A stretch of DNA of 64,000 nucleotides from a virus, in IMG/VR virus record IMGVR_UViG_3300020180_000013, positions 32,196 through 96,195 of that record; one strand, written 5' to 3'. Every line of letters starts with the position of its first letter. Within the stretch, counting starts at the first letter, position 1. Under the pieces are notes generated by a model. The model searched no databases, was not told the origin of the DNA, and was given only the letters and a program-made list of their open reading frames with translations. Of the stretch, positions 1-64,000 are shown one piece after another. The position numbers were made by a program, and so were the translations under genes.

Positions 1-3000
1 AGATGAGCTCCTATTCTATTAAACACAACATTATAAGAGTTATCAACTGCTCCTAAACCTAATGTCTGTTTACCTACGTTATTAGACTGATGTTTATAAA
101 GATTGTATTCTTGTTCTAGTACTCTAGTTCCAGATACCTGAGACTCATTACCTGGGTGTACTCTGGATTTAGGATTATAATCTTGTACCTGATCTTGTAA
201 TATATCAGCAACTGGTTTTACTATATCAGTATTATTTGGCCTGACTAGATTAGTAAAGTTCTGTGGCAGTTCTAAGATCTCTCTCATATTCTGAAGAAGA
301 TCATTTTCTACAGCTTTAGATCCATTAAGAGTTTCATAGAAGTCTTCAAAAGTATGAAGATTATAAGGTTTTAATATTTCTTCTAGTTCTTCATGAGTAT
401 AGTCCCTACTCCATAGATCACCAAATACATCAGTAAGAAACTTATCTACTATAGCATCATTGGTCCATATAATATTTCCCTTATCATCTTTTAATTCTTC
501 AAGAGCTATTCTTTTGGCTTTAACTTTTTCATAAATAGTTCTTGCTTGTTTTTGAGAATACTGAGTAGTTAAAGTAATTTTACCATCTTCATTTTTTCTG
601 AAGTTAGGCATCATTACTGTTAACTTATCTATATCAAAATCAGATCCTGATTTAGCTACTATCTCATCTGGAGGAACTATAATATTTCCGGCCTCTTTTG
701 GTAGAAACTCATATATTTCCATAAACTCCATAGAGTTAAGACCTTGTACTGGTATCCTAACTCCAATCATAGTGATCATCTGTCTGTTAGTTCCTGTATT
801 AAGCCATGGCTCATCTTTAAGTAATTCATTAAGAGCTTCTGTAGTAGATATAGATTTACTATAAGCTCTATCTCTTACTTCATCAAGTTGTAGAAGTTTC
901 TCAAACTGGCCCTGCATAGCTATCTTAACTTTCATAGCCCGGGTCTTACCATCTGGTCCTTGATGATATGTGGGAAGATCATTACTACCCCATTTTTTGA
1001 GATCACCTTCTGTAGGATTGGTTAGATTCCTATTAGTATCAAAAGCAGATAGATTTTCAAAGCCGGCACCTGAGACCTGGATAAGAGCTTCTCCATTTAC
1101 TTTTTGTCTAATTAGTCTTTTATTTACTATAGCAGTAAGTAGTCTCTCTATTTTATCTGCAGATAGAGATATAGATAAATCATGCTTAATCTGATTAGTA
1201 TTGCCTTTAATATCTATAAAGTCTATTTGATGATCAGCTAGATCTTGTCTGGTAAGTTCTTTTCTAACAAACTTAAGCAGTGGCTTAAGATCTCCTTTAG
1301 GATTACCATTCTTATCTAAAATCCATCCAGCTTCTCTTAATAGTTCTTTCTTTTTTACCTCAGTTAGTTTCCTGATATTATCTTCATAATTCTTAACTAG
1401 TTTTTCTACTTTATCATTAACCGGTTTCCCATTTTCATATAATCCATCCTCTATTAGTTTTCTTAACTGAGTTGGGAATATACTACTTTCTTTAAATGTA
1501 CTAGCAGTTTCTAATTGATTTTTAAGATACTCTATAAAGATTGGGTTCTTAGTTAATTTCTCTTGAGAAATAACTTTAGCTTGTTCATTAGAATAGAAAG
1601 GATCTGTAACTCCTTGTTTGGTTATAGTAGATACTTTTGATCCTGACTTAAATAAAGCATAGTGCACATTCTCAGTGACTAACTTATCATGAAGCTTCTC
1701 AAGATTAGTTCCTTTTATAACCGAAGGAATAAGAGGAAATACTGAAAACTTATGAAAACCTATTGTTGGCAATCCTTCAGTATGTAATGGACCAAAATAT
1801 TGTAACTTTTGAACCGGAAAAAATCTGGATACTTCAGAAGGTCTGGTGGATTCTCCTTTGATTATTTTCTGATATAACTCCTCTTGTTTTGGAGTCCAGC
1901 TATTATCCAGGGTCTTTACAGCTCTATAACTATCAAATGTAATCCAACCTTGAGCATCACCAGTATTCATCTCAGTGTAAGGTTTTAAAGCTGACTCAAT
2001 AGCTTTAGATATTTCTTTATCTAGATCTTCTTTTGAAATCTTTCCGGATATGAAATCTTTCCTTTTGGAGTATCTATCTTTTATCTCTGACTCAATAGCT
2101 TTTTTATATTGATCGTGATATACCGATAAAGTATGAGTATCTTCTAATACTGCAGAATTTAGAATAGATTGAAAGGGATCCTGAGCTATACCTTTAGAGT
2201 TAGCATATCCAAATCCTATTACTTCATTTAAATATCTTAGAGCAGATTCATCTGATCTATAAATAGTTCCTGTTGAAATGGCCCCGGCATTTCTCTTATG
2301 AAACTCCTCTTTACCCATATTATATAATGCAATATCTCCATATAGAAAATTCATAGTTTCTACGTTGTGGATCCATTGATTAATTACAAATGAAGTCAGA
2401 GCTCCCTGAACTATATCAGCAGAAGATGCCTTAAGAACTTGAGCTTTATAGTTAGTATTATTAGCTTCTTCTTTTATAGAAGTAATAAGATTGTTTGCAA
2501 CAAATTTAGTTTTAGTATATCTGTCATTTGTTGACTTAACTAGACTATTAAAATATTTAGTAATATCAGTCTCAAGATCTTTTCTTAGTTCTATAGCTCT
2601 TGGAGTATTATTCTTTAAATAAGTATCAAGAGGAAGATCTAATTTCTTTAATTTAGATTTAGTCTCTGAACTAAGAACATCATCAAATAATACAAACTCT
2701 TTTCCTCTATTATAGTAATCAGAAACATTTCTAATAGGATTTAATTCTGATGCATTCTCCATTGTGTTAATTCTGGATAGCTCTGATCCAACATAGTTAA
2801 TAACTATATTAGTAAGATTCTGTATAGCCTTGGTCTTATTAGCTATGATCTCTTCTGTATCAATATATAATTTACCGGATTTGTTTCCTGGAGCAAGAAG
2901 CTTATTTAAATTAATCATTAAAGAAGTGCCTTTATCAGCAGCCCTCATTAACTCCGGAGTCCCTCTCATGATCATCATGTGAAAATCCATAAGAAACTTA

Positions 3001-6000
3001 GTGAACTCATCTGCAGAAGCAGAAGCTATACCAGTACCTTCTTCATTGTCTATAGTAAGTTGAACACCTGATAAATTCTCTAGGTTTAATTTAGCATCTT
3101 TTCTTTTAGGTCTTCCTGGAGAATTCATATCAAATAAAGAAGTTATCCATATAGAAGATTTAGTATATGGATTTCTTTCAGTATCTAAATGATTCATATG
3201 AGGAAGAGCTATGAGCTCATCAAATGACTTAACTGAATTAATAGTGTTGATCATTTGAGTAAGAGTTGAATTAAGACTATGCTCAAATTGAGCATTACCT
3301 TCAGCATTAGTTACTGAGAAATTAGAGTACTGGTCTGAGTATCTAGTCTCTAATTCCATTAGTCTTTTCCAATTACCGGCCTCTCCTCTAAGTTCTTGAA
3401 TATTGCCCATAGCTGGCTGCTGTAGTTTAAATACATCAGATACTTTGGTTATAGTAAGTCCTCTACTTTGAATGTTAGCAAGAACTGCTCTTATAATATT
3501 AGCTTTACCTATATCATTAGCTATTCCTTGTTTAATCTCTTTCTTGTCAGATAACTGTACTCCTATTGCTTTAAAGAACTTGAATGCATTTTCTTTAATA
3601 GTATTAGCTGGGAAGTCCTTCAAGATGGTTGGAATATCCAGGTAGTTTATATTATTAGTGTCTTTCTTTATATATGGATTAGCATATGTAATTTGAAATA
3701 AATTATCCCATGCCTGGCCGGCTTTTTTGTAATCAGTAGAGGACTGGCCTATTTTTGAAATATAAGTAGAAGTCCCATCTTCATTTGTGACTTTATCAAG
3801 AGTCATCTGAATTAAAGGAATCCTGGTTTTGTTAAATGCATTCCAGAAGTCAGTCCACATTTTAAACTCAGGCCCAGATATAGTATCAGATGATCCTAGT
3901 TTAGATAATAGTTGTTTGAATACAGGAAAAGTCTCAGCTTCAGATTTGAGTCTTTTCTCCATCACTTCTGGAGAAGAGCTTCCTTCTAAAACTTTAGCTA
4001 ATCTATTCCATACTACATCAAACTCAGCTAATTGATTAACTCCTAGTTTATTCTTTTTAGTATTACCAGAGTTATCTATAGCATTAAGAGATCTAATTAA
4101 ATATAATACTTGGTTAGAAGCTAGATCAGTAAGAGAAGTTTCATTACCGTTCTTGTTATAACCTTCTCGTCCCTTAGATGCATCTTCATTTTCTTCTGGA
4201 GCTACATCTTCAAACTTATCTTCAAGAGATAAGTATTTTGATTTAAGATTATGATAGTTTATTAATCCTTTTCCATTTTCTACTCCTATTGGTTTTTCAG
4301 GATCTCCAAAGTTTCTAATAGCATAATCTAAAAGATTAATATTCTTCTGGATTTGTTCTTTAAGGAACTGATCAGTAGTTTGATCAAGACTAGATTGAAG
4401 ATCATTTCTTATATGAGCTAGCCTGGTTCTGGAGTATTTATAAGCTGTAGATCTATTATTACTACTAGTTACAATAGTAGAAGTAAATCTATTAGTTAAG
4501 TCTTTAGTATTTTTAAGATCTATTAGTTCTGAAAAAAGAGAATCTATAGTATCTACTAGTAGTCTAGAATCTTCATATGATAAAGACTGAAGAGGCTCTT
4601 CAGAAGAAATAGCTTCTAATCCTTTATTAAGGATATTAAAATTTATATTATCTCCGGAGAAAGTGAATTTATGAAGATCTCCTATTCTTAATTTTTCATA
4701 TAGATCATTTATAGTAGAAATAGCATTTTGATTTATAGCTAACTGAGCTACTGTACTATTTCCAAAAAGTGCTTTAAGAAAGTTTAATATCTTTCTAAAT
4801 AGAGTATTTCTTACTGGAGTAGTTAATTTCTTTCCATCAGATAACATATAGTTTCTGAAGTCTTCAGCTAAGTATTCTTCTAGCTCTATATTAGAAGCTG
4901 ATTTGAAAGAAATATTTTTTCCTTGATAAGTAGTAAATTTTCCGGACTTATTTCTTAGCTCATTATATACTTCTTGTTTTTGGTCTTTAGTTAAAAAGCC
5001 TTGAGTGAATGCATGCCATGCCTCATGATAAAGATCACTATAGTCTGCTCCTTTGTATAAAGTGATTCCATTTACTGTCCAGGTAGCTACTGCATTAGGA
5101 TTGGCAGCATTAATCATATTAAACATTACTTCAAAAGGGAAGTGTTTAGATAATGGAGAAGAGTTATACCAAGATCTGGCCTCAGTTATTTGTTCTTCTG
5201 TGGCTTTTTTATTGATCTCTTTTTGACCGGTAGTTTTCTCAAGAGTAGCTAATAAATCATCTATATCTTTCTGTCTTTGATCTGCAACTGATGATTCTAC
5301 TATTTTAGCTGGAGTAACTTCTGGTTTTACTTCTATAGTCTCTTTAGGATTAAGTTTTTCTATTTCACTATCAAGAGGAGAATAATTAAAGTATCCATTA
5401 AGAGTTACTATTTTTCCTTGTTCATTTATAGGAATATTAATTACTGTATGCTCTCCTAAAAAGTCTTTATAGTTTTTATCTGTTGGAATAAGCCGGGTAT
5501 TTTCCCCTTCTATAGAAAGAGTAAAGTCCTGGAAGTCTTCCATCCTGGATAAGAATTTTCTATTAATATTTATCTGAGCCCCTACCCATTTAGTATAGAT
5601 GTCTTTACCATTAGTATCTACTGTCTTTACTATAGCTCCTTGATATAATTCTTTCTCCCACTCAGGTTGAGTTCCGTCAATGATCTTTCCTGTAGGTCTG
5701 GTGACTATTTCACTAGGAGATATTCTAGTTAAGTAATCTATTATAGTTTTATTAGCAAGATCTTTATCAGATAGATCCAATGGCACTCCTTTTATAGTTA
5801 TCTCAAGATTCTGTCCATCTTCAGATACCTGAATATTCATTCCTTTGTCAGTTGTCTGAATATAGTTTTTAGCATAGTTTAATTTCTCATATGGAGAAAG
5901 TGATACATCTTCTCCAGAAGGAGCTTTTGCTGTAATATCATTTACTAATAATGATGATACTTTAGTAGCTAGTTCTGCAGTAAACTGTCTTCTCTGTAAA

Positions 6001-7256
6001 TGAATAGGAGTTTCTATCCCGGGATAATAAAAGTACACAGCCGTCTTATAAAAGGGCCCTGTATTATCTTCCTGGAATATAGGTTGAAAAGGATGTTCTA
6101 TTTCAAATAGTAACTTAGAGAATGCTTGAGGAGCTTTTCTATTCTCCTGAACTAGTCCTTTACTTCCTCCTGTTATAGTACTTCTGATAGTATTATTCTC
6201 AGGATCTTTCTTTATATACTCTCTGATTTTATGTATTTGTTCTGTTTGATCATCCTGAATCTTCTTAGCTTCAGTAGCAGTTACTTCTCTATTTAGTATT
6301 TTAGAAAGTGATTTAGCTGCCTGCTCTGGAGTCTGAATACTTTTAGGATCAGTAAGTGTTCCTTTATCATCAGTTGCCCTCATCATATAATATGATGGTT
6401 TTGCTGATTGATCATAAGAAACTTCTCCGACCTCATTAAAACTAATAGGATTGCCTTCTATATCAGTAAGGGTTAATACTACACCTAGTTTATTATGTTT
6501 GTGAAGTCTAGTTTGTTTTTCTTCTTCGGAGATCCCTGGTTCATTTAACCAAGCTTTTGTTTCTTCATATACTTGATCTATAGGAATTTTACTAGCTGAC
6601 ATTGCAGTTAGATATACTCCACCTTGTCTTGTTCCTGGAATATCTAATTTAGAACTATCACCATTAACTAGTGGAGTATATAATTTATCCAGAATAGATC
6701 TTAGAGTATTATAATATAATTTCTTAGTTGGATCAGGAGTACTGGTCCATGTTTTAACACCGGTCTCAGAATCTATAGTTATGATAGCCTCTTGGCCAGT
6801 AGTAGTTAACGGCTGATTAGGTTTAGCCTTTTCTCTTTGTTGTTCTAGAGACTTATCTTTTATTTCTTTAGGAATAATAGTATCTGGAGTCTTATTTGCA
6901 ATCTCTTGAATACTTTTGATTTGATCTATAATATCTTTATTTAGATCTAAGTATTCAATAGTTTTATCGAAGTTTTTAAAGGTATCTTCAAGATCAACTA
7001 TCTCAGGATATGCATTCTTAATCAGAGTTCTTATTTCTTTACTTCTACTTTGAGCTTCTATTATAGAAATAGGAATCATCTGTACATAGTTAATAGCAAG
7101 ACTATGACTTTTAGTTTGGTTATATACAACAGAATAAATTCCTTTTGAATAACTTTTAATATCAAAAGGAATATTCTTATTAGCCTGGTTTAATAAATCT
7201 GAAGTTACTTTCTTATAAAGTTTTTCTATTTGCTCTTTTCTTAAAGGACATGCCAT
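1..7256 (-). CDS. Giant virion RNA polymerase (crAss-like), 5' part only
   Basis: An uninterrupted minus-strand reading frame runs from an ATG at 7256 to the window edge, giving 2,418 codons with no stop; the C-terminus lies outside. The decisive motif is SGSDFDIDKL at 627-650: DFDID (residues about 2206-2210) is the metal-binding DxDxD signature of two-barrel RNA polymerases, and crAss-like phages carry such an enzyme in the virion to transcribe early genes after injection. An HEAWH motif at residues 744-748 (bases 5013-5027) matches the HExxH zinc-protease pattern, so the N-terminal third may hold a zincin-like domain. The gene starts 17 bases after the stop of the preceding giant gene, so the two are probably co-transcribed and co-packaged. 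The polymerase call is firm; the protease reading is an inference from five residues. Confidence 0.85.
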   Translation of the reverse strand, partial: MACPLRKEQIEKLYKKVTSDLLNQANKNIPFDIKSYSKGIYSVVYNQTKSHSLAINYVQMIPISIIEAQSRSKEIRTLIKNAYPEIVDLEDTFKNFDKTIEYLDLNKDIIDQIKSIQEIANKTPDTIIPKEIKDKSLEQQREKAKPNQPLTTTGQEAIITIDSETGVKTWTSTPDPTKKLYYNTLRSILDKLYTPLVNGDSSKLDIPGTRQGGVYLTAMSASKIPIDQVYEETKAWLNEPGISEEEKQTRLHKHNKLGVVLTLTDIEGNPISFNEVGEVSYDQSAKPSYYMMRATDDKGTLTDPKSIQTPEQAAKSLSKILNREVTATEAKKIQDDQTEQIHKIREYIKKDPENNTIRSTITGGSKGLVQENRKAPQAFSKLLFEIEHPFQPIFQEDNTGPFYKTAVYFYYPGIETPIHLQRRQFTAELATKVSSLLVNDITAKAPSGEDVSLSPYEKLNYAKNYIQTTDKGMNIQVSEDGQNLEITIKGVPLDLSDKDLANKTIIDYLTRISPSEIVTRPTGKIIDGTQPEWEKELYQGAIVKTVDTNGKDIYTKWVGAQININRKFLSRMEDFQDFTLSIEGENTRLIPTDKNYKDFLGEHTVINIPINEQGKIVTLNGYFNYSPLDSEIEKLNPKETIEVKPEVTPAKIVESSVADQRQKDIDDLLATLEKTTGQKEINKKATEEQITEARSWYNSSPLSKHFPFEVMFNMINAANPNAVATWTVNGITLYKGADYSDLYHEAWHAFTQGFLTKDQKQEVYNELRNKSGKFTTYQGKNISFKSASNIELEEYLAEDFRNYMLSDGKKLTTPVRNTLFRKILNFLKALFGNSTVAQLAINQNAISTINDLYEKLRIGDLHKFTFSGDNINFNILNKGLEAISSEEPLQSLSYEDSRLLVDTIDSLFSELIDLKNTKDLTNRFTSTIVTSSNNRSTAYKYSRTRLAHIRNDLQSSLDQTTDQFLKEQIQKNINLLDYAIRNFGDPEKPIGVENGKGLINYHNLKSKYLSLEDKFEDVAPEENEDASKGREGYNKNGNETSLTDLASNQVLYLIRSLNAIDNSGNTKKNKLGVNQLAEFDVVWNRLAKVLEGSSSPEVMEKRLKSEAETFPVFKQLLSKLGSSDTISGPEFKMWTDFWNAFNKTRIPLIQMTLDKVTNEDGTSTYISKIGQSSTDYKKAGQAWDNLFQITYANPYIKKDTNNINYLDIPTILKDFPANTIKENAFKFFKAIGVQLSDKKEIKQGIANDIGKANIIRAVLANIQSRGLTITKVSDVFKLQQPAMGNIQELRGEAGNWKRLMELETRYSDQYSNFSVTNAEGNAQFEHSLNSTLTQMINTINSVKSFDELIALPHMNHLDTERNPYTKSSIWITSLFDMNSPGRPKRKDAKLNLENLSGVQLTIDNEEGTGIASASADEFTKFLMDFHMMIMRGTPELMRAADKGTSLMINLNKLLAPGNKSGKLYIDTEEIIANKTKAIQNLTNIVINYVGSELSRINTMENASELNPIRNVSDYYNRGKEFVLFDDVLSSETKSKLKKLDLPLDTYLKNNTPRAIELRKDLETDITKYFNSLVKSTNDRYTKTKFVANNLITSIKEEANNTNYKAQVLKASSADIVQGALTSFVINQWIHNVETMNFLYGDIALYNMGKEEFHKRNAGAISTGTIYRSDESALRYLNEVIGFGYANSKGIAQDPFQSILNSAVLEDTHTLSVYHDQYKKAIESEIKDRYSKRKDFISGKISKEDLDKEISKAIESALKPYTEMNTGDAQGWITFDSYRAVKTLDNSWTPKQEELYQKIIKGESTRPSEVSRFFPVQKLQYFGPLHTEGLPTIGFHKFSVFPLIPSVIKGTNLEKLHDKLVTENVHYALFKSGSKVSTITKQGVTDPFYSNEQAKVISQEKLTKNPIFIEYLKNQLETASTFKESSIFPTQLRKLIEDGLYENGKPVNDKVEKLVKNYEDNIRKLTEVKKKELLREAGWILDKNGNPKGDLKPLLKFVRKELTRQDLADHQIDFIDIKGNTNQIKHDLSISLSADKIERLLTAIVNKRLIRQKVNGEALIQVSGAGFENLSAFDTNRNLTNPTEGDLKKWGSNDLPTYHQGPDGKTRAMKVKIAMQGQFEKLLQLDEVRDRAYSKSISTTEALNELLKDEPWLNTGTNRQMITMIGVRIPVQGLNSMEFMEIYEFLPKEAGNIIVPPDEIVAKSGSDFDIDKLTVMMPNFRKNEDGKITLTTQYSQKQARTIYEKVKAKRIALEELKDDKGNIIWTNDAIVDKFLTDVFGDLWSRDYTHEELEEILKPYNLHTFEDFYETLNGSKAVENDLLQNMREILELPQNFTNLVRPNNTDIVKPVADILQDQVQDYNPKSRVHPGNESQVSGTRVLEQEYNLYKHQSNNVGKQTLGLGAVDNSYNVVFNRIGAH

Positions 7257-7273
7257 AGGATAATATTTATTAA

Positions 7274-10200
7274 TTATTCACCACAACCAAGATCTGATAA
7301 AAACTCTTCATCATTTTCTTCTTTAGATTTTTTAGTAGCCTCATCATGGAGTCTATCTACTTCAGATTTATCTTTAAGTAAATCTTCTTCAGCTTTTACA
7401 TTACTCTTCATCTGAGTTTTATCTTCAGTAGTAAGATCCGGTGTTAAATCTGCTTCTTCCATTCCTTCATTATATTTAAACTCTATTTCTGATATGGGCT
7501 CATAATATACTGTGGCCCCATTTTCTCCATATCTTACTACTTTAATAGTGTCTTTAGTCTTTCCTACTACTTCACCCAGACCAGTTTTTCCATATCTGGA
7601 TTTGTCTTTCATGACTAGGATTTCTCCATCTTTTATATCATCAAAATTAATAGATAAAGCTAACTCTTTCTTTTTATCTTCTATCATTTGGTTAATAAGT
7701 TCCCCTGATAAATTCTGAGCTTTTCTAATAGCCGGAGTAGATAGATCTTCTATTAATTCTCCTTCTAATAATTCTAATTGCTCCATAGTAGTTACATCTT
7801 TAAACCTAGCTTCTAGTGATCTAGTTGGTACAGGAGCAGCTACTATAACTTCTAGTTCAGGCTCTATAATTGGAATAGCTGCTTCTTTAGGTTTAAGCTC
7901 TGCTGCTATTTTATCTATTTCAGCAAACTTAGATTTATAGATTGCATTTTCTCCTTCAGAGAGTTTCTCATTATTGTTTATTTTCTGAGCTATACTATTC
8001 ATCCTCTCTGGGGTGACTATTACTTTCTCCTGGAAGTCTAATATTTCTTCATCTCCAACTACTTCAGGAACTGCTTGTATAACCTGAGTAGGTTTTACCG
8101 GTTCTTCTAGAGTAACTACTTCTTCTGGAACTCTACCTGTTCTAGTATTGAACTCATCTAATATCTTATGTGCAGAAGGAAATCCTATGATCCAGTTTTT
8201 AAATCTTAAACTCTTTGCTATTTGATCATCTGATAAAGTAGCTAGATTTTCTTGTTCTTCTGGTACTAACTTACTATTCTGATCTCTATAAGTGGATATA
8301 AGAGTAGCTCTTAGATCTTCTGGTAGTTGATTAATTGGGGTGGCTATAGTAATACTTGCTGGTCCAGTAGTTATAGTCTCTCCTCCAGGAGTAACAGTAA
8401 CGTTAGTAGTATCTATTTTAGTAGTAATAAGACTAATTACCTGATCTAGTAATGTACTATCTGTAGATACTTTAAATAATCTTTGAAAGAATTTTTTTAC
8501 TGAATTTAGATAATCAGTCCAGGTTGATTTCTGAGTAACTTCATGAGGAATTTCTTTTAGGAAACTCTGGAAAGTATCATTACTTATAGCTTCAGCTGCA
8601 AATTCTTTTTCACTTGAAAGACCATTTAAAGGAGCTTCTCCATATTTGGATTTAGCTTCTTCTGTAGTAGAATACTGCCTTGCTCTTTCTAGAAGAGAAG
8701 TAATATCACTCTTAAATTGAGGATCAGTATCTATTCCTTCTGTAGTATATTTATGAATTAGTTGATGTAAGATAACATGCTCTATAGGATTGTTACCTGA
8801 TTTATAATCTACTGAACTATATCTGGCATCTATAACTATTCCTGTTTCAGGATTATAACTACCAGGAGAAACTGAGTCTTTCCTAAAGAGGATAACTTCT
8901 TCTGGTTTAGTAATAGATAATAATCTTCTAGCTAAAGCTTTCTCTCTAAGAGTTGAGTATTTACCGGTGATTATATTTCTGAGTACTCTTGTTGATATAA
9001 CTTTTGATTCAGTATCTGCTGAGTTAAACCCATATTCTTTGGCATAATCTTCATAGGTTCTCTGGTCTCCTTTAAATTTTCTTCTAGCAAATGATTCATA
9101 TCCTGGAGTAGTATCCTGTGTTTCCGGTATTGGTTTCTCCGTATATTGCTTTCCAGTTGCTTTTTCAAACTGTTCAATAAGATTAAGGATCTGCTTACCT
9201 TTTTCTGAATTAAGTGGAATTTCTCCATGAGGGCTTGTAACACTATAGAATTTAGTTGGAAGTTTATTTGTATCAGTTAGTGATTCTATTTCTTTAGAAT
9301 CAAAGAATGCTCCTAGTTTATATAGTTCATTTAAGAACTCATTGTACTCAGATTTCTTAATAAATTCTTCAAGACCTTCTCTTAAATAGTTTATTCTATT
9401 ATTGCTAGCTACTGTAGCAGCTTCAACTGCTCTTGAGTGAGCTTCTCTAAATGTCTCCGGATTAGTTAAGAAGTTTACTGCACTGGCTAATCGTACAGAA
9501 TCTTCATTGAGTTCATAGAAATCTTTAAGCTTTCTGAAAGCGTTATTTACATCTTCATCTAATATATGATCATCAGATAGATTAGCTATTGTTTTTATGT
9601 ATTTAGAATAAGAGTCATAAAGTAATTTAGCATGTTCTGCAGAAGCTAGGTCTTCTTCTTGCTCTGGGGTAGCACTAGTTGATCTTGCTTTAATAGCAGC
9701 TTGGAATCCTATTATATCAAGTTTAAGGGCTATAAGAGATTCTAGTATAGCTTCTTTCTTTTTGGCTATTGCTTTATCTCCGGCAGTAGTTGATTGTGTA
9801 TAAGTGGGGATCTCAAGTTTAAGTGAATCAATCTCATCTTGAATCTGAGTAGGATCAAATAAAAGAGTAAACGCAGATGAAGAGGCTTTAGCTAAAAGCT
9901 TACTCTTTACTGCATCTTGAGTAATATCAGTCATTCTATCTAGAGTTCTATCAAAACTATATCTAGAAAACAAAGCCATTTTCTTAAGCTCATCAAAAGC
10001 TTCTCTAGCATGATACTCTTGTATCTTAGCTGTAGGATCTTTTACTTTAGATGGATCAAATGAATTAACCATTTTCTTTTCTATGACATCAAATCTATTT
10101 CTAAGATAATCTACTTTATCAGTAAAACTATCTAGTTTTTGTGCATAAGATGTATCATTTGTCCCTGGCTTTTCTCCAAAGGCTTCTGATAACTCTGCAG

Positions 10201-12187
10201 GAGACATCTCTTTTAAAGACTTAATCTGATCAGTCAGAGAATTGGTTTGTCCGGATTTAAGAAGAGTGTATATATGAATAAATACACTTTCATCTATAGA
10301 GTTTTCAAAAGCTTTCTGATCATTATCTTCTATAGCCTGGTCAACATGAGCATTAGATTTCTTTTGAAGAACAAAGTTCTTATCTATTAAGCTAATAGCT
10401 TTAACATATTTAGCAGGATCTTTCATTGTGTCAATGATAGCCTCAGTAACAGAATTTATATATTCTTGTTTGGCCTTACTATAACTAGCATATCCTTTAG
10501 GATCAAATATCTTTTTAGTAAGTGTTGGTATTCCCTCAAACATTGCTTTCTGTGGGCCTTGGAGAATCCCTCCCATTAAAAATCCAGATAAGAAAGTATT
10601 TAGTCCTTGTCCTGATAACTGAGTATCCAGACTTGCAGAAAAAGAGCTCTTTAAACTAGCTAGGTCCGGATCTTTATAATCTTGCTCATAGTAACTTTTA
10701 AATGCTTGGGATATAACATCCTGAGATGTTTCTTGCAACCCTTCTGTTAAGTTAGCTACAGTATATCTTAGTGATCCTTTAAGTAAGTTACCTGGTCTAA
10801 ATACATTTTTTATTCCCGGTAAAGAGTACTTATCAACAAACCTGGCTGTTTTAGATAGAGGATCTTTTACTAGAATCTTACCAGCTAGGGCTCCTTCAGC
10901 TTCTTCTACAAGAAATCTTTGAACTGGTTTGAATCCTCTAAGAGCATTCTTAAATACTATCTTGTTAGAGAAATATATAAGTGGGATATTAGCTAGTGTT
11001 GTAGCAAATCCTGCAGCTTTAGATTGTTCATATATTTTGTTTGCTTCATCTCCTTCAGGAAGTCTGCCATCATTCTGCTCATAAAAATCATTTACTAATT
11101 TCTCATTTAGATCTATCTGTGCTGATCCTCCTTCTAGTTTCGACTCTGAAGTAACTGCATTGATCTCCCGGATATCTCTATACAGAGATCCTACTCCTTT
11201 ACTCATTTTAGCAAAGTTGGATAGGTTCTTTAATTCACTGAGACTTCCAACAAATTCTGCAGTTCTGCTTAATGGATTAGCCCACTTGGCTACACCTAAA
11301 GCTGTCTGACCAGCATTAGCCCAACTAAATAATTGTCTGGCTTTATTTACTGAATCAATAGAAGATAGAGCTTTCCTAATATTATTCATTGCAGTAAAAC
11401 CTTCACTTAATCTTCTTGGAAGAGAAGTTATATTAGACACTAATCTACCTCCTGTAAGAGGAGCTGCTCCACTGTCTGTAGCTACTGTAATAGCTAGTAG
11501 ACCTAATTCTTCTAAAGCTATTTCACCAATTATACCTGCACTGTAAGCTGTAGTAGCTCCAAAATTTGTGATCCATCCTGCTGCTCCTTCTCTAGAAGAT
11601 GACATATTAGCCATCCTCTTATTCATATCTTCGGAGTGAACCAAATCAGAGTCTAATCCATTGTCATACCACTCACTAAACGTATCTTTAACTCCTAGAC
11701 CTGCCATTCCTAACCAACCTGAAGCCATCCTACCAAAATCTGCAAATCCTGAAGTATTCTCATTGTATACTTTTTCATTATCTCTAAAGGGAGAGAAGCC
11801 TAATTTCTTGAATCCTGAGTGAGAATAGTATCTATCAAAATTCATATTTCTATAACCTGCTCCATAAGAGAAGGTCTTACCATAACCATATTTGTCATTG
11901 GCCCATGAATCTGCTTGCTTGAGATACTGAGCTGCATTTTTAGCAAAGTCTACTGCAGGTGAGGTCTTAACAGAGGGTGCGGGTCCTGTATTGAAGTCTC
12001 CAATAATACTGGAGTTAATATCAGTATTTATAGGATAGGCTGTCTGGTGGGCTCTATTAAAATTGGCTTGCTGATCTTTGGCTTGTCTTGCTTCTAGTTC
12101 TCTTTCTCCTGAAGTTTTACCAAAAACTTTCTGACCCTCTGTGAGTTCCTCACCAGGTTGAGTAGGGAGTGTTTGTTCTTCTGCCAT
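7274..12187 (-). CDS. Giant cargo/ejection protein with degenerate zincin motif
   Basis: 1,637 residues. Not assigned to a named family by sight. The N-terminal 120 residues are Gly/Tyr/Asn-rich. A hydrophobic alanine-rich stretch lies at about residues 205-245 and another Gly-rich one (FLSGFLMGGIL) in the middle, as in ejected proteins that cross membranes. Around residue 1137 HVILHQLIHKY is followed by an EFAAEAISN segment and a WTDYLNSVKKFF helix, the layout of phage zincin-like domains, but the catalytic Glu of HExxH is Gln (HQLIH, 1141-1145). The last 150 residues contain a small beta-rich segment (GEILVMKDKSRYG) and a highly charged tail. Its ATG overlaps the stop of the upstream gene (TAATG). 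Position next to the virion polymerase suggests co-packaged cargo. Confidence 0.7.
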   Translation of the reverse strand: MAEEQTLPTQPGEELTEGQKVFGKTSGERELEARQAKDQQANFNRAHQTAYPINTDINSSIIGDFNTGPAPSVKTSPAVDFAKNAAQYLKQADSWANDKYGYGKTFSYGAGYRNMNFDRYYSHSGFKKLGFSPFRDNEKVYNENTSGFADFGRMASGWLGMAGLGVKDTFSEWYDNGLDSDLVHSEDMNKRMANMSSSREGAAGWITNFGATTAYSAGIIGEIALEELGLLAITVATDSGAAPLTGGRLVSNITSLPRRLSEGFTAMNNIRKALSSIDSVNKARQLFSWANAGQTALGVAKWANPLSRTAEFVGSLSELKNLSNFAKMSKGVGSLYRDIREINAVTSESKLEGGSAQIDLNEKLVNDFYEQNDGRLPEGDEANKIYEQSKAAGFATTLANIPLIYFSNKIVFKNALRGFKPVQRFLVEEAEGALAGKILVKDPLSKTARFVDKYSLPGIKNVFRPGNLLKGSLRYTVANLTEGLQETSQDVISQAFKSYYEQDYKDPDLASLKSSFSASLDTQLSGQGLNTFLSGFLMGGILQGPQKAMFEGIPTLTKKIFDPKGYASYSKAKQEYINSVTEAIIDTMKDPAKYVKAISLIDKNFVLQKKSNAHVDQAIEDNDQKAFENSIDESVFIHIYTLLKSGQTNSLTDQIKSLKEMSPAELSEAFGEKPGTNDTSYAQKLDSFTDKVDYLRNRFDVIEKKMVNSFDPSKVKDPTAKIQEYHAREAFDELKKMALFSRYSFDRTLDRMTDITQDAVKSKLLAKASSSAFTLLFDPTQIQDEIDSLKLEIPTYTQSTTAGDKAIAKKKEAILESLIALKLDIIGFQAAIKARSTSATPEQEEDLASAEHAKLLYDSYSKYIKTIANLSDDHILDEDVNNAFRKLKDFYELNEDSVRLASAVNFLTNPETFREAHSRAVEAATVASNNRINYLREGLEEFIKKSEYNEFLNELYKLGAFFDSKEIESLTDTNKLPTKFYSVTSPHGEIPLNSEKGKQILNLIEQFEKATGKQYTEKPIPETQDTTPGYESFARRKFKGDQRTYEDYAKEYGFNSADTESKVISTRVLRNIITGKYSTLREKALARRLLSITKPEEVILFRKDSVSPGSYNPETGIVIDARYSSVDYKSGNNPIEHVILHQLIHKYTTEGIDTDPQFKSDITSLLERARQYSTTEEAKSKYGEAPLNGLSSEKEFAAEAISNDTFQSFLKEIPHEVTQKSTWTDYLNSVKKFFQRLFKVSTDSTLLDQVISLITTKIDTTNVTVTPGGETITTGPASITIATPINQLPEDLRATLISTYRDQNSKLVPEEQENLATLSDDQIAKSLRFKNWIIGFPSAHKILDEFNTRTGRVPEEVVTLEEPVKPTQVIQAVPEVVGDEEILDFQEKVIVTPERMNSIAQKINNNEKLSEGENAIYKSKFAEIDKIAAELKPKEAAIPIIEPELEVIVAAPVPTRSLEARFKDVTTMEQLELLEGELIEDLSTPAIRKAQNLSGELINQMIEDKKKELALSINFDDIKDGEILVMKDKSRYGKTGLGEVVGKTKDTIKVVRYGENGATVYYEPISEIEFKYNEGMEEADLTPDLTTEDKTQMKSNVKAEEDLLKDKSEVDRLHDEATKKSKEENDEEFLSDLGCGE

Positions 12188-15102
12188 TATCTTTGTTGCT
12201 GAAGTTGATTAATATTAGTTATTGGCTTAGATGTTGTATTTAAAGATCTGGCTTCTTCATTTGCCTGATGCTGTAGCTTCTGAATATATTTAATTTGTTG
12301 AACATATATATCAGCACTAGTAAAGCTATTAATACCAAAATTAGGAGCATTAACTTTTATATACTTTTCTCCATCCCATGCTTGCATGTATCCTGACTGA
12401 GTAATAGTTCCTTGAGGTGTCTTAGTTATTGTAATAGATCCGGCATCTGGATAATCATTAATAGTAATAGGTTTTGTATTGATCACTATATCATAAGGTC
12501 CTCTCTGAAACTTATTCATAAATTCAGGGGGAACTTTATCCCTGTCCATATATACAGTAATACCTTCTCTGTATTTTTTATCTCCTGTGATACCTGGAGT
12601 TTTTGGTGTTCCTTTATATTTAGTCTGCTCTGCCCAGTTACCTTCAGGTGCAATATGAAAAGCTACTTTACTAGGATCTCCTAATGCTATACCACTAAAT
12701 GTAAGATCTCCTATTGGTCTTTTAAGATCACTATCTTTATAATTACCATTAGTGATATCAGCCATAAATCTATCAAGTACTTCTACAGCTTCTGGATCAT
12801 TCTCTGGTAACTCTGAAGAACCATAACCATAACTTACAGCTAGAGCTCCCTTCTTTTTATAACCTTGAAATAATCTAATACCATCCATCATACTTTCATC
12901 TTCTGAAGCACCATCCATATGAGAAGTGACTGCATTGGTTCCTTTACCTCCTGTAAATGTATTAGCTATACCACCTAACTGAACTGATGGATCCCATGTT
13001 TGGATAACCGGTTTTCCTCCTACAGAAGGGTTTCCCCGGTAGAGCTTGGCATGTAGATCTAATAGATCATCATAATCTGAAACTGCTGCTTTATAAACAT
13101 TAGTGTATTCTTTGGGATCACTAAAGAAAGTCCCTGGTCCACCTGCTGTGAGTGGTTGATCTAATGTTACTGATTTTGGTGTGGCATGTTTATTAGCCCA
13201 GTTTGTTGCAAACTGTTCTCTACTAAGAACTTCTCCTTTATCTGTAATAAGAGTTTGGAACATCTCTCTTTTGTTCTCAGGAACATCAGCTGAAGATTGA
13301 GCATATGTTCTTAATCTCTGAAGATTGCCTTTCTTAATCTTATCATAAGTTAACCATAGATCAGTATCTAACTTAACTTTATCTTCTGTTGGTTTTAGTT
13401 CTCCATATAAGCCAGTATATAATTGTTGAGTTACTGGGAGATTTACATAGTCTTTTGCATAAGTATAAATCTTGCCTCTATTAGCAGCATAGTTTTTTCC
13501 ATCTGCAATATCTTCAGTTCTGAACTTGTTAGTATTTCTATCATAATCAGAACCAAATATTTTATATAAATCATTAGCTGCACTTTTACCTTCAGCACTA
13601 TTAGGATCATTATCTACCAATGATTGTAAGTTATTAGCTATCTTTTTTAAATAAATATCTTGTGCACTATTTACCTTTCCATATTGCTCCATAAATTTAT
13701 CTTGAAGCTCAGTCTCAGTATCTATGATATCTGCAGTAGCAGATGCTCCTTGGAATTTATCCGGAGCTGGTTGCCATATATTATTATTTAGAGCTCCTGT
13801 TCTGGTCTTACCTAATTCTTTTTTAGCTGCTTCATAGGTAAGTCTTTGACTCCAGTTTAATTTCTGGAGTTCTATAGCATTAAGATGAGACTCATGCATC
13901 TCTTGTAATCTAAGAGCATGATCATAAGAACTCTTTGCATATGGATCTGCTTCTATTTTAGTTTCACTGGTTAGATCAGCATAATTTTTAGCAGCATGAA
14001 GAAGGTCATTAGTTAAGAGAGAATTAGATACTGCCTTATCTATTCTCCATCTAAGAGCTTTTTTATCAGCACCTATTAATACATTTTTATCGAGATAGTT
14101 TAAAGTCTCTTTATGAAACTCCTCTGCAGTATTTAATACATCTGATTGTGCATTAAAAGATAAATACTGAGTGATAAGAGGATCATCTTGATCTAGTCCT
14201 CCACTATTATTTATTTTGTTAGCAATGATTTCTCTTTTTGCACTAATATCAGATTTAGAATCAGATACTCTTTTTGTATTTATATTAGCAGATCTTTCAG
14301 CTGTACTTAATGCATTATTTAAATAGAAATTTTCTGCAGCATCTTCACTTCCATATACTCCAACATTAGACTTCATGAAATCTTTTCTAGTAAGATATGC
14401 CTGAATATCAGACACCTCTCTTGCTACTGGATCACTTCCAAATACTCCTAGAAAATACTCAGAGAGAGGAGTATACATAGCTGCACCATTTTTTTGAGTA
14501 ACTATATACCGGCCATCAGGAGACCATGAGATAGACTTAATATCAAATCCCATATCCTTTGCATTCTTAATAGCTTTCTCTTGTATACTTATATATGGAG
14601 TATATCTTGGATCCTCCATAGAAGATGCATTATGATTATCAGCTGCTTTTGCAAAATCTTCAGCTTGATAATTAAGAGCTCTTACTCCACCTTCCCACCA
14701 TTTTGCTCCACAATCAACACAATTTCTAAATCCTTCTGCTCTTGTTAATTGGTTCTGGTATTTTTTAGTCCAGGCCATGTTTTTCATAATGTTCTTATCA
14801 TCTATCAATGGCTGGAATACTTGGTAAGCAGCATCTGTATTTTGCTCTTGTGAAAGATCAAGTGTTGATACTTTTTGAATACTTGATTCTATATCTTTGA
14901 AAAATTTATCCCGGGTTTCATTATCTACACTTCCTAACATAGGAGAATTAAGAAGAGATCCATAAATTCCACTGATCTTGTTATATCCTTGGTTATACTG
15001 TGCCTCTTTTCTCTCAAGCCCTGCTTGATAAAAATTTAGATCCGGCTGAAAAGGTTGGATATGTGGTATGTAATCGGTAATACCTGGTATATAACTAGCC
15101 AT
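12187..15102 (-). CDS. Large crAss-like virion cargo protein
   Basis: 971 residues. The opening (YIPGITDYIPHIQPFQPDLN, then FYQAGLERKEAQYNQGYNKI) resembles a conserved protein found in crAss-like genomes between the tail genes and the polymerase, where large virion cargo proteins are encoded. The body is mostly charged and helical, with a pair of cysteines at about 127-130 (FRNCVDCGAKWW). There is no signal peptide or obvious membrane segment. It starts after a 93-base gap that contains the repeated GTTTAAAC motifs, so it may head its own transcript, and its stop overlaps the ATG of the next giant gene. The function is inferred from position: a protein stored in head or tail and ejected with the DNA. 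Confidence 0.7.
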   Translation of the reverse strand: MASYIPGITDYIPHIQPFQPDLNFYQAGLERKEAQYNQGYNKISGIYGSLLNSPMLGSVDNETRDKFFKDIESSIQKVSTLDLSQEQNTDAAYQVFQPLIDDKNIMKNMAWTKKYQNQLTRAEGFRNCVDCGAKWWEGGVRALNYQAEDFAKAADNHNASSMEDPRYTPYISIQEKAIKNAKDMGFDIKSISWSPDGRYIVTQKNGAAMYTPLSEYFLGVFGSDPVAREVSDIQAYLTRKDFMKSNVGVYGSEDAAENFYLNNALSTAERSANINTKRVSDSKSDISAKREIIANKINNSGGLDQDDPLITQYLSFNAQSDVLNTAEEFHKETLNYLDKNVLIGADKKALRWRIDKAVSNSLLTNDLLHAAKNYADLTSETKIEADPYAKSSYDHALRLQEMHESHLNAIELQKLNWSQRLTYEAAKKELGKTRTGALNNNIWQPAPDKFQGASATADIIDTETELQDKFMEQYGKVNSAQDIYLKKIANNLQSLVDNDPNSAEGKSAANDLYKIFGSDYDRNTNKFRTEDIADGKNYAANRGKIYTYAKDYVNLPVTQQLYTGLYGELKPTEDKVKLDTDLWLTYDKIKKGNLQRLRTYAQSSADVPENKREMFQTLITDKGEVLSREQFATNWANKHATPKSVTLDQPLTAGGPGTFFSDPKEYTNVYKAAVSDYDDLLDLHAKLYRGNPSVGGKPVIQTWDPSVQLGGIANTFTGGKGTNAVTSHMDGASEDESMMDGIRLFQGYKKKGALAVSYGYGSSELPENDPEAVEVLDRFMADITNGNYKDSDLKRPIGDLTFSGIALGDPSKVAFHIAPEGNWAEQTKYKGTPKTPGITGDKKYREGITVYMDRDKVPPEFMNKFQRGPYDIVINTKPITINDYPDAGSITITKTPQGTITQSGYMQAWDGEKYIKVNAPNFGINSFTSADIYVQQIKYIQKLQHQANEEARSLNTTSKPITNINQLQQQR

Positions 15103-15142
15103 AGATTATGTATGTGGGATAAAAATAGTACAATTTTATTAC

Positions 15143-15182
15143 AAGTTTAAATTAAATTTAATATAAATCTTTAAGTTTAAAC
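15143..15182 (-). promoter_or_regulatory. Paired GTTTAAAC-type repeats, candidate promoter/operator
   Basis: The 93-base gap 15103-15195 holds two copies of TTTAAACTT (read on the minus strand) at 15173-15182 and 15143-15151, about 30 bases apart, with TTATATT between them. The longer form GTTTAAACTTAAA occurs identically at 56169-56181 with the same second copy at nearly the same spacing. Two such matched arrays upstream of genes suggest a phage promoter or regulator site; no terminator hairpin is visible here. Confidence 0.4.
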
Positions 15183-15195
15183 CTGTGATAATAAG

Positions 15196-17427
15196 TTATT
15201 CATTATTCATATAATTTGTAATAGGAGTTGCTTGTCTATTGGCATATCCTCTTTGTAAATTATCCTCAGGAGAAGGATCGAAATCCTGTCCTGTTTTTAC
15301 ATCAAGTCCCATGATCTTAGCTAACTGATTCGGAGGAACATTTGGATACTTATTAATAGCATCTGAAAGAGCTTGAGCTTGTGCATGGTATTCACTTCCT
15401 GAAGGACCTGGTTTCATTTTAGATCCTTTATAGAACCCTTGCATACCACCAGTGTTGGGGTCATTTTGATTATGTAGATACTGAGTATTGAGTACTTGGG
15501 CATTAGCTCTATTAGTTACTGCATCTATATAAGATGATCTTAGCTCTTGCCGGGCCATGTTTTTGGCATTATCAAACTGTTGATTAGCTATAGTAGTTTT
15601 ATCATATAGATCTCTGGCTATATTAACATTAGCTTCATTAGATTTATTCATGATATCAGCCTTCATACCGGCAAATTTATCAGCCTCTCCAACATTAAGA
15701 TTATTATACTTCCCTAGGATATCAGCTGCATTCCTTGCTCCTTGTCCTTGTATACCAGAAAAGGTTGCTGCATATTGCTGAGGATTTCCAAAAGCTGTAG
15801 CTCCTTGAGTACCTATCTGCATCTGTTCTGCATTAGATGCTAGTTCTCTTGTAGGATCATAAAATGTAGGTTCAGGTACAAAAGGAGATATAGAAGGAGA
15901 CCATGGAAGATATTTCTTTACTCTTAAGAAATCTCCTGCAGCTCCTGCTGTTTTAATTTTATCCTGTAACCACCATGGAGCTTTAACTCTTTGTTGAGTA
16001 AGTTGTAAATCCTTAGGTATAATATTAGATGCCTCTCCTTGTTGCTCCTGAGCTCCTCTCATTTCAGCTGGGGCCGGTGTTTGTTTAGGTAACATAGCCT
16101 GGCCTACTGTAGTGTTTCCAAACCATCCATCTACTGGACTAATAGGTTTAGCTCCTTTACCATAAGTTTGATCAGCTACTCCTACAGGAGATAAATTAAA
16201 ATTCTCCAAGATGGGTTTAAATTCCGGAGAATCTGAAAGATCTGAGATTACTCTATAAGCACTTTGAAAGCTCTTGATCTCATCCTCACTCATAGGATCT
16301 AATCCAAGTTTCTTAGCTTCTTTAGTATATGTCTCATTCTTCTTAGTTCCTCTATCCCATGATCTGGTCTTTAAAGCTTCTTTACTAGTAGCAGAAGGGT
16401 GAGCTTTCTGAATAGTGAATATTTGTTTTTGGGCCTTTAGAAAGTTATTGATTACATCTTCTTTAGAATCTGTTTTTCCTTTATTCTCAGGTTTGTTTTT
16501 CCACTCCTCATATATCTTATCTCTTAATGGTTCATTTCCAGGACTGGTTAAAGTAGTCTGAAGAAGATTATAAGCCTGAGTATAATAATCTGCTTTCTCT
16601 ACAGGTTGTACATTACCTCCTTCGTGCATTAATGCATTGCCTTTATTTGCCCAATCTTGGGGGCCAGCATGAAATGGTCCACCACTATTGTATGGTTTCT
16701 TAGATATCTTTACTTTAGATACCTGCATTCCATATTTTGCTGTTGGTTGTTCTGGGCCTGGAGCAGAAGCTATCTCAGCTGCCTTTTGTACTGGAGCTTT
16801 TAATGGTAAGATCTGATCTGGTTCAATACCGGTAACTGCAAGATAAGGTAAAGCTATACTAGGAATTCCCTGAGGAAATCCTTTTTTGGCTTCTTGTACA
16901 AGAGCTAGTTTACCCAACTTGATATTATAAGATGCTATCATATTTTCTGCATCCTGGATTCTTACTTTATCAGATTGATTATCTGGATCAGCTAATATCT
17001 TTCTTTGTTCATTTATATTATACTGTTTAGCTAATTCAGCTGGGGTATAACTACCTTTTGATTTTCCAAAGAACTTAAGGATATCAGGATCTTTAATCTT
17101 TAACTTTTTAGTGTCTGAGAAAATGAAAGAATCATCTGGTAAATTTAAAGGAGTTCCTCCTTCAGAATGTTTCTTTCCTCCTATTTTATAATGAGCAGCT
17201 AGGCCAGCTACATTTGGTATGTATGCTGTCTCACCTTTTTCAGCTTCTAGATTGGAGTCCTCTTCCGGAACTGGTTGTAAAGTTTGTTGAACAGATTCTT
17301 TAGGTTCAGCCCAGTCATTAGGTTTATAAATAGGATAAATTAGATTGCCCTGATCTATTGATCTGAATCCTGTAGAACCTCCTCCTTTATAAGGAGATGC
17401 TTTCTTTTTAATTTTTACTTTTCTCAT
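15196..17427 (-). CDS. Large virion/cargo protein with peptidoglycan-binding-like segment
   Basis: 743 residues from the ATG at 17427; a TTG one codon upstream is less likely. The N-terminus is very basic (MRKVKIKKKASPYKGGG). Residues about 95-200 form a conserved-looking block (LPDDSFIFSDTKKLKIKDP). Around residue 435 VDGWFGNTTVGQAML resembles the repeat of peptidoglycan-binding domains (VDGxFGxxT), so it may help wall penetration. The C-terminal half is Gln/Asn/Ala-rich and helical, like the neighbouring protein at 17433-19421. It begins 5 bases after that gene and ends before the 15103-15195 gap. A role in the ejected cargo or tail barrel is inferred from position; the binding segment is a weak match. 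Confidence 0.6.
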   Translation of the reverse strand: MRKVKIKKKASPYKGGGSTGFRSIDQGNLIYPIYKPNDWAEPKESVQQTLQPVPEEDSNLEAEKGETAYIPNVAGLAAHYKIGGKKHSEGGTPLNLPDDSFIFSDTKKLKIKDPDILKFFGKSKGSYTPAELAKQYNINEQRKILADPDNQSDKVRIQDAENMIASYNIKLGKLALVQEAKKGFPQGIPSIALPYLAVTGIEPDQILPLKAPVQKAAEIASAPGPEQPTAKYGMQVSKVKISKKPYNSGGPFHAGPQDWANKGNALMHEGGNVQPVEKADYYTQAYNLLQTTLTSPGNEPLRDKIYEEWKNKPENKGKTDSKEDVINNFLKAQKQIFTIQKAHPSATSKEALKTRSWDRGTKKNETYTKEAKKLGLDPMSEDEIKSFQSAYRVISDLSDSPEFKPILENFNLSPVGVADQTYGKGAKPISPVDGWFGNTTVGQAMLPKQTPAPAEMRGAQEQQGEASNIIPKDLQLTQQRVKAPWWLQDKIKTAGAAGDFLRVKKYLPWSPSISPFVPEPTFYDPTRELASNAEQMQIGTQGATAFGNPQQYAATFSGIQGQGARNAADILGKYNNLNVGEADKFAGMKADIMNKSNEANVNIARDLYDKTTIANQQFDNAKNMARQELRSSYIDAVTNRANAQVLNTQYLHNQNDPNTGGMQGFYKGSKMKPGPSGSEYHAQAQALSDAINKYPNVPPNQLAKIMGLDVKTGQDFDPSPEDNLQRGYANRQATPITNYMNNE

Positions 17428-17432
17428 CAATA

Positions 17433-19421
17433 TTAGTCTAAGTATTCAACATCATATCCCTGATTTTTCAGGTCTTGTATTTCAGTATCTGATAAGTAAT
17501 ATTCTCCTCCTTGATCATAAGATCCTCCATATTTTCTATACTGGCCGGCAGCTCCTGTAAATTGGGTTGGTATCATTTGATCAGCTCTGAAGTATCCTTG
17601 ATTAATATCATAATTTCCTCTTGATCCTGCATTACCCGGGGTACTTGTGAATACTTGATCAGCATGAGTTTTATCTCTTAATTGCTTCTCCCTAGTTTTT
17701 CTGTCTCTCGTATTAAAGATATTAGTCAATGCTTCCATGCCGAGTATACCCATATTGGCTTGATCTTCTCCTGACATTGTTCCTTGATTAAATTTAAAAG
17801 TAGATGATGGAGGTGTTGAAGTTGTATTTGGTCCATACATATCTCCTGCTGCAGATTGTTGATTAAACTGAGCAGCTTGAACTGCTATAGCATTACTTTG
17901 TCCTTGTATGAGATCACTCTGATATCCTTGAAGTTGTTGATTGGTAGCATTAAGATCAGACTGAGTTCCCATATATGTAGTACTTGCATAAGGGTTCATT
18001 TCTGCTATAGGTGCCATATTGTTGGCATTAAGTAGTCTTGGATCATAACAAATAGAGAATGGATTATGCATATCTTCCTCACTACATACCGGTTTGTCAT
18101 TCATTTCTCTACCAGTAACCTGAGTTCCGTCTTGTGCATATTGAGGAATAAATTTTCTTATATTATTTCCATCATTTTCTGGAGTAAAGAACTGATCATT
18201 TATACCACCATCTTGTTTTTTATGAAATCCATGATGTTTTTTAAACGTCTTAGCTAAATTATATTGAGGAGATCCCGGAGGACATCCTGGTTTACCTAAA
18301 GGAGTACATCTTCCTTTTTTAAGATTTTTAGGAATCCAATTTCCTCCCTTTTTCATATATCCCATATCTTCCATTCCACTAGTCATCTCAGCATCTGACA
18401 TTATAGAACCATCTGGCATATGATGAAATGTAGCATGAGGAATCATCTCTTCATGTACAGCATCTAATGAGGTATTTTTTAACCAATCCATGAAATCATT
18501 TTTCTTTTCATCAAGCATATTACTTGAATTGAAATCTGTAGATCCTCCCTCTTGCATAGCTCCTCCACATTCTTTACAGGGAACTCCTCCCATGTTAAAC
18601 ATAACAGGAGGAATGTTAAGATTATTAGTAGATCCTCCATAGTTGAATCCATATTTATTAGCTCCTGGTTTATGTATATTAATTCCAAGATTTTGTACAC
18701 CTCTTCTTTGAGATTTAGGAACCGTAGGAGGATTAGTATATGGCTTTATCTGACCTATGTATGAATCAGAAGTAATATCAGAAGGATTATTATTAAGATT
18801 ATTCATTACCGGTTCTACAGGAAATGTAGCAGGAGGTTGTGTTGGAGGAGGTGTAGTTCTCTTAGCTTTAGGAGCAGACACATCAGGAGTATAATATGGA
18901 TTATTAGGATTATTCCATTCTGGAGTACCTTGTGGAATTGTTTTATATGCTCTATAATCTCCTGAAGGAGTTAAGAATTGGGATGATCCAGCATCTTTGG
19001 TATAGCCTAATGCATATAACTGATCTGTTGATAAAGGTTGTTGACCAGATGGTAAATATTGACTTAATAAAGTAGGATCAAATCCTTTAGGATAACTTGT
19101 ATTAGTTCCTCCTGTTTGGTAGTTTCCTTTTAATCGTTTCATATTATCTGATATTAAATTAGGACTGCCTCCTTGTTTTAGCTTTTTATACTGATTCATG
19201 ATTTGTTTAGTTGCAGGAATTTCTAATACATGTGAATGATCTGGAAAATGATACTCTTCTCCTGGTTTAGCTAGTACTGGATCACCAGTACCATTCTCTC
19301 CCATTGGAATAAGAAGTAGTTTTTTATCTACTCCTTTCATAGTTATTCTATTAGAGTTTATAACATTAAATGGGTTATTAACATCCGGAGAATTTTTTTT
19401 ATATCCTAAGTTAGAAAACAT
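17433..19421 (-). CDS. Large Gly/Asn-rich virion protein
   Basis: 662 residues. Not recognised as a named family. Low-complexity Pro/Asn/Gly segments alternate with a folded-looking start (KKLLLIPMGENGTGDP, PGEEYHFPDHSHVLEIPATK). Recurring short motifs such as MQEGGS, GGSYDQGGEYY and YKKGG are shared in style with the next gene, which suggests the two are related or partner proteins. A pair CKECGG near residue 285 could bind metal. It starts 2 bases after the stop of the GIY-YIG gene inserted upstream, so it was probably directly downstream of the muzzle-like gene before that insertion. Likely a structural or cargo component. Confidence 0.6.
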   Translation of the reverse strand: MFSNLGYKKNSPDVNNPFNVINSNRITMKGVDKKLLLIPMGENGTGDPVLAKPGEEYHFPDHSHVLEIPATKQIMNQYKKLKQGGSPNLISDNMKRLKGNYQTGGTNTSYPKGFDPTLLSQYLPSGQQPLSTDQLYALGYTKDAGSSQFLTPSGDYRAYKTIPQGTPEWNNPNNPYYTPDVSAPKAKRTTPPPTQPPATFPVEPVMNNLNNNPSDITSDSYIGQIKPYTNPPTVPKSQRRGVQNLGINIHKPGANKYGFNYGGSTNNLNIPPVMFNMGGVPCKECGGAMQEGGSTDFNSSNMLDEKKNDFMDWLKNTSLDAVHEEMIPHATFHHMPDGSIMSDAEMTSGMEDMGYMKKGGNWIPKNLKKGRCTPLGKPGCPPGSPQYNLAKTFKKHHGFHKKQDGGINDQFFTPENDGNNIRKFIPQYAQDGTQVTGREMNDKPVCSEEDMHNPFSICYDPRLLNANNMAPIAEMNPYASTTYMGTQSDLNATNQQLQGYQSDLIQGQSNAIAVQAAQFNQQSAAGDMYGPNTTSTPPSSTFKFNQGTMSGEDQANMGILGMEALTNIFNTRDRKTREKQLRDKTHADQVFTSTPGNAGSRGNYDINQGYFRADQMIPTQFTGAAGQYRKYGGSYDQGGEYYLSDTEIQDLKNQGYDVEYLD

Positions 19422-19423
19422 TA

Positions 19424-20071
19424 TTATAAAGATATACTATTTAGTCTCAATTTTCTTCTAGTTTCTATTTGTTTTTCTATAGATTCTCTAGTTCTAGGAA
19501 TTCCTTTTAACTTATAATTGGATATTCCAGTCTTAGTTTTTATAATTTTTTCTATAGTTTCCTGAGAGTGACTTCTTCCTCTAAGTTTATCTCCTATTTT
19601 TTTTCTAGATTCTATAGATCTGGGAGTAGATGGACTCTTCCTTTTTATTCCCTCTAATTTTCTTCTTTTAACAGCTTCAGCTTTTCTTTTTAAGGTTTCT
19701 TCCGATGGTTTATATCCTTTTTTAAATCCTCCTTTATTTTTAACTACATGGTTTCCTCTCCAGATACCTGATTTAAGTTGCATATTATATTCTGGATATA
19801 AATTATCTAAATAATATTGTTCTCTAAAATATATTTCTTCTTTTTTACATAATTCTATAATAGAAAATTCAAAATTATCAGCTCCATATTTTTCATATGA
19901 ATATTGTAAATGTTTATTATGATGTTTTTTTAAATTTAGCTTAGATAGATGTTGATTATATCTAGTTCTAAATGATATAGCACTTCCAATATAAAATTTT
20001 CCATTGATAATATTAGTTATTTTATATATTCCTGTACTATTAAAATTTATATAATCTCCTTGATAAATCAT
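19424..20071 (-). CDS. GIY-YIG homing endonuclease with NUMOD3-like repeats
   Basis: 215 residues. The GIY-YIG catalytic domain is clear: GIY at 14-16, YIG at 27-29, R35 in SFRTRYNQH, catalytic Glu at about 84 (FREQYYL). The C-terminal half carries repeated basic helices (SEETLKRKAEAVK, SIESRKKIGDKLRGR, TRESIEKQIETRR) typical of NUMOD3 DNA-binding motifs in free-standing Seg-type enzymes. Its ATG overlaps the TGA of the giant tail gene and its TAA lies 2 bases before the next ATG, so it is seamlessly inserted. It is expected to cut a neighbouring tail-gene allele lacking it and spread by repair. Confidence 0.9.
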   Translation of the reverse strand: MIYQGDYINFNSTGIYKITNIINGKFYIGSAISFRTRYNQHLSKLNLKKHHNKHLQYSYEKYGADNFEFSIIELCKKEEIYFREQYYLDNLYPEYNMQLKSGIWRGNHVVKNKGGFKKGYKPSEETLKRKAEAVKRRKLEGIKRKSPSTPRSIESRKKIGDKLRGRSHSQETIEKIIKTKTGISNYKLKGIPRTRESIEKQIETRRKLRLNSISL

Positions 20072-23000
20072 CGTTTAGATTCTAGTAATTTGGTTATTGC
20101 AATTTTTACAATCATTTTTACGTCACCTGATATTTTCCTTTGTAGGGACACGTAATTCAAATAGTGACGGAATTTTTTTCTTTCAAATGAATTCTTTTGA
20201 TAATTAAGATTTAAAGGATTTAAGGTTCTTGTATATCCATTAGCATCATTAAGCCAGATTACTCTTTGGGCAGCTGAAAATTCTCCTCTATCATCTGTAA
20301 TATCCCAGAAAGTATTAAATCTATATTTCTGTTCTACTTTACTATATAGTATATCAATATCTGTAGGATTAATTATAGGATAAAGTAGTCCCTTTATTGG
20401 ATTGTTCTTTGGAGTAAGATTTAATTTTAATACTCCAGAGGTCTGCTCTGTGTTAGATATAATAGCCTGGTCAAAGTTAAAATCTAGTAATTGATATTTA
20501 TTGATTCCCGATAGATCATATTTATAACACTCCAGATAATACTCTAATGATCTTACTGTATTTACTATAGTCCCGGTAGAAGTTACATACTCTAATTCAA
20601 AAGGATAATCTGTACCATAATAATTGCAGAAGCTATCTGTTCTATTATTGTGTCTCCATACCTCACCTTTCTTGGTGATAGGATTAGTAATAATAGACAT
20701 AAAGTTATTCTTGCTTGGAATATATAGTTCCGGGTGCCAATCATGATGAGATACCCAACCACCATCTCCATTATTTGCTTTAGGACTGTAACTTACTGTC
20801 CAGGAAGCATCTTCAAAATATTGAGTATCTGTTAACTGAATTGGTGTGAATACTATATCCTGAGTATCATTTCCACTAATTAGTACTAAAGAACTACTTA
20901 CTTCATTATAAATGATCTGTCCTTTATATTGATCTCTAACTTTATAATCCTTCTTGCAGAAGTATATAGTCTCTAGTTGATTATCATAAATAGATTGACA
21001 TCCTATACCAATAACTGGGTTATCGGTGTGTGGATAATTAGGAATATCCTGAGTTAAGAAATAAGGTAAATACTTTTTAAACCAGAACTTTAATCCTGAA
21101 AATGTTATATCTTTTAATCCCTGAGTTAACCTGAATACTTTACCTTGGTTCTCACTAATATAATATAATCCAAATGGTGTATTTAATATACTAAGTCTAT
21201 TTTGACATGATCCATACTCCAAGGAGTCATCTGCATTACTAACTGATTGTAATGGCTGGGAAAATAATCCTCCATCCCCAATTGTTATCTTGGTTCCTAA
21301 TGAAGTTTGAAGAGTATCTACTCCTTGAAACTCTATAGGAGAAGCTGTGTCAAAAAGAATAAGGGCCCCAGATTTATTTATGGGTTTAATAGCTGTGATC
21401 TTGCTTTTGAAATCTTTATAATTATTAGCTAGGAATACTCTCCAGTAATCTTTCTTGTTCTCTAGATTCTGAGGTAGTGAATATATAGCCCTAAATGGAA
21501 AATAAGAAAAACACTTTTCTGCTATGATAGGATCATAATCTCTTGGTTGTTGATTACCCCATGAAATAAAGTTTATAAATAATCTGGATATAGATAGAGA
21601 TATATCATACTTGAAGAAGTTCCCGGCCTTAATAATCTTTGGAGCAAATAAAGCTGCAGTATCAGTATATCTATATGGATCATAATGTCTTTCTGAATCT
21701 TCATTACCCCAGTCTCTGAGTTCTGTATTAATCTCTGATTCTACAAAGAAGTCTCTTACTCCTGATTGAAATAAATAAAAATATGCATCTTTTAATCCAA
21801 ATCTTAATGCTCCAAAAATATTACTTAATACAGAACTTCCATTACTGATTCTATCTAGATTAGCCCTACCTGAAGGAAGACCTTCAGTTAAAGAATTTAT
21901 ACTTAAAAAACCTGGACCAGGAGTAATAAAATTTAAAAATCCTGTAAGAAATTCTCCTGTTTCATACTTGGTGAAATCAGCCCAGTATCTAGGAAAGTTA
22001 ACCATGTATTTTAATCTATAATTAAACTCTGTTCCATCTGGTTGACCTAATAACCAATCATAGAAATAGAAAAAGGTATTCTTCTCTGTATATCTGGTGA
22101 TATAAGTATCTCCTCCAAAGATCGGAGGAGTGGCTTGATCAGTTAATAATTGTTCTTCTGTAACCGGATCTATAGAGTCAAATACACAAGTAATAGGAAT
22201 CTCCTGGATAGAAGTCATCTGTCCATATTGATTCTCTATTCTTACTTTCAGAGCTGCATAATAGGTTGTAGTTACTGTGGTAAATTCTTTATCTGGATCT
22301 TTTAAAGTTATTGCACCAGTACCTAGTAGTGCTGCAGTGCTTATACTCTGTACTGTATTATCAGATCCTAGAGGATATGAGATAGCCTTTGTAGGATCAA
22401 TCTCAATAGCTACTGCTCTTCCTCTATAAAGATTATTTATTCTATAATTACTCCCAAAATCTTGAAACTGATTATCAAGATAATTAGCTGATGTAATTAA
22501 TCTCCTTGTGTTTCCAGGTACTGCATTTCCTGCAGAGAAGTTGTCATAAAATCCATGAGATCTATATCTATATGCATATTGTCTATATGGAACTAATGAT
22601 TCTATTAATCTTAAAGCAGTGTCTGTACCTAATGTCCAATAGTATCCAAGAGTTACTAAACCGGTTAATGCTTTAGTAATAGGTCCTAAATAATCAGATG
22701 TGGCTAATTCCACACTCTCTGTGGTAGTTCCTGCAGTTAATCCTGGAAGAGCTCCTGCAGTATATCCGGCTGCTATTAAAGCTGTATCAGTATTAGGTAG
22801 CCCTACTGCATCTGCAAGTACATTAAGTAATGTCATTGATGTAGGAGTAATAACTAACTGAGTAAGACTTGAATAAGCACCTAAAGCTATAGGTGCAGTT
22901 ATTAATCCTGGATCAAATCCTCCTATTACAGGAGCTATGAAACTAGTAGTAGAAGATTGAGGAGCCTGGTAAGTACGTGTTCTTTGTCCTCTGACAGCAA

Positions 23001-25110
23001 GTGCTGCAGAAGCCAAGCCTAATATAGCAGCAAGTAGAAAGGATAAGTCTCCTAAAAGTTTTTCTTTAGGATGCTCTGGTACTTCTTCAAAGTTTCCTAA
23101 TACTATTCCATTAATTTCTCCATAGAGTTTTATTTCTTTTGCTGAAAGAAATGGATTTTTAAACTGAGTGTCCGGAGAATGGAATGTATAAGCTGATCTA
23201 CTTGCATTACCAAAGTATAATAGAGGAGTTTTTAATGCTCCTAATCCTCCGTTATCAGATTGATCTTGTGGAGATAGAGTAGGATCTGGATTACTTACAG
23301 TTGCATTTATTGGATTATAAGGATAATTAGGATATAATCCTTGTTTTGTAGAAGGAGATAAAGAGTATGTTTTCATATTATTGATCATACCCTTTGCAAT
23401 AATAGTCTTATTTCCCTCTCTGGATCCTCTTAATATTTCATAACCTACTATCCCGGGAATAAGATTTCCATGATTATCTCTAGGTGCTCTGATCTTATCA
23501 AACTGTACTCCTAGAACTCTAATCTCAATATTACCAGTTGCATCTTTCTTAAAGTGTTCTGTTACATTAGGTACTGATAAATTATCAGGCATCTTGTGAT
23601 GTCTAATAGGTTTACCACAAAGATTTACCGGCATGTCTCCAGGAAGTAAACTCCATGATATTCCACTTGAATCAACATGGCTTGTATCTGGGCCTGCAGG
23701 AGGATTACTCTGATTCCAGATATCTGGTTTATTATCCGGATATATTTCAGTTGACTCCCAATAACTCATAAGACCTTCTCCTATAATAACTCCTCCATCT
23801 GGTAGTATTATATTGGGGATTGTATTACCTGTTGCTGTATTATATATTTTCCATCTTACATCTTCATCAGGAAATAGTTTATCATTACCTGCAGTAGCTG
23901 GTAGTAAATCAGTAGCTGTAGCTTCTCTACCAGGTATATGATAAGAAGAAGACTTGTCCCCTGTATTATACACCCATCTTATGAAGAACGGATATACTTC
24001 ATCTCTTAAATAAGAAGTAACATTACCACCTTTTCTATAGTAGTCTGCAGGATATTTTACAGAAATCCATTTAGTTGTAATCCTATTGGCTAGTGGCTGA
24101 TAGTTAAAATCAAACTTTGTGGTGGGGGCTACCCTAAGCATATAAGTCCCTGTTTCAAATACTGCTTCTGATTTATCATAAACAGGAGATCTGAAAGGAA
24201 TTAGTTCAATAGGAATGCTGGGAAGACTTTCTGCTATCTGATCTAGAAATATCTGATTTGTTCTAGTAGAATATATTCCTATTCTTTTAGCTGATGTCTG
24301 TTGATTTATAGTTCTTACTACTACTAATTCAAACTCATCAAAATGTTCTGTATCAATTGAGTTAATAGTAATGTTAAGTGAACCTGATAAATTCTCATGT
24401 TCAAAAATAGATTGAATATTAGATGGAGTAGAATAGTCAGTTACTCTCTGATCATTGATAGTATATCCTATTACTACAAAGTAGGATCCATTAGGAAGAT
24501 TTCCTCCATTATGTCCTCTTGTAATACTTATACAAGGATTCTTTACAAATCTTGCTAATCTTAATTCTTCACAATCTAGATCAGTAGTAGGAGTACAGGT
24601 AATGCAATTATTAATAGTATTACAATTTTCAAGAAATGCCGGACTATTTATGTTAATAGTTCTTGTAGGAGCATTTCCATCATCCCAATAAGTCTGATAA
24701 CTACAATCAAAGTTTTGTTTGGATACTCCTTTAATAAGATATTTTCTATTGAATCCTAAACAGTTGGATGGATTCATTACTTGTCCAAGTGAGTTCTTAA
24801 TAGGTGTATAACTACACTCACTATCATCAAATATTCCTATCTCTGAGTTAGTATCATCAGTTAGATACACTGCCCAGACATCACCATATAGATGAATAGT
24901 TCCTATACAAGGATAAGGGAAAGTAACACATAATAAATTAGAAGGTTCATTAGATCTGGTATTAAGATCTCCTGTAACTGTGTACTCAGTTGCATTCCTA
25001 GCTCTTGTGTATGCTCCCTCTGGAATAGAGGACTCATTCACATCCATTATCAACCCTCTATTGAAAGATGCTCCTTTTTGACTACTTGTATTCTGAGGAT
25101 CCTGAGCCAT
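20068..25110 (-). CDS. Very large tail protein, muzzle-like
   Basis: 1,680 residues, the largest complete gene here. The start (SSQKGASFNRGLIMDVNESS, PEGAYTRARNATEYT) matches the opening of the large tail proteins of crAss-like phages, the counterpart of the tail muzzle that closes the barrel. The protein is largely beta-rich, with a hydrophobic/alanine-rich insertion around residues 690-820 (LLGDLSFLLAAILGLASAALAV) that may be a membrane-active or coiled segment. Cysteines cluster in the first 200 residues. It follows two ring-protein candidates with spacings of a few bases, as expected for a tail operon. The tail role is well supported by context; muzzle is an assignment from family memory. 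Confidence 0.75.
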   Translation of the reverse strand: MAQDPQNTSSQKGASFNRGLIMDVNESSIPEGAYTRARNATEYTVTGDLNTRSNEPSNLLCVTFPYPCIGTIHLYGDVWAVYLTDDTNSEIGIFDDSECSYTPIKNSLGQVMNPSNCLGFNRKYLIKGVSKQNFDCSYQTYWDDGNAPTRTININSPAFLENCNTINNCITCTPTTDLDCEELRLARFVKNPCISITRGHNGGNLPNGSYFVVIGYTINDQRVTDYSTPSNIQSIFEHENLSGSLNITINSIDTEHFDEFELVVVRTINQQTSAKRIGIYSTRTNQIFLDQIAESLPSIPIELIPFRSPVYDKSEAVFETGTYMLRVAPTTKFDFNYQPLANRITTKWISVKYPADYYRKGGNVTSYLRDEVYPFFIRWVYNTGDKSSSYHIPGREATATDLLPATAGNDKLFPDEDVRWKIYNTATGNTIPNIILPDGGVIIGEGLMSYWESTEIYPDNKPDIWNQSNPPAGPDTSHVDSSGISWSLLPGDMPVNLCGKPIRHHKMPDNLSVPNVTEHFKKDATGNIEIRVLGVQFDKIRAPRDNHGNLIPGIVGYEILRGSREGNKTIIAKGMINNMKTYSLSPSTKQGLYPNYPYNPINATVSNPDPTLSPQDQSDNGGLGALKTPLLYFGNASRSAYTFHSPDTQFKNPFLSAKEIKLYGEINGIVLGNFEEVPEHPKEKLLGDLSFLLAAILGLASAALAVRGQRTRTYQAPQSSTTSFIAPVIGGFDPGLITAPIALGAYSSLTQLVITPTSMTLLNVLADAVGLPNTDTALIAAGYTAGALPGLTAGTTTESVELATSDYLGPITKALTGLVTLGYYWTLGTDTALRLIESLVPYRQYAYRYRSHGFYDNFSAGNAVPGNTRRLITSANYLDNQFQDFGSNYRINNLYRGRAVAIEIDPTKAISYPLGSDNTVQSISTAALLGTGAITLKDPDKEFTTVTTTYYAALKVRIENQYGQMTSIQEIPITCVFDSIDPVTEEQLLTDQATPPIFGGDTYITRYTEKNTFFYFYDWLLGQPDGTEFNYRLKYMVNFPRYWADFTKYETGEFLTGFLNFITPGPGFLSINSLTEGLPSGRANLDRISNGSSVLSNIFGALRFGLKDAYFYLFQSGVRDFFVESEINTELRDWGNEDSERHYDPYRYTDTAALFAPKIIKAGNFFKYDISLSISRLFINFISWGNQQPRDYDPIIAEKCFSYFPFRAIYSLPQNLENKKDYWRVFLANNYKDFKSKITAIKPINKSGALILFDTASPIEFQGVDTLQTSLGTKITIGDGGLFSQPLQSVSNADDSLEYGSCQNRLSILNTPFGLYYISENQGKVFRLTQGLKDITFSGLKFWFKKYLPYFLTQDIPNYPHTDNPVIGIGCQSIYDNQLETIYFCKKDYKVRDQYKGQIIYNEVSSSLVLISGNDTQDIVFTPIQLTDTQYFEDASWTVSYSPKANNGDGGWVSHHDWHPELYIPSKNNFMSIITNPITKKGEVWRHNNRTDSFCNYYGTDYPFELEYVTSTGTIVNTVRSLEYYLECYKYDLSGINKYQLLDFNFDQAIISNTEQTSGVLKLNLTPKNNPIKGLLYPIINPTDIDILYSKVEQKYRFNTFWDITDDRGEFSAAQRVIWLNDANGYTRTLNPLNLNYQKNSFERKKFRHYLNYVSLQRKISGDVKMIVKIAITKLLESKR

Positions 25111-25112
25111 AC

Positions 25113-26138
25113 TTATACTGCATTATTATGTAAAAATCTTGGACTTGAACCTGGTGAATAACTAGAAAACATATCATAGTATTTAGAGTACATAGCTTTT
25201 CTATTGGTTTCCCACATCTTAGCCATTTCAGAGAAGTTAGGAGTATTGACAACTGTGAGAGCATTATTTCTTGCTCCTCTAAGTTTTTGTTGAACTAGTC
25301 CTAATGCCTTTTCTACAGACTCATCTTCCATTAATAGATTTTCTAGTATCCTTTCTTTCAGAGCATATTCATAATATTCATTCATATATGGATGATCCGG
25401 AACTAATATATTACCTGATTCATCTTCTAGTGCTCCTTCATAGTTGATATATACTTTTCCACACATCTCATTTCTAGTAGAGTGACTATTAGAATGATTT
25501 AGATTATGATTTAGGCCATCATTAAACCATATGAATCCATTTTTTATAAATGCTTCATCTCTACACATCCAGTTAAGATTAGGACACTCACAATTTATAT
25601 CATGTGAATTCTTAAATCTTATTGGATACATCATATTATAGCTCCTTGAAATAGTATTTATTACTTGAACTAATTGAAAGCCGGTAGTATTTTTACCACA
25701 GCTATCTGTACATCTTGTAAGACAAATAGGAATGGTGGTATTAGGAGTTAATGTTGGTGTACATGCATCAATAACTACATCAGTACATGGATTAGGTTCT
25801 ATTGGATCTTGGTAAGTGGGAATAATATTTTTAATAGGAACTTCTTGTATGTTAGTTCCCTGGCCTGGTATAAAAGTCTCTGTAAAACTACCACATAATA
25901 GAGCAAAGTTCATGACCCTGAAATCCTCTGGAAGTCTTGCTTTTCCATTTACTATATCAAGAACTGTGTTCTTAACCATGTTAATCCTAAGACCAAGATC
26001 ATAGTTACATCTAAGAGCAACTTTAATCAACTGCTGAGGTTCTATTTTTCCTTCTAGAGAATATGTTTTCATATCAACTCTAACACTCTCAAAGAGAGAA
26101 TCAAATGTCTGATACTTTAATGTGTAGTTGAAGTTCAT
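25113..26138 (-). CDS. Tail ring/tubular protein candidate
   Basis: 341 residues. The N-terminal helical block (TFDSLFESVRVDMKTYSLEG, IEPQQLIKVALRCNYDLGLRI) and the phrase NGKARLPEDF occur in crAss-like tail proteins that stack as rings below the portal. The C-terminal third is helical (YEYALKERILENLLMEDES) and ends in a Ser/Pro tail. A Cys-rich middle (CTDSCGKN, CECPNLNWMC) may bind metal or form loops. It sits between the 229-residue ring candidate and the giant muzzle-like gene, separated by only 4 and 2 bases. No enzymatic motif is visible. Confidence 0.65.
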   Translation of the reverse strand: MNFNYTLKYQTFDSLFESVRVDMKTYSLEGKIEPQQLIKVALRCNYDLGLRINMVKNTVLDIVNGKARLPEDFRVMNFALLCGSFTETFIPGQGTNIQEVPIKNIIPTYQDPIEPNPCTDVVIDACTPTLTPNTTIPICLTRCTDSCGKNTTGFQLVQVINTISRSYNMMYPIRFKNSHDINCECPNLNWMCRDEAFIKNGFIWFNDGLNHNLNHSNSHSTRNEMCGKVYINYEGALEDESGNILVPDHPYMNEYYEYALKERILENLLMEDESVEKALGLVQQKLRGARNNALTVVNTPNFSEMAKMWETNRKAMYSKYYDMFSSYSPGSSPRFLHNNAV

Positions 26139-26142
26139 AGTC

Positions 26143-26832
26143 TTATGTTCTTATAGTACCTTGTTTATCATCTGTATTAGGTTCAGAAGGTATTTGCATT
26201 ACTCCAAATAGATCTTTTATTACAGCCTGCTCTATTTCTGCAAAGAGGAAATCCGGAATTGGAGTGACCTGATCTTGTCTTTGAGTACATGCTGAATCTC
26301 CTGATCCATCAGCACATGTGAAAGTTACTAGATCATTTTCAAATATACCATCTACCATTACCGACTCCCAGTCTAAATTTGGAAAATATAAATACTCATT
26401 TATATACCAATAGTATTGTCTCTTGTTATACTTAAAGGTCGATGTCTTAGTCATTGAAGTATAAGTAGAAGGAGCTGTAGGAAATACTTCTTCCGATCCA
26501 TCTATAGAACTGATTGTTCTAAATAGTGGCCCAAATCTAGCTTCCATTATTCCTGGAACTTTCTCTTTACTTCTCTTAAATAAACAATCAGATGTCACTC
26601 CTCCACAACAAGCTTCTATTCTATCTATTTCTATTAATTCCATACATGGAATAGTCCTGAATAGAGTACTGAATTTTATGAGTTGGTTCCTGCCTTCTTC
26701 TCTTTTAATATATAATTTAGCCCATTTAATTATAAGACTATATATAAATCTATCTGTAAGAAAGGAATCTTCTTTTACAGCCTTAACTGAGTTTCTTACC
26801 CGGGATGTAGTAGCTCCTATTGTTGTTGCCAT
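26143..26832 (-). CDS. Tail adaptor/ring protein candidate
   Basis: 229 residues. Helical N-terminus (SVKAVKEDSFLTDRFIYSLIIKW... region) followed by a beta-rich body with FKYNKRQYYWYINEYLYFPN, a pattern seen in small head-completion and ring proteins of podoviral tails including crAss-like ones. It lies one base from the upstream 196-residue gene and 4 bases from the next ring candidate. No catalytic motif or signal is visible. The ring/adaptor role is inferred from context and overall layout. Confidence 0.6.
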   Translation of the reverse strand: MATTIGATTSRVRNSVKAVKEDSFLTDRFIYSLIIKWAKLYIKREEGRNQLIKFSTLFRTIPCMELIEIDRIEACCGGVTSDCLFKRSKEKVPGIMEARFGPLFRTISSIDGSEEVFPTAPSTYTSMTKTSTFKYNKRQYYWYINEYLYFPNLDWESVMVDGIFENDLVTFTCADGSGDSACTQRQDQVTPIPDFLFAEIEQAVIKDLFGVMQIPSEPNTDDKQGTIRT

Positions 26833-27423
26833 TTAATCAAAATTAAATTCATCATAATTAGTAAGATCAATTTCCTTAACTGGAATTACAAAATCTATAT
26901 AAGGCTTGTTAGAAAAAAGTCTGGATGCTTTAACTCCACTTGCAAGATGAACAAATTTCTTGTAGTCTTTTCTAAACTCTTTTGAGCCTGCTCTCTTGAA
27001 CTGTCTTACTGCAAAGAAGGACCAGAGTTCTCTATTTCTAAATTTGTATTTGGTTCCATAATTAGTATATATAATTTTTGCTAAATGATTATCACACTCC
27101 CAGTTCTTATGAAGAACTTTATGGCCGGCTTCTTCTGATCTTTTATAATCAATAACTTCTCTCTTGCTTGGATTACATCCTACTATAATAATATTTCCTA
27201 ATCCTTCTCTTAATTTTACTCCATCTCTTAGTTCAACTATACTTTTCCAAATATTTTCATTATCCTTTTTTATAACTTTATTAAATATTTTATAATCTAC
27301 ATCTATATACTGAGGATACTTTTCAGTAAATTGTTTAAATAACTCTTTAGATAATGAGTAGATATGTTTGTCTCTGAATCTGGGACCTTTAATATTTGGT
27401 TTTTTAACTACTGTAGAAGTCAT
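26833..27423 (-). CDS. Conserved protein of unknown function in the tail operon
   Basis: 196 residues, basic and mostly helical (lysine-rich start KKPNIKGPRFRDKHIYSL; middle GLGNIIIVGCNPSKREVIDY; end ASRLFSNKPYIDFVIPVKEI). The protein has a looks-conserved crAss-like character, but I cannot name a family. It is the first gene after a tandem terminator and a 139-base gap, so it probably starts the tail transcript. It could be a small tail-assembly factor; no motif supports an enzyme. Confidence 0.55.
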   Translation of the reverse strand: MTSTVVKKPNIKGPRFRDKHIYSLSKELFKQFTEKYPQYIDVDYKIFNKVIKKDNENIWKSIVELRDGVKLREGLGNIIIVGCNPSKREVIDYKRSEEAGHKVLHKNWECDNHLAKIIYTNYGTKYKFRNRELWSFFAVRQFKRAGSKEFRKDYKKFVHLASGVKASRLFSNKPYIDFVIPVKEIDLTNYDEFNFD

Positions 27424-27497
27424 GGATAGTTATAATTTACGAAAATTATCTGATATTAAAAAGTTTTACTAAGTTAATAAATAATATGAAAGAGAAA

Positions 27498-27517
27498 ACC
27501 CCGATTTTCACCGGGGT
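27498..27517 (-). terminator. Rho-independent terminator (second of a pair)
   Basis: A perfect 6-bp stem ACCCCG/CGGGGT with an 8-base loop; on the minus strand it is followed by TTTTCTCTTT. It lies between the fibronectin-like gene and the tail operon. The plus-strand side is also T-rich, so it may work in both directions. Confidence 0.8.
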
Positions 27518-27526
27518 CTCTCTTTG

Positions 27527-27564
27527 AAAAAGCTACTGACTAAACCAACAAGTAGCAACTTTTT
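27527..27564 (-). terminator. Hairpin terminator overlapping the stop of the preceding gene
   Basis: On the minus strand GCTACT pairs with AGTAGC around a 13-base loop, with flanking A5/T5 pairing across a small bulge, followed by TTTTTC. It begins within the TAA of the 27563-28087 gene and precedes the 27498-27517 hairpin by about 10 bases, giving a double terminator. Confidence 0.6.
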
Positions 27565-28087
27565 AAGCCAATGTCTCAACTAATAATGTCACTGAATAAC
27601 AATTACCTACAGTACATGTAGCATTAACTCTTATATGATATTCTTCATTTGGTATAAGTCCGGTAATAGTATCTGTGGTAGCTGTTGGACCAAGTAAAGG
27701 TCTTAATATCCATACACCACTAGATGCTAGTTTGTACTCAACTTGATAGGTTAATACATCTGTTACTAAAGCCCACCCTGGAGTAATGCTAGTATTTGTG
27801 ATAGATATAATAGAAAGGGTATTCACAGAAGCACATGTTCCACCTGTAACACATCCCGGGTTAGTAGCCAATAGTATAAGTTTTTGAATAATAGAATTGA
27901 GTCTGTCTCCGGTATTAATAGGAACATCTACAATACTAGGGCCTGAGTATATGACACAATTAGCATCAAAGAATTCAGAACAAGGTTCAGGATTAGGACA
28001 GCTTGCATCTCCTGGACAAGGAAATGTAGGAACTGTAGTAAAAGCCTGATCTTTACAGCCACATGGGGCTTTATGTCCACAATTCAT
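27563..28087 (-). CDS. Small virion protein with fibronectin type III-like domain
   Basis: 174 residues. A Cys-rich start (MNCGHKAPCGCKDQ) is followed by NCVIYSGPSIVDVPINTGDR and LNSIIQKLILL, the same kind of anchor module as near the start of the 521-residue protein at 30514-32079 (NCVIWQGPDIPC, GDSVSDVVAKL). The C-terminal 90 residues read as one fibronectin type III-like beta-sandwich (YQVEYKLASSGVWI, TDTITGLIPNEEYHIRVNA). This suggests a short fibre or decoration with an anchor and one surface domain. It ends at a double terminator and so closes the fibre gene cluster. Confidence 0.65.
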   Translation of the reverse strand: MNCGHKAPCGCKDQAFTTVPTFPCPGDASCPNPEPCSEFFDANCVIYSGPSIVDVPINTGDRLNSIIQKLILLATNPGCVTGGTCASVNTLSIISITNTSITPGWALVTDVLTYQVEYKLASSGVWILRPLLGPTATTDTITGLIPNEEYHIRVNATCTVGNCYSVTLLVETLA

Positions 28088-28114
28088 AGTTATATATTTT
28101 AATATTAATTTTTA

Positions 28115-28315
28115 TTATATAGATATGTCTTTTGTATACAAAGTTTCTATATCTACATTGACAATTATTCCAGTTAATACATCTAATAAAGCTAATTCAT
28201 TTTCTACTCCCTCAATTGATGTTGCAAAATATGGAGTATCATAGTCTACTAATTCCTCGTTTTGTTTCTTCCATATTTTATCAAGAATATCCTGATTTTG
28301 TTTAGTATAAGTCAT
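28115..28315 (-). CDS. Small acidic protein, unknown
   Basis: 66 residues, acidic, with a helical start (NQDILDKIWKKQNEEL) and a hydrophobic C-terminal strand-like region. It lies between two fibre genes with a 14-base gap upstream and an AT-rich 27-base gap downstream. No domain is recognised. It may be a chaperone or trimerisation factor for the neighbouring fibres, but that is only a guess from position. Confidence 0.5.
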   Translation of the reverse strand: MTYTKQNQDILDKIWKKQNEELVDYDTPYFATSIEGVENELALLDVLTGIIVNVDIETLYTKDISI

Positions 28316-28329
28316 TACTCCTTTATCTG

Positions 28330-28518
28330 TTAATTTAAAGAAACTCTTGCTACTGCATCAGTAAAAACTTTATTACCTGGAGTTGATACAAAATTTGCTA
28401 TATCCTGTAAAGTAGATCGTTTAGCTGTAGTTGTCCCAAAAGGGACTATAGGAAAAATATCTCCTCCTGAAAGAGGAGGAGCTGGATCAAATTGATCTAC
28501 TCTTTTATTTATTGCCAT
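28330..28518 (-). CDS. Short fibre paralogue: anchor domain only
   Basis: 62 residues. The sequence MAINKRVDQFDPAPPLSGGD, IFPIV, STLQDIANFV matches the first 45 residues of the next two genes upstream (MAVDKRVDQF... LTDILPIVQG... TTLQDIKDAV). Here almost nothing follows the anchor except TPGNKVFTDAVARVSLN. It could be a functional cap or competitor subunit, or a fibre that lost its distal part. It follows the previous paralogue by 2 bases, so the three are one operon of duplicated genes. Confidence 0.6.
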   Translation of the reverse strand: MAINKRVDQFDPAPPLSGGDIFPIVPFGTTTAKRSTLQDIANFVSTPGNKVFTDAVARVSLN

Positions 28519-28520
28519 GA

Positions 28521-29063
28521 TTATACAGGAATTATTTTATATTTTAAATAAATTAATATATCACTATTTCCTGCTGTAGGATTTCCAGTAAAGACATATG
28601 CTTGAACTTTTTTATTTTCTTCAAGCTGTGCTGGATTAGAATGAGCTGCAGCCATACTAACACCAAAAGATGGTATCCAGATACAAGTTCCTGCATTTGC
28701 TAATCTCTCAGTAAATCCATTTATTACAGTTAAACTAGTATCATATACTAATCCTAAAGTTGTATTTGTTGCGTATGGAGTTCCTCCATAAGTTCTTATC
28801 TTAAAGATAGCTACTGTAACTAAATTAGCAAAACCAATTCCAGGACTTGGAATTAAGTCTATAGGAGTTGAATTTAAAGTAAGAACATCTGCAGAAAGGA
28901 TAGTAGTCTCTACTGTAAACTCATCATTTACTGCATCTTTGATGTCTTGTAAAGTAGTTTGTAAAGCAGCAGTTCCAGCTCCTTGAACTATAGGAAGAAT
29001 ATCTGTTAGAGCAAGTGGTGTGGTTGCTAATCCAAATTGGTCTACTCTTTTGTCTACTGCCAT
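28521..29063 (-). CDS. Fibre/decoration paralogue with shared N-terminal anchor
   Basis: 180 residues. Residues 1-45 are the KRVDQF...ILPIVQG anchor shared with 28330-28518 and 29129-30493; residues about 50-180 form a single beta-rich domain (VATVAIFKIRTYGGTPYA-like strands, ILIYLKYKIIPV end) of the sort found at fibre tips. Its ATG lies inside the first copy of a 23-base tandem repeat (29062-29130), so its translation leader has been triplicated. A head or tail fibre subunit is likely; the receptor is unknown. Confidence 0.65.
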   Translation of the reverse strand: MAVDKRVDQFGLATTPLALTDILPIVQGAGTAALQTTLQDIKDAVNDEFTVETTILSADVLTLNSTPIDLIPSPGIGFANLVTVAIFKIRTYGGTPYATNTTLGLVYDTSLTVINGFTERLANAGTCIWIPSFGVSMAAAHSNPAQLEENKKVQAYVFTGNPTAGNSDILIYLKYKIIPV

Positions 29064-29130
29064 GATTGATTTAGTTTTATAATTATGATTGATTTAGTTT
29101 TATAATTATGATTGATTTAGTTTTATAATT
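29062..29130 (-). repeat. Three exact tandem copies of a 23-bp translation leader
   Basis: The unit starting atgattgatttag occurs at 29062-29084, 29085-29107 and 29108-29130 with no mismatches. On the minus strand each copy contains AAAACTAAATCAATC followed by ATG, i.e. the leader and start codon of the 28521-29063 gene. Only the last copy on that strand is followed by the real gene. The other two ATGs read into AATTATAAAACTAAATC and are not in the gene's frame (23 is not a multiple of 3). Confidence 0.95.
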
Positions 29131-30493
29131 ATACTACTGCTGCATCTACTACAAGAGTTCCTACTAATATAGTAGTATTTCCATTGATAGCCAAGTTAGC
29201 TACAGATGTTCCATATACATGGACATTTTCAGCTGTAACACTATTTATAGAATTAGCTCCTGCTCCTGCAATAAGAGTGGTAGAGTTTAATATTAAAGTT
29301 GAAGCAAAATCTTTTCTAATTGCTTCTGTTGCTGCAGCTGGTGTTATAACTCTACAAGAGTTTAGTATTAGTACTCCACTACCAAAATTAATAACTGGTA
29401 CAAATAGTGTACTTGTTATAGTTCCTCCATTGACAATTATTTGTCCTCCTACAGCTGCTCCACTATTATTTACAGCAACTGCTCCTGCAGCACTACTACT
29501 TATATCTCCATTAAATACACATCTTCCTGTAGATCCTAATTGATAACCATGTGCTGAAGCATTTGATCCTGATGTAGTATTTCCATTAACTGTAAGATTT
29601 CCGTAACCTGTTGTAGTACCACATATACCAAGTGTATTTGTACTATTTCCATTAAGAATGGTTGATCCTGCAGAGATCACTATATTGGCAGCATTACTAG
29701 ATGCATTGATATTACCATTCATAGTTATAGTTCCTCCGGTATTGGTAATTGCTTGACCTGCTGAATTTGTGATATTTCCATTTAAAGTAGCAGTTCCTGC
29801 AGATATTAAAATACCTCCACTAGTACTAACTATATTTCCATTGGAAACTAGTATACCTGCTTGTACTTGTATAGGTGTTCCATTAGTAGTATTTACAGTA
29901 CCGTAAGTTGTTAGTGTACCGTTAGTAAGAAGAATAGTATTAAGAAGGTTGGAATTAAAATTATTAGCATATACTGTAACTACACTTCCTGCATTCTGAA
30001 GTCTAATAGCATGGCCATTTGTTCCTGCTGTAGTTCTTTGTATAGTGTGGGCATTATATATAACACTATTACAAGCTATATTATTATCATCAATAGCAGC
30101 TAGTACTCCTGCTGCCAGATCTATAGATCCTCCATTGAGGTCCCAATCAATAAAATTACCTAGAACTATGCCTTCTGCAGAATTAAAGTTTTTTACACTA
30201 ATACTTATCCTTTTGGTAGCACTAGGAGTTAATGCTGCTGCTGCAATTGAAGCTGCTGCTTTGGTTAAAAAAGGCAAATCTGCCCTTTCAGCCAGACCAG
30301 TACTATCTGATCCAAAACTTTCATCTACAAATACAGTATTTGAAACAGGTAATTGTAATGCTCCATCTCTTATATCTGCAAGAGTACATTGTAAAGCAGC
30401 AGTACCTGGTCCTTGAACTACAGGGAAAATATCTGTTAAAGCTAGTGGTACTACAGCTAAGTTAAATTGATCGACTCTTTTATCTACTGCCAT
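29129..30493 (-). CDS. Beta-helix fibre/spike protein with shared N-terminal anchor
   Basis: 454 residues. Residues 1-45 are the KRVDQF anchor; VFVDESFGSDSTGLAERADLPF at about 55-76 is the usual lead-in to a right-handed beta-helix, and the rest is made of short repeats rich in N-G-N, N-T-x-G and L-x-G-N (ITNTGGTITMNGNINA and similar), as in pectate-lyase-like spikes. Such proteins sit on the virion surface and bind or cleave glycans. No catalytic residues can be picked out by eye. It is the first of three tandem paralogues; the leader carries the AAAACTAAAT motif. Confidence 0.75.
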   Translation of the reverse strand: MAVDKRVDQFNLAVVPLALTDIFPVVQGPGTAALQCTLADIRDGALQLPVSNTVFVDESFGSDSTGLAERADLPFLTKAAASIAAAALTPSATKRISISVKNFNSAEGIVLGNFIDWDLNGGSIDLAAGVLAAIDDNNIACNSVIYNAHTIQRTTAGTNGHAIRLQNAGSVVTVYANNFNSNLLNTILLTNGTLTTYGTVNTTNGTPIQVQAGILVSNGNIVSTSGGILISAGTATLNGNITNSAGQAITNTGGTITMNGNINASSNAANIVISAGSTILNGNSTNTLGICGTTTGYGNLTVNGNTTSGSNASAHGYQLGSTGRCVFNGDISSSAAGAVAVNNSGAAVGGQIIVNGGTITSTLFVPVINFGSGVLILNSCRVITPAAATEAIRKDFASTLILNSTTLIAGAGANSINSVTAENVHVYGTSVANLAINGNTTILVGTLVVDAAVV

Positions 30494-30496
30494 TTT

Positions 30497-30507
30497 ATTT
30501 AGTTTTT
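30497..30507 (-). promoter_or_regulatory. Leader motif AAAAACTAAAT before a start codon
   Basis: Read on the minus strand the motif lies 3 bases before the ATG of the beta-helix gene. Very similar leaders occur before the starts at 29063, 38280, 39831, 40063, 42047, 43762 and 56120 (AACTAAA or AACTTAAA cores). None of these starts has a Shine-Dalgarno sequence. It is probably a translation-enhancing leader for a Bacteroidota-type ribosome. Confidence 0.5.
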
Positions 30508-30513
30508 AAATTA

Positions 30514-32079
30514 TTATCCTAAAAGCCATTTTGATCCATCAAGTTGTAAGAAGTATCCTCTGGCCGGGTCTCCTGCTGTACCTGTCCATAACCAGAATGA
30601 TCCCGGTAATGTAGATACTGTTCCAAAAGGACAGAAGATATCAACTCCATCTACAGTCACTACTGCTCTTATTTTATATGTAGTTCCTGAAGTCACACCT
30701 GCACCACTAAATGTTCCACCTACTGGGCCTATTGCAGGATTAATGAAGTTCATAGAAGTTACCAAAGTAACTCCTGCTGCATCATACAACTGAATAGTAT
30801 ATGTTATAGGTGTTCCTACTATATTATTAAATGTGAATGGAATGGTTGTCTCAGTAGGAGTAGTAGTTATAGTAGGACAAGCTGTAGTATTAACTATAGT
30901 ATAATTAATCTCTCTCTCACAGGTTGTATTAGTTGAAGGATTAGTCCAGCATCCAAATAGCTCAAGATTGAAATTACAAGCAAGGCTTAAAGGTGTTGCA
31001 GAAATATCTATTGAGTATCCTGGTATGTTATTAACATATGTTAATACCGGTATATTAGTAATTAACTGTGTTCCAAAACAATCTGTAATTATTAACTCAT
31101 TTCCTGCAGAGAAGCAATCTATAAATCCTGCAGGTACTGAGCCGGTAAAGAATAGTGTAATTATTGTACCTGAGAAAGTAGCTGTCATATTAATTACTAA
31201 AGCCTCACATCCTGTAGGACAACATGTTTCTTGAATATTTTTAACTGCAGCTCTTAAATCACATATAGTGATCCACATGTTATTGATTGAGTCTGCTAGA
31301 TCATTATAATTTACTTGAGTGATCCATCCTGAGAGACTACCCATATTTACTCCAGGAAGTCCTAGTGACTGCTCTAGATCTAGACCGGCACATTGTTTCT
31401 GTATAGATAGAAATATATCATTAGGTGTTCCTGTTGCCGATCTGAGCTCGCAGAACTGTTGTTCTAAAGCTGCAACTATTGTAGATATTGGTACTGGATC
31501 AGAAGGTGGTGGAGTGATTACACAAACCGGAAACATTGTTACTTCTGGTTGTGGAACATCACTGCAGCAGTTTAATTCGATATAAGTTAACCTTGCTTCA
31601 TGATTAGCAAGAGTCTGTTGTATAGTAGTAATAGTCTGTAGTATAGTGCAGATCTTATTTCCAATTGCAGTAACATAGTCTGTTAACTGCATTGTAGTGA
31701 TCTGGTCTCCTAATTGATTTATAAAATAGAAACAAGGAGCAATATTAACTACACAATCAGGACATCCTGTAGGTGTAGGAGGAGCTTCTCCATTACAGCA
31801 CTGTTCTAGTGTACATATCTTATCTAGAACAAATTGTAAAAGATCATGAATATTTTCCGGGGTAGGACAAATTGGGTTAAAACAGGTAAGATCAAAAGTA
31901 TTAATATCTAATTGATCAACTAATGTACAGAGCTCCTGGGCTAACTTAGCTACTACATCACTTACAGAATCCCCTTTACATAGTGTTATACAAGGAATAT
32001 CAGGTCCTTGCCAGATAACACAGTTAGAGGATATTGGATTACACCCCTCTTGATTTGTATTTGATTGTATTGGAAGCAT
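30514..32079 (-). CDS. Modular head/tail fibre protein with anchor and beta domains
   Basis: 521 residues, taking the ATG at 32079 (MLPIQSNTNQEGCNP). A longer open frame upstream to 32265 encodes hydrophobic junk-like sequence and overlaps the end of the upstream gene, so I reject it. The N-terminal part has the NCVIWQGPDIPC and CKGDSVSDVVAKLAQELC anchor common in crAss-like fibres, followed by Cys-rich helical repeats (FVLDKICTLEQCC, ICTILQTITTIQQTL). The last 200 residues look like two beta-sandwich domains and end in SFWLWTGTAGDPARGYFLQL, a C-terminal cap also visible after the amber codon of the preceding gene. Receptor-facing fibre by inference. Confidence 0.7.
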   Translation of the reverse strand: MLPIQSNTNQEGCNPISSNCVIWQGPDIPCITLCKGDSVSDVVAKLAQELCTLVDQLDINTFDLTCFNPICPTPENIHDLLQFVLDKICTLEQCCNGEAPPTPTGCPDCVVNIAPCFYFINQLGDQITTMQLTDYVTAIGNKICTILQTITTIQQTLANHEARLTYIELNCCSDVPQPEVTMFPVCVITPPPSDPVPISTIVAALEQQFCELRSATGTPNDIFLSIQKQCAGLDLEQSLGLPGVNMGSLSGWITQVNYNDLADSINNMWITICDLRAAVKNIQETCCPTGCEALVINMTATFSGTIITLFFTGSVPAGFIDCFSAGNELIITDCFGTQLITNIPVLTYVNNIPGYSIDISATPLSLACNFNLELFGCWTNPSTNTTCEREINYTIVNTTACPTITTTPTETTIPFTFNNIVGTPITYTIQLYDAAGVTLVTSMNFINPAIGPVGGTFSGAGVTSGTTYKIRAVVTVDGVDIFCPFGTVSTLPGSFWLWTGTAGDPARGYFLQLDGSKWLLG

Positions 32080-32137
32080 GTCTCTATGTGTGTTAATATA
32101 ATATACAATTAATTTTTTTAATCTCCAAAATAAATAT

Positions 32138-32212
32138 CTAAAGTAGCCAAAAAGTTTCATCATCTTGTAAAAAGAAAGCTTCAGTAGAAGTACCACCATC
32201 ACCTTCATATAA
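32138..32212 (-). other. In-frame C-terminal extension behind an amber codon
   Basis: Directly after the TAG that ends the 824-residue protein, the same frame continues for 24 sense codons (LYEGDGGTSTEAFFLQDDET then FWLL) to a second TAG at 32138-32140. FFLQDDETFWLL resembles GYFLQLDGSKWLL at the end of the next gene's product. The segment is therefore either a readthrough extension or a tail cut off by a recent amber mutation. Confidence 0.6.
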
Positions 32213-34687
32213 CTATGCATCTGTAACAGCCGGGATTGGAGGTATTGGACAATCTGATAATTCACTACATATCATTGTACCACATAGGATTTCGTCATTT
32301 GTTCCTACATAAAATAAACATCCCCCTATCTCTCCTTGAGCTGTAGTATTCACTCTCTGAAGTAATATACAAATACCTGTTTCATCAAAAGTGATTATCT
32401 CTAAATTAACTGAAGATATAGATATAGATGCTGTAAGCAGTGCTTGTAGTTGATCTATAGTAGAAGTTGTAGATAATGTAACCGGAGTATTAATTGCTGC
32501 ACCTCCTATTGTGAATGCAAAAATACTTGAAATAGTATCTTCCGTATTAAACTCAGCAACACATAACTTAGTATAGCACATCTCTCCATTAAATACATGT
32601 GCAGGAGCTGGGCATGGAAACATTGAATTACTTGCTGAACAAGTAGAACATGGATTACAAGTATTACACTTGTTTACTTGACAACATGTAGAAATAGTAT
32701 TGCATGGATTAGGAAAACATGCATTGATTTGTTCAGGACAATAATTGGGATCTACTAGTTTACTTAAGTCAGATAATTGCTTTCTTAACCATAGTTGAGG
32801 TAAATGAATACCTTCACAACAAGTACCTACTCCATATTTTAGCTTTTTAACAACCTTATAGAATCCTTCACCAAATCTCTTGTTATCATTAATATCACAT
32901 TCTCTCTCATCTATCTTATAAAAGATCCTTACTGGATCAGGTATAACTTTAGCTGGAGGAGGAATAGGTATTATAACTTTTGGTATACAGCATTCACAAT
33001 CTGCATAGATCCCGGGATTATATGAAGTAATAACTACTGCATCATCACATGTACCACTTATAGATACTAACCAACATAATATAGGATCTATCTCAGGTCC
33101 TCCTTCAATAACTAGCTCATTAACAATCTTACCTACTATTTCAGCCAGGTTTGATGTAGTTACAATAGGATCTTCTACACCAGTGCAATTGGTTAATAAA
33201 TAACATATAGGGGGATTACACTCTAAACAATCTGCAAAGACTGTAATTACAGGATCTACTATTACTCCAATAGTATTATCACAATTATTTGCTAATGATA
33301 CAGTCCAACAGATATCTCCAAATGATTCTATCTTAATAGTCTGCCCTAGATATACTTCAAAGTCATTAGATACTGTAATAGGTATATGAGGATCTGTATC
33401 AGAACAGTCTGTTAATATATAACAAGTTGGATTACATGTATCACAATCTGAAAAACTAGTAATAGTATATCCTCCAGGAAGTCCTATAGATCCAACACAT
33501 GATCCGGCCAATGTTACTTGCCAACAAATATCCCCATATGAAGATACTTTAATTGTCTGACCTACATATGCACTTAGATCATTAGATATAACCTGAGTAG
33601 GCTCAACACTTTCACAATCAGTTATCAAATAACATATTGGAGGTGCACATGTTTCACAACTAGTGAATGAAGTTATTACTGCTCCTGGTAATGGATTTGG
33701 ACCTGGAAAATCTACATCATTACATGAAATCTGAGTTACTGTCCAGCATGTATCCGGATCTAAACTAGTTCCTGATACTTTAATTGCTCCTATTCCTATA
33801 TAGGGTGCTACTACATCATTATTTGTTATTACTATATTTTGAGGGTTAGCACAATCTATTAATTGATAACAACATACTATAGGTGCTGACTCTATTTTTA
33901 CACACTGGTAGTCTTGACCAGGACATAATGATAGAATATATCCGGGGGCACACTGGTATCCTTGTATCTCAGCTAGTTCAAAATAACTGGATACTCTACT
34001 CATACTAGAATATATAGTTACTGCAGCTAATTGAACTGGTGAAACATAAGATAATAATTGAGCTAATGTTGCATTATAGATCTCTGCTGCAAATCCTGCA
34101 GTAGCTCCTCCTCTACTTAATCCTTCAAAAGAGAGGATATTGGTTCCGGCCTGAAGTGTAATTGGAAATACATGCCAATACTGATATGGAAATTGTGTAG
34201 AATAAGTTGTAGTTTGAACAAATACTTGACCATTTAACTTAATTCTAAATTCATTTTCTGCAGAAATACCTATATAGTAAGTGGTCTCTTGTAGTAATTC
34301 TAAACAGAATGTAAATCCAATCCACTCATTTACATGTTGAACTGGATTTTGATCATCACAAATCCATACACCGGCATTATTTAATCTACCATTATTTACA
34401 TTGCCATTGCCCCATAATACTGTAGGACCACTAGAATTAGTTACAAGAAGTGTATTATTTATTCCATCTAGAAATCTATCTGGAGTTATAGCTGACGTTA
34501 TGGGTAATGGTCTACTATTAGTTGATTCATAAAATAGAGCTCCATTTAGGTTATACTTTGGTTGTCTAATTAAACTACATACCTGATTAATAGGATATCC
34601 TGAAAGATTTCCAATAGTAATTTTCTGGCAGCCAGAACCATCTGGAGTAATCTGATAACCTGGAGGACAATTACATTCTAGAGCCAT
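32213..34687 (-). CDS. Multi-repeat Cys-rich virion protein, receptor-facing
   Basis: 824 residues. An EGF-like Cys start (CNCPPGYQITPDGSGC) is followed by a PA14/galactose-binding-like beta domain at about 110-200 (TYYIGISAENEFRIKLNG). From about residue 273 at least four repeats of about 70 residues begin CYxLxDC and end in CWxVxxxxxC with a YxGQTIK core. The C-terminal part has a CNTCNPCSTC cluster. It ends at TAG 32213-32215, with a coding-like extension behind it. It starts 15 bases after the zinc-ribbon-like gene. Repeat-built, Cys-rich architecture and position point to a surface appendage. Confidence 0.65.
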   Translation of the reverse strand: MALECNCPPGYQITPDGSGCQKITIGNLSGYPINQVCSLIRQPKYNLNGALFYESTNSRPLPITSAITPDRFLDGINNTLLVTNSSGPTVLWGNGNVNNGRLNNAGVWICDDQNPVQHVNEWIGFTFCLELLQETTYYIGISAENEFRIKLNGQVFVQTTTYSTQFPYQYWHVFPITLQAGTNILSFEGLSRGGATAGFAAEIYNATLAQLLSYVSPVQLAAVTIYSSMSRVSSYFELAEIQGYQCAPGYILSLCPGQDYQCVKIESAPIVCCYQLIDCANPQNIVITNNDVVAPYIGIGAIKVSGTSLDPDTCWTVTQISCNDVDFPGPNPLPGAVITSFTSCETCAPPICYLITDCESVEPTQVISNDLSAYVGQTIKVSSYGDICWQVTLAGSCVGSIGLPGGYTITSFSDCDTCNPTCYILTDCSDTDPHIPITVSNDFEVYLGQTIKIESFGDICWTVSLANNCDNTIGVIVDPVITVFADCLECNPPICYLLTNCTGVEDPIVTTSNLAEIVGKIVNELVIEGGPEIDPILCWLVSISGTCDDAVVITSYNPGIYADCECCIPKVIIPIPPPAKVIPDPVRIFYKIDERECDINDNKRFGEGFYKVVKKLKYGVGTCCEGIHLPQLWLRKQLSDLSKLVDPNYCPEQINACFPNPCNTISTCCQVNKCNTCNPCSTCSASNSMFPCPAPAHVFNGEMCYTKLCVAEFNTEDTISSIFAFTIGGAAINTPVTLSTTSTIDQLQALLTASISISSVNLEIITFDETGICILLQRVNTTAQGEIGGCLFYVGTNDEILCGTMICSELSDCPIPPIPAVTDA

Positions 34688-34702
34688 TACTATTTATACT
34701 AT

Positions 34703-34885
34703 TTACAATTGAGATAGACTTTGATTATTTTTTGGTAATTGTACTGGTTTTGGTTGTACTTTAGGTTGTGTTAGTTTCTGGTTATATGCACTAACACAAC
34801 TTGTACAACACTGTTGTTTATCTAAAGCTACTCTTACGTGGCAGCCACATGATAGTGACGTTCCACAATTATTACATTTTGCCAT
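34703..34885 (-). CDS. Small Cys-rich zinc-ribbon-like protein
   Basis: 60 residues with CNNCGTSLSCGC at 4-15 and CCTSC at 27-31, a likely two-site zinc ribbon, then a Pro/Lys/Gln-rich tail. Similar short proteins with a CGTSLSCGC start sit beside fibre genes in crAss-like genomes. Its leader carries the AAACCAACAAACCAA motif shared with the starts at 41578 and 45091. A structural or assembly role is inferred; no catalytic residues. Confidence 0.65.
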   Translation of the reverse strand: MAKCNNCGTSLSCGCHVRVALDKQQCCTSCVSAYNQKLTQPKVQPKPVQLPKNNQSLSQL

Positions 34886-34932
34886 ATTACTTGGTTTGTT
34901 GGTTTAATATTAGCAACCACATTATAATTAAT

Positions 34933-35523
34933 CTATAAATTTCCAATACAGGCTCTGGATATATTTGATCTAGCTATTTTTAATGTATCTGCTGCTTCTT
35001 TTATACAATTCCATTCTTTTATTAATAGATTATCTTTTGTATATTGATAAATCTTTTTCATTTGTTTCTTCCCTGGATTGATATCTGATAACATTCTTTG
35101 TCTATTAGATTCATCTACTCCATTTAGTTTGTTTATATTAGCAACTCTTCTAGCTATAGAGGACTCTTTCATAGGATTTCTATCTGATTTCATCCTTTCT
35201 ATAATTGCTTTATTATTTTGTCTTCCTGTTCCTCCATCTCCACCAATAGTTCCGTTAGTTAATTTACAGAAACTTTTATAATGTTTTATTAATTCTATTT
35301 CACAAAAATTTAGATTTGATTCAGAACCTGTATATAATATTTTAAAACTAGGTTTTATATTATTAATTTTCAATAATCTTATCCATTTCTGTTTATGAGT
35401 ACCTAGATATTTTTCTGTTAAATGTTTACTTAATCTAGACTTAGGAAATAAAGTTTTTCCAATGTATCTAATTTGATCATTTCTAGGATCAACTAATGCA
35501 TATATATGTCCTTGTCTTTCCAT
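34933..35523 (-). CDS. GIY-YIG homing endonuclease with C-terminal NUMOD1-like end
   Basis: 196 residues from ATG 35523; a GTG 7 codons upstream would overlap the previous gene and is less likely. GHIY at 5-8 and YIG at 20-22 form the GIY-YIG core, with CEIELIKHY carrying the catalytic Glu. The C-terminus (YTKDNLLIKEWNCIKEAADT, ISRACIGNL) is the start of a NUMOD1 helix-turn-helix and stops at TAG earlier than usual, so the DNA-binding end may be shortened. The start is one base after the stop of the 185-residue gene, as for a precise insertion. Confidence 0.85.
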   Translation of the reverse strand: MERQGHIYALVDPRNDQIRYIGKTLFPKSRLSKHLTEKYLGTHKQKWIRLLKINNIKPSFKILYTGSESNLNFCEIELIKHYKSFCKLTNGTIGGDGGTGRQNNKAIIERMKSDRNPMKESSIARRVANINKLNGVDESNRQRMLSDINPGKKQMKKIYQYTKDNLLIKEWNCIKEAADTLKIARSNISRACIGNL

Positions 35524-35524
35524 A

Positions 35525-36082
35525 TTAACAATTTCCACACCCACATAAACAACTTAATTTATTTAGTCTCTTTAATGCATATAAATAAATATCCATTCCA
35601 TGTTTTGGTGAATGACAGTATTCTACTTTTGCTTTTGCTGCATCAAATAATGTTCTTATGAACTGAAGTTCTCTAATGAACTTATCTATCTCTGCAGTAG
35701 GATCACAACCTCTTATATCAAGACAACATAATACATTACTGTATTTTTTTAGTGCTGATGTTATTCTTAAATGATTATATTCTACAAAGACTATATCATT
35801 GGGAGAAACACTATATCTTGCAATATATACTCCATCTGGTAGGGTATTGAATGTAGTAGTGCAATTAGTTGTTTGAATACCTAAAGCACATGCTGTGATA
35901 TTCTCTATAAATCCGGGTTCTATATCTGGTACTATAGAAGCTTCCCAAAATCCTGGACTTGTTATTTCTAACTTAGGACACTCAAGAGGAATAGTAGGAT
36001 CATAAACTGAAGTATCTATAACTCTTATAATGCAAGAGTTCAGTACATCAGGTATTTCTAGACTTAGGACATGTTTTGCCAT
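35525..36082 (-). CDS. Conserved crAss-like head/tail connector-region protein
   Basis: 185 residues. The N-terminal half is beta-rich (VLSLEIPDVLNSCIIRVIDT, PDGVYIARYSVSP) and the C-terminal half helical (AEIDKFIRELQFIRTLFDAA) ending in CLCGCGNC, a candidate metal-binding tail. This beta-then-helix layout with a Cys tail recurs in crAss-like genomes near the head protein genes. It follows a strong terminator, so it starts a new transcript together with the fibre genes. The exact function is not known to me. Confidence 0.6.
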   Translation of the reverse strand: MAKHVLSLEIPDVLNSCIIRVIDTSVYDPTIPLECPKLEITSPGFWEASIVPDIEPGFIENITACALGIQTTNCTTTFNTLPDGVYIARYSVSPNDIVFVEYNHLRITSALKKYSNVLCCLDIRGCDPTAEIDKFIRELQFIRTLFDAAKAKVEYCHSPKHGMDIYLYALKRLNKLSCLCGCGNC

Positions 36083-36117
36083 AGGTTAAATGTATAAATA
36101 AAGTTAATTAAAAATAA

Positions 36118-36152
36118 AAAAGGGAAGGAAGTTTTTGTCCTCCTTCCCTTTT
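36118..36152 (-). terminator. Strong rho-independent terminator
   Basis: A 12-bp perfect stem (AAAAGGGAAGGA with TCCTTCCCTTTT) around an 11-base loop; on the minus strand it is followed by TTTTTATTTTTAATT. It lies 20 bases after the stop of the 702-residue gene at 36172 and separates it from the next transcript. Confidence 0.9.
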
Positions 36153-36171
36153 CTTTACCAATTCATACAAT

Positions 36172-38280
36172 TTATCCTGCTTCTACTACAGTGATTGAGT
36201 AAACAACATTTGTCTGACATCCATTAGTATCAACTACTGATACTGTGAACTCATATGTTCCGGTAGTAGTTGGTGTTCCTGTGATATCACCTGTTGTAGC
36301 ACCTAGTACTAAACCTGGAGGTAAAGCACCAGCTGTAACTTCAAAGCTATAAGGAGCTGTTCCACCTGATACTGCAATTGGAGTGAATACATATGGTATA
36401 TCTACTGTTCCACCTGATACTGCACCAGCTGTTGGTACAAAGGTAAGAATAGCACAAGCACCAGGACAAGCTGCCCCACATGCATATGTTTCAAGTGCTA
36501 TTGAACAATTACAAGCTGTTAACCAGGTTGCCATTGTAGACTCAAATGTAGCACTAACTGCAGTAGTTATGATCTCTAATAGATATTGATCATTATCAAA
36601 TACTCCAGTTGGGTTATTAAACCTTGGAACACTATGTAAGATAAAGTATCTATAGTATTGAGCTGATCTAATAATTGCACTAGATATATCATATCCTTGA
36701 GTTACTTCTCTAATACGAAGATCTTCTCCAGTATAGAAGTAATTCTGCATATAGCTTTCTGATAAGATCAAGTCTCTTAAAACTTGTTCACCAAAGCCCA
36801 TACCTTGTCTTGGAGGACATTGCTCAACTATACAAAGACCAGTGAATGCACATACATCTCCTGTTTCATCTACTTCAGAAGGGAGGATTTTAACTGGTTC
36901 TTTCTCAAAATAATCAGTTGGATAGAAAGTACAATCTCCAAATTTAGTGTCAATAAAGGCACCCATAATTTTCATACCTGCACAAGCACCATCAATATGG
37001 CCTGGAGATACGTAATTATCCCATGTTGGAGTCACTGTTGCAGTAACTGTAAGTACTAATCCTGTTCCTGGTGATAACAAAGGAGAAGTTAAAGTATCTC
37101 CTACTGCATAACTTAAACCTGGATTATTAAATACTACTGCAGTTACTACTCCACCGGCAACTGTTACTGTTGCTACAGCTCCAACACCTGAACCAGAACT
37201 TTGGAATGTTACATTAGTAAATGTACCATTGTTATATCCCGAACCAGCATTAGTGATAGTTGCTGCACCAACACCTGGACTTAAATCAAATCCACCAGTG
37301 TCACCAACTTTAATATCTTGGCCTGGAGCATACCATCCAACACCATTTTCATCATAGATTACTATATTCAAGAATGGACCTACAATTCTATTTGCAAGAA
37401 GTTCATTAGCCCATCCAATAAATACTAAAGTAGAATCAACTGGTACCGGAGTTCCACAACCTGCAGGGCAACATCCAGTGTAAGATGCAGTAGTCCAGTA
37501 TCCATTACGAGATAAGTATCTCAATTCTGGTGAACCTTTAACATCTACTCTTAAGAAGTATGTTTCATCACATAAAAACTCTTTGCAGCATGTAACATCA
37601 GTTACTGCTGTGATAGCTGCTACAGTTAGTACTGCTGCAGTACCAGGAGTAAAAGTAATACCAGTTACACCAAGTACATTACCTACATCATAGAAACTAC
37701 CTGGAGCAGTAATAGCAACTGCAGTGATCGCACCACCAGCTACTGTTACTGTTGCAAGGGCACCGTTACCAACTGCACCAGTTAATACTATGTTAGTATA
37801 AGTACCATTAGTGTATCCTGTTCCAGCACCAGTAATAGTTACTGAGGCTACTCCACCACCATTAGTATAAGGAGTATTACCTACATGCACCACATTTTGG
37901 TTAGGTGTACAAGGATCTACTCTATAAAATCTGTTTACGTATTTAGGATTGATCATTTTAGATTTGGTTGATTCCTGGTATCCACCATGGAAAGGACCAA
38001 TCTTGTCATGTTGATATAAAGCAGTACTTGCTAGAATCAACGGTGCTCCAGTTGTAATCTGGGCATCAGCAGCAACTACTGATAAATAAGTTTTTGGATC
38101 AAAGAGTCCAAATACACCTAATCCTAATTGGTAAGGTGATGCTCTATTGATTAATTGTACACTAGGTACTCCGGATGTTACCAAGAATCCTGTGGTTACT
38201 CCAGAGTGGGATCCATCAGCTGCCTGAGTAGGATGTGTCCCAATAAAGAGTTTTGCAAATGCATGATTGAAATAAGCCAT
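36172..38280 (-). CDS. Abundant head/tail surface protein with inserted repeats and Ig-like end
   Basis: 702 residues. The core (MAYFNHAFAKLFIGTHPTQA; QLGLGVFGLFDPKTYLSV; ILPSEVDETGDVC; EQVLRDLILSESYMQN) reads like a conserved crAss-like virion protein. Two related insertions of about 65 residues (TGAGTGYTNGTYTNIVLTG..., TNAGSGYNNGTFTNVTFQS...) are internal repeats. The last 90 residues are an Ig-like He_PIG domain (SGGTAPYSFEVTAGALPPGL, GDITGTPTTTGTYEFTVSVV). The layout suggests a decorated major surface component, possibly carbohydrate-binding. It has its own AACTAAAAACTAAA leader and a strong terminator, as expected for a highly expressed gene. The exact virion position is uncertain. Confidence 0.65.
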   Translation of the reverse strand: MAYFNHAFAKLFIGTHPTQAADGSHSGVTTGFLVTSGVPSVQLINRASPYQLGLGVFGLFDPKTYLSVVAADAQITTGAPLILASTALYQHDKIGPFHGGYQESTKSKMINPKYVNRFYRVDPCTPNQNVVHVGNTPYTNGGGVASVTITGAGTGYTNGTYTNIVLTGAVGNGALATVTVAGGAITAVAITAPGSFYDVGNVLGVTGITFTPGTAAVLTVAAITAVTDVTCCKEFLCDETYFLRVDVKGSPELRYLSRNGYWTTASYTGCCPAGCGTPVPVDSTLVFIGWANELLANRIVGPFLNIVIYDENGVGWYAPGQDIKVGDTGGFDLSPGVGAATITNAGSGYNNGTFTNVTFQSSGSGVGAVATVTVAGGVVTAVVFNNPGLSYAVGDTLTSPLLSPGTGLVLTVTATVTPTWDNYVSPGHIDGACAGMKIMGAFIDTKFGDCTFYPTDYFEKEPVKILPSEVDETGDVCAFTGLCIVEQCPPRQGMGFGEQVLRDLILSESYMQNYFYTGEDLRIREVTQGYDISSAIIRSAQYYRYFILHSVPRFNNPTGVFDNDQYLLEIITTAVSATFESTMATWLTACNCSIALETYACGAACPGACAILTFVPTAGAVSGGTVDIPYVFTPIAVSGGTAPYSFEVTAGALPPGLVLGATTGDITGTPTTTGTYEFTVSVVDTNGCQTNVVYSITVVEAG

Positions 38281-38371
38281 TGTTTTTTAGTTTTTAGTTA
38301 TACACAAAATTTATACACATATTATAATATAAAGATAATAAATTTAAAATCCAAATAAAATATTAATTATT

Positions 38372-38800
38372 TTATTTAAGAAAAATTAATTTATATTTTG
38401 TTGAATTAAATTGGGTTTTTACATTATCAAGATCATTAATAATCTCACTATAAGGCATTTTAACTTGTAAAGCTGTTACCATTGCTATCATATCTCTAAG
38501 ATACTTTACTCCATCATCTACAGACTTCAATATTTTAGGTGATACTTCAGTATAAACTAGAAGTTTTTCACTAGCTCCTTGGTATCCTTCTGCTACATCA
38601 TCAGCAAGTCCTGGTAATGCATCATAGATTTCATTAAGAGCTTTATGACCAGCATATGATCCGGTGCCAGTAATCTTAAGATGTAACTTATGAAAAGATA
38701 CTGCAGCATTCATTAATTCTGATACACAAGCAGCTGTTAAAGAATCTACTGATCCTGTTGTAGAGGACATACTTGCTAATTTTCTTGGTATCGTGTCCAT
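38372..38800 (-). CDS. Dps/ferritin-like protein
   Basis: 142 residues, all-helical. The segment AAVSFHKLHLKITGTGSYAG followed by HKALNEIYDALPGLADDVAE has the Dps arrangement. Residues H40, H52, D67 and E71 show spacings 12, 15 and 4, the same as the ferroxidase ligands H51, H63, D78 and E82 of E. coli Dps; the fifth ligand (D67 in E. coli) is N56 here. Dps proteins bind iron and protect DNA from peroxide. The gene sits among capsid and ring genes and precedes a 91-base AT-rich gap, so the protein may be packaged or may act structurally. Iron binding is inferred. Confidence 0.7.
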   Translation of the reverse strand: MDTIPRKLASMSSTTGSVDSLTAACVSELMNAAVSFHKLHLKITGTGSYAGHKALNEIYDALPGLADDVAEGYQGASEKLLVYTEVSPKILKSVDDGVKYLRDMIAMVTALQVKMPYSEIINDLDNVKTQFNSTKYKLIFLK

Positions 38801-38809
38801 AAAATATAA

Positions 38810-39514
38810 TTAGTTATTCTTTTCTGCTGCCTGACTTTCTCTTGAGTACTGATTCATAGCTTCTATATCACCTGCTAGTATTGCTACAGTGTCATCAATG
38901 ATTACTTCAATGACATCATCTTTTAATTCTGAAGTTACATTAACTGTAACTACCTGTTGTGTTTCAAGACTTACACAACCTATAATCTGTATATTCCGGG
39001 GTTTTGTATAGTACACCATCTTTGTGGATGCTACTGTAAAATCTCCACCTGTATATACTCTGACTTTATTTCCTATTAAAGTAATAAAGGTTTCTCCCCA
39101 ATCATAACTTGGTCTTTTGTTTTCATCTTTGAGATAGTTAACAGCATTGGCTTCTTCTCCAAGATAGACTGTTATCAGGCGGGGCTCTTTGCAACAGTCT
39201 TTAGTTGCAAATAGCTCCAACCTTTTAAACTCTAAAAAATCTGCAGGTAATACACTTGATTCACTGAAGAGAGGAGCATGTACAAGTTCCATAGAAACTG
39301 TAGTTAGAAGAGTCTCAAGATCTGAAACTCTTCTTTTAGATTGCTCATCTCCTTGTCTTAGGATATTAGAACCTACTAGTTGTCTTCTGCACCATTCAAT
39401 TTGGGCCTTATTGAAAGCCTCAACAATTTGCCAGCATTCTATGTTATCATAGTCCTTGCTATCAAGCTTGTTGAGTCTTTCTTTAACCTTTATTTGAATA
39501 GCTGCATTATTCAT
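38810..39514 (-). CDS. Head-tail ring/adaptor protein candidate
   Basis: 234 residues. The helical N-terminus (KVKERLNKLDSKDYDNIECW, IVEAFNKAQIEWCRRQL) followed by a beta-rich middle (DFLEFKRLELFA, GNKVRVYTGGDF, MVYYTKPRNIQI) is the layout of ring proteins that attach below the portal in podoviral tails, including crAss-like ones. It follows the capsid genes and lies one base after two TAG stops of the 39-residue gene upstream. No catalytic motif. The ring role is from context and layout. Confidence 0.65.
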   Translation of the reverse strand: MNNAAIQIKVKERLNKLDSKDYDNIECWQIVEAFNKAQIEWCRRQLVGSNILRQGDEQSKRRVSDLETLLTTVSMELVHAPLFSESSVLPADFLEFKRLELFATKDCCKEPRLITVYLGEEANAVNYLKDENKRPSYDWGETFITLIGNKVRVYTGGDFTVASTKMVYYTKPRNIQIIGCVSLETQQVVTVNVTSELKDDVIEVIIDDTVAILAGDIEAMNQYSRESQAAEKNN

Positions 39515-39517
39515 CTA

Positions 39518-39637
39518 CTACTTCTTTTTACCCATTTTTTTAACTGCTACACCTTTCTTTACAGAAGGGTTTACTTTTGCAGAAGAATTTGAATTTTTCA
39601 TTCCTCCTGTTTTGTAAGCTGGTTTTTTAGTTGTCAT
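39518..39637 (-). CDS. Short lysine-rich basic protein
   Basis: 39 residues: MTTKKPAYKTGGMKNSNSSA then KVNPSVKKGVAVKKMGKKK. It is missed by length cut-offs, but the frame is tightly packed between two genes (2 bases upstream, stop just before the next ATG) and ends in two consecutive TAG codons. With about a third Lys it is a likely DNA- or RNA-binding virion peptide, like basic peptides found beside capsid genes. Confidence 0.6.
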   Translation of the reverse strand: MTTKKPAYKTGGMKNSNSSAKVNPSVKKGVAVKKMGKKK

Positions 39638-39639
39638 TT

Positions 39640-39831
39640 TTATTTACGATTTGATTTATCAAATGTTACTTTACCTCCTGATTCATGGCAAAATGGATAG
39701 TGTCCAGCATTTGCCTCAAATACTGACATAGGATTAGGATTTTTAACTCCTCCTACACCTTGTCCAGTTTTACCATATGCAGCTAATTTAGCAGCACCAA
39801 TAGCTGACTCTGTTTTGTTTGAATAATTCAT
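39640..39831 (-). CDS. Small virion-region protein, unknown
   Basis: 63 residues, Gly/Asn-rich and basic (AIGAAKLAAYGKTGQGVGGVK), ending ESGGKVTFDKSNRK. No domain recognised. The leader has two tandem ACTAAA units (AACTAAAACTAAAATATC) directly before the ATG. It sits in a run of three short genes between the inserted HNH gene and the ring candidate, probably small assembly or packaged proteins. Confidence 0.55.
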   Translation of the reverse strand: MNYSNKTESAIGAAKLAAYGKTGQGVGGVKNPNPMSVFEANAGHYPFCHESGGKVTFDKSNRK

Positions 39832-39853
39832 GATATTTTAGTTTTAGTTATTA

Positions 39854-40063
39854 TTAATTAGGAATTTTATTCTTATCCTGTGGAATTACTGTTTTGTACC
39901 TGGCATCCCTAGGACTTACCCGGCCAAGCTCTTTTATCTGAGCTGCATATTTAGATTCAGCATATGCTTTAGGATCTGCATACATATCATTGTATGCATC
40001 TACTAATCCAGATAGATACTCTTTGTTATCAAATTTCTGAATCTTAGGTTGTTTTATTGCCAT
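39854..40063 (-). CDS. Small virion-region protein, unknown
   Basis: 69 residues with a helical, Tyr/Ala-rich centre (LSGLVDAYNDMYADPKAYAE) and charged ends. No domain recognised. Its leader AAAACTAAATAACC overlaps the end of the HNH gene upstream (the last codons of that gene are AAA ACT AAA TAA), showing that the inserted endonuclease kept the leader of this gene intact. Confidence 0.55.
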   Translation of the reverse strand: MAIKQPKIQKFDNKEYLSGLVDAYNDMYADPKAYAESKYAAQIKELGRVSPRDARYKTVIPQDKNKIPN

Positions 40064-40065
40064 GG

Positions 40066-40554
40066 TTATTTAGTTTTAATATTATTTATAGATAAATACT
40101 TTATTAAATTTAGTAAAATTGTAGTATCATCATTAACTAGTCCTAACATGATGTTACACTTACTACATAATAAGCCTCTAACTTCTCCAGTTTTATGATC
40201 ATGATCTACTGCTAATGCTTTACTTAATTCTGATTGATGTATTTTACATATTAAACACTGACCATATTGATTAATAAATAATTTATTATAATCATCTAAA
40301 GATATATTATATTTCTTTTTATAGATACTATTTCTATAACTATTTTTATATCTTTCTTTATCATAAGAAGATCTTATTTTATCTCTCTTCCTGTTATATT
40401 TATCTACTATATGAGGATTCTTATTTCTATATTTTTTTACTCTTTTTTTAATTTCAACTTTATTTTTTAAATAATGAATATGATTTCTTTCTTTAATCCT
40501 ATTTTTATTCTTCTGATACCATTCTTTTGAATATTCTGATCTATCTTTACTCAT
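40066..40554 (-). CDS. Endonuclease VII-like HNH homing endonuclease
   Basis: 162 residues. A very basic N-terminal arm (Arg/Lys/Tyr-rich, about 1-80) precedes the endonuclease VII-type zinc/HNH core: C100xxC103, DHDH at 117-120, C130xxC133, with KTGEVRGLLCSKCN between. The arm presumably binds DNA. A close relative lies at 45127-45552 on the other side of the capsid genes. It sits between two structural genes, with its stop 2 bases before the next start, as expected for a free-standing mobile endonuclease rather than a resolvase. Confidence 0.88.
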   Translation of the reverse strand: MSKDRSEYSKEWYQKNKNRIKERNHIHYLKNKVEIKKRVKKYRNKNPHIVDKYNRKRDKIRSSYDKERYKNSYRNSIYKKKYNISLDDYNKLFINQYGQCLICKIHQSELSKALAVDHDHKTGEVRGLLCSKCNIMLGLVNDDTTILLNLIKYLSINNIKTK

Positions 40555-40561
40555 AGATCCA

Positions 40562-41578
40562 CTAACTGTTCCACTGTTTTTCTATTGCTTTCATTACAGC
40601 ATTTAATACTTGATCATTAAGAGTATTTCTGAAGAATTCCAAAATATCAGATGCATTTCTTCCTAGTAATGTATTAGAATTAATATGGTAGATAAAACCA
40701 TCTGATTTAGGAGCTATCTCTTTATAGAATGTAGCATCTTTTATAAGGGCCCTTAATTTAAGAGTCTCCATATCTAGTTCTGCTGTATCTACAAATTGTC
40801 TTGCTGCTCTTTTCTTATTAGTTTCTGATCCTTCTCCAGAGATGTATCTATCCATGTTATCATAGACAATATCATTTGGAGTACTCTTTTTATACTGTGC
40901 CGAGTTTGTGTCTACTACTTTTGCTATATAAAGAAGCTTTGTAGCATTCTTATCATATAGTTTTTGTAGTTCTGCAATAGCCCGGTTCTTAAGTTTTTTA
41001 TACTCAGTTGTAGTACTTATTGTTTCCTGGTACTTATCAAGAAAGAATTTAGGAGGAACTGCTCTTGATCTTGCATCCTCATAGTTTTTAGCAACAATAG
41101 AAAAACCACCTGCCTCTATAGCACATAACTTAATAAGATCATAAGGATCTTTATTAGGTTCAAGATATAAAGGTTCATTTCCACATCTAATTGAGATCAG
41201 ACTCCAGAATTCATGATTATCCGGTTTTAGTAATTTAACCTTATTCCAGAATTCTTTGTCATCAATTTCTATAACATTAGCTGAAAGTTGTTTCTCACAC
41301 TCTGCTACAATAGTTCTTATCTCTTTAATTCTTGCTTCTTTTAATTCTGAAGGAAGAAGTTTTACATCTGGAGCAAATTCATTAAGGCCAGTAACATATC
41401 TTTTTACACCATTCATCTCAAGACATGCTAATTGTTCTTCATGATATACACCATCATGTAAAGAAAGACCATACTTCTCTAATCCCATGTTTGACATTGA
41501 ATTATCGAAGTATGGTTTAACTGATATAGATCCATGCTTTAGCTGTGGATACTTTTCTACTATGTTTAGATTACTCAT
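40562..41578 (-). CDS. Conserved structural-region protein, unknown
   Basis: 338 residues, mainly helical (LPSELKEARIKEIRTIVAEC, KKLKNRAIAELQKLYDKNAT, ASDILEFFRNTLNDQVLNAV). No enzyme motif or signal is visible. It sits two genes after the capsid gene, where crAss-like genomes carry a conserved helical protein of about this size. The leader carries AAACCAACAATC and AAACCAACAACTA motifs. It might be an inner head protein or assembly factor. The frame is well supported; the role is not. Confidence 0.6.
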   Translation of the reverse strand: MSNLNIVEKYPQLKHGSISVKPYFDNSMSNMGLEKYGLSLHDGVYHEEQLACLEMNGVKRYVTGLNEFAPDVKLLPSELKEARIKEIRTIVAECEKQLSANVIEIDDKEFWNKVKLLKPDNHEFWSLISIRCGNEPLYLEPNKDPYDLIKLCAIEAGGFSIVAKNYEDARSRAVPPKFFLDKYQETISTTTEYKKLKNRAIAELQKLYDKNATKLLYIAKVVDTNSAQYKKSTPNDIVYDNMDRYISGEGSETNKKRAARQFVDTAELDMETLKLRALIKDATFYKEIAPKSDGFIYHINSNTLLGRNASDILEFFRNTLNDQVLNAVMKAIEKQWNS

Positions 41579-41621
41579 TAGTTGTTGGTTTTTTTGATTG
41601 TTGGTTTAACTTAATTGAAAT

Positions 41622-42047
41622 CTATTGAAATACTTTTACTGTAAAAGATCCACTGGCAGGATTAATTGCTCCTGCAGAGTAGTTGTTAAATCTTACTGTT
41701 ACTGTATCTGCTGCACTAACAAAAGCTGTATAAGATGAATTAGCATTTGGAGCAGCAGGTGTTCCTAAAGAAACTGCATTACCTACTACTGCTCCTGCTA
41801 CAGTGATTGTTAAATCAGAAGATGTTTGAGTAAGTGTATTAGGAAAATCTAAAGTAGCTGTGCCACTTAAAATAGCACCTAATGCTGCAACTGTATCAGA
41901 AATACAACATAGCATATCTATGATGTGATTAAGATGCCCAAATTTGGCCAAGGCCATATCTGCATCTTTTTTAAGGAATGGATCAGGAGATAAGGGCCTG
42001 AAGTGACAACATGCGTCTTGTGGACATTCTGGACAAACTATAGCCAT
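41622..42047 (-). CDS. Head fibre/decoration protein
   Basis: 141 residues. A Cys-rich helical N-terminus (CPECPQDACCHFRPL, HLNHIIDMLCCISDTVAAL) is followed by a C-terminal beta knob (TATLDFPNTLTQTSSDLTIT, VTVRFNNYSAGAINPASGSF) of the kind common in phage head fibres and decoration proteins. It lies directly downstream of the major capsid gene behind a hairpin, with an AAAACTTAAATAAA leader. A trimeric capsid-bound fibre is the likely state. Confidence 0.75.
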   Translation of the reverse strand: MAIVCPECPQDACCHFRPLSPDPFLKKDADMALAKFGHLNHIIDMLCCISDTVAALGAILSGTATLDFPNTLTQTSSDLTITVAGAVVGNAVSLGTPAAPNANSSYTAFVSAADTVTVRFNNYSAGAINPASGSFTVKVFQ

Positions 42048-42090
42048 TTTATTTAAGTTTTTAAATTATTAATATTTATACTCACTCCAG

Positions 42091-42130
42091 TCCTGGTCAT
42101 GCTTATGAGGTCATCTCTTGCAGACCAGGA
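42091..42130 (-). other. Hairpin between capsid and head-fibre genes
   Basis: TCCTGGTC at 42091-42098 pairs perfectly with GACCAGGA at 42123-42130 around a 24-base loop, 15 bases after the capsid stop. No T-tract follows on the minus strand, so it is not a standard terminator; mRNA processing, protection or partial attenuation after the capsid gene is more likely. Confidence 0.55.
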
Positions 42131-42145
42131 TCAGAGTCAGTAATA

Positions 42146-43762
42146 CTAGAAGCTGAATCCAGTAATAGGGTTTCTCATTACAATTTTTAACACCTTAGTT
42201 GGATCTTTAACCCAAAGAGCCGGCATTGTTTGTGTCATCATAACTCTGTATCCATTAAATTGACCAGATGATTGGAAACCTTGAGGTCTTCCCATGTAGT
42301 CCATTGTTCCATTTTGGTAGAACCATTTCAATTGGTTATCCCAAGATAGTTTCAATAAGAAGATATTATCATTACCATGATCAGTAACATCAAATATGAT
42401 GAATGAATATGATGATAATGGTCTTCCATCAATGATTGGATTTTCTATATCATTTGTATGTAAATTATCAAATGCAGGATTCAACACAAACTTAACATTA
42501 GCCAAGAAAGGGATAACATAAGAAGTGTAAGCAAATCCAAAGTTAAGATCCATTCCTGATCCTGTAATAGCTCCTACATCAGAAGCATTAATTACAAGTC
42601 CTGAATTTACTGCTTCACGTTTGATAGCTTCATTTACTAGTTTCATTCCACCAATTCCTGTTTGAACAATAAGTGATCTCTTAGGATCTGGACCTTGGAA
42701 TTCAACTTTACCGGCATAGAAATTATAAATTTCTGATTTGAATAAATCAAGAGTAAATCCTGATTTGTTATAAACCCTTTTGAAGGAGTTATCAAGTTGT
42801 CTCCAAAGACCTACTGATAATCTCATATCATCTGGACCATCTTGTTTAATTCTACCACCATGTCCCCACATTAAGTAAGTTTCAATGTCAGTAGCTACTT
42901 TACTTAAGTGAGCTGCTTCCATAGTAGTTAAGAATGTTCTGGATAAATTTCCATTTTCCATTGCTTTCTTAACATAATCTTTACCCATTACAGTAACCAT
43001 GTTCTCTAAAGAAGTAACTGAAGGATCAACATTTTTATCAAATGTTCTCCAAATTTCAGTAACTGGGATTGAACCATTAGCATTCAATCCACCTTTGATC
43101 ATAAGATCAGCTCTTGAAGAAATAGAATAGTGAACATGTGCTTCAGCTCCACCTACATAGTTGTAAAATTGACGGAAACCTGTAGCTGTTCTGATGTCAG
43201 AAAACCTTTCACCATACTCACCTCTTGCAGAACCTTTTCTGAATACTTTGGTACCTGCAGTAAGATATTTATTTTCTAAGAATTTGTAATTGTCATTGTT
43301 TACAAGTTGTACAGTATAGATGTATCCATCTCCCATTGGAAGAATGTCATCAGCTGTTATGTACATCTCAACTCCATTGTATTTGTCATAAGTGATAATA
43401 TCACCATGTCCAAATTCTCTTTTGTTGATCTTAACATGAAAAGTTGTACCATCAACACCTTTTGTTGTGTTAGTTGGTTCAATGTCTTCAATGATATAAG
43501 GTAAATCTTGTACAACTGGAGTTTCCCATTTGTATTCTCCTCTAACGTTATCTACCATGATGATGTTCTTACCACCAAAAGAAGATAGTTGATAAAGAGG
43601 CATTTCTACTTTCTGTGCCATAGCCCAAAGGTCTACTGGACCAAGATCCATAGGTTCTTCACTCTTCAACATATTCACCAAGTGATAAGAATCCACATGT
43701 GAGGATACTTGATAAGATGTATCTCTAAGGAAGATACCATTATTTAATACTGGAGTTGCCAT
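42146..43762 (-). CDS. Major capsid protein (crAss-like)
   Basis: 538 residues. Reads as the crAss-like major capsid protein, which has an HK97-type fold: MATPVLNNGIFLRDTSYQVS at the start, the middle GFRQFYNYVGGAEAHVHYSI, and KNIIMVDNVRGEYKWETPVV near residue 65. It has no transmembrane or signal segment. It follows the scaffold candidate by 48 bases with a CTAAAACAATCAAGA leader, and ends in TAG, with only two further codons before TGA. It forms the icosahedral shell together with the portal at 45641. Confidence 0.9.
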   Translation of the reverse strand: MATPVLNNGIFLRDTSYQVSSHVDSYHLVNMLKSEEPMDLGPVDLWAMAQKVEMPLYQLSSFGGKNIIMVDNVRGEYKWETPVVQDLPYIIEDIEPTNTTKGVDGTTFHVKINKREFGHGDIITYDKYNGVEMYITADDILPMGDGYIYTVQLVNNDNYKFLENKYLTAGTKVFRKGSARGEYGERFSDIRTATGFRQFYNYVGGAEAHVHYSISSRADLMIKGGLNANGSIPVTEIWRTFDKNVDPSVTSLENMVTVMGKDYVKKAMENGNLSRTFLTTMEAAHLSKVATDIETYLMWGHGGRIKQDGPDDMRLSVGLWRQLDNSFKRVYNKSGFTLDLFKSEIYNFYAGKVEFQGPDPKRSLIVQTGIGGMKLVNEAIKREAVNSGLVINASDVGAITGSGMDLNFGFAYTSYVIPFLANVKFVLNPAFDNLHTNDIENPIIDGRPLSSYSFIIFDVTDHGNDNIFLLKLSWDNQLKWFYQNGTMDYMGRPQGFQSSGQFNGYRVMMTQTMPALWVKDPTKVLKIVMRNPITGFSF

Positions 43763-43810
43763 TCTTGATTGTTTTAGTTATTATTATTTATTGTTTATTA
43801 TTATTTGTTA

Positions 43811-45091
43811 TTATCTTTTAAAGAAACCATCATTTCTTTTGACAGTTCTTACTTTTTGTTCATCTTTTTCTATAACTGGTGAAGAACTAATTTTTTTAGA
43901 TTCTTCAGTTTTTAATTTTCTTACTGTCTCTTCTACTTGTGCATTTTTGCCAATATCTTTTACCTTTGCTTTGTATCCTTCTGGATCTGCTAAAAGCCAT
44001 AGAGCTTCTGCTATTAGACCATGGTTAGGTTCAACAAACTGATACTTCTCCAAAAGGTGTCCCAAAAGATTTGTTTGTTTTCCTGATATAGATGGATAGT
44101 TTGGTTGAACTAATCCGGAATATAACATACCTTGAGTTTTCTTATCTAGTTTTATACCATTAAGTTCTGAAGGCTTTAATGTCTCATATACATTGTTCAT
44201 GTATGTAGATGATGCTTCTGATTGTTGTCTTCTTAAATTCTCTTGATAAGCTAGCTTTTGAGCTACTCTACTCTCACTCATCTTATCCAATTTAGGTTTA
44301 AACTTAGTAGCTCTATCTGCTAGTTTGTTTAAATCCTTCAAGGAGTCTATCTCCTCATTTATTTCTTCTACTGTCCCGAAATTTGTAGCCTTAAGATATT
44401 CTTTTACTATAACTTCATGGTCTTCTGGTTTTTCAGGATCTAGTGTTCTTGTTTCTTCTACTTGGGCTAGAGCCTGGAATAGAGCTTTCATATCTGTTCC
44501 ACCATCAGCATGATATTTAGCTGCATATTGTAATTCTTCCGGAAGAGAATCAAAGAACTCAATAGGAGTTTTTTCTTTAATTCTATTCTCTCTATCTGTA
44601 ATATTAGCTTCTAGTAATTCTTCAATGTCTTTTACACTATAATCATCTACTGATTTCTCATCATCAAAGGGAACAATAAGTCCTCTCTCAATAAGTTTTT
44701 TTGTAAGTTCTATAGCACCATCTTTTACAACTTTAGGTCTACCAGTAGTAGCTCCTTCATTATCTTCAGTAGCTGGTTTTTCTCCATATATCTCATCTAG
44801 AATTTCACTAAGTGCTGGAGTTATAGTTTCTTCTTTTGTAGGAGCAGCTACATTTGTGGTAGCAGTTGCAGGAGCAGCAGTCTCTGCTGGTTTAGTAGCA
44901 GGAGCTTTAGTTTCTTTTTTATTTATAAATGTTAAATCAACAGTATTTGTTCTATTAAAAATACTTGGTTTTTGACCTTCTTCAGGAAGTAATACACTGT
45001 CAGTACCTGGGGCACCTAGTATATCATTAAGATCATTATCACTGATCTCAACTTGCTGAATATTAGTTATTTCTTTTGCTATTTCTGCCAT
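43811..45091 (-). CDS. Scaffold/capsid assembly protein candidate
   Basis: 426 residues, acidic, lacking hydrophobic core sequence. It has an Ala/Thr/Pro linker at about 60-90 (KAPATKPAETAAPATATTNV), charged helices (SVDDYSVKDIEELLEANITD, LDKMSESRVAQKLAYQENLR) and a basic C-terminus. Such composition and its position between portal and major capsid genes are typical of scaffold proteins. In the crAss-like layout this slot is conserved. The leader holds AAACCAACAAACCAAC. Scaffold is an inference, not a domain match. Confidence 0.65.
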   Translation of the reverse strand: MAEIAKEITNIQQVEISDNDLNDILGAPGTDSVLLPEEGQKPSIFNRTNTVDLTFINKKETKAPATKPAETAAPATATTNVAAPTKEETITPALSEILDEIYGEKPATEDNEGATTGRPKVVKDGAIELTKKLIERGLIVPFDDEKSVDDYSVKDIEELLEANITDRENRIKEKTPIEFFDSLPEELQYAAKYHADGGTDMKALFQALAQVEETRTLDPEKPEDHEVIVKEYLKATNFGTVEEINEEIDSLKDLNKLADRATKFKPKLDKMSESRVAQKLAYQENLRRQQSEASSTYMNNVYETLKPSELNGIKLDKKTQGMLYSGLVQPNYPSISGKQTNLLGHLLEKYQFVEPNHGLIAEALWLLADPEGYKAKVKDIGKNAQVEETVRKLKTEESKKISSSPVIEKDEQKVRTVKRNDGFFKR

Positions 45092-45096
45092 TTTCT

Positions 45097-45113
45097 GTTG
45101 GTTTGTTGGTTTA
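45097..45113 (-). promoter_or_regulatory. Leader motif TAAACCAACAAACCAAC before the scaffold gene
   Basis: The same AAACCAAC unit, often doubled, precedes the starts at 34885 (34891-34906), 41578 (41579-41609) and 55611 (55612-55620). It lies 5-20 bases before each ATG where a Shine-Dalgarno would be expected. A translation leader or protein-binding mRNA site shared by a subset of genes is likely. Confidence 0.5.
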
Positions 45114-45126
45114 GGATTATGTCAAA

Positions 45127-45552
45127 TTAGTAGTTCTTTAAATAATTTATTGCATTTTCTAAGATCTGTATATTGTCTTTAGCTAATCCTATCATTACAT
45201 TACATTTAAAACATAATAATCCTCTAATTTTTCCTGTCTTGTGATCATGATCTATAGCTAGTGCTTTTTTAAATTCAACTTGATGTTTGTTACATATAGC
45301 ACATTCTCCATTTTGGAGTGTAAATAAATTATTATATTCTTCAATAGATAGATAGGGTTTATGTTTGTCTTTTAAAATACGTCTTTTAAATACTTGATTA
45401 TTCTTAAGTCCTTCTTGATATTTTCTTTGATATTCTTTCCTATCTCTTTTATGTGTTTTTGCGTATTTTCTATAATAATCCTTTCTATCTACTCTATTTT
45501 TATATTTTTTGTAATATTCTTTTTGATATTCTTTTCTATCTATCCTCTTCAT
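45127..45552 (-). CDS. Endonuclease VII-like HNH homing endonuclease
   Basis: 141 residues: a basic Arg/Lys/Tyr arm (1-66), then C84xxC87, DHDH at 101-104, C114xxC117 with KTGKIRGLLCFKCN between, matching the recombination endonuclease VII family and the paralogue at 40066-40554. It separates portal from scaffold. An 88-base gap upstream of it contains a TATATTTG box, which could give it a separate promoter. Intron-less HNH genes like this usually cut related phage DNA at the site they occupy. Confidence 0.88.
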   Translation of the reverse strand: MKRIDRKEYQKEYYKKYKNRVDRKDYYRKYAKTHKRDRKEYQRKYQEGLKNNQVFKRRILKDKHKPYLSIEEYNNLFTLQNGECAICNKHQVEFKKALAIDHDHKTGKIRGLLCFKCNVMIGLAKDNIQILENAINYLKNY

Positions 45553-45572
45553 TATTCTTTATACTGATGCAT

Positions 45573-45592
45573 CAAATATAGGTTTAAACTTA
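45573..45592 (-). promoter_or_regulatory. Possible Bacteroidota-type promoter box next to GTTTAAAC
   Basis: On the minus strand TATATTTG (45573-45580) fits the TAnnTTTG minus-7 element of Bacteroides promoters and lies 20 bases before the HNH start. A GTTTAAAC palindrome (45582-45589) directly precedes it, as in two other intergenic gaps here. I see no matching upstream TTTG, so this is tentative. The rest of the 88-base gap shows no supported gene. Confidence 0.35.
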
Positions 45593-45640
45593 TTAGATTT
45601 ATAACTAAATGTAAAATTCTTCTCATGATATGGCTATCTA

Positions 45641-48391
45641 CTACTTCTTTTTCTTAGCCGGTGGAGTAGGTTTATCAAACCTATTTTTGTTTCTAATAGC
45701 TATTTGAAGTTGTTTATCTGCTACTTCTTTAGAGGCAAGAATCTTCTCTCTTTCTATCTGTAATTTATCTAAATGTGCTTGTTGCTGATTTGTTACTTTT
45801 AGTTGATTAATATTCATTGTTTGTTGGAATTGATCAGATTTTTGTATATCAGCTAAAACGTCCTGGTAGTCACTAACTGCATTCTTGTTTATATCTTGCA
45901 TAGCTCCATATCCTGCAGCTTTTATTTCAGCTTCAAGTATTCCAGCTTGTCTGTCTTTTTCATTCTCAGATGCTTCAAATTCTTGCTTGAGTCTTGCTTC
46001 TTCTATCTTAGCTTTAATAGCTTGATCTTGTAGTTCAGCAGCAGCTTGTTGTTCTTGTAGTTTGCTAGCCTGTACTTTTTCTTCAGAGACTTTCAATACA
46101 TTTTCTATCTCAGCTATTGATTCAGTTTTAATAATATGACTAAGATCATAAATAGATGCTGTAGAAGTATTATTGTTTAGAGCCAGTTCTTTTAGCTGTT
46201 CCAGTACAGCCCGGGTATTTGCTTTTGTAGTACAGAAAATATTTAGATCTCTGAGTAATAAATCAGTTCCATTAATTCTGAAATTAACCTTGTCTTCTGC
46301 AGTAGTGAGGTATTGTAATCTTAGAGATGGTTTTTTAGTTTGATAATATTGAGCCAGATCAGTTCTCATTTGGTGTACTCTAGGCATCAAGTAATCACAG
46401 TGCTGAATAAAATAAGTTTCAGTCTGTGCATATGAGTTAGATAAAGCTACTCTTACTCCTGTAGCTGTAGCATGTTCTACTTCTCCTCCTAATCTCTGTG
46501 GAGTAATACCAATAGTTTCAAAAGCTTGCTCTTTGAAATATCTGGCAAGATTTATTCTTGAAAGTAATCTATTAGTCTGCTCAAGATCTAGTTTTTGAAA
46601 GTGAGTATTACTTATAGCATTTTCTGTATTTGATATAGTTGTATCAAGAGGAAGAATCTGAAAGTTCTTCATTGCTACATAAGCCTTGGCATAATTGTTT
46701 TTACCCCAGTCTTCTCCTAATGAGTGTCTTGGTAATGCATTCTGATCAAGAGCAATTACTGTTCCTAATTCATCAATAAGGATATCAGCAATTTGATTAT
46801 TGACAATGTTGTATGCTATCTGAAATGGTTTCATTAAATCTACCATAGCAGTAGATCGGGTATTTCTATCTGAGAATACTGAACCTTCTACAGGAAGTTT
46901 ACAACCATATACTGTGGTATCTCCTTTATACTGAAAAGGAAGTCTTCCCATTTTATTCTGATTTATTCCTAGATATATTGGAGTTACTCCACCATTACCT
47001 GGCATTCCCCAGTAGCTTGGTCTATTAGGTCCAATCTTTACTGCACCACATGACTCATTAATCCATATCCAATCTATATGTTCTCCAAAGAGGAGGTTTT
47101 CTCTTTTCTTGTTTTTAAATAATGTTGTATCATAAATTGGTTTATCTACTATCTTGTGTCCCTCATCTACTATATTCTGAGTAGATATTCCATTCTCATC
47201 TATAGATGTAAGATGTCCTACTTTTCTTTGAGTCTTCCAATATGCTGTAGTTACTCTTAGGTAATAAGCTTGTCCTAATTCATAATAATCTTCCTGCTCA
47301 CTCATGATCCAGTTAACAACATCTCCACCAGCCTCAAAGTTATCCCACATAGATGCATATTGTCTATAACCTAATGATGGCATATTAACATTCCATTCAT
47401 GAGATTTAGTAGCATCATAGTAACTTCCATCATTCTGATATCCCTGGATAGCATATCCTGCAGATCTGACTGGATAAATAGCTTCTAATGACTTGGTTTG
47501 TTCTTCAGTCATGATCCAACCATACTTATCTATAACATCAGGAACAGTCATCATCTCTGTTTTTCCTACCCAATTTCCTTCTGATACATATCTTACATCA
47601 GGAGACTTATGATAAAAAGTAAGTACCGGATTCCATAGTTCTATCTCATAGTCATCTTCCATCATTCTGAAATGCCAGAATTCTCTATCTGTAATAAGCA
47701 TATCCCGGAATGCCCTTTCTTCAAGTTCTTCCATATGAAATCTTTCAACATCAACCTTATGTTGGTGTTCTGCCCACTCTTCAGGAATATTTCTATATGT
47801 CTTGGAGAAGAATCTTTGTATTTCTGGAAGAGATTTTAGATTTTGAGGATCTATTTGTTGTTGATATTCTTCAGATGCTGGATCTAGGCCGGCCTCCTGA
47901 AGTTTTATTAATACCTTTTGTTGAGCATCAGATAAGAGAACATCTTCTACTTGTTGTCTCTTCATTTCTAACATCTCATTATATGAGTAATCATCAACTG
48001 TTCTGAAGGATACTCCAGTGTGCCTTTTAGCAAACTCAGATACCATTGTGTTGATAACATTAGGAATAATAGGATAGAACTTAAGCTCTAGAGCTGAAGA
48101 ATCTTCCTTTGTAAGAGTATCAATCAACTCAGCATATTCCTGGTCTTCCTCAACTATATAATCTGTTTTATCAATTATACCTTTAGCAAGCTTATAATTC
48201 TTCATTAATCTCCTGGCATTTCTTCTAACTTGCTTGAGACCTTGCCATTCCAACCAATCCATATTACTGGCCCACCATTGGTCATCCTTTTCATCTCTTG
48301 GAAGAAACTGAACTGGCATAATTAAAGTTCCAAGTCTTTGAGAATCAGCCTTTTTACCACTTTTTAATTGTAATGCGTTTAGAACCTCCAT
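45641..48391 (-). CDS. Portal protein (crAss-like)
   Basis: 916 residues. The opening MEVLNALQLKSGKKADSQRL, the acidic/aromatic DEKDDQWWASNMDWLEWQGL and the helical NARRLMKNYKLAKGIIDKTD are characteristic of crAss-like portals. A long Gln/Glu/Lys-rich coiled region follows residue about 770 (QEQQAAAELQDQAIKAKIEE), and the protein ends NRFDKPTPPAKKKK. The dodecameric portal is the DNA channel and docks the terminase. The gene lies one base after the GIY-YIG insertion that separates it from the terminase, and it ends in two consecutive TAG codons. Confidence 0.92.
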   Translation of the reverse strand: MEVLNALQLKSGKKADSQRLGTLIMPVQFLPRDEKDDQWWASNMDWLEWQGLKQVRRNARRLMKNYKLAKGIIDKTDYIVEEDQEYAELIDTLTKEDSSALELKFYPIIPNVINTMVSEFAKRHTGVSFRTVDDYSYNEMLEMKRQQVEDVLLSDAQQKVLIKLQEAGLDPASEEYQQQIDPQNLKSLPEIQRFFSKTYRNIPEEWAEHQHKVDVERFHMEELEERAFRDMLITDREFWHFRMMEDDYEIELWNPVLTFYHKSPDVRYVSEGNWVGKTEMMTVPDVIDKYGWIMTEEQTKSLEAIYPVRSAGYAIQGYQNDGSYYDATKSHEWNVNMPSLGYRQYASMWDNFEAGGDVVNWIMSEQEDYYELGQAYYLRVTTAYWKTQRKVGHLTSIDENGISTQNIVDEGHKIVDKPIYDTTLFKNKKRENLLFGEHIDWIWINESCGAVKIGPNRPSYWGMPGNGGVTPIYLGINQNKMGRLPFQYKGDTTVYGCKLPVEGSVFSDRNTRSTAMVDLMKPFQIAYNIVNNQIADILIDELGTVIALDQNALPRHSLGEDWGKNNYAKAYVAMKNFQILPLDTTISNTENAISNTHFQKLDLEQTNRLLSRINLARYFKEQAFETIGITPQRLGGEVEHATATGVRVALSNSYAQTETYFIQHCDYLMPRVHQMRTDLAQYYQTKKPSLRLQYLTTAEDKVNFRINGTDLLLRDLNIFCTTKANTRAVLEQLKELALNNNTSTASIYDLSHIIKTESIAEIENVLKVSEEKVQASKLQEQQAAAELQDQAIKAKIEEARLKQEFEASENEKDRQAGILEAEIKAAGYGAMQDINKNAVSDYQDVLADIQKSDQFQQTMNINQLKVTNQQQAHLDKLQIEREKILASKEVADKQLQIAIRNKNRFDKPTPPAKKKK

Positions 48392-48392
48392 T

Positions 48393-49169
48393 TTATAATA
48401 ATTTAAAATTTGTATTATTAATACGTTTTCCTTTTAGTTTAAATAATAATGTATCATATCCTAAATAATAATCTTTAGAAGCTTCTTTTATAGACTTATA
48501 AATTTTTGTTGTAACTATATTTATAACCTTAGAATGTTTTCTGGATTTATTTTTAAGTTTATTAATATGTTCTTGTGATAATTTCTTTCCTGTTAATGCT
48601 TCTGATATTTTATTTCTAGTTAACTGACTTTTTTGTTTTCCAAAGTGTAGATGATTACTACCAGAATTTATTTTTGATAAATGTTTTTTCATTTCTTCAG
48701 AATTTCTTGGAATTCCTTTTTGAGATTCTGAAATCTTTTTTCTAGTTTCTTTAGATACTTTTCTTCCTGTATTTCCTAGTGCTATTTTATTACAATGTTC
48801 TTTAGAAAATTTCTTTCCATACCATGGATTATTATTTCCTGATTTAGATATAGATATTTTGTTTCTTACTTCTTCTGATGGATTTAGATACCCTTCACCA
48901 CCATCTGTAAGATTAGATAATACTCCAGTTTTATTATCTATCCTTCCATATAATTTAATAAATTCTATTTCTTTTTTACAGGCTTCTTCCCAGGATATAT
49001 TATCTAATACTATATCTACTCTAATTTCTGTTTTTATATAGATATCATTCCAGATTTTATTTCTTTTAGTAATTCTTTTAGATCTATAGTACTTATCAGA
49101 TTGAGAACCTATTCCTATATAAAAAGGCTCATTTTTATCCAATCTAATATGTCTATAAAGATAAGCCAT
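48393..49169 (-). CDS. GIY-YIG homing endonuclease with NUMOD3 and NUMOD1-like motifs
   Basis: 258 residues. LYRHI with FYIGIG (YIG 17-19) forms a GIY-YIG variant; KKEIEFIKLYG carries the catalytic Glu. Then come at least four NUMOD3-like repeats (SEEVRNKISISKSG, SKETRKKISESQKG, SEEMKKHLSKINSG, TRNKISEALTGKKL) and a NUMOD1-like C-terminus (TKIYKSIKEASKDYYLGYDT). It sits 5 bases after the terminase stop and 1 base before the portal start. It is a free-standing endonuclease that probably targets the terminase-portal junction of related phages. Confidence 0.9.
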   Translation of the reverse strand: MAYLYRHIRLDKNEPFYIGIGSQSDKYYRSKRITKRNKIWNDIYIKTEIRVDIVLDNISWEEACKKEIEFIKLYGRIDNKTGVLSNLTDGGEGYLNPSEEVRNKISISKSGNNNPWYGKKFSKEHCNKIALGNTGRKVSKETRKKISESQKGIPRNSEEMKKHLSKINSGSNHLHFGKQKSQLTRNKISEALTGKKLSQEHINKLKNKSRKHSKVINIVTTKIYKSIKEASKDYYLGYDTLLFKLKGKRINNTNFKLL

Positions 49170-49174
49170 TTTAA

Positions 49175-52100
49175 TTATCTAAGATTTTTAAATGGGTTTC
49201 TTGACGGTCTTGAATCTGAATTTTTGTTAGTAGAGCCCATATTATGAAACAGTCCCTTATTTAATTTATACAAATTTTTGGACTTATCCAAATTTTTAGT
49301 AGAGTCTTCATCTACTCTTCTTCTTATTCCTCTATTAGCTTTTTGAATAGCCACGAATGCTACTAGAGCTGAGAAGGCAATTAATCTATCCACGTTTAGT
49401 CCTGGTTGATAAGCTGCCATCTCTGCTAATAACATTGGATCCGGGATTCTCTCTACTCCATAAGTGGTTTTTACTATAGTTCCATCGGGCTTAGTTTCAG
49501 TATCTAATGACTCAGTTAAATATTCAATAGCATAAGATAATAGATTAGTTTTAAAGAGAGTTCCTGTATTCTTCCAACCATATTCCTGGTATACATTCTG
49601 ATTAGCTCCTAGATCTTTTAGAAAGAGTATCTGATCTTTTGGTACTAAATATTTCTGTTTTCTCTGAGCTATCATGTGTTGAATGAATAGACTCACATTA
49701 TTCTCAACTATAGTCCATGCATTATACCACTCTATAATTAATTCTAGTCTTTCATGAGTTTTTGATATATCATTAAATCTACCACACCAGGAAGCTACTA
49801 TTCCATCTCTCTCTATAAAGGTCTCCATTTTACCAGCTCTATCTGCTTTGGTAACTTGAACTGCATTCTTATAAATATAGATGGTACATAATGATTCTGA
49901 AGTAGTAGTTTTTCCTTCAGAGACTGGATCTATTGAGGCATAGTATAGTCCAAATTCTGCATCTTTAATAGGTCTCTCATAACATACAAGAACTCCTTCT
50001 TTATCTTCTCTTTTTGGACTTATAGGAAATTCACTAATAGGTAGTTTACCGGTATCTTTTACTGCTACTTTTCCCTCTTCATTTCTATGAATGTCCAGAA
50101 ACTCATATGGATATAACTTCTCTTCTATTCGTCTAATTTGGTTTTGTACATGTACTTGAGGAAATATAGATATTTTTCTATAAGCAAATGCCTCTTGGAT
50201 ATTCCGGGGATGTTGAGAAATCCTAAGTTGGTATTTTTCTGGAGATAGATCTCTCTTCCAAATCAATCTTAGTTCATCTATTGCTTTATTAGCTTCTTCA
50301 ACTAGGGAGTTACCAAACTCATCTATGTAAGGAGGCATAGACCATTGCTCCGGAATAAATAATCCAGCTAGATCTGTAGTTCCTTTCTCATCTATAAGAT
50401 TTGTTGTTACTGCATAGATATCATTTCCTGAAGGATATAATATCATCTTTTTTAATGGCTCACATTGCTCCAGATCACCTACTGATCCTGCTATAATAAA
50501 TAATCCTGTAGTTAATAAACCAGATTTCATAGCAGGTAATAAGTACTCAATTGTTGTATCTGCTGTTGGGGCTATACCACCTTCTTCATAGAAGAAATAT
50601 CTGCAATTATGAGTAATAGTTCCGTCTTTTAAGATAAATAAATTATCCTCACATTCAAAACCGTAATAATTATCTACTTTATACTTAGTAACTTTTAAAC
50701 TACTAAATCTATTTTTTGATTTTATTCCCGATTTAGTGGCTTTTTTTCTTAATATTTTAGTAGGTATATGAGTAATATCTCCAGTTATATTTAACCTATA
50801 ACATGATGTTTTATATTTATATACTGTAGAAGTTTTTCCAGTAGAGTTTACAATATGTATATGTGCATCTAATCCAAGATGTATGCATAATTTTTGAATA
50901 TCATATGCAAGTTTTTTACTTTTTATACTTAGTTCAAATCTATGTTTTTTATTATTAAGATAACCATCCGTATCTAATATTCCTGCTAATAATTCAAATC
51001 TTTGTTGTTTAGATGCTGTAAAATAAGATTCTGGTATATGTTTATTATTTAAACCTAATTCTTCAAATCTATGATGATATGCGGGTAACATAGTTTTTAT
51101 TTTATAACCAGAACTTAGTTTCATATCCCACATTTGATCATTGTAATCCTTTCTATAAAGATTTCTATTTCTTTCTTCTACTAAATAACCTTCTTTTTTT
51201 GCTAATTCGTATATATAATTAGATATTTCAATATCCTTTGTTTTATTTACTAAAATTCTATAATCATATTTACAACCATCGCCTAAGTATAATCCTAAAT
51301 AATAAGGATCTATTAAAAGATTTTTGTATTTATTTTCTATACCGTTATATTTAACGCCCTTTAATACTGTTTTTTTCTTCCATTGAGATAACGATATAAA
51401 ATCTTTGGTTTTAATTATGATATTTGATTTTTTTTCTATATCCCATAAATATAATTTATGATCCCCAGTAGTAACATATGTATCTCCCTTTGATTGACTT
51501 ACTTTATACATAAGATCTTTTCCACTGTATAATTTTGTTACTTTTTTAGGTTTACCGTCTATTCCTATTATATAATCATTTAAAATTATATCTTGTACTT
51601 TTTTGAGAGTTCCGTCATGCATCACTATTAATGTATCTTTTAAAACACAAGGGCCTCCTACTCCATTAGTGGGATCTTTATCAAATGTTAATCCTTGTAT
51701 AGTTCCTTTATTACCCTGACTGGTCTTTCTATTATTTATAACTACTTCTATTTGCTGCTGCCACATGAGAACCTTTCCCGGGTTCATTGGTCTATACCAT
51801 GCAGTATGCTTATCTAAGAAATTCCTATATTCAGTAAGAAATTTCCAGGTTCCTTTCTCATTAATAAAATCTTTGTGAGAAGCTCCCATTTTCATAGTAA
51901 CTCCTTCTTCAAACCATATCTGATTTATCAGTTTAGCACAATGAAAGTAGCTACTGGCTATCTGCCGTTTCTTAAGAATAGCTGCATGTAGATTATGTAA
52001 TTCAGCTAAAAGTTCATAGAGGGCCATATGATACTGAGCATCTCTTACTTTAGCAAATCCAAAGTGTCCTTCTTCCTTATCAAAGATTGGAAGAAAATTT

Positions 52101-52411
52101 AACCACATATAATAATCCCGGGTTAGATACCAGGTCTTTCCATTATTTTTATAGATGGCCCCACACCTGTTTTTTGTCTTTTGATCATCCCAGTAAGTAA
52201 CATAATCCTTACTTCTTGAAGGAGCTATACAGTAAACTTTATCTTTATTAAAAATCCTGGCTTGCTCATTGAACTTGTGAGAAGTCTCATCAAACCCATA
52301 TTGACCAGGCTCCTTAAAAATAGAGAGTATAAAATCTCTAAACTCTTCTCTAGTCTTAAAACTAGTAGTAGTCCACTGGTTTTCATAGGTAGGTATCTCT
52401 ATGTAACTCAT
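49175..52411 (-). CDS. terL: Terminase large subunit with intein
   Basis: 1,078 residues, of which 255-602 are an intein; the spliced protein has about 730. The ATPase domain has a Walker-A-like KKRQIASSY at 147-155 and Walker B FFYEE (606-610) just after the intein; AGSVGD at about 641-646 fits the coupling motif. The nuclease domain starts YYASIDPVSEG (about 823-833), D828 being the first RuvC-type metal ligand. The enzyme drives DNA packaging through the portal and cuts the concatemer. It follows the 172-residue gene by 2 bases and precedes the GIY-YIG insertion. Without splicing the Walker B region would be separated from Walker A, so packaging depends on intein excision. Confidence 0.93.
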   Translation of the reverse strand: MSYIEIPTYENQWTTTSFKTREEFRDFILSIFKEPGQYGFDETSHKFNEQARIFNKDKVYCIAPSRSKDYVTYWDDQKTKNRCGAIYKNNGKTWYLTRDYYMWLNFLPIFDKEEGHFGFAKVRDAQYHMALYELLAELHNLHAAILKKRQIASSYFHCAKLINQIWFEEGVTMKMGASHKDFINEKGTWKFLTEYRNFLDKHTAWYRPMNPGKVLMWQQQIEVVINNRKTSQGNKGTIQGLTFDKDPTNGVGGPCVLKDTLIVMHDGTLKKVQDIILNDYIIGIDGKPKKVTKLYSGKDLMYKVSQSKGDTYVTTGDHKLYLWDIEKKSNIIIKTKDFISLSQWKKKTVLKGVKYNGIENKYKNLLIDPYYLGLYLGDGCKYDYRILVNKTKDIEISNYIYELAKKEGYLVEERNRNLYRKDYNDQMWDMKLSSGYKIKTMLPAYHHRFEELGLNNKHIPESYFTASKQQRFELLAGILDTDGYLNNKKHRFELSIKSKKLAYDIQKLCIHLGLDAHIHIVNSTGKTSTVYKYKTSCYRLNITGDITHIPTKILRKKATKSGIKSKNRFSSLKVTKYKVDNYYGFECEDNLFILKDGTITHNCRYFFYEEGGIAPTADTTIEYLLPAMKSGLLTTGLFIIAGSVGDLEQCEPLKKMILYPSGNDIYAVTTNLIDEKGTTDLAGLFIPEQWSMPPYIDEFGNSLVEEANKAIDELRLIWKRDLSPEKYQLRISQHPRNIQEAFAYRKISIFPQVHVQNQIRRIEEKLYPYEFLDIHRNEEGKVAVKDTGKLPISEFPISPKREDKEGVLVCYERPIKDAEFGLYYASIDPVSEGKTTTSESLCTIYIYKNAVQVTKADRAGKMETFIERDGIVASWCGRFNDISKTHERLELIIEWYNAWTIVENNVSLFIQHMIAQRKQKYLVPKDQILFLKDLGANQNVYQEYGWKNTGTLFKTNLLSYAIEYLTESLDTETKPDGTIVKTTYGVERIPDPMLLAEMAAYQPGLNVDRLIAFSALVAFVAIQKANRGIRRRVDEDSTKNLDKSKNLYKLNKGLFHNMGSTNKNSDSRPSRNPFKNLR
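50606..51649 (-). mobile_element. LAGLIDADG intein inserted just before Walker B of terminase
   Basis: 348 residues. It starts with Cys255 (CVLKDTLIVMHDG, splicing block A), has TTGDH at 314-318 (block B TxxH) and ends ITHN before extein Cys603 (blocks F/G: YYGFECEDNLFILKDGTITH then N). Two LAGLIDADG helices, LGLYLGDG at 372-379 and LAGILDTDG at 475-483, mark a dodecapeptide homing endonuclease with both catalytic acids present, so it looks active. The joined extein reads GVGGP-CRYFFYEEGG. Base composition is more AT-rich than the surrounding gene, as expected for a newcomer. Confidence 0.95.
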
Positions 52412-52413
52412 AC

Positions 52414-52932
52414 TTACTGATCATAAGCTTTATCAATCTTACCTCTAACATGTATCTTTTGTTCTTCTTCAAGATCTTTATATGCACTTTTATAAGTCAT
52501 CCTCATATCTGTAAGATCTTTCATGGCTCGGAGAATAAAAGCTCCATTTCCATCTTTACTATTTCCATTAATATTAGTCTCTCTTAGATACTTATTTATT
52601 TTATCTAACATGATTTTGGCTGCTATAGCTGATCTATAAGTTGGAGTTTCGTATAACTGATGACATCTTTCAATTGCAGTTATAATCATTGGATCTTCTA
52701 TTGAAAACTCAGCTTCTATATCACTAAGTATTACTTGTTCTTTATCTTCTTCCGGAAGATTAAAATAAGGATTTATGGTAGGATTAGGACAGCAGATGTA
52801 AAATAGATATTGATAGATCTTTAGATAATCCTTTGGATATTTATCTATGATATCTTTTAAGAACTTAATAGTATGAACATGAATAGAAGGAATGATCTTT
52901 CCATTCTCTATATCAAATAGACAGGCTAACAT
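52414..52932 (-). CDS. Conserved crAss-like protein upstream of terminase
   Basis: 172 residues, helical: LACLFDIENGKIIPSIHVHT at the start, and IAAKIMLDKINKYLRETNIN, then a charged KSAYKDLEEEQKIHVRGKID end. This position and size recall a small conserved protein just before terL in crAss-like genomes and could represent a small-terminase-like partner, but no DNA-binding helix-turn-helix is evident. The ATG overlaps the TAG of the upstream gene (ATGTTAG), so translation is coupled. Only 1 base separates its stop from the terL start codon region. Confidence 0.6.
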   Translation of the reverse strand: MLACLFDIENGKIIPSIHVHTIKFLKDIIDKYPKDYLKIYQYLFYICCPNPTINPYFNLPEEDKEQVILSDIEAEFSIEDPMIITAIERCHQLYETPTYRSAIAAKIMLDKINKYLRETNINGNSKDGNGAFILRAMKDLTDMRMTYKSAYKDLEEEQKIHVRGKIDKAYDQ

Positions 52933-53303
52933 AAATCTCTAAGTCTAGTTAACACATCTGCAGAAGTATGACCATCGAATTCTGGGGCTTTATCCAGGGT
53001 CTCAGCAAACTTACATTTATCCCATAGTTCTATAGGTAAATGATATGTAATTTGTTTACCTGGCTCTTTACCAAGTCCTAGTACAAACCATCCTTTCCAG
53101 ATAGTATTGTCTGAGTGTTTGATAGTTCTCCATGCATCATGATCTGTTCCTTCAAGACATCTGCAAAGTGCTATAAATAATACTATTCTATGATCATATA
53201 ATTCTTTGAATGTATGATAAGTATCACTGATATTATCTTTATTAATATCTAGATTACTTATTAAACTATTTATAGATTTAATAATTTCTTTTTCTTTTTC
53301 CAT
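52926..53303 (-). CDS. Small conserved crAss-like protein
   Basis: 125 residues. A helical start (EKEIIKSINSLISNLDINKD, TYHTFKELYDHRIVLFIALC) leads into HDAWRTIKHSDNTIWKGWFV and LGLGKEPGKQITYHLPIELW, a conserved-looking block similar to phage proteins of unknown role that precede packaging genes. No catalytic residues can be assigned. The start overlaps the end of the inserted HNH gene by 26 bases and the TAG overlaps the next ATG. Confidence 0.55.
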   Translation of the reverse strand: MEKEKEIIKSINSLISNLDINKDNISDTYHTFKELYDHRIVLFIALCRCLEGTDHDAWRTIKHSDNTIWKGWFVLGLGKEPGKQITYHLPIELWDKCKFAETLDKAPEFDGHTSADVLTRLRDLC

Positions 53304-53760
53304 AGATTAGATTTTGAAGTTGAGGTTTATTTAGACCTAGCCTATAAGCATGTTGGTTATTTTCATAATAGGTACACCACTCTAAATTATTAATATGATT
53401 GTTATTTTTATTTCCATCTAAATGATTAATACACGGTTTATTTTCAGGATTTGGAATAAAGGTTTGAGCAACTAGTCTATGTACTAGAAATGTATTATCT
53501 CTACCTAAATTTACTCTATGATATGATTTCTTATTATTTAGATTAAGTTTACTACACATAATAATATCTCTTCTTCTATTTATAAGTTTATTTTTACTAT
53601 CGGGTCTTCCTACTTTTTTTGATAATGATTTTATTCTTCCAAAAGTACTTGCTTGATATCTACCTTCATATTCTGGTATATCTCTCCATACTTCAATATC
53701 CGAAATAAGATTGGTATCAGAATCCTTTATAAGGATATTTAGAGCATCTTCTTTTTTCAT
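53278..53760 (-). CDS. NUMOD4-HNH homing endonuclease
   Basis: 160 residues. NUMOD4 at about 22-45 (EVWRDIPEYEGRYQASTFGR) binds DNA; the HNH core follows with H94R, INHLDGNKNNN at 111-121 and NLEWCT at 125-130. The ATG overlaps the TGA of the PD-(D/E)XK gene (ATGA) and the C-terminus runs 26 bases into the next gene. All key residues are present, so it is probably active. The enzyme is a free-standing homing endonuclease rather than a host-restriction enzyme. Confidence 0.9.
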   Translation of the reverse strand: MKKEDALNILIKDSDTNLISDIEVWRDIPEYEGRYQASTFGRIKSLSKKVGRPDSKNKLINRRRDIIMCSKLNLNNKKSYHRVNLGRDNTFLVHRLVAQTFIPNPENKPCINHLDGNKNNNHINNLEWCTYYENNQHAYRLGLNKPQLQNLIYGKRKRNY

Positions 53761-54593
53761 TTCTTAACTTTTATTAAATGTCTGTTGTCTCTAAGATAGT
53801 TAATCATAGCTATTACTTCACTTTTATAATAAGGGACTGGATAATGCTTTAGATCTTTAATCACATAATTACCAGATGAATCTTTTTTGTATATAGGATA
53901 ATTATATTTATCTCTGGCTTCTTCTTCAAAGATTACATGGTCTATAACTAGCTTTCCTGGAATGAACTGAGGATTATGCTTTAGAATCATGTATAAATAT
54001 AAACTAAGTTGTAGTCCATAGTGCACTATATGACAATCATCTAGGTGATCTAAAGGATATAACATTTTAGTAGTACGTCCCTCCCAATTAGTAAAGCCTT
54101 CTAGCTTAATTTCTTTACTGGTTTTATAATCTGAAATAGAAACAAGTCTGTTAACTACCTCTACTCTATCTGACTGTCCACAAATTCCAGCTGATTTTAA
54201 ATATACCAAATGCTCAGGATATATTCCATTCTGAAGTTTCTGATCTGGAGCATATTTTATTCCCTCAATTATAATAGGCTTTACAATAGGAACTGTAACT
54301 CCATGTCTTTCCATAGTCTCAAATTCCATAATATCACTCTCTCTTTGATTATGATACCATGTACCTAATGTAGTAGATCTGTCTCCTTCACCCTTCCAGA
54401 TAGATTGTATTTCTTCTGGAGAAATTCCATACCATTTAGATCTAACATTATTAGATGATCTGGTAGCTTGTTTTACCGGATCAAAAGACTGTTTAAAATG
54501 AGAAACAAATGTAGTCACTCCTAACCAGTCTATTTTCTCACTAGGATCAATACTTTGATATTGATGAAACTCTGGTTTAAAGATGAGTGCCAT
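53757..54593 (-). CDS. RecB-like PD-(D/E)XK nuclease
   Basis: 278 residues. Motifs in order: GTWYHNQRE at 77-85 (GxxxH), EHLVY with E127, GQSDRV with D142, SDYKTSK with D155 and K157, and QLSLYLY at 195-201 (Q-xxx-Y). This is the RecB-exonuclease fold used by phage nucleases in recombination and DNA-end processing. Crassvirales carry such enzymes. It follows the 102-residue Cys-rich gene directly with overlapping start and stop. Substrate is inferred: phage or host DNA ends. Confidence 0.8.
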   Translation of the reverse strand: MALIFKPEFHQYQSIDPSEKIDWLGVTTFVSHFKQSFDPVKQATRSSNNVRSKWYGISPEEIQSIWKGEGDRSTTLGTWYHNQRESDIMEFETMERHGVTVPIVKPIIIEGIKYAPDQKLQNGIYPEHLVYLKSAGICGQSDRVEVVNRLVSISDYKTSKEIKLEGFTNWEGRTTKMLYPLDHLDDCHIVHYGLQLSLYLYMILKHNPQFIPGKLVIDHVIFEEEARDKYNYPIYKKDSSGNYVIKDLKHYPVPYYKSEVIAMINYLRDNRHLIKVKK

Positions 54594-54901
54594 TAGTTAG
54601 TATTTAGATGATCATTAAGTGTATCCTCTTCTTCCTGAGTAAGAACAGCTTCCCATCTTTTATCATCACAGGATGCAGATAGAGCTCTTTGTTTAAAGTG
54701 TAAACAACATCCACATAATTTACAACATGGTTGAGTTCCCGGGATTGTACAGGAGGATCCTTCAGTATCTATATTAGGACATGCCTCACATATTCTCTTT
54801 CTCTCATTGGCTATCTCTTCCACATGATCTGAAGTAAATATAGAGTTTGTGATTCCTTCAAGAATCTTGCCCTTGTTTTTCCATATTCTGATTAGACTCA
54901 T
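54593..54901 (-). CDS. Cys-rich (Zn or Fe-S) small protein
   Basis: 102 residues. Eight or more cysteines lie in about 45 residues: CEACPNIDTEGSSC, CCKLCGCCLHF and SCDDKRW, which could bind two zinc ions or an iron-sulfur cluster. The N-terminus is a helical charged segment and the end acidic. Its ATG is embedded in the last codons of the HU/IHF-like gene, overlapping by 44 bases. A DNA-binding or redox helper for the neighbouring nuclease is possible; I recognise only the general crAss-like character. Confidence 0.6.
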   Translation of the reverse strand: MSLIRIWKNKGKILEGITNSIFTSDHVEEIANERKRICEACPNIDTEGSSCTIPGTQPCCKLCGCCLHFKQRALSASCDDKRWEAVLTQEEEDTLNDHLNTN

Positions 54902-55262
54902 CCTGATGTTTCTTTAGTTTAAACTGCTGTTTTCTATTGGCTTCTTCTTGATAGAAGTCTGTTAGTTTTTGCAGTCTTCTTATTAGTTCTTCTAACTGTT
55001 CTTGTTTTTCAGCACTGGTAAATGTCAGAGGAGTTTTACCGGCCAATATTCCTGAATAAGTTTTAAGACGTTTTTTAAGCATCTTTTTTCTTACTTTAAA
55101 TGATCCTAGATTTGGCATTAATACTGTGGGCTCATTTAATTCAACCAACATTTTCCTAAGATTCTTCCAATAAAACTTAAGAATATGCTCTACTAATATA
55201 GGATCTAATTCTAGATCTTTAGCAGTTTGCTTAGATATATCTTCAGCCTTCCTGGGATTCAA
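54858..55262 (-). CDS. HU/IHF-like DNA-bending protein
   Basis: 134 residues from a TTG at 55262, the first codon after an in-frame stop; no ATG is available until residue 39. Helices 1-2 (ISKQTAKDLELDPILVEHIL, KFYWKNLRKML) and the strand signature LMPNLGSFKVRKK fit HU/IHF, for which crAss-like phages are known to encode a divergent member. The C-terminal 50 residues (QEQLEELIRRLQKLTDFYQE, then Lys/Gln-rich) extend beyond the usual family length. The overlap of 20 bases with the upstream gene and 44 with the next implies tight coupling. A role in DNA compaction or packaging is likely. Confidence 0.65.
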   Translation of the reverse strand: MNPRKAEDISKQTAKDLELDPILVEHILKFYWKNLRKMLVELNEPTVLMPNLGSFKVRKKMLKKRLKTYSGILAGKTPLTFTSAEKQEQLEELIRRLQKLTDFYQEEANRKQQFKLKKHQDESNQNMEKQGQDS

Positions 55263-55611
55263 CTCTTAAGATTTTATAGTCTAATAAAATATTACCAATA
55301 GTTTGAATATTCTGAATATTTAGAGATATCTTTTTCTTATTCTTCCCCTTTTTAATTATAAGTTGTTTTTCCTCTGCTTTGTTGATTATATTTCTCACTG
55401 ACTGCAAACTAGTTGCTATATGAGTGTCAACTGCCGATTTACAGAAATCTCCTAAGATTGTTTCTCCGGTTAATGCCAGGAGAGTTAAACAATTCAGATC
55501 AAGATCAGAAATGATAATCTTATTGATATGACAGTGAATATTCAATTGAAACTTCACTATATCCCATTGATCCATTCTGATCTTTTTCTGTACCTGATTT
55601 ACAATAGCCAT
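55243..55611 (-). CDS. Winged-helix-like putative regulator
   Basis: 122 residues. The segment DLNCLTLLALTGETILGDFC, KSAVDTHIATSLQSVRNIIN, KAEEKQLIIKKGKNKKKISL has the order helix, helix, recognition helix, wing (KKGKNKKK) of winged-helix DNA-binding proteins such as phage replication or transcription regulators. It heads the IHF-like/nuclease operon; its leader holds AAACCAAC directly before ATG. The region upstream (55612-55817) contains only the DUF2829 remnant. Regulator is an inference from the fold pattern. Confidence 0.6.
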   Translation of the reverse strand: MAIVNQVQKKIRMDQWDIVKFQLNIHCHINKIIISDLDLNCLTLLALTGETILGDFCKSAVDTHIATSLQSVRNIINKAEEKQLIIKKGKNKKKISLNIQNIQTIGNILLDYKILRVESQEG

Positions 55612-55636
55612 GTTGGTTTATGGTTTTACTAAAATA

Positions 55637-55768
55637 TTACTCTACTACAGTCCAATCTTCAGCTAATACATCTGTTTGAGATGCTAGCCAAGGAACTTGT
55701 TTTTTATCTGCCGTAAACATATAAATATATGGAAGACTCATTTTACTATTTGCATCTGGAGTTTGTAT
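55637..55768 (-). pseudogene. Remnant of DUF2829/Tad2-type anti-Thoeris gene
   Basis: The 206-base gap 55612-55817 contains, in one frame ending at TAA 55637-55639, the residues IQTPDANSKMSLPYIYM and FTADKKQVPWLASQTDVLAE then DWTVVE. This is the highly characteristic C-terminal half of DUF2829 proteins, the family of the anti-Thoeris protein Tad2. The frame is closed by a TAG at 55769-55771, and an ATG 55805 opens another frame (MDTETNIRNIRLD) that would join it by a +1 shift. The conserved N-terminal half is missing. A 34-residue ORF starts at 55741. I call it a decayed gene; function is lost or unproven. Confidence 0.6.
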
Positions 55769-55817
55769 CTAATCTAATATTTCTAATGTTAGTTTCTGTA
55801 TCCATAATTATTTGGTT

Positions 55818-56120
55818 TTAGTGGGTTGCTACTTCTGGTTGAGCTTCTTGTTTAACTGAATCTGATTGTGATGCTTTTGTCTCAGCTTTATTTTTAGCCT
55901 CTTCCTCTTGAGAGGGAGCTAACATTTGTCCCATTAATACCTGGGCTCTGATTCTTCTAGTTCTTAACTCGTCTATTTCTGTGATAAGTGTTTCATACTT
56001 TTTTTGTTCTTCAAGAAAGGGTTGTTGGTCTTTAAAGAACTGTAGCATCTGTGCTTTTCTTTGTGCTATCTGTTCTGGGGTAAGAACTTCTTCTGCTTGT
56101 TCTGGACTTTGGTTTTCCAT
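55818..56120 (-). CDS. Acidic coiled-coil small protein
   Basis: 100 residues. Glu/Gln-rich ends flank a predicted helix (IAQRKAQMLQFFKDQQPFLE, YETLITEIDELRTRRIRAQV). Similar small acidic helices occur in crAss-like genomes close to regulatory and head genes. The start lies just below the promoter-like region (56121-56220), with leader AACTAAAAACTATAATAA, so it heads this transcript. No enzyme motif. A structural or assembly-chaperone role is possible. Confidence 0.55.
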   Translation of the reverse strand: MENQSPEQAEEVLTPEQIAQRKAQMLQFFKDQQPFLEEQKKYETLITEIDELRTRRIRAQVLMGQMLAPSQEEEAKNKAETKASQSDSVKQEAQPEVATH

Positions 56121-56140
56121 TTATTATAGTTTTTAGTTCG

Positions 56141-56181
56141 AAGTTTAAATCTTGGATAAATATACTAATTTAAGTTTAAAC
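56141..56181 (-). promoter_or_regulatory. Candidate phage promoter with paired GTTTAAAC-type repeats
   Basis: Between the terminator at 56233-56251 and the start at 56120, the minus strand reads GTTTAAACTTAAA (56169-56181), then AAATTAGTATATT (56159-56171, overlapping), then a second TTTAAACTT (56141-56149). The first 13-mer recurs in the 15103-15195 gap, the second in the 62925-62996 gap. The position directly after a terminator makes a transcription start likely. Confidence 0.5.
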
Positions 56182-56232
56182 TAAAAGTGTATATTTTATT
56201 AAAAATACTAAAAGGCTTATATTAATGAAAAA

Positions 56233-56251
56233 AGCCACTTTTTAGGTGGCT
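56233..56251 (-). terminator. Rho-independent terminator after the lysis cassette
   Basis: On the minus strand AGCCAC/GTGGCT form a 6-bp stem with a 7-base loop followed by TTTTTTCATT. It lies 26 bases after the stop of the 141-residue spanin candidate and ends the transcript from the right. Confidence 0.85.
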
Positions 56252-56276
56252 AATATTAATAAAATGTTGATAACTC

Positions 56277-56702
56277 TTACTTTATAATGACTAATACTCC
56301 AAGAAGTGCTGATAAAATAGCAAAGGATACTTTGTACTTTTTCTGTTTTGAAGCATATTTTTGAGTGAGGTTTAAATCTTGTTTAAGAGTAGCTAATAAC
56401 ATATTAGCATTAAGGATCTGTGCATTGTTGTTATCTATAATAGATCTAAGAATATTATTCTGAGTAGTCTGTTTCTTTACAATACTATCTAATTGATGAA
56501 TGGTTTGTATATTAATTGGCTCAATAGAATCACAGTATATTTCATTAGAAATACTAGTGACAATATAATTATATTGATTAGGATAAAAACAACGAAAGTC
56601 AGTAGTGCCCTCTCTAATGATTGTCGGTTGTAATGTGGATGGTTGACATAAAGCTATCCTGTTTAGTAAGAGTAGCATTATTAAGAAGCTTAAACCTTTC
56701 AT
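56277..56702 (-). CDS. Unimolecular-spanin-like lysis protein
   Basis: 141 residues. A hydrophobic signal-like N-terminus ends at Cys19 (MKGLSFLIMLLLLNRIALC); the -3 to -1 residues (IAL) are only a poor lipobox. The middle is a long hydrophilic helix region (NNILRSIIDNNNAQILNANM) and the C-terminus a membrane segment (VSFAILSALLGVLVIIK). Signal/lipid anchor plus C-terminal membrane helix is the plan of u-spanins, which fuse the inner and outer membranes at lysis. The gene overlaps the preceding membrane gene by 89 bases, as Rz1 overlaps Rz. The spanin call is inferred from topology. Confidence 0.5.
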   Translation of the reverse strand: MKGLSFLIMLLLLNRIALCQPSTLQPTIIREGTTDFRCFYPNQYNYIVTSISNEIYCDSIEPINIQTIHQLDSIVKKQTTQNNILRSIIDNNNAQILNANMLLATLKQDLNLTQKYASKQKKYKVSFAILSALLGVLVIIK

Positions 56703-56982
56703 GTTTCTTATCTGTTAAGTAAACTGATTTGATCTCATTCTGAGCTGCTCTCTTCTTTATACTATCAGTACTGAGAGAATCTTTATAGTGGGCTTGTAAT
56801 AATATTATATTAATAGAAGCCAGGGAATCCTGTGACTTCTGAAATCTTTTATAGAGCTCAGTGTTATCTACTGGTTTGGTAGGATTATTGAACCGGTTTA
56901 CAATTATAGGAATAAAAAAAGCAGCAAGAAGTGCAAATATTAGCAATGCTATAAGTGTACCAATTACTGCTTTTATATTCAT
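56614..56982 (-). CDS. Membrane-anchored periplasmic helical protein (spanin/holin partner)
   Basis: 122 residues. One N-terminal membrane helix (AVIGTLIALLIFALLAAFFI) is followed by a charged, mostly helical domain (NTELYKRFQKSQDSLASINI, DSIKKRAAQNEIKSVYLTDK), an Rz-like i-spanin layout. The last 89 bases overlap the next gene, which begins at its C-terminus. It ends in TAG. A role in the lysis cassette is inferred from neighbours (amidase two genes upstream). Confidence 0.5.
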   Translation of the reverse strand: MNIKAVIGTLIALLIFALLAAFFIPIIVNRFNNPTKPVDNTELYKRFQKSQDSLASINIILLQAHYKDSLSTDSIKKRAAQNEIKSVYLTDKKHERFKLLNNATLTKQDSFMSTIHITTDNH

Positions 56983-56985
56983 AAA

Positions 56986-57192
56986 TTATTTCTTAGTTGT
57001 ATCAACTTTAGTAGTGTCTACAGTAACTGGAACTGTGGGTACTAATGTATCTATAATTGGAGCTACTATAGTACTATCAGTAGTTGGTGCTGAATCAGCA
57101 CTATACATAAAATTATAGCTTGCTATCAATCCTGCAGAGATTCCTGCTATTACTAAAATTATTACTAATGATTTTTTTGAAAAGAGTTTCAT
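56986..57192 (-). CDS. Small membrane protein with Thr/Val/Pro tail
   Basis: 68 residues. A single N-terminal membrane helix (SLVIILVIAGISAGLIAS) preceded by Lys, followed by a Thr/Val/Pro-rich tail (TLVPTVPVTVDTTKVDTTKK). Topology suggests a signal-anchor with the tail in the periplasm. It belongs to the run of small membrane genes after the amidase; a holin, antiholin or spanin subunit is possible, no family recognised. Confidence 0.45.
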   Translation of the reverse strand: MKLFSKKSLVIILVIAGISAGLIASYNFMYSADSAPTTDSTIVAPIIDTLVPTVPVTVDTTKVDTTKK

Positions 57193-57201
57193 TGATTTAG
57201 A

Positions 57202-57492
57202 TTATTGATTAGGCTCTAAAGATACAGTTTCTTTTGGATTATTGGCATTCTCTATAGTGGTTTTATCTACTGATTTTCTATAACCAAGAAGACCGGCCCC
57301 AACTAGGATATTAGCTGAAGAATACATCATAACATCTGTAGTATGTGAGATACAGGCTTTATCTACACATCCAAATAGAAAAGCTATTACACTTAATACT
57401 ATAATATATACTCCCATACTCCCTGATCCGGAAGTCTTACCATCACTATTACTAGTCATCTGGCCAAAACTAAACTTATTAATATCTGTCAT
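57202..57492 (-). CDS. Two-helix membrane protein, holin candidate
   Basis: 96 residues. Two hydrophobic helices, GVYIIVLSVIAFLFGCVD and VMMYSSANILVGAGLLGY, separated by a short loop with Cys, with polar ends of about 28 and 20 residues. A two-pass small protein beside an amidase fits a class II holin, which would release the enzyme to the wall. It starts one base after the upstream stop, so the lysis genes are cotranslated. Holin is inferred from topology only. Confidence 0.5.
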   Translation of the reverse strand: MTDINKFSFGQMTSNSDGKTSGSGSMGVYIIVLSVIAFLFGCVDKACISHTTDVMMYSSANILVGAGLLGYRKSVDKTTIENANNPKETVSLEPNQ

Positions 57493-57493
57493 A

Positions 57494-57856
57494 TTACTTA
57501 GATTTTTGATTGTAAAATTGCTCTGATTCTCTCCATCCCTTTTGATATGAAGATTCTTTCTCTAATTGATTTAATCTATCTTCATGTTTAAGCATCCAGT
57601 CCATAAACTTAGATGCAGCTTCCTTGTATTGAGTCTCTTTTTTCTCATCTTTCTCATTAAATATTCCATACTGTCTTTTTGAATCAGCTTTTAAATTCTC
57701 ATTTTCCTTTTTAAGATCAGAAATGTCAGCAACATTACTTAGTATAAGATAATAAGCATAGGTACAAGAAACAATAGCTCCTACAGCAATGCCTCCAATT
57801 TTCAACCAATTATTTATGGTTGACCCAACTCTATCTGCTTTCTCAAGAGCTGGCAT
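57494..57856 (-). CDS. Membrane-anchored coiled-coil protein
   Basis: 120 residues. A membrane helix at about 17-40 (WLKIGGIAVGAIVSCTYAYYLI) is followed by a long charged coil (SDLKKENENLKADSKRQYGI, LNQLEKESSYQKGWRESEQF). The layout fits an i-spanin or holin-associated factor. It lies one base from the amidase stop, making it the next gene after the amidase. No family is recognised. Confidence 0.5.
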   Translation of the reverse strand: MPALEKADRVGSTINNWLKIGGIAVGAIVSCTYAYYLILSNVADISDLKKENENLKADSKRQYGIFNEKDEKKETQYKEAASKFMDWMLKHEDRLNQLEKESSYQKGWRESEQFYNQKSK

Positions 57857-57857
57857 A

Positions 57858-58496
57858 TCATAAAGAGTTTAATAGATCTATTAGTTTAGGTTGCGGTGAG
57901 CAATCATTTTTATCTGATCTGTAAGACACATGTGTCCATAATCCAGATCCTCCATTAAGTGCTGTATGATTAATATCAAATATCTCTGGCCTGAATTTTT
58001 TATCTATTTTGAACTTATCACATAAATGAAGAATGAGAGCTTTTAAAGAAGCTAATTGGGCATCTGTATATTTATGATAATATAAGAATCCTCTGAAAGG
58101 ACTTGTGAAAGTTACTACTTCTTCTGCAGAGGCTTCTGTGTTTACATAGTTATAGAACTTATTTTCTTTTTTAACTAGCTGACCCCAGTTACAGATCTCT
58201 ATACCTATTGATTTCTCAGTAACATCCAGGTTATTAGCTGTCTTCAAGCCCAGGTGATATGCATGATACTTAGGATCAAAAGCTTCTACTATATCTCCGT
58301 CTTTATAAGATTTAGTCTTATCTTCTTTGCCGGCTATTACATAAGCTGTACCTACTCTTTCTGCATTAAAGTTCCACCCATGAAGTACATTATATGGATT
58401 AGGTCCCCCTGCAGTATGGTGGAGTACTAAAATAGATTTTGGATTCTCATGTTTATAATATTGAGAATCATCAATATGTTTCTGTATTATGTTCAT
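57858..58496 (-). CDS. Endolysin: N-acetylmuramoyl-L-alanine amidase
   Basis: 212 residues, Amidase_2 family. LVLHHTAGG carries the first zinc ligand (H26 or 27); H189 (LWTHVSYRSDK) and C199 (KNDCSPQP) complete the set. GIEICNWGQL and the middle FDINHTALNGG also fit. It hydrolyses the amide bond between muramic acid and the stem peptide and so opens the wall at the end of infection. No signal peptide is visible, so it needs a holin for release. It overlaps the upstream membrane gene by 4 bases (ATGA). Confidence 0.9.
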   Translation of the reverse strand: MNIIQKHIDDSQYYKHENPKSILVLHHTAGGPNPYNVLHGWNFNAERVGTAYVIAGKEDKTKSYKDGDIVEAFDPKYHAYHLGLKTANNLDVTEKSIGIEICNWGQLVKKENKFYNYVNTEASAEEVVTFTSPFRGFLYYHKYTDAQLASLKALILHLCDKFKIDKKFRPEIFDINHTALNGGSGLWTHVSYRSDKNDCSPQPKLIDLLNSL

Positions 58497-59041
58497 TGGT
58501 TAGATATTAAAATAAATAATATAACTACTGATACTATAAATAGAGAAGTTCTAATAACTGGAGTAAGAAACTTAGTAGACCAGGCAGTAGAAGTAGTACT
58601 TTGAGCAAACCAGGTTTTAGTATAAATATCCGGATTTAGTTTATGTCTCCATCTATAGTAGTTTCCATCATGAATAAATGGAAACATCCCCATATAACAA
58701 AGAATAATATCCCAGGAAGTAAGGATCCATAATGGAATTATTACACATAATCTAATCATCATAAATAGAGGATGCTCATTAAAATTATCTGGCTCACTAT
58801 CATTTATCTCATGAGTATAATAATAAGCTTCAAGCTTAGATGTAAATAGTGTAAATACTATTCCTATAATACCACAATATAGAGCTGGGATTTCTATAAT
58901 TAAATTACCTATAAATTGACCGCCTAGAATATATTTCTGTAAAATGAAAAGAAATATTAATATACCTGCTGCTCCTAATCCCCAATAAATAGTTTCTAGA
59001 TTAGCTTGTCTTTTTATCTTTTTTAATTCTTCTGGTGTCAT
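58493..59041 (-). CDS. Multi-pass membrane protein in the lysis region
   Basis: 182 residues with four membrane-helix candidates: IYWGLGAAGILIFLFILQKY, IEIPALYCGIIGIVFTLFTS, MIRLCVIIPLWILTSWDIIL and TSLFIVSVVILFILISN. A polar loop with acidic and aromatic residues separates helices two and three, and a larger polar loop the third and fourth. No catalytic motif is visible. The overlap with the amidase suggests a lysis or membrane-remodelling function, but its exact role is unknown to me. Confidence 0.5.
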   Translation of the reverse strand: MTPEELKKIKRQANLETIYWGLGAAGILIFLFILQKYILGGQFIGNLIIEIPALYCGIIGIVFTLFTSKLEAYYYTHEINDSEPDNFNEHPLFMMIRLCVIIPLWILTSWDIILCYMGMFPFIHDGNYYRWRHKLNPDIYTKTWFAQSTTSTAWSTKFLTPVIRTSLFIVSVVILFILISNQ

Positions 59042-59047
59042 GTTAGT

Positions 59048-59371
59048 TTATTTTAGTAACCATTCACTAATTATTTTACCAAGACCTATAGTTGAAAATA
59101 TTGCTATAACTATTTTTACTATTGCTTTTCTTAGTTTTCTATCGTCTAGAAGAAGAGTCATTTTTTCATCTAAATCAGTAATCTGTTTTCTTGTGGATTT
59201 TAATTCATCAGTAACTCCAGTTATATCTTTTTCTTTATCACCATACATCTTGAGTTTCAACATTTCTGTAGCAACCCATATTTGTTCAATCATCATAGAT
59301 TGAGAGGGGATTTCTTGAGCTGGTATACTTACACTTCTAGGTATTTTAGAAGTCTTGCCATTTCCTTCCAT
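59048..59371 (-). CDS. Coiled-coil protein with C-terminal membrane helix (XhlA-like layout)
   Basis: 107 residues. Ser/Pro-rich start, central coil (TGVTDELKSTRKQITDLDEK) and a single C-terminal membrane segment (AIVKIVIAIFSTIGLGKII). This layout resembles XhlA-type lysis helper proteins. It lies ten bases below the small 55-residue gene and 6 bases above the four-helix membrane gene. Function inferred from topology and place. Confidence 0.45.
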   Translation of the reverse strand: MEGNGKTSKIPRSVSIPAQEIPSQSMMIEQIWVATEMLKLKMYGDKEKDITGVTDELKSTRKQITDLDEKMTLLLDDRKLRKAIVKIVIAIFSTIGLGKIISEWLLK

Positions 59372-59381
59372 AAGTTATAAT

Positions 59382-59549
59382 TTAAGATATAGACACTAAT
59401 TTTCCATCAATAACTTGCATGCCTTCTGTTTCTGTGGTATCATCTACCCATATTTGTTTTATGGGATCTTCAACTATAGGAGCTGTATCTGACATTACTA
59501 CAGTTAAGACATCGGGTGCTGATTCGGTATATTGTATAAACATAAGCAT
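59382..59549 (-). CDS. Short acidic protein, below usual length cut-off
   Basis: 55 residues from ATG 59549 (MLMFIQYTESAPDVLTVVMS); a second ATG two codons later (59543) could also be used. It fills the 189-base gap 59372-59560, starts 11 bases after the upstream stop and ends 10 bases before the next start, as an operon gene would. It is acidic with strand-like segments (IKQIWVDDTTETEGMQVIDG). I do not recognise it. Confidence 0.5.
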   Translation of the reverse strand: MLMFIQYTESAPDVLTVVMSDTAPIVEDPIKQIWVDDTTETEGMQVIDGKLVSIS

Positions 59550-59560
59550 TAAATAAATAT

Positions 59561-60655
59561 TTAATAAAATTCTATAAATTGCCCTGCAATTCTTTTTATG
59601 TTAGCCGAACTTGTATCTACAGTTCCTGTAACAGTTGTTGAATTAGTTAATGTGATACCTAAAAACAAAGTTCTTCCTGCCGTATCAGAAGTGTTAGAAT
59701 TATATCCACTCCAAAAGCCTGCTGTCTTAGCTACGTTAACAGCAGATATAGTTGCTGTATTACTAGTCAAAGAGGCAAGTGCTATATTTACAAACTGATT
59801 GCTTTTTAATATGCCAGATACAAACTCGATTACAGTATATCTTGTAGTTCTTGTTACACCTGTGCCATCTACTCTTACTAATCTAACATTAGTTGTAGAG
59901 GTTAGTTCAATAGTGTATGTATTATCACTTCCTGCATGTCTTGAGCCATATGCTATAAATGTGTTTGCAAGGGTTACTGCGGATATAGTAACATTAGTTG
60001 TAGTTGTTACATCAACATTAGTCTGAGCTGAAGAAAATTGTTGTATAGACTGAATTACTCCTGGTTGAAATTCTACTACAATAAAATTAGTAGTAGAACT
60101 AGATGCAAGACTACTATCTCTAGTTACGGTTGATGAATCAGTTAATGTTACACTAGATATTCTAGCAAGAGACGGTGTTGCTGTAGTTGTGCCAGTACCT
60201 CCTAAAAAAAATATAGCAGATTTTGTTGTATCTACTACAGGTATTTTTGCAGTTCCAGATGCTAATGCTCCTGTAGTTATACTACCATAGTGAACTTGCT
60301 TAATTAGATTTTCTGTAGCATCTATTATGCAGAAATTAACCGTTACAGAAAATACTGCATCAGTTGTATTTCTTGTAGCAGTAATAGTTGTAGCATCTGT
60401 AAAAGATAGTCTAGGACAAGATTCGGCAAGATCATCTAAGTCATTGCTGGTTGTAAAGCCAAGTATATTTAACCATGGAATATTTTTGACTTCTGTTATT
60501 GAAGTTTGTCCTACAGTATTACCAGCTGCTATAGTAATAGAGCCATATTGTACACTATTTACATATACCGTATTAAAATTTCTTGGGGGACTAGGAAGAG
60601 TCCTTGATGTAAACGATTGAGTATTATATGTTCTTGAAGTAAATGCTCTTACCAT
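59561..60655 (-). CDS. Repeat beta-rich virion/fibre protein
   Basis: 364 residues, almost entirely beta-strand with Thr/Ser/Val and few charged residues. At least three repeats of about 80 residues contain VxYGSITxxxG...(I/V)xxVxxxxx and end ...F.V(V/I)(E/F)F (VNFCIID, FIVVEFQPGV, YTVIEFVSGI). Such repeats form tail or head fibre shafts. It lies 2 bases from the previous fibre gene. No enzymatic signature. Confidence 0.6.
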   Translation of the reverse strand: MVRAFTSRTYNTQSFTSRTLPSPPRNFNTVYVNSVQYGSITIAAGNTVGQTSITEVKNIPWLNILGFTTSNDLDDLAESCPRLSFTDATTITATRNTTDAVFSVTVNFCIIDATENLIKQVHYGSITTGALASGTAKIPVVDTTKSAIFFLGGTGTTTATPSLARISSVTLTDSSTVTRDSSLASSSTTNFIVVEFQPGVIQSIQQFSSAQTNVDVTTTTNVTISAVTLANTFIAYGSRHAGSDNTYTIELTSTTNVRLVRVDGTGVTRTTRYTVIEFVSGILKSNQFVNIALASLTSNTATISAVNVAKTAGFWSGYNSNTSDTAGRTLFLGITLTNSTTVTGTVDTSSANIKRIAGQFIEFY

Positions 60656-60657
60656 AA

Positions 60658-61443
60658 TTATACATTTTTACCTATTAAAGTCATATAACCATTTAATATT
60701 TCATAAAATTTTGCTTGATTAATAAGTCCTGAGCCAACCCCCCAGAATGATTGTTGTCTTGTACCTGGACTAGTTAGAACATTATTAAAATTATAAATAC
60801 CTACACATAAACTAGCAGTAGATAATGTAGAAGATACCCTTGCTGCAGTACCTAGTGATGCACCATTTTTGAAAAATTCTATAGTAGAGGCATCATTTCT
60901 TTGTGCAACAAATAATCCTCTTGAATCACTATTTGCTTTAGTGATTGTTAGACTTGTATCATTAGCTGCACCTAACATAAGATCTCCAGTAAATCTTGAG
61001 TTTATGCCCATAAATCCAGCAGCTGCACTAGAGCAACCTAAATCTGCTCCTGTGCCTAATATGTTCTCTCTACTATAAGTAAATACACAATTACTATTAG
61101 TAGTATGTTTAATTCCGTTAGATGGAAACCAATTAGTATTTATATACTGAGTTGTTCCATTAGGTTTTTCTCCTTCAAATTGGGTCCATGTAGGAGGTAT
61201 AGATCGTACTACTAATTGAGAAGATGGATTAATTAAGCTTACTAAACTATTTTGAAGAATTTCTCCTGCAGAGATCCATAATCTATCTAATTCAGACCAT
61301 GTTCCATATACTCCATCAAATTGATAAAGAGTTCTTATCAACCAATCTTTTCTTAATAACTCATTTAAAGATGGCATATCACAATAGTGAAAATAGCTTT
61401 CACTTAATGGATGAAACTTTATATTTCTTCTATTAATAAACAT
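60658..61443 (-). CDS. Virion/fibre protein, lectin-like beta domain
   Basis: 261 residues. A helical start with aromatic residues (SLNELLRKDWLIRTLYQFDG) precedes a beta-rich domain (RFTGDLMLGAANDTSLTITK, SRGLFVAQRNDASTIEFFKN) like concanavalin-type jelly rolls on phage fibres. C-terminal helix INQAKFYEILNGYMTLIG resembles the ends of such domains. It follows the 491-residue gene by 5 bases. Role as a fibre or receptor-binding component is inferred. Confidence 0.55.
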   Translation of the reverse strand: MFINRRNIKFHPLSESYFHYCDMPSLNELLRKDWLIRTLYQFDGVYGTWSELDRLWISAGEILQNSLVSLINPSSQLVVRSIPPTWTQFEGEKPNGTTQYINTNWFPSNGIKHTTNSNCVFTYSRENILGTGADLGCSSAAAGFMGINSRFTGDLMLGAANDTSLTITKANSDSRGLFVAQRNDASTIEFFKNGASLGTAARVSSTLSTASLCVGIYNFNNVLTSPGTRQQSFWGVGSGLINQAKFYEILNGYMTLIGKNV

Positions 61444-61448
61444 GAATA

Positions 61449-62924
61449 TTATTTAACTCTATCAAAGTTATATTGAATCTGAAGATTGCCTGTTCCTGCA
61501 AAATCGGGAGCATTAGTTAATTTGTATGCAGCATATAAGTTAGTTGATCCACTAGCTGTGTATAATTTCTTGACTGAGATATTTGCAAATAAAGTAGTAC
61601 CTACTGTTTTATAATCTGCAGTATTAACTGTTATAACATCTATTACTTTAAGAATATCTGTAGTTCCAACTACCATGGCTGCATTGTCAGTATAGATGCC
61701 TGCAGTTGGATCAGAATTAAATAGCCAGATCTCAAAAGCAGCAGTAACATTCTCCAGAACTTGTATTCCTATATTGTCCAGATAAGCAGATCCGGCTGAA
61801 GTAAACATAGCTGAAGTAATAGTTTGTTTACCTCCCATATTATCATTAGCAGCATAGATTGCTGTATCTATTACAAGAGCTGGTTTAACAGTAGTAGATG
61901 CTCCATAAACTGTTATGGTATCATTAGTAGCAGATAAGTTTCCTTGATTAGTAAGTAATCCACCGTTGGTCTTATCAAAGGCAGACCCTACAGCATCTCC
62001 CTCTGTGTATGCAGGCTCATATGAGTCAGATTTCACTGCTTTACCACCAACATAAGCTGGCTTAAGATTTACCTGTGCGGCATTATCATCAACATCTCCT
62101 ACTACTTTAGTATTGCCGGCACCATCAACTGCCTGACCAGAGTAATTAAGATCTGTAGTAGTTAAAGTTGCATTGGCATCATTTCTTATAGCAAGTGATA
62201 GTACTCCAGCATCACCTGTAGTATAAGCTGCATCTTCTGCTTTTAATAAACTATCATTATCAGTAGTTTGAAATGTTCTGTTAATACCTACTCTAAGTTG
62301 TCCATTAGAATTGGCAACCGGTGTAGTATAATCTCCATCAGTTGTAGTTTGAGTAGAAGCTGTATCAACTCTCTTTGCAAGGATCATTACTCCTGTATCT
62401 CCATCAACTGAAGCAGCATCTTCAGCTTTGCCTAGATTGGTAGCACCGGTGCCTGGAACTATAGTTGTGATACCAAGAGATCCATCAACTGTTATTGAGT
62501 TTCCACCATCTTGTATATTAACTGCAGCTGCACCACCAGCATTGTTTACTGTAACATCACCTATATCTACTCCAGGTTGGGCAGTAGCTATGACATTTAA
62601 TTCTCCGGCTGCTGTAACTAATGCAGTATCTGTACCATCAGTGATTTTAGTAAACTGGGTTTTATTAGTTTGGTTGGCATTAGTAATAGCAATCAATGCC
62701 TCTAATTGATCTGTGTTTAGATTGATACTTTCTGCTGTGATTTCTATATCAGCAGTATTATCCCGGATCTCTGTAAGTAGGGCATTAGTAGCAGGACAAC
62801 AACCAGCTCCTCCACCAGACTCTGTGTTTTCTACTATACACTCTAATGCTTTTAATACATTATATTCGTATCTCCAGTTAGAGCCTTTATTACCAGAGTT
62901 TGGATTACCATTACCTAGTCCCAT
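61449..62924 (-). CDS. Repeat-containing virion/fibre protein
   Basis: 491 residues. An N-terminal helix (YNVLKALECIVENTESGGGA) leads into tandem beta repeats with the phrases AEDAASVDGDTGVMILAKR, TDGDYTTPVANSNGQLRVG and AEDAAYTTGDAGVLSLAIRN, a repeat class common in phage structural proteins. The C-terminal domain (MFTSAGSAYLDNIGIQVLEN, AFEIWLFNSDPTAGIYTDN) is also typical of virion proteins. Its ATG follows a 72-base gap with the AAATTAGTATATT motif, so it may head a transcript. Likely a long fibre or sheath-like appendage. Confidence 0.6.
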   Translation of the reverse strand: MGLGNGNPNSGNKGSNWRYEYNVLKALECIVENTESGGGAGCCPATNALLTEIRDNTADIEITAESINLNTDQLEALIAITNANQTNKTQFTKITDGTDTALVTAAGELNVIATAQPGVDIGDVTVNNAGGAAAVNIQDGGNSITVDGSLGITTIVPGTGATNLGKAEDAASVDGDTGVMILAKRVDTASTQTTTDGDYTTPVANSNGQLRVGINRTFQTTDNDSLLKAEDAAYTTGDAGVLSLAIRNDANATLTTTDLNYSGQAVDGAGNTKVVGDVDDNAAQVNLKPAYVGGKAVKSDSYEPAYTEGDAVGSAFDKTNGGLLTNQGNLSATNDTITVYGASTTVKPALVIDTAIYAANDNMGGKQTITSAMFTSAGSAYLDNIGIQVLENVTAAFEIWLFNSDPTAGIYTDNAAMVVGTTDILKVIDVITVNTADYKTVGTTLFANISVKKLYTASGSTNLYAAYKLTNAPDFAGTGNLQIQYNFDRVK

Positions 62925-62955
62925 GAGTTAGATTTTAATTAGTGTGATATATTAT

Positions 62956-62968
62956 AATATACTAATTT
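62956..62968 (-). promoter_or_regulatory. AAATTAGTATATT motif, candidate promoter element
   Basis: The gap 62925-62996 lacks a hairpin or ORF. On the minus strand it holds AAATTAGTATATTATAATATATC 32-45 bases above the start at 62924; the first 13 bases also occur at 56159-56171 in the candidate promoter after the lysis terminator. The duplicated -TATATTATAATATA- palindrome could be part of the same site. Confidence 0.4.
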
Positions 62969-62996
62969 ATCTTGAATATAAAAAATATTATGATGC

Positions 62997-63347
62997 TTAT
63001 TTAATAGTACCTCTTAATACTTCAAGAAGTTGGGACATGATGTGAGTGTGTAAATATGCCTCAGCCTCATGCTCTTTATCCCGGTCTAAAATAGCCGGTA
63101 GAATGTACTGGCACATATGAGTGGTAGTATTTTCCAGTTCTCTATGTAGAGCTATATAATTAGAATTAGTTAACCTGATCTTATCACCTGATATTCCGGC
63201 TAACCAATCACTAGCTTGTTTCTTCTTCAGAAGTCTGATGACTTCATCATAACTAAACTGGTAAGAGAATAGAATAGTAGCCGGGAATATTCCTGTATCA
63301 AGCCAATGAAGGATCTTAATAGACTTAGTTGGTTTAGCCTTTTTCAT
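62997..63347 (-). CDS. Small conserved phage protein, unknown
   Basis: 116 residues, basic N-terminus (KKAKPTKSIKILHWLDTG), then FPATILFSYQFSYDEVIRLL and KKKQASDWLAGISGDKIRLT, a mixed alpha/beta protein of conserved appearance in phages that I cannot name. The His-rich C-terminal half (ALHRELENTTTHMCQYILPA, LHTHIMSQLLEVL) could bind metal. The ATG overlaps the stop of the upstream GIY-YIG gene (ATGA). Confidence 0.55.
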   Translation of the reverse strand: MKKAKPTKSIKILHWLDTGIFPATILFSYQFSYDEVIRLLKKKQASDWLAGISGDKIRLTNSNYIALHRELENTTTHMCQYILPAILDRDKEHEAEAYLHTHIMSQLLEVLRGTIK

Positions 63348-63922
63348 ACTTTAGTTTTATTTAAATACTCCTTAAATTTATCATAACCTATATAATCAAA
63401 AGATGGATTAAAATCTTCTTTTCTTATAAATATCCATCCTTTTACAGATCGTTTTCCCTCGGGCTTTCCAATCCAATATCTAATAGCTTTATATACATAT
63501 CTTGAGGATATATTAATAGACTCTTTTATCTGTAAAATAGTTAGTTCTCTAATCTCCTTTGTATTGATGTTTATACATATTATATCTTTTAAAACTCTAG
63601 TTAAAGCAGTAGATCTATGTATTTTAAGATCATTAGGTAGAACACAGTTGTAGCCTTTTTCCGGATTCATAGAATTATAAAAATTAACCCAATAAGTTTC
63701 TCTAGTTAATAAGTCTTGTTTTAGACATAGTTCTTGAATAGAGAAATCAAAATTAGATTCAGTACACTTATTCCAATCTTTTTGAATTATATTATTACAA
63801 TGGAGTCCTCTTCTTAGGTTATATCTATGTCTTGACCAATGTTTATTAATGTTAATAGAAGATCCTACATATATCTTTTGACTTACTAAATTTCGTATTA
63901 AATATACTCCTGATCTTTTCAT
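63344..63922 (-). CDS. GIY-YIG homing endonuclease
   Basis: 192 residues from the ATG at 63922; a TTG ten codons upstream is a less likely start because it lies inside the promoter-like box. GVY at 5-7 and YVG at 18-20 form the catalytic core, with ETYWVNFYN carrying the Glu at about 83. The C-terminal half is a helical/basic DNA-binding region (LKIHRSTALTRVLKDIICIN, ISSRYVYKAIRYWIG) like NUMOD1. Its TGA overlaps the next ATG. It is a mobile endonuclease at the front of the operon. Confidence 0.88.
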   Translation of the reverse strand: MKRSGVYLIRNLVSQKIYVGSSININKHWSRHRYNLRRGLHCNNIIQKDWNKCTESNFDFSIQELCLKQDLLTRETYWVNFYNSMNPEKGYNCVLPNDLKIHRSTALTRVLKDIICININTKEIRELTILQIKESINISSRYVYKAIRYWIGKPEGKRSVKGWIFIRKEDFNPSFDYIGYDKFKEYLNKTKV

Positions 63923-63949
63923 AAAATTTTTTCTATAATTTTTACAAAA

Positions 63950-63957
63950 CAAATATA
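63950..63957 (-). promoter_or_regulatory. TATATTTG box, possible Bacteroidota-type promoter
   Basis: On the minus strand TATATTTG (TAnnTTTG) lies 27 bases upstream of the ATG at 63922, at a fitting distance for a minus-7 element with a short leader. A minus-33 TTTG is not evident. The 78 bases right of the first gene (63923-64000) contain no other supported feature. Confidence 0.35.
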
Positions 63958-64000
63958 CAATTCTTTTTTAACATAGGGATGTTATGTATATTCAATAGTG

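Follow-up and report, generated by a model that had tools for sequence, protein, structure and literature searches.

A coding-like tail behind an in-frame amber codon in a fibre-type gene of a crAss-like phage: a probable recent truncation

The A1 protein of phage Q-beta is a leaky-stop extension of a virion protein, in which the stop is UGA and the extension is long and functionally required. Phage tail fibres undergo C-terminal exchange and truncation, so that domains are gained and lost among relatives. For crAss-like phages, the literature describes late genes in which TAG encodes glutamine, and a phage suppressor tRNA is not always detectable (PMC7886860); peptide proof of this recoding is available for two phages (PMC9523058). 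The recoding usually spans whole gene blocks (PMC7886860).

The locus described here can be set beside each of these systems. It shares with the code 15 crAss-like phages, in which TAG becomes glutamine (PMC7886860; PMC9523058), the crAss-like background, a late structural gene and coding that continues past TAG; however, only one site is concerned, TAG functions as a stop for the capsid gene and others, and no suppressor tRNA was found in 96 kb. The likeness to Q-beta A1 lies in a structural protein with a coding-like extension after its stop, whereas the extension here is a 24-residue tail without sign of readthrough. Variable C-termini and the gain and loss of domains are shared with tail fibres, but here the piece lost would be a small tail that is also present on the adjacent gene.

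The stretch of DNA analysed (the window, 64,000 bases in all) comes from a virus record that, judged from its sequence, is that of a crAss-like phage (Crassvirales), with a crAss-type major capsid protein, a portal and a terminase in the structural module. The capsid matches the profile phrog_11589 (2.9e-29) and phiCrAss001 gp32 (PDB 7qof; 0.00035), the portal matches phrog_6547 (4.2e-84) and TerL matches phrog_6681. Two similar small genes near the structural genes (window 40066-40554 and 45127-45552) are ~74% identical over 216 bases and may be mobile genes. Three consecutive genes on the minus strand (window 28330-30493; genes 28330, 28521 and 29129) share the N-terminus MA(V/I)(D/N)KRVDQF and differ in their C-terminal parts.

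The features of the amber site are collected in Table 1. We infer the name "fibre" from the position, repeats and C-terminal variability of the gene, since no family model matches it; nor was a usable model found for its C-terminal region or the tail. The protein carries tandem Cys-rich repeats of ~75 residues (window 32900-33900, minus strand) with the pattern CYLLTDC, CYLITDC or CYILTDC. Structure models, built without alignments, are of low confidence (mean pLDDT 40.5 and 69.1), and the sole point used from them is the terminal β-hairpin drawn for both the fibre extension and the tail of the next gene.

Table 1. Coordinates of the features at and around the amber site (window positions unless stated otherwise)
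Feature	Position	Strand	Remarks
Window	bases 32196-96195 of the virus record		record total 96,195 bases
Fibre-type structural gene	34687..32213	-	824 aa; stop TAG 32215..32213
C-terminal domain, then proline-rich linker CPIPPIPAVTDA	32216..32638	-	~residues 684-824; this phage only; homologues stop before the domain
In-frame amber TAG	32213..32215	-	linker/tail boundary
Junction around the amber site, ACAGATGCANNNTTATATGAAGG	at TAG 32213..32215		fibre-type gene
Coding-like tail LYEGDGGTSTEAFFLQDDETFWLL	32141..32212	-	24 codons; end hairpin predicted, very low confidence
Second TAG	32138..32140	-	end of the extended frame
A+T-rich spacer containing GTATATTATATTAA	32080..32137	-	58 bases
Next structural gene	30514..32079	-	521 aa; ATG 32079; start common to relatives MALPIQPSDTQAGCNPVSSNC and MKPLNLDNSPCSPISSNC
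Tail of the next gene, GSFWLWTGTAGDPARGYFLQLDGSKWLLG	30517..30603	-	29 residues; this phage only among relatives examined; matches the extension

The initial annotation placed the amber codon and the 24 open codons behind it exactly: the frame continues after the first TAG as TTA TAT GAA and so on to CTA CTT, encoding LYEGDGGTSTEAFFLQDDETFWLL, and then reaches the second TAG. Its two further claims, that the extension is coding-like and that it resembles the C-terminus of the adjacent gene, also hold under measurement. Aligned with the end of the next gene, LWTGTAGDPARGYFLQLDGSKWLL, the extension matches without gaps over all 24 residues, with 10 identities and a BLOSUM62 score of 49 that is equalled by one in 20,000 shuffles. 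When the six frames of the window are scanned with the neighbour's tail, the extension is the best match after the tail itself, and the third scores 37. Four of the 10 identical residues are encoded by different synonymous codons in the two tails; the likeness has therefore been kept as protein and does not reflect a fresh DNA copy.

The codon signal points the same way. The coding log-likelihood of the extension is +12 to +14 in the fibre frame and -5 in the next frame, while the third frame holds a stop; the signal is continuous across the first TAG and stops at the second. The 72 bases have a G+C content of 33%, as against 18% in the other 61 bases of the gap. A survey of this phage and its relatives covered 916 distinct sense-strand gene ends, of which 140 are followed by an extension of at least 12 Met-free codons; the one described here ranks first (14.4, the next being 8.4), none of the other ends surveyed showing a comparable coding-like extension. 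In a first intergenic null, 12% of windows matched the score of the extension, owing to the inclusion of a 551-base stretch (window 39515-40065); with this left out, the top real window of the clean gaps scores 2.9. The stretch holds no ORF of 100 aa, and since dropping it cut the top null score so sharply, it probably contains small genes or is in part coding.

Chance does not explain the extension. A meaningless open stretch behind an ordinary gene end would account for the length, 24 open codons being unremarkable by themselves (P ~0.10 at intergenic composition), but it would leave both the resemblance to the end of the neighbouring gene (1 in 20,000) and the codon score, which none of 20,000 simulated stop-free intergenic 24-mers reached (maximum 7.4), to coincidence, and is very improbable.

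The layout of the gap is as if the fibre gene naturally ended at the second TAG. The A+T-rich spacer that contains GTATATTATATTAA, which is found at a similar distance from the ATG of the next gene in many relatives, here sits after the second TAG, and the distance to the next gene is 58 bases from this codon and 133 from the first, the relatives having 20-55. The bases after the first TAG might instead belong to the next gene as an N-terminal extension from an ATG at 32219, in a frame that is open from 32265 into that gene. That frame reads as non-coding (codon score -5), however, and relatives start at the position of ATG 32079, which makes such an origin of the 72 bases extremely improbable.

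For comparison with relatives, 80 capsid-matched loci and 20 more were used, and a homologue of the fibre gene lies at the same place in 27 of the capsid-matched loci. The fibre gene matches these homologues to about residue 683, after which it continues with ~141 added residues, the TAG and the 24-residue tail. The homologues neither stop at the amber site nor pass it; their ends lie about 140 codons before it, and the entire C-terminal region is missing from them. In those of the same type the last residues are ...CNS, with a TAA stop 20-55 bases from the next gene. Six relatives of the next gene were aligned: four stop exactly at the point where its tail starts (...TVTTKP), one ends at nearly the same place (...LVTTT) and one has an unrelated end. 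Relatives of both genes thus lack the tail and end earlier, which indicates that in this lineage both neighbours acquired the tail module.

The C-termini of this gene pair differ greatly between relatives, and none of the collections searched contains a relative of the 141-residue C-terminal region. Both facts would suit a recombination in which a new C-terminal domain with its own TAG replaced the end of the fibre gene and left the old tail behind. Against this, the new domain and the tail share one reading frame, for which the chance is 1 in 3, and the remnant begins exactly at the tail without any piece of an older domain; we regard such an origin as quite unlikely. A diversity-generating retroelement was also considered as a candidate and was rejected, the record containing no reverse transcriptase.

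No second copy of the site or the tail was found among phages, viral contigs and genome contigs by near, protein or pattern searches. Two Kribbella matches to the tail are chance, being located within a protein that reads like an alpha/beta hydrolase, and a related contig gave one weak match, over 11 positions of a stop-containing 40-aa frame, that was likewise taken as chance. The sole near-identical contig (L098, sample 3300015360) is 99.95% identical over 11,136 bases (window 34947-46082) and does not include the fibre gene. It breaks at window 34947, inside a GIY-YIG/NUMOD1 homing-endonuclease-like gene (window 34933-35544) just before the fibre gene, which possibly reflects strain variation in the fibre region.

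In this genome TAG acts as an ordinary stop, as the initial annotation had concluded from the ends of the capsid and portal genes, both of which terminate in TAG. The capsid TAG aligns at offset 0 with TAA or TGA in 89 of 89 relatives, and the TAG of a further gene (g40562) aligns with a stop at offset 0 in 71. The genes for TerL, portal and capsid are single open frames without internal TAG, which is not the pattern of code 15, and their ends coincide with those of their relatives or differ by a few residues (portal -8 to +4). A single site of this kind, in a genome where TAG is elsewhere a stop, is at odds with the crAss-like recoding pattern.

An in-frame, coding-like sequence after a stop is what a readthrough site presents, and it is also the intact coding remnant that a recent nonsense change leaves. 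In a functional readthrough, a few ribosomes would pass the TAG by near-cognate decoding or with a host suppressor tRNA, and a few fibres per virion would carry the tail. The tail is intact and coding-like, the TAG is placed at the boundary between linker and tail, and crAss-like phages are known to decode TAG in late genes as glutamine, in some cases with no suppressor tRNA detectable in the phage (PMC7886860; PMC9523058). However, the capsid gene and others in this genome terminate at TAG, the related fibre genes have TAA as their stop and no tail, and the other gene ends surveyed on the sense strand show nothing comparable. The search for a suppressor tRNA that had been proposed at the outset returned no tRNA in the window or in the rest of the 96,195-base record, which is classed as linear and may be incomplete. 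No Rfam family matched, and the sequence after the stop folds no better than shuffled sequence (z = +0.93), so that no stimulatory structure is seen there. Such a structure is not required at every readthrough site. Functional readthrough is unlikely on this balance, and it is distinctly unlikely that the lone amber codon sets the ratio of tailed to untailed fibre forms, giving a few tips per virion.

Of the two options first offered for the site, regulated readthrough or a fresh truncation, the latter fits best, and the former found no positive evidence in a tRNA, a structure or another recoded site. A recent nonsense change has probably cut a real 24-residue C-terminal tail off the fibre gene. 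The unbroken coding signal, the position of the extension as the strongest case of the 916 gene ends and the 58-base gap, which is nearer to the 20-55 bases of relatives, all argue for truncation, and a recent event agrees with the intact state of the frame and with its codon usage. The nonsense change itself is something we infer, since the searches described above returned no sister sequence carrying a sense codon there. Two points weigh against truncation: a random mutation would hit a module boundary exactly just now and then, and an intact 24-codon remnant is equally compatible with ongoing use. That the TAG falls between linker and tail may be accidental or may reflect a selected on/off use of the tail.

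If truncation is correct, the following course of events can be proposed. The lineage would have gained the tail module on the fibre protein and on the next protein, and the 72 bases would represent the end of the fibre gene, encoding a 24-residue C-terminal module common to both neighbours. This tail probably forms a short β-hairpin tip or a contact peptide and would have been translated until recently. A recent nonsense change would then have put TAG at the boundary between linker and tail, and this change may have gone to fixation or be polymorphic in the population, a consensus error being the less likely alternative. The main product would be the tailless 824-aa protein, with readthrough in trace amounts only.

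A truncation would mean that a phage fibre has been caught while losing its tip. It would also mean that one small tail is common to two adjacent structural proteins of a single lineage, and this points to a partner or tip that they share. If the codon is instead read through, the site would represent the use of a single amber codon in a phage order known for code switching, and an intermediate step.

What the first reader, a model, noticed from the sequence alone, without database searches (positions are those of the whole stretch)
55637..55805. Decayed DUF2829/Tad2-family gene in the regulator gap
The string SKMSLPYIYM...VPWLASQTDVLAEDW is the hallmark C-terminal half of DUF2829, the family of the Tad2 protein that blocks Thoeris signalling. 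The N-terminal half is gone and the frame is interrupted by a stop. A phage that carried and then lost an anti-Thoeris gene hints at a change of host or defence pressure. Alternatively a short +1-shifted form (MDTETNIRNIRLD joined) may still be made.
Basis: partly seen in the sequence, partly recalled or inferred. Interest (0 to 1): 0.62.

Follow-up and report, generated by a model that had tools for sequence, protein, structure and literature searches.

The report
Remnant of a phage anti-defence gene
A virus that infects bacteria carries the broken tail end of a Tad2-like gene, a kind of gene other phages use to block bacterial immune signals; it looks like an ordinary dead leftover in a spot where its relatives carry assorted extra genes.

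Summary
On the minus strand, 55768-55637 encodes IQTPDANSKMSLPYIYMFTADKKQVPWLASQTDVLAEDWTVVE, which matches the last 33 of 73 positions of Pfam Tad2-like/DUF2829 (PF11195; E=2e-11, 44.6 bits, cut-off 25). The first half (helix 1, strand 1, GWNGK loop) is missing here and was not found elsewhere in the 96-kb record (control). A start codon with strong gene-start context survives at 55805, but its frame ends after 19 codons and is out of register. The 34-aa ORF's own ATG has no such context. The record is an environmental crAss-like-type phage. The flanking genes lie within 67 nt of each other in 69 of 77 rows examined. Where they do not, relatives carry unrelated accessory genes. One relative group carries an intact, divergent Tad2-fold gene upstream of the same winged-helix gene. 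Best reading: an accessory Tad2-like gene that lost an out-of-frame internal stretch and is now a pseudogene. The loss may be recent, since 21 of 21 conserved positions are kept. Which defence it countered, and any change of host, cannot be read from it. Interest is low.

The parts
55637..55768 (-). C-terminal remnant of a Tad2-like/DUF2829 gene: 43 codons IQTPDANSK...VVE plus stop
   Evidence: PF11195 positions 41-73/73, E=2.1e-11, 44.6 bits; 82.6 bits to a profile built from 45 intact homologues; translation
55637..55741 (-). Longest ATG-started ORF in the remnant, 34 aa; its ATG corresponds to the conserved internal Met of the family (SKM[ST]LPYI)
   Evidence: start context scores below all 44 reference gene starts; alignment
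55769..55771 (-). In-frame TAG directly upstream of the homologous part
55746..55805 (-). Surviving gene start: ATG with strong start context, now an orphan 19-aa ORF MDTETNIRNIRLDTNSRCK that is out of register with the remnant and ends 4 nt before the ATG of the 34-aa ORF
   Evidence: context rank 40 of 44 among reference starts, top 0.5% of all ATGs on the strand
55612..55817 (-). 206-base insert between two genes that lie within 67 bases of each other in most relatives
55818..56120 (-). Upstream flank: conserved small gene (100 aa, MENQSP...), no Pfam match above cut-off
55243..55611 (-). Downstream flank: conserved 122-aa gene (MAIVNQV...), predicted winged helix
   Evidence: no Pfam or PHROG match

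Best explanation
This is a pseudogene. A phage of the crAss-like type acquired a small Tad2-like (DUF2829) gene as accessory cargo between two conserved genes. One or more deletions then removed most of the N-terminal half and left the two ends out of register. Shown: the C-terminal half is intact in sequence, the N-terminal half is gone, the surviving start codon is out of frame, and the site is empty or variably filled in relatives. Inferred: that the start at 55805 belonged to the same gene, that the change was a deletion rather than acquisition of a ready-made fragment, and that no working product is made. What an intact gene would have done, by family knowledge, is soak up a nucleotide immune signal; the remnant lacks the helix and loop that build the tetramer and the signal pocket.
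For: Family match of the C-half only. N-half absent from the record (control). Start context strong at 55805 and absent at 55741. Codon use in the remnant's frame fits this phage (0.49 bits per codon against -1.41 and -1.26 in the other frames). 21 of 21 columns at least 90% conserved in 45 intact homologues are kept. The flanking genes are within 67 bases of each other in 69 of 77 rows, and other insert clusters hold other cargo. A close relative has a full-length Tad2-like gene upstream of the same flank gene, followed by the same genes through TerL. Tetramer and pocket need helix 1 and the beta1-beta2 loop (PMC12043709, passages seen); in the model of the relative's protein these are residues 20-28 and about 36-42, the part missing here.
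Against: The retained half shows no damage at all, which also fits selection on a short product. The 34-aa ORF starts 4 nt after the stop of the 19-aa ORF, a layout that allows stop-start coupling. No intact allele of this same gene was found, so the deletion itself is not seen directly, and the residual upstream 49 bases show no significant N-half similarity (40 of 500 shuffles score as high).
Confidence: 0.85

Rival explanations
1. A short C-terminal Tad2 peptide (34 aa) is still made by stop-start coupling from the 19-aa ORF and has some role of its own.
For: Stop TAG 55748-55746 lies 4 nt before ATG 55741; the upstream start has strong context; all 21 conserved C-half columns are kept.
Against: The internal ATG itself scores below all 44 reference starts. 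The piece lacks helix 1 and the GWNGK loop. No other relative with this short form was found: the only other records with a PF11195 match among those searched are the identical L002 and the intact L117 and contig-cut L119.
Confidence: 0.08
2. The recorded sequence is a minority or assembly-collapsed allele; the virus population still carries an intact gene.
For: Both records are metagenome assemblies; no reads could be examined.
Against: Two separately listed records are identical across 9,068 bases including the lesion.
Confidence: 0.04
3. Programmed +1 frameshifting joins MDTETNIRNIRLD to the C-half, giving a short fusion protein.
For: The offset between ATG 55805 and the remnant is one base.
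Against: The stretch in which a shift could occur has no shift signal that I recognise (recalled knowledge, not tested). The product would still lack the family's N-half.
Confidence: 0.02

Closest known systems
Tad2 / Tad2-like domain (PF11195, DUF2829), e.g. SPO1 Tad2 (PDB 8sme, 8smf) and Myroides odoratus ModTad2 (8v3e, 9eib)
   Same: C-terminal half PYIYM...VPWLASQTDxLAEDW matches
   Different: N-terminal half with helix 1, strand 1 and GWNGK loop is missing; no full-length reading frame
Intact DUF2829 gene in the IMG/VR record of L014 and in Acinetobacter phage VB_ApiP_XC38
   Same: 88% and 71% identity over the remnant
   Different: Both are full-length; XC38's gene is 74 aa
Divergent Tad2-fold gene of the related phage record behind L117 (87 aa)
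   Same: Upstream of the same winged-helix gene and the same downstream gene order; PF11195 1-73, 44.1 bits
   Different: Intact but sequence-divergent (GWPETQ for GWNGK, FWDPKQED for PWLASQTD), another gene lies between it and the flank gene, and the upstream flank gene was not found in the 1,111 bases available

Membership tests
Tad2-like (PF11195) | C-terminal half with PYI...WLASQTD..AEDW | tested here: met
   E=2.1e-11, 44.6 bits, profile 41-73
Tad2-like (PF11195) | N-terminal half (F.EAL..LK.G..VAR.GWNGKGM) in the same protein | tested here: not met
   absent in all three frames upstream and not found elsewhere in the record (control)
Tad2-like (PF11195) | Continuous reading frame of about 70 codons or more | tested here: not met
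   34-aa ORF only; TAG at 55771-55769
Tad2-like (PF11195) | Signal-binding pocket built with the beta1-beta2 loop, tetramer through helix 1 | tested here: not met
   segments missing by alignment; requirement as told in PMC12043709 passages
Tad2-like (PF11195) | Binding of gcADPR-type or cyclic dinucleotide signals | not testable with these tools
   needs protein

The most novel reading that the evidence does not exclude
The intact C-half is kept because a 34-aa half-Tad2 peptide is made by stop-start coupling and acts, for example by joining subunits of a co-infecting phage's Tad2.
Probability: 0.04. Interest if true: 0.5.

Novelty: new member of a known kind. Interest (0 to 1): 0.2.

Why it matters
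It documents that Tad2-like genes reach, and are lost from, an environmental crAss-like phage lineage, and it marks a site where accessory genes come and go. It opens no new mechanism. The intact divergent Tad2-fold gene in a relative (L117) is the more useful lead for anyone looking for counter-defence genes in these phages.

Tried and rejected
Chance match: rejected by E-values. Alternative code: TAG is used as a stop by 7 of 44 genes counted, TGA by 5 and TAA by 32, so reading TAG through is not favoured; the frame also has no ATG/GTG/TTG before the remnant. Split gene by intron or intein with the N-half elsewhere: nothing found. A remnant of helix 1 in the frame upstream (LTLEILD): 0.2 bits, 40 of 500 shuffles as good, not claimed. 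Known RNA in 54500-57000: none at Rfam gathering thresholds. A flanking repeat that would explain the deletion: one search gave one two-copy 16-nt family, far from the junction, and I attach no weight to it. RyR-domain replacement counter-defence in the record: no match, but the control search rang nowhere, so this shows nothing. Near-identical DNA in named phages: none; the flank protein also has no match in named phages. Literature: searches for Tad2 with crAss and crAss-like and DUF2829 listed no paper that I recognised as describing Tad2-like genes in crAss-like phages; this rests on listings only, and the library is partial. Selection test (dN/dS): impossible, since the only other copy is identical.

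Full report
What is there. The window is 64,000 bases of a 96,195-base virus record. Its capsid, portal and terminase proteins match phage head families. The capsid protein is most like Leptolyngbya phage Lbo-JY46 (27.6%), followed by human-gut records including uncultured phage cr124_1, and by Cellulophaga phages phi17:2 and phi4:1. I take this as the crAss-like type of phage; that label is recalled, not returned by a tool. On the minus strand, between the genes 55818-56120 and 55243-55611, lie 206 bases containing the reported string.

Family. The 42-residue stretch matches PF11195 Tad2-like over positions 41-73 of 73 at E=2.1e-11. PHROGs 1048 and 872 match at about the same strength. Solved Tad2 chains match by sequence. 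In named phages, tblastn at E up to 1 finds 274 records, the best by rank at 70.7% identity in Acinetobacter phage VB_ApiP_XC38, where the gene is a full 74 aa. In IMG/VR the best non-identical match is 88% (L014). In genome contigs 99 relatives passed and 80 were kept; the closest by E-value are from Alphaproteobacteria and Firmicutes with a few Bacteroidota further down, all at or below 78% identity, so no donor is evident.

What is missing. The family's first half holds helix 1, strand 1 and the GWNGK loop. None of it is found directly upstream in any frame, and only one PF11195 match exists in the record. An N-half query finds nothing in the record, while the same query rings in the two control records. 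An N-half profile run with filters off on the window gives nothing better than E=0.24. The frame of the remnant is closed by TAG at 55771-55769. An ATG at 55805 has an upstream context as good as real gene starts (rank 40 of 44; top 0.5% of ATGs on the strand), whereas the ATG at 55741 that opens the 34-aa ORF scores below all 44 (the 44 starts trained the score, so their own ranks are flattered). The ATG at 55805 is one base out of register with the remnant, and its own frame ends at 55746, four bases before 55741.

How old. In the C-half, 21 of 21 columns that are at least 90% conserved among 45 intact homologues are unchanged, and the piece scores higher than 37 of the 45. The homologues were mostly chosen for similarity to the piece, which flatters this. 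Codon use in the remnant's frame is normal for this phage. So the loss may be recent, or the half is under selection; with only one identical second record (L002, 9,068 bases at 100%) this cannot be decided.

The site. Of 83 rows in all (window, L002 and these 81), 77 also have a relative of the upstream gene and 6 do not; 4 of those 6 have at most 242 bases upstream. In 69 of the 77 the two genes are at most 67 bases apart; 8 rows, the window and L002 included, have an insert of 206 to 1,522 bases. Many loci are near-duplicates: at 90% identity of the downstream protein there are 29 clusters, of which 20 are empty, 7 have an insert and 2 are undetermined. Inserts include an amidase-like gene in L003 (by eye), a GNAT acetyltransferase in L121 and a Phage_gp49_66 protein in L144. 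The gp49_66 domain is fused in front of a Tad2-like domain in Pasteurella phage Pm86.

An intact relative. I searched 50 of the 81 relatives' whole records for PF11195; 2 of 50 match: L117 (full profile, no stop) and L119 (30.8 bits, cut by the contig end). L117's protein is 87 aa with PF11195 1-73 at 44.1 bits. Downstream it has the same gene order as the window through TerL. Its AlphaFold2 model (mean pLDDT 74.8, pTM 0.65) matches solved Tad2 structures: the first 23 Foldseek ranks are Tad2 or AcrIIA7 chains, and VIA-align gives Z 8.8-9.9 over 69-79 residues at 2.3-4.0 A, against 4.3 for the next unrelated entry. Between this gene and the flank gene lies one more small gene, and the upstream flank gene was not found in the 1,111 bases available. 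So it is the same neighbourhood, not proven to be the same insertion. It is too divergent from the remnant to be the same acquisition (my judgement from alignment).

Mechanism. By a review (PMC12043709, passages seen), Tad2 is a tetramer that interlocks along helix 1, and its gcADPR pockets use the beta1-beta2 loop of both contributing subunits. Both elements are in the missing part, so the remnant should not bind signal. I therefore read it as a pseudogene, at 0.85. The main rival is a short peptide made by stop-start coupling (0.08).

That the lost gene was anti-Thoeris cannot be told: chains with the same fold carry the names AcrIIA7 and 'Inhibitor of Type II CRISPR-Cas system', and some were solved with cGG. 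That loss shows a host change is not testable here; with most relatives empty at this site, turnover of cargo is the simpler view. The word 'regulator' for the downstream gene has some support: its model (mean pLDDT 81.3) resembles winged-helix DNA-binding domains (best Z 11.4, zinc uptake regulator 4mtd, 2.8 A over 88 residues). That is a common fold and shows no function.

Noticed in passing
L117 428-688 (IMG/VR 3300043449_000481): Intact, divergent Tad2-fold protein (GWPETQ in place of GWNGK) in a relative of this phage, upstream of the same winged-helix gene; its best structural matches include Tad2 of a Myroides phage.
   Followed up: partly
L144, about 540 to 300 bases upstream of the flank gene at 5001: Phage_gp49_66 (PF13876) protein in the same accessory site; this domain is fused to a Tad2-like domain in Pasteurella phage Pm86.
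   Followed up: partly
window 49175-52411: Terminase large subunit carries a stretch of roughly 330 residues that TerL of L003 lacks and that overlaps matches to other large families; looks like an intein.
   Followed up: no
L094 6488-7464: The PD-(D/E)XK nuclease gene is split in two pieces around a stretch resembling the TerL insert of the window, suggesting an intein-like insertion in the nuclease gene of a relative.
   Followed up: no
window 19424-20071, 34933-35544, 40066-40554, 45127-45552, 48393-49169, 53278-53760, 63344-63952: Many free-standing homing-endonuclease-like ORFs (GIY-YIG or HNH by eye) between structural genes.
   Followed up: no
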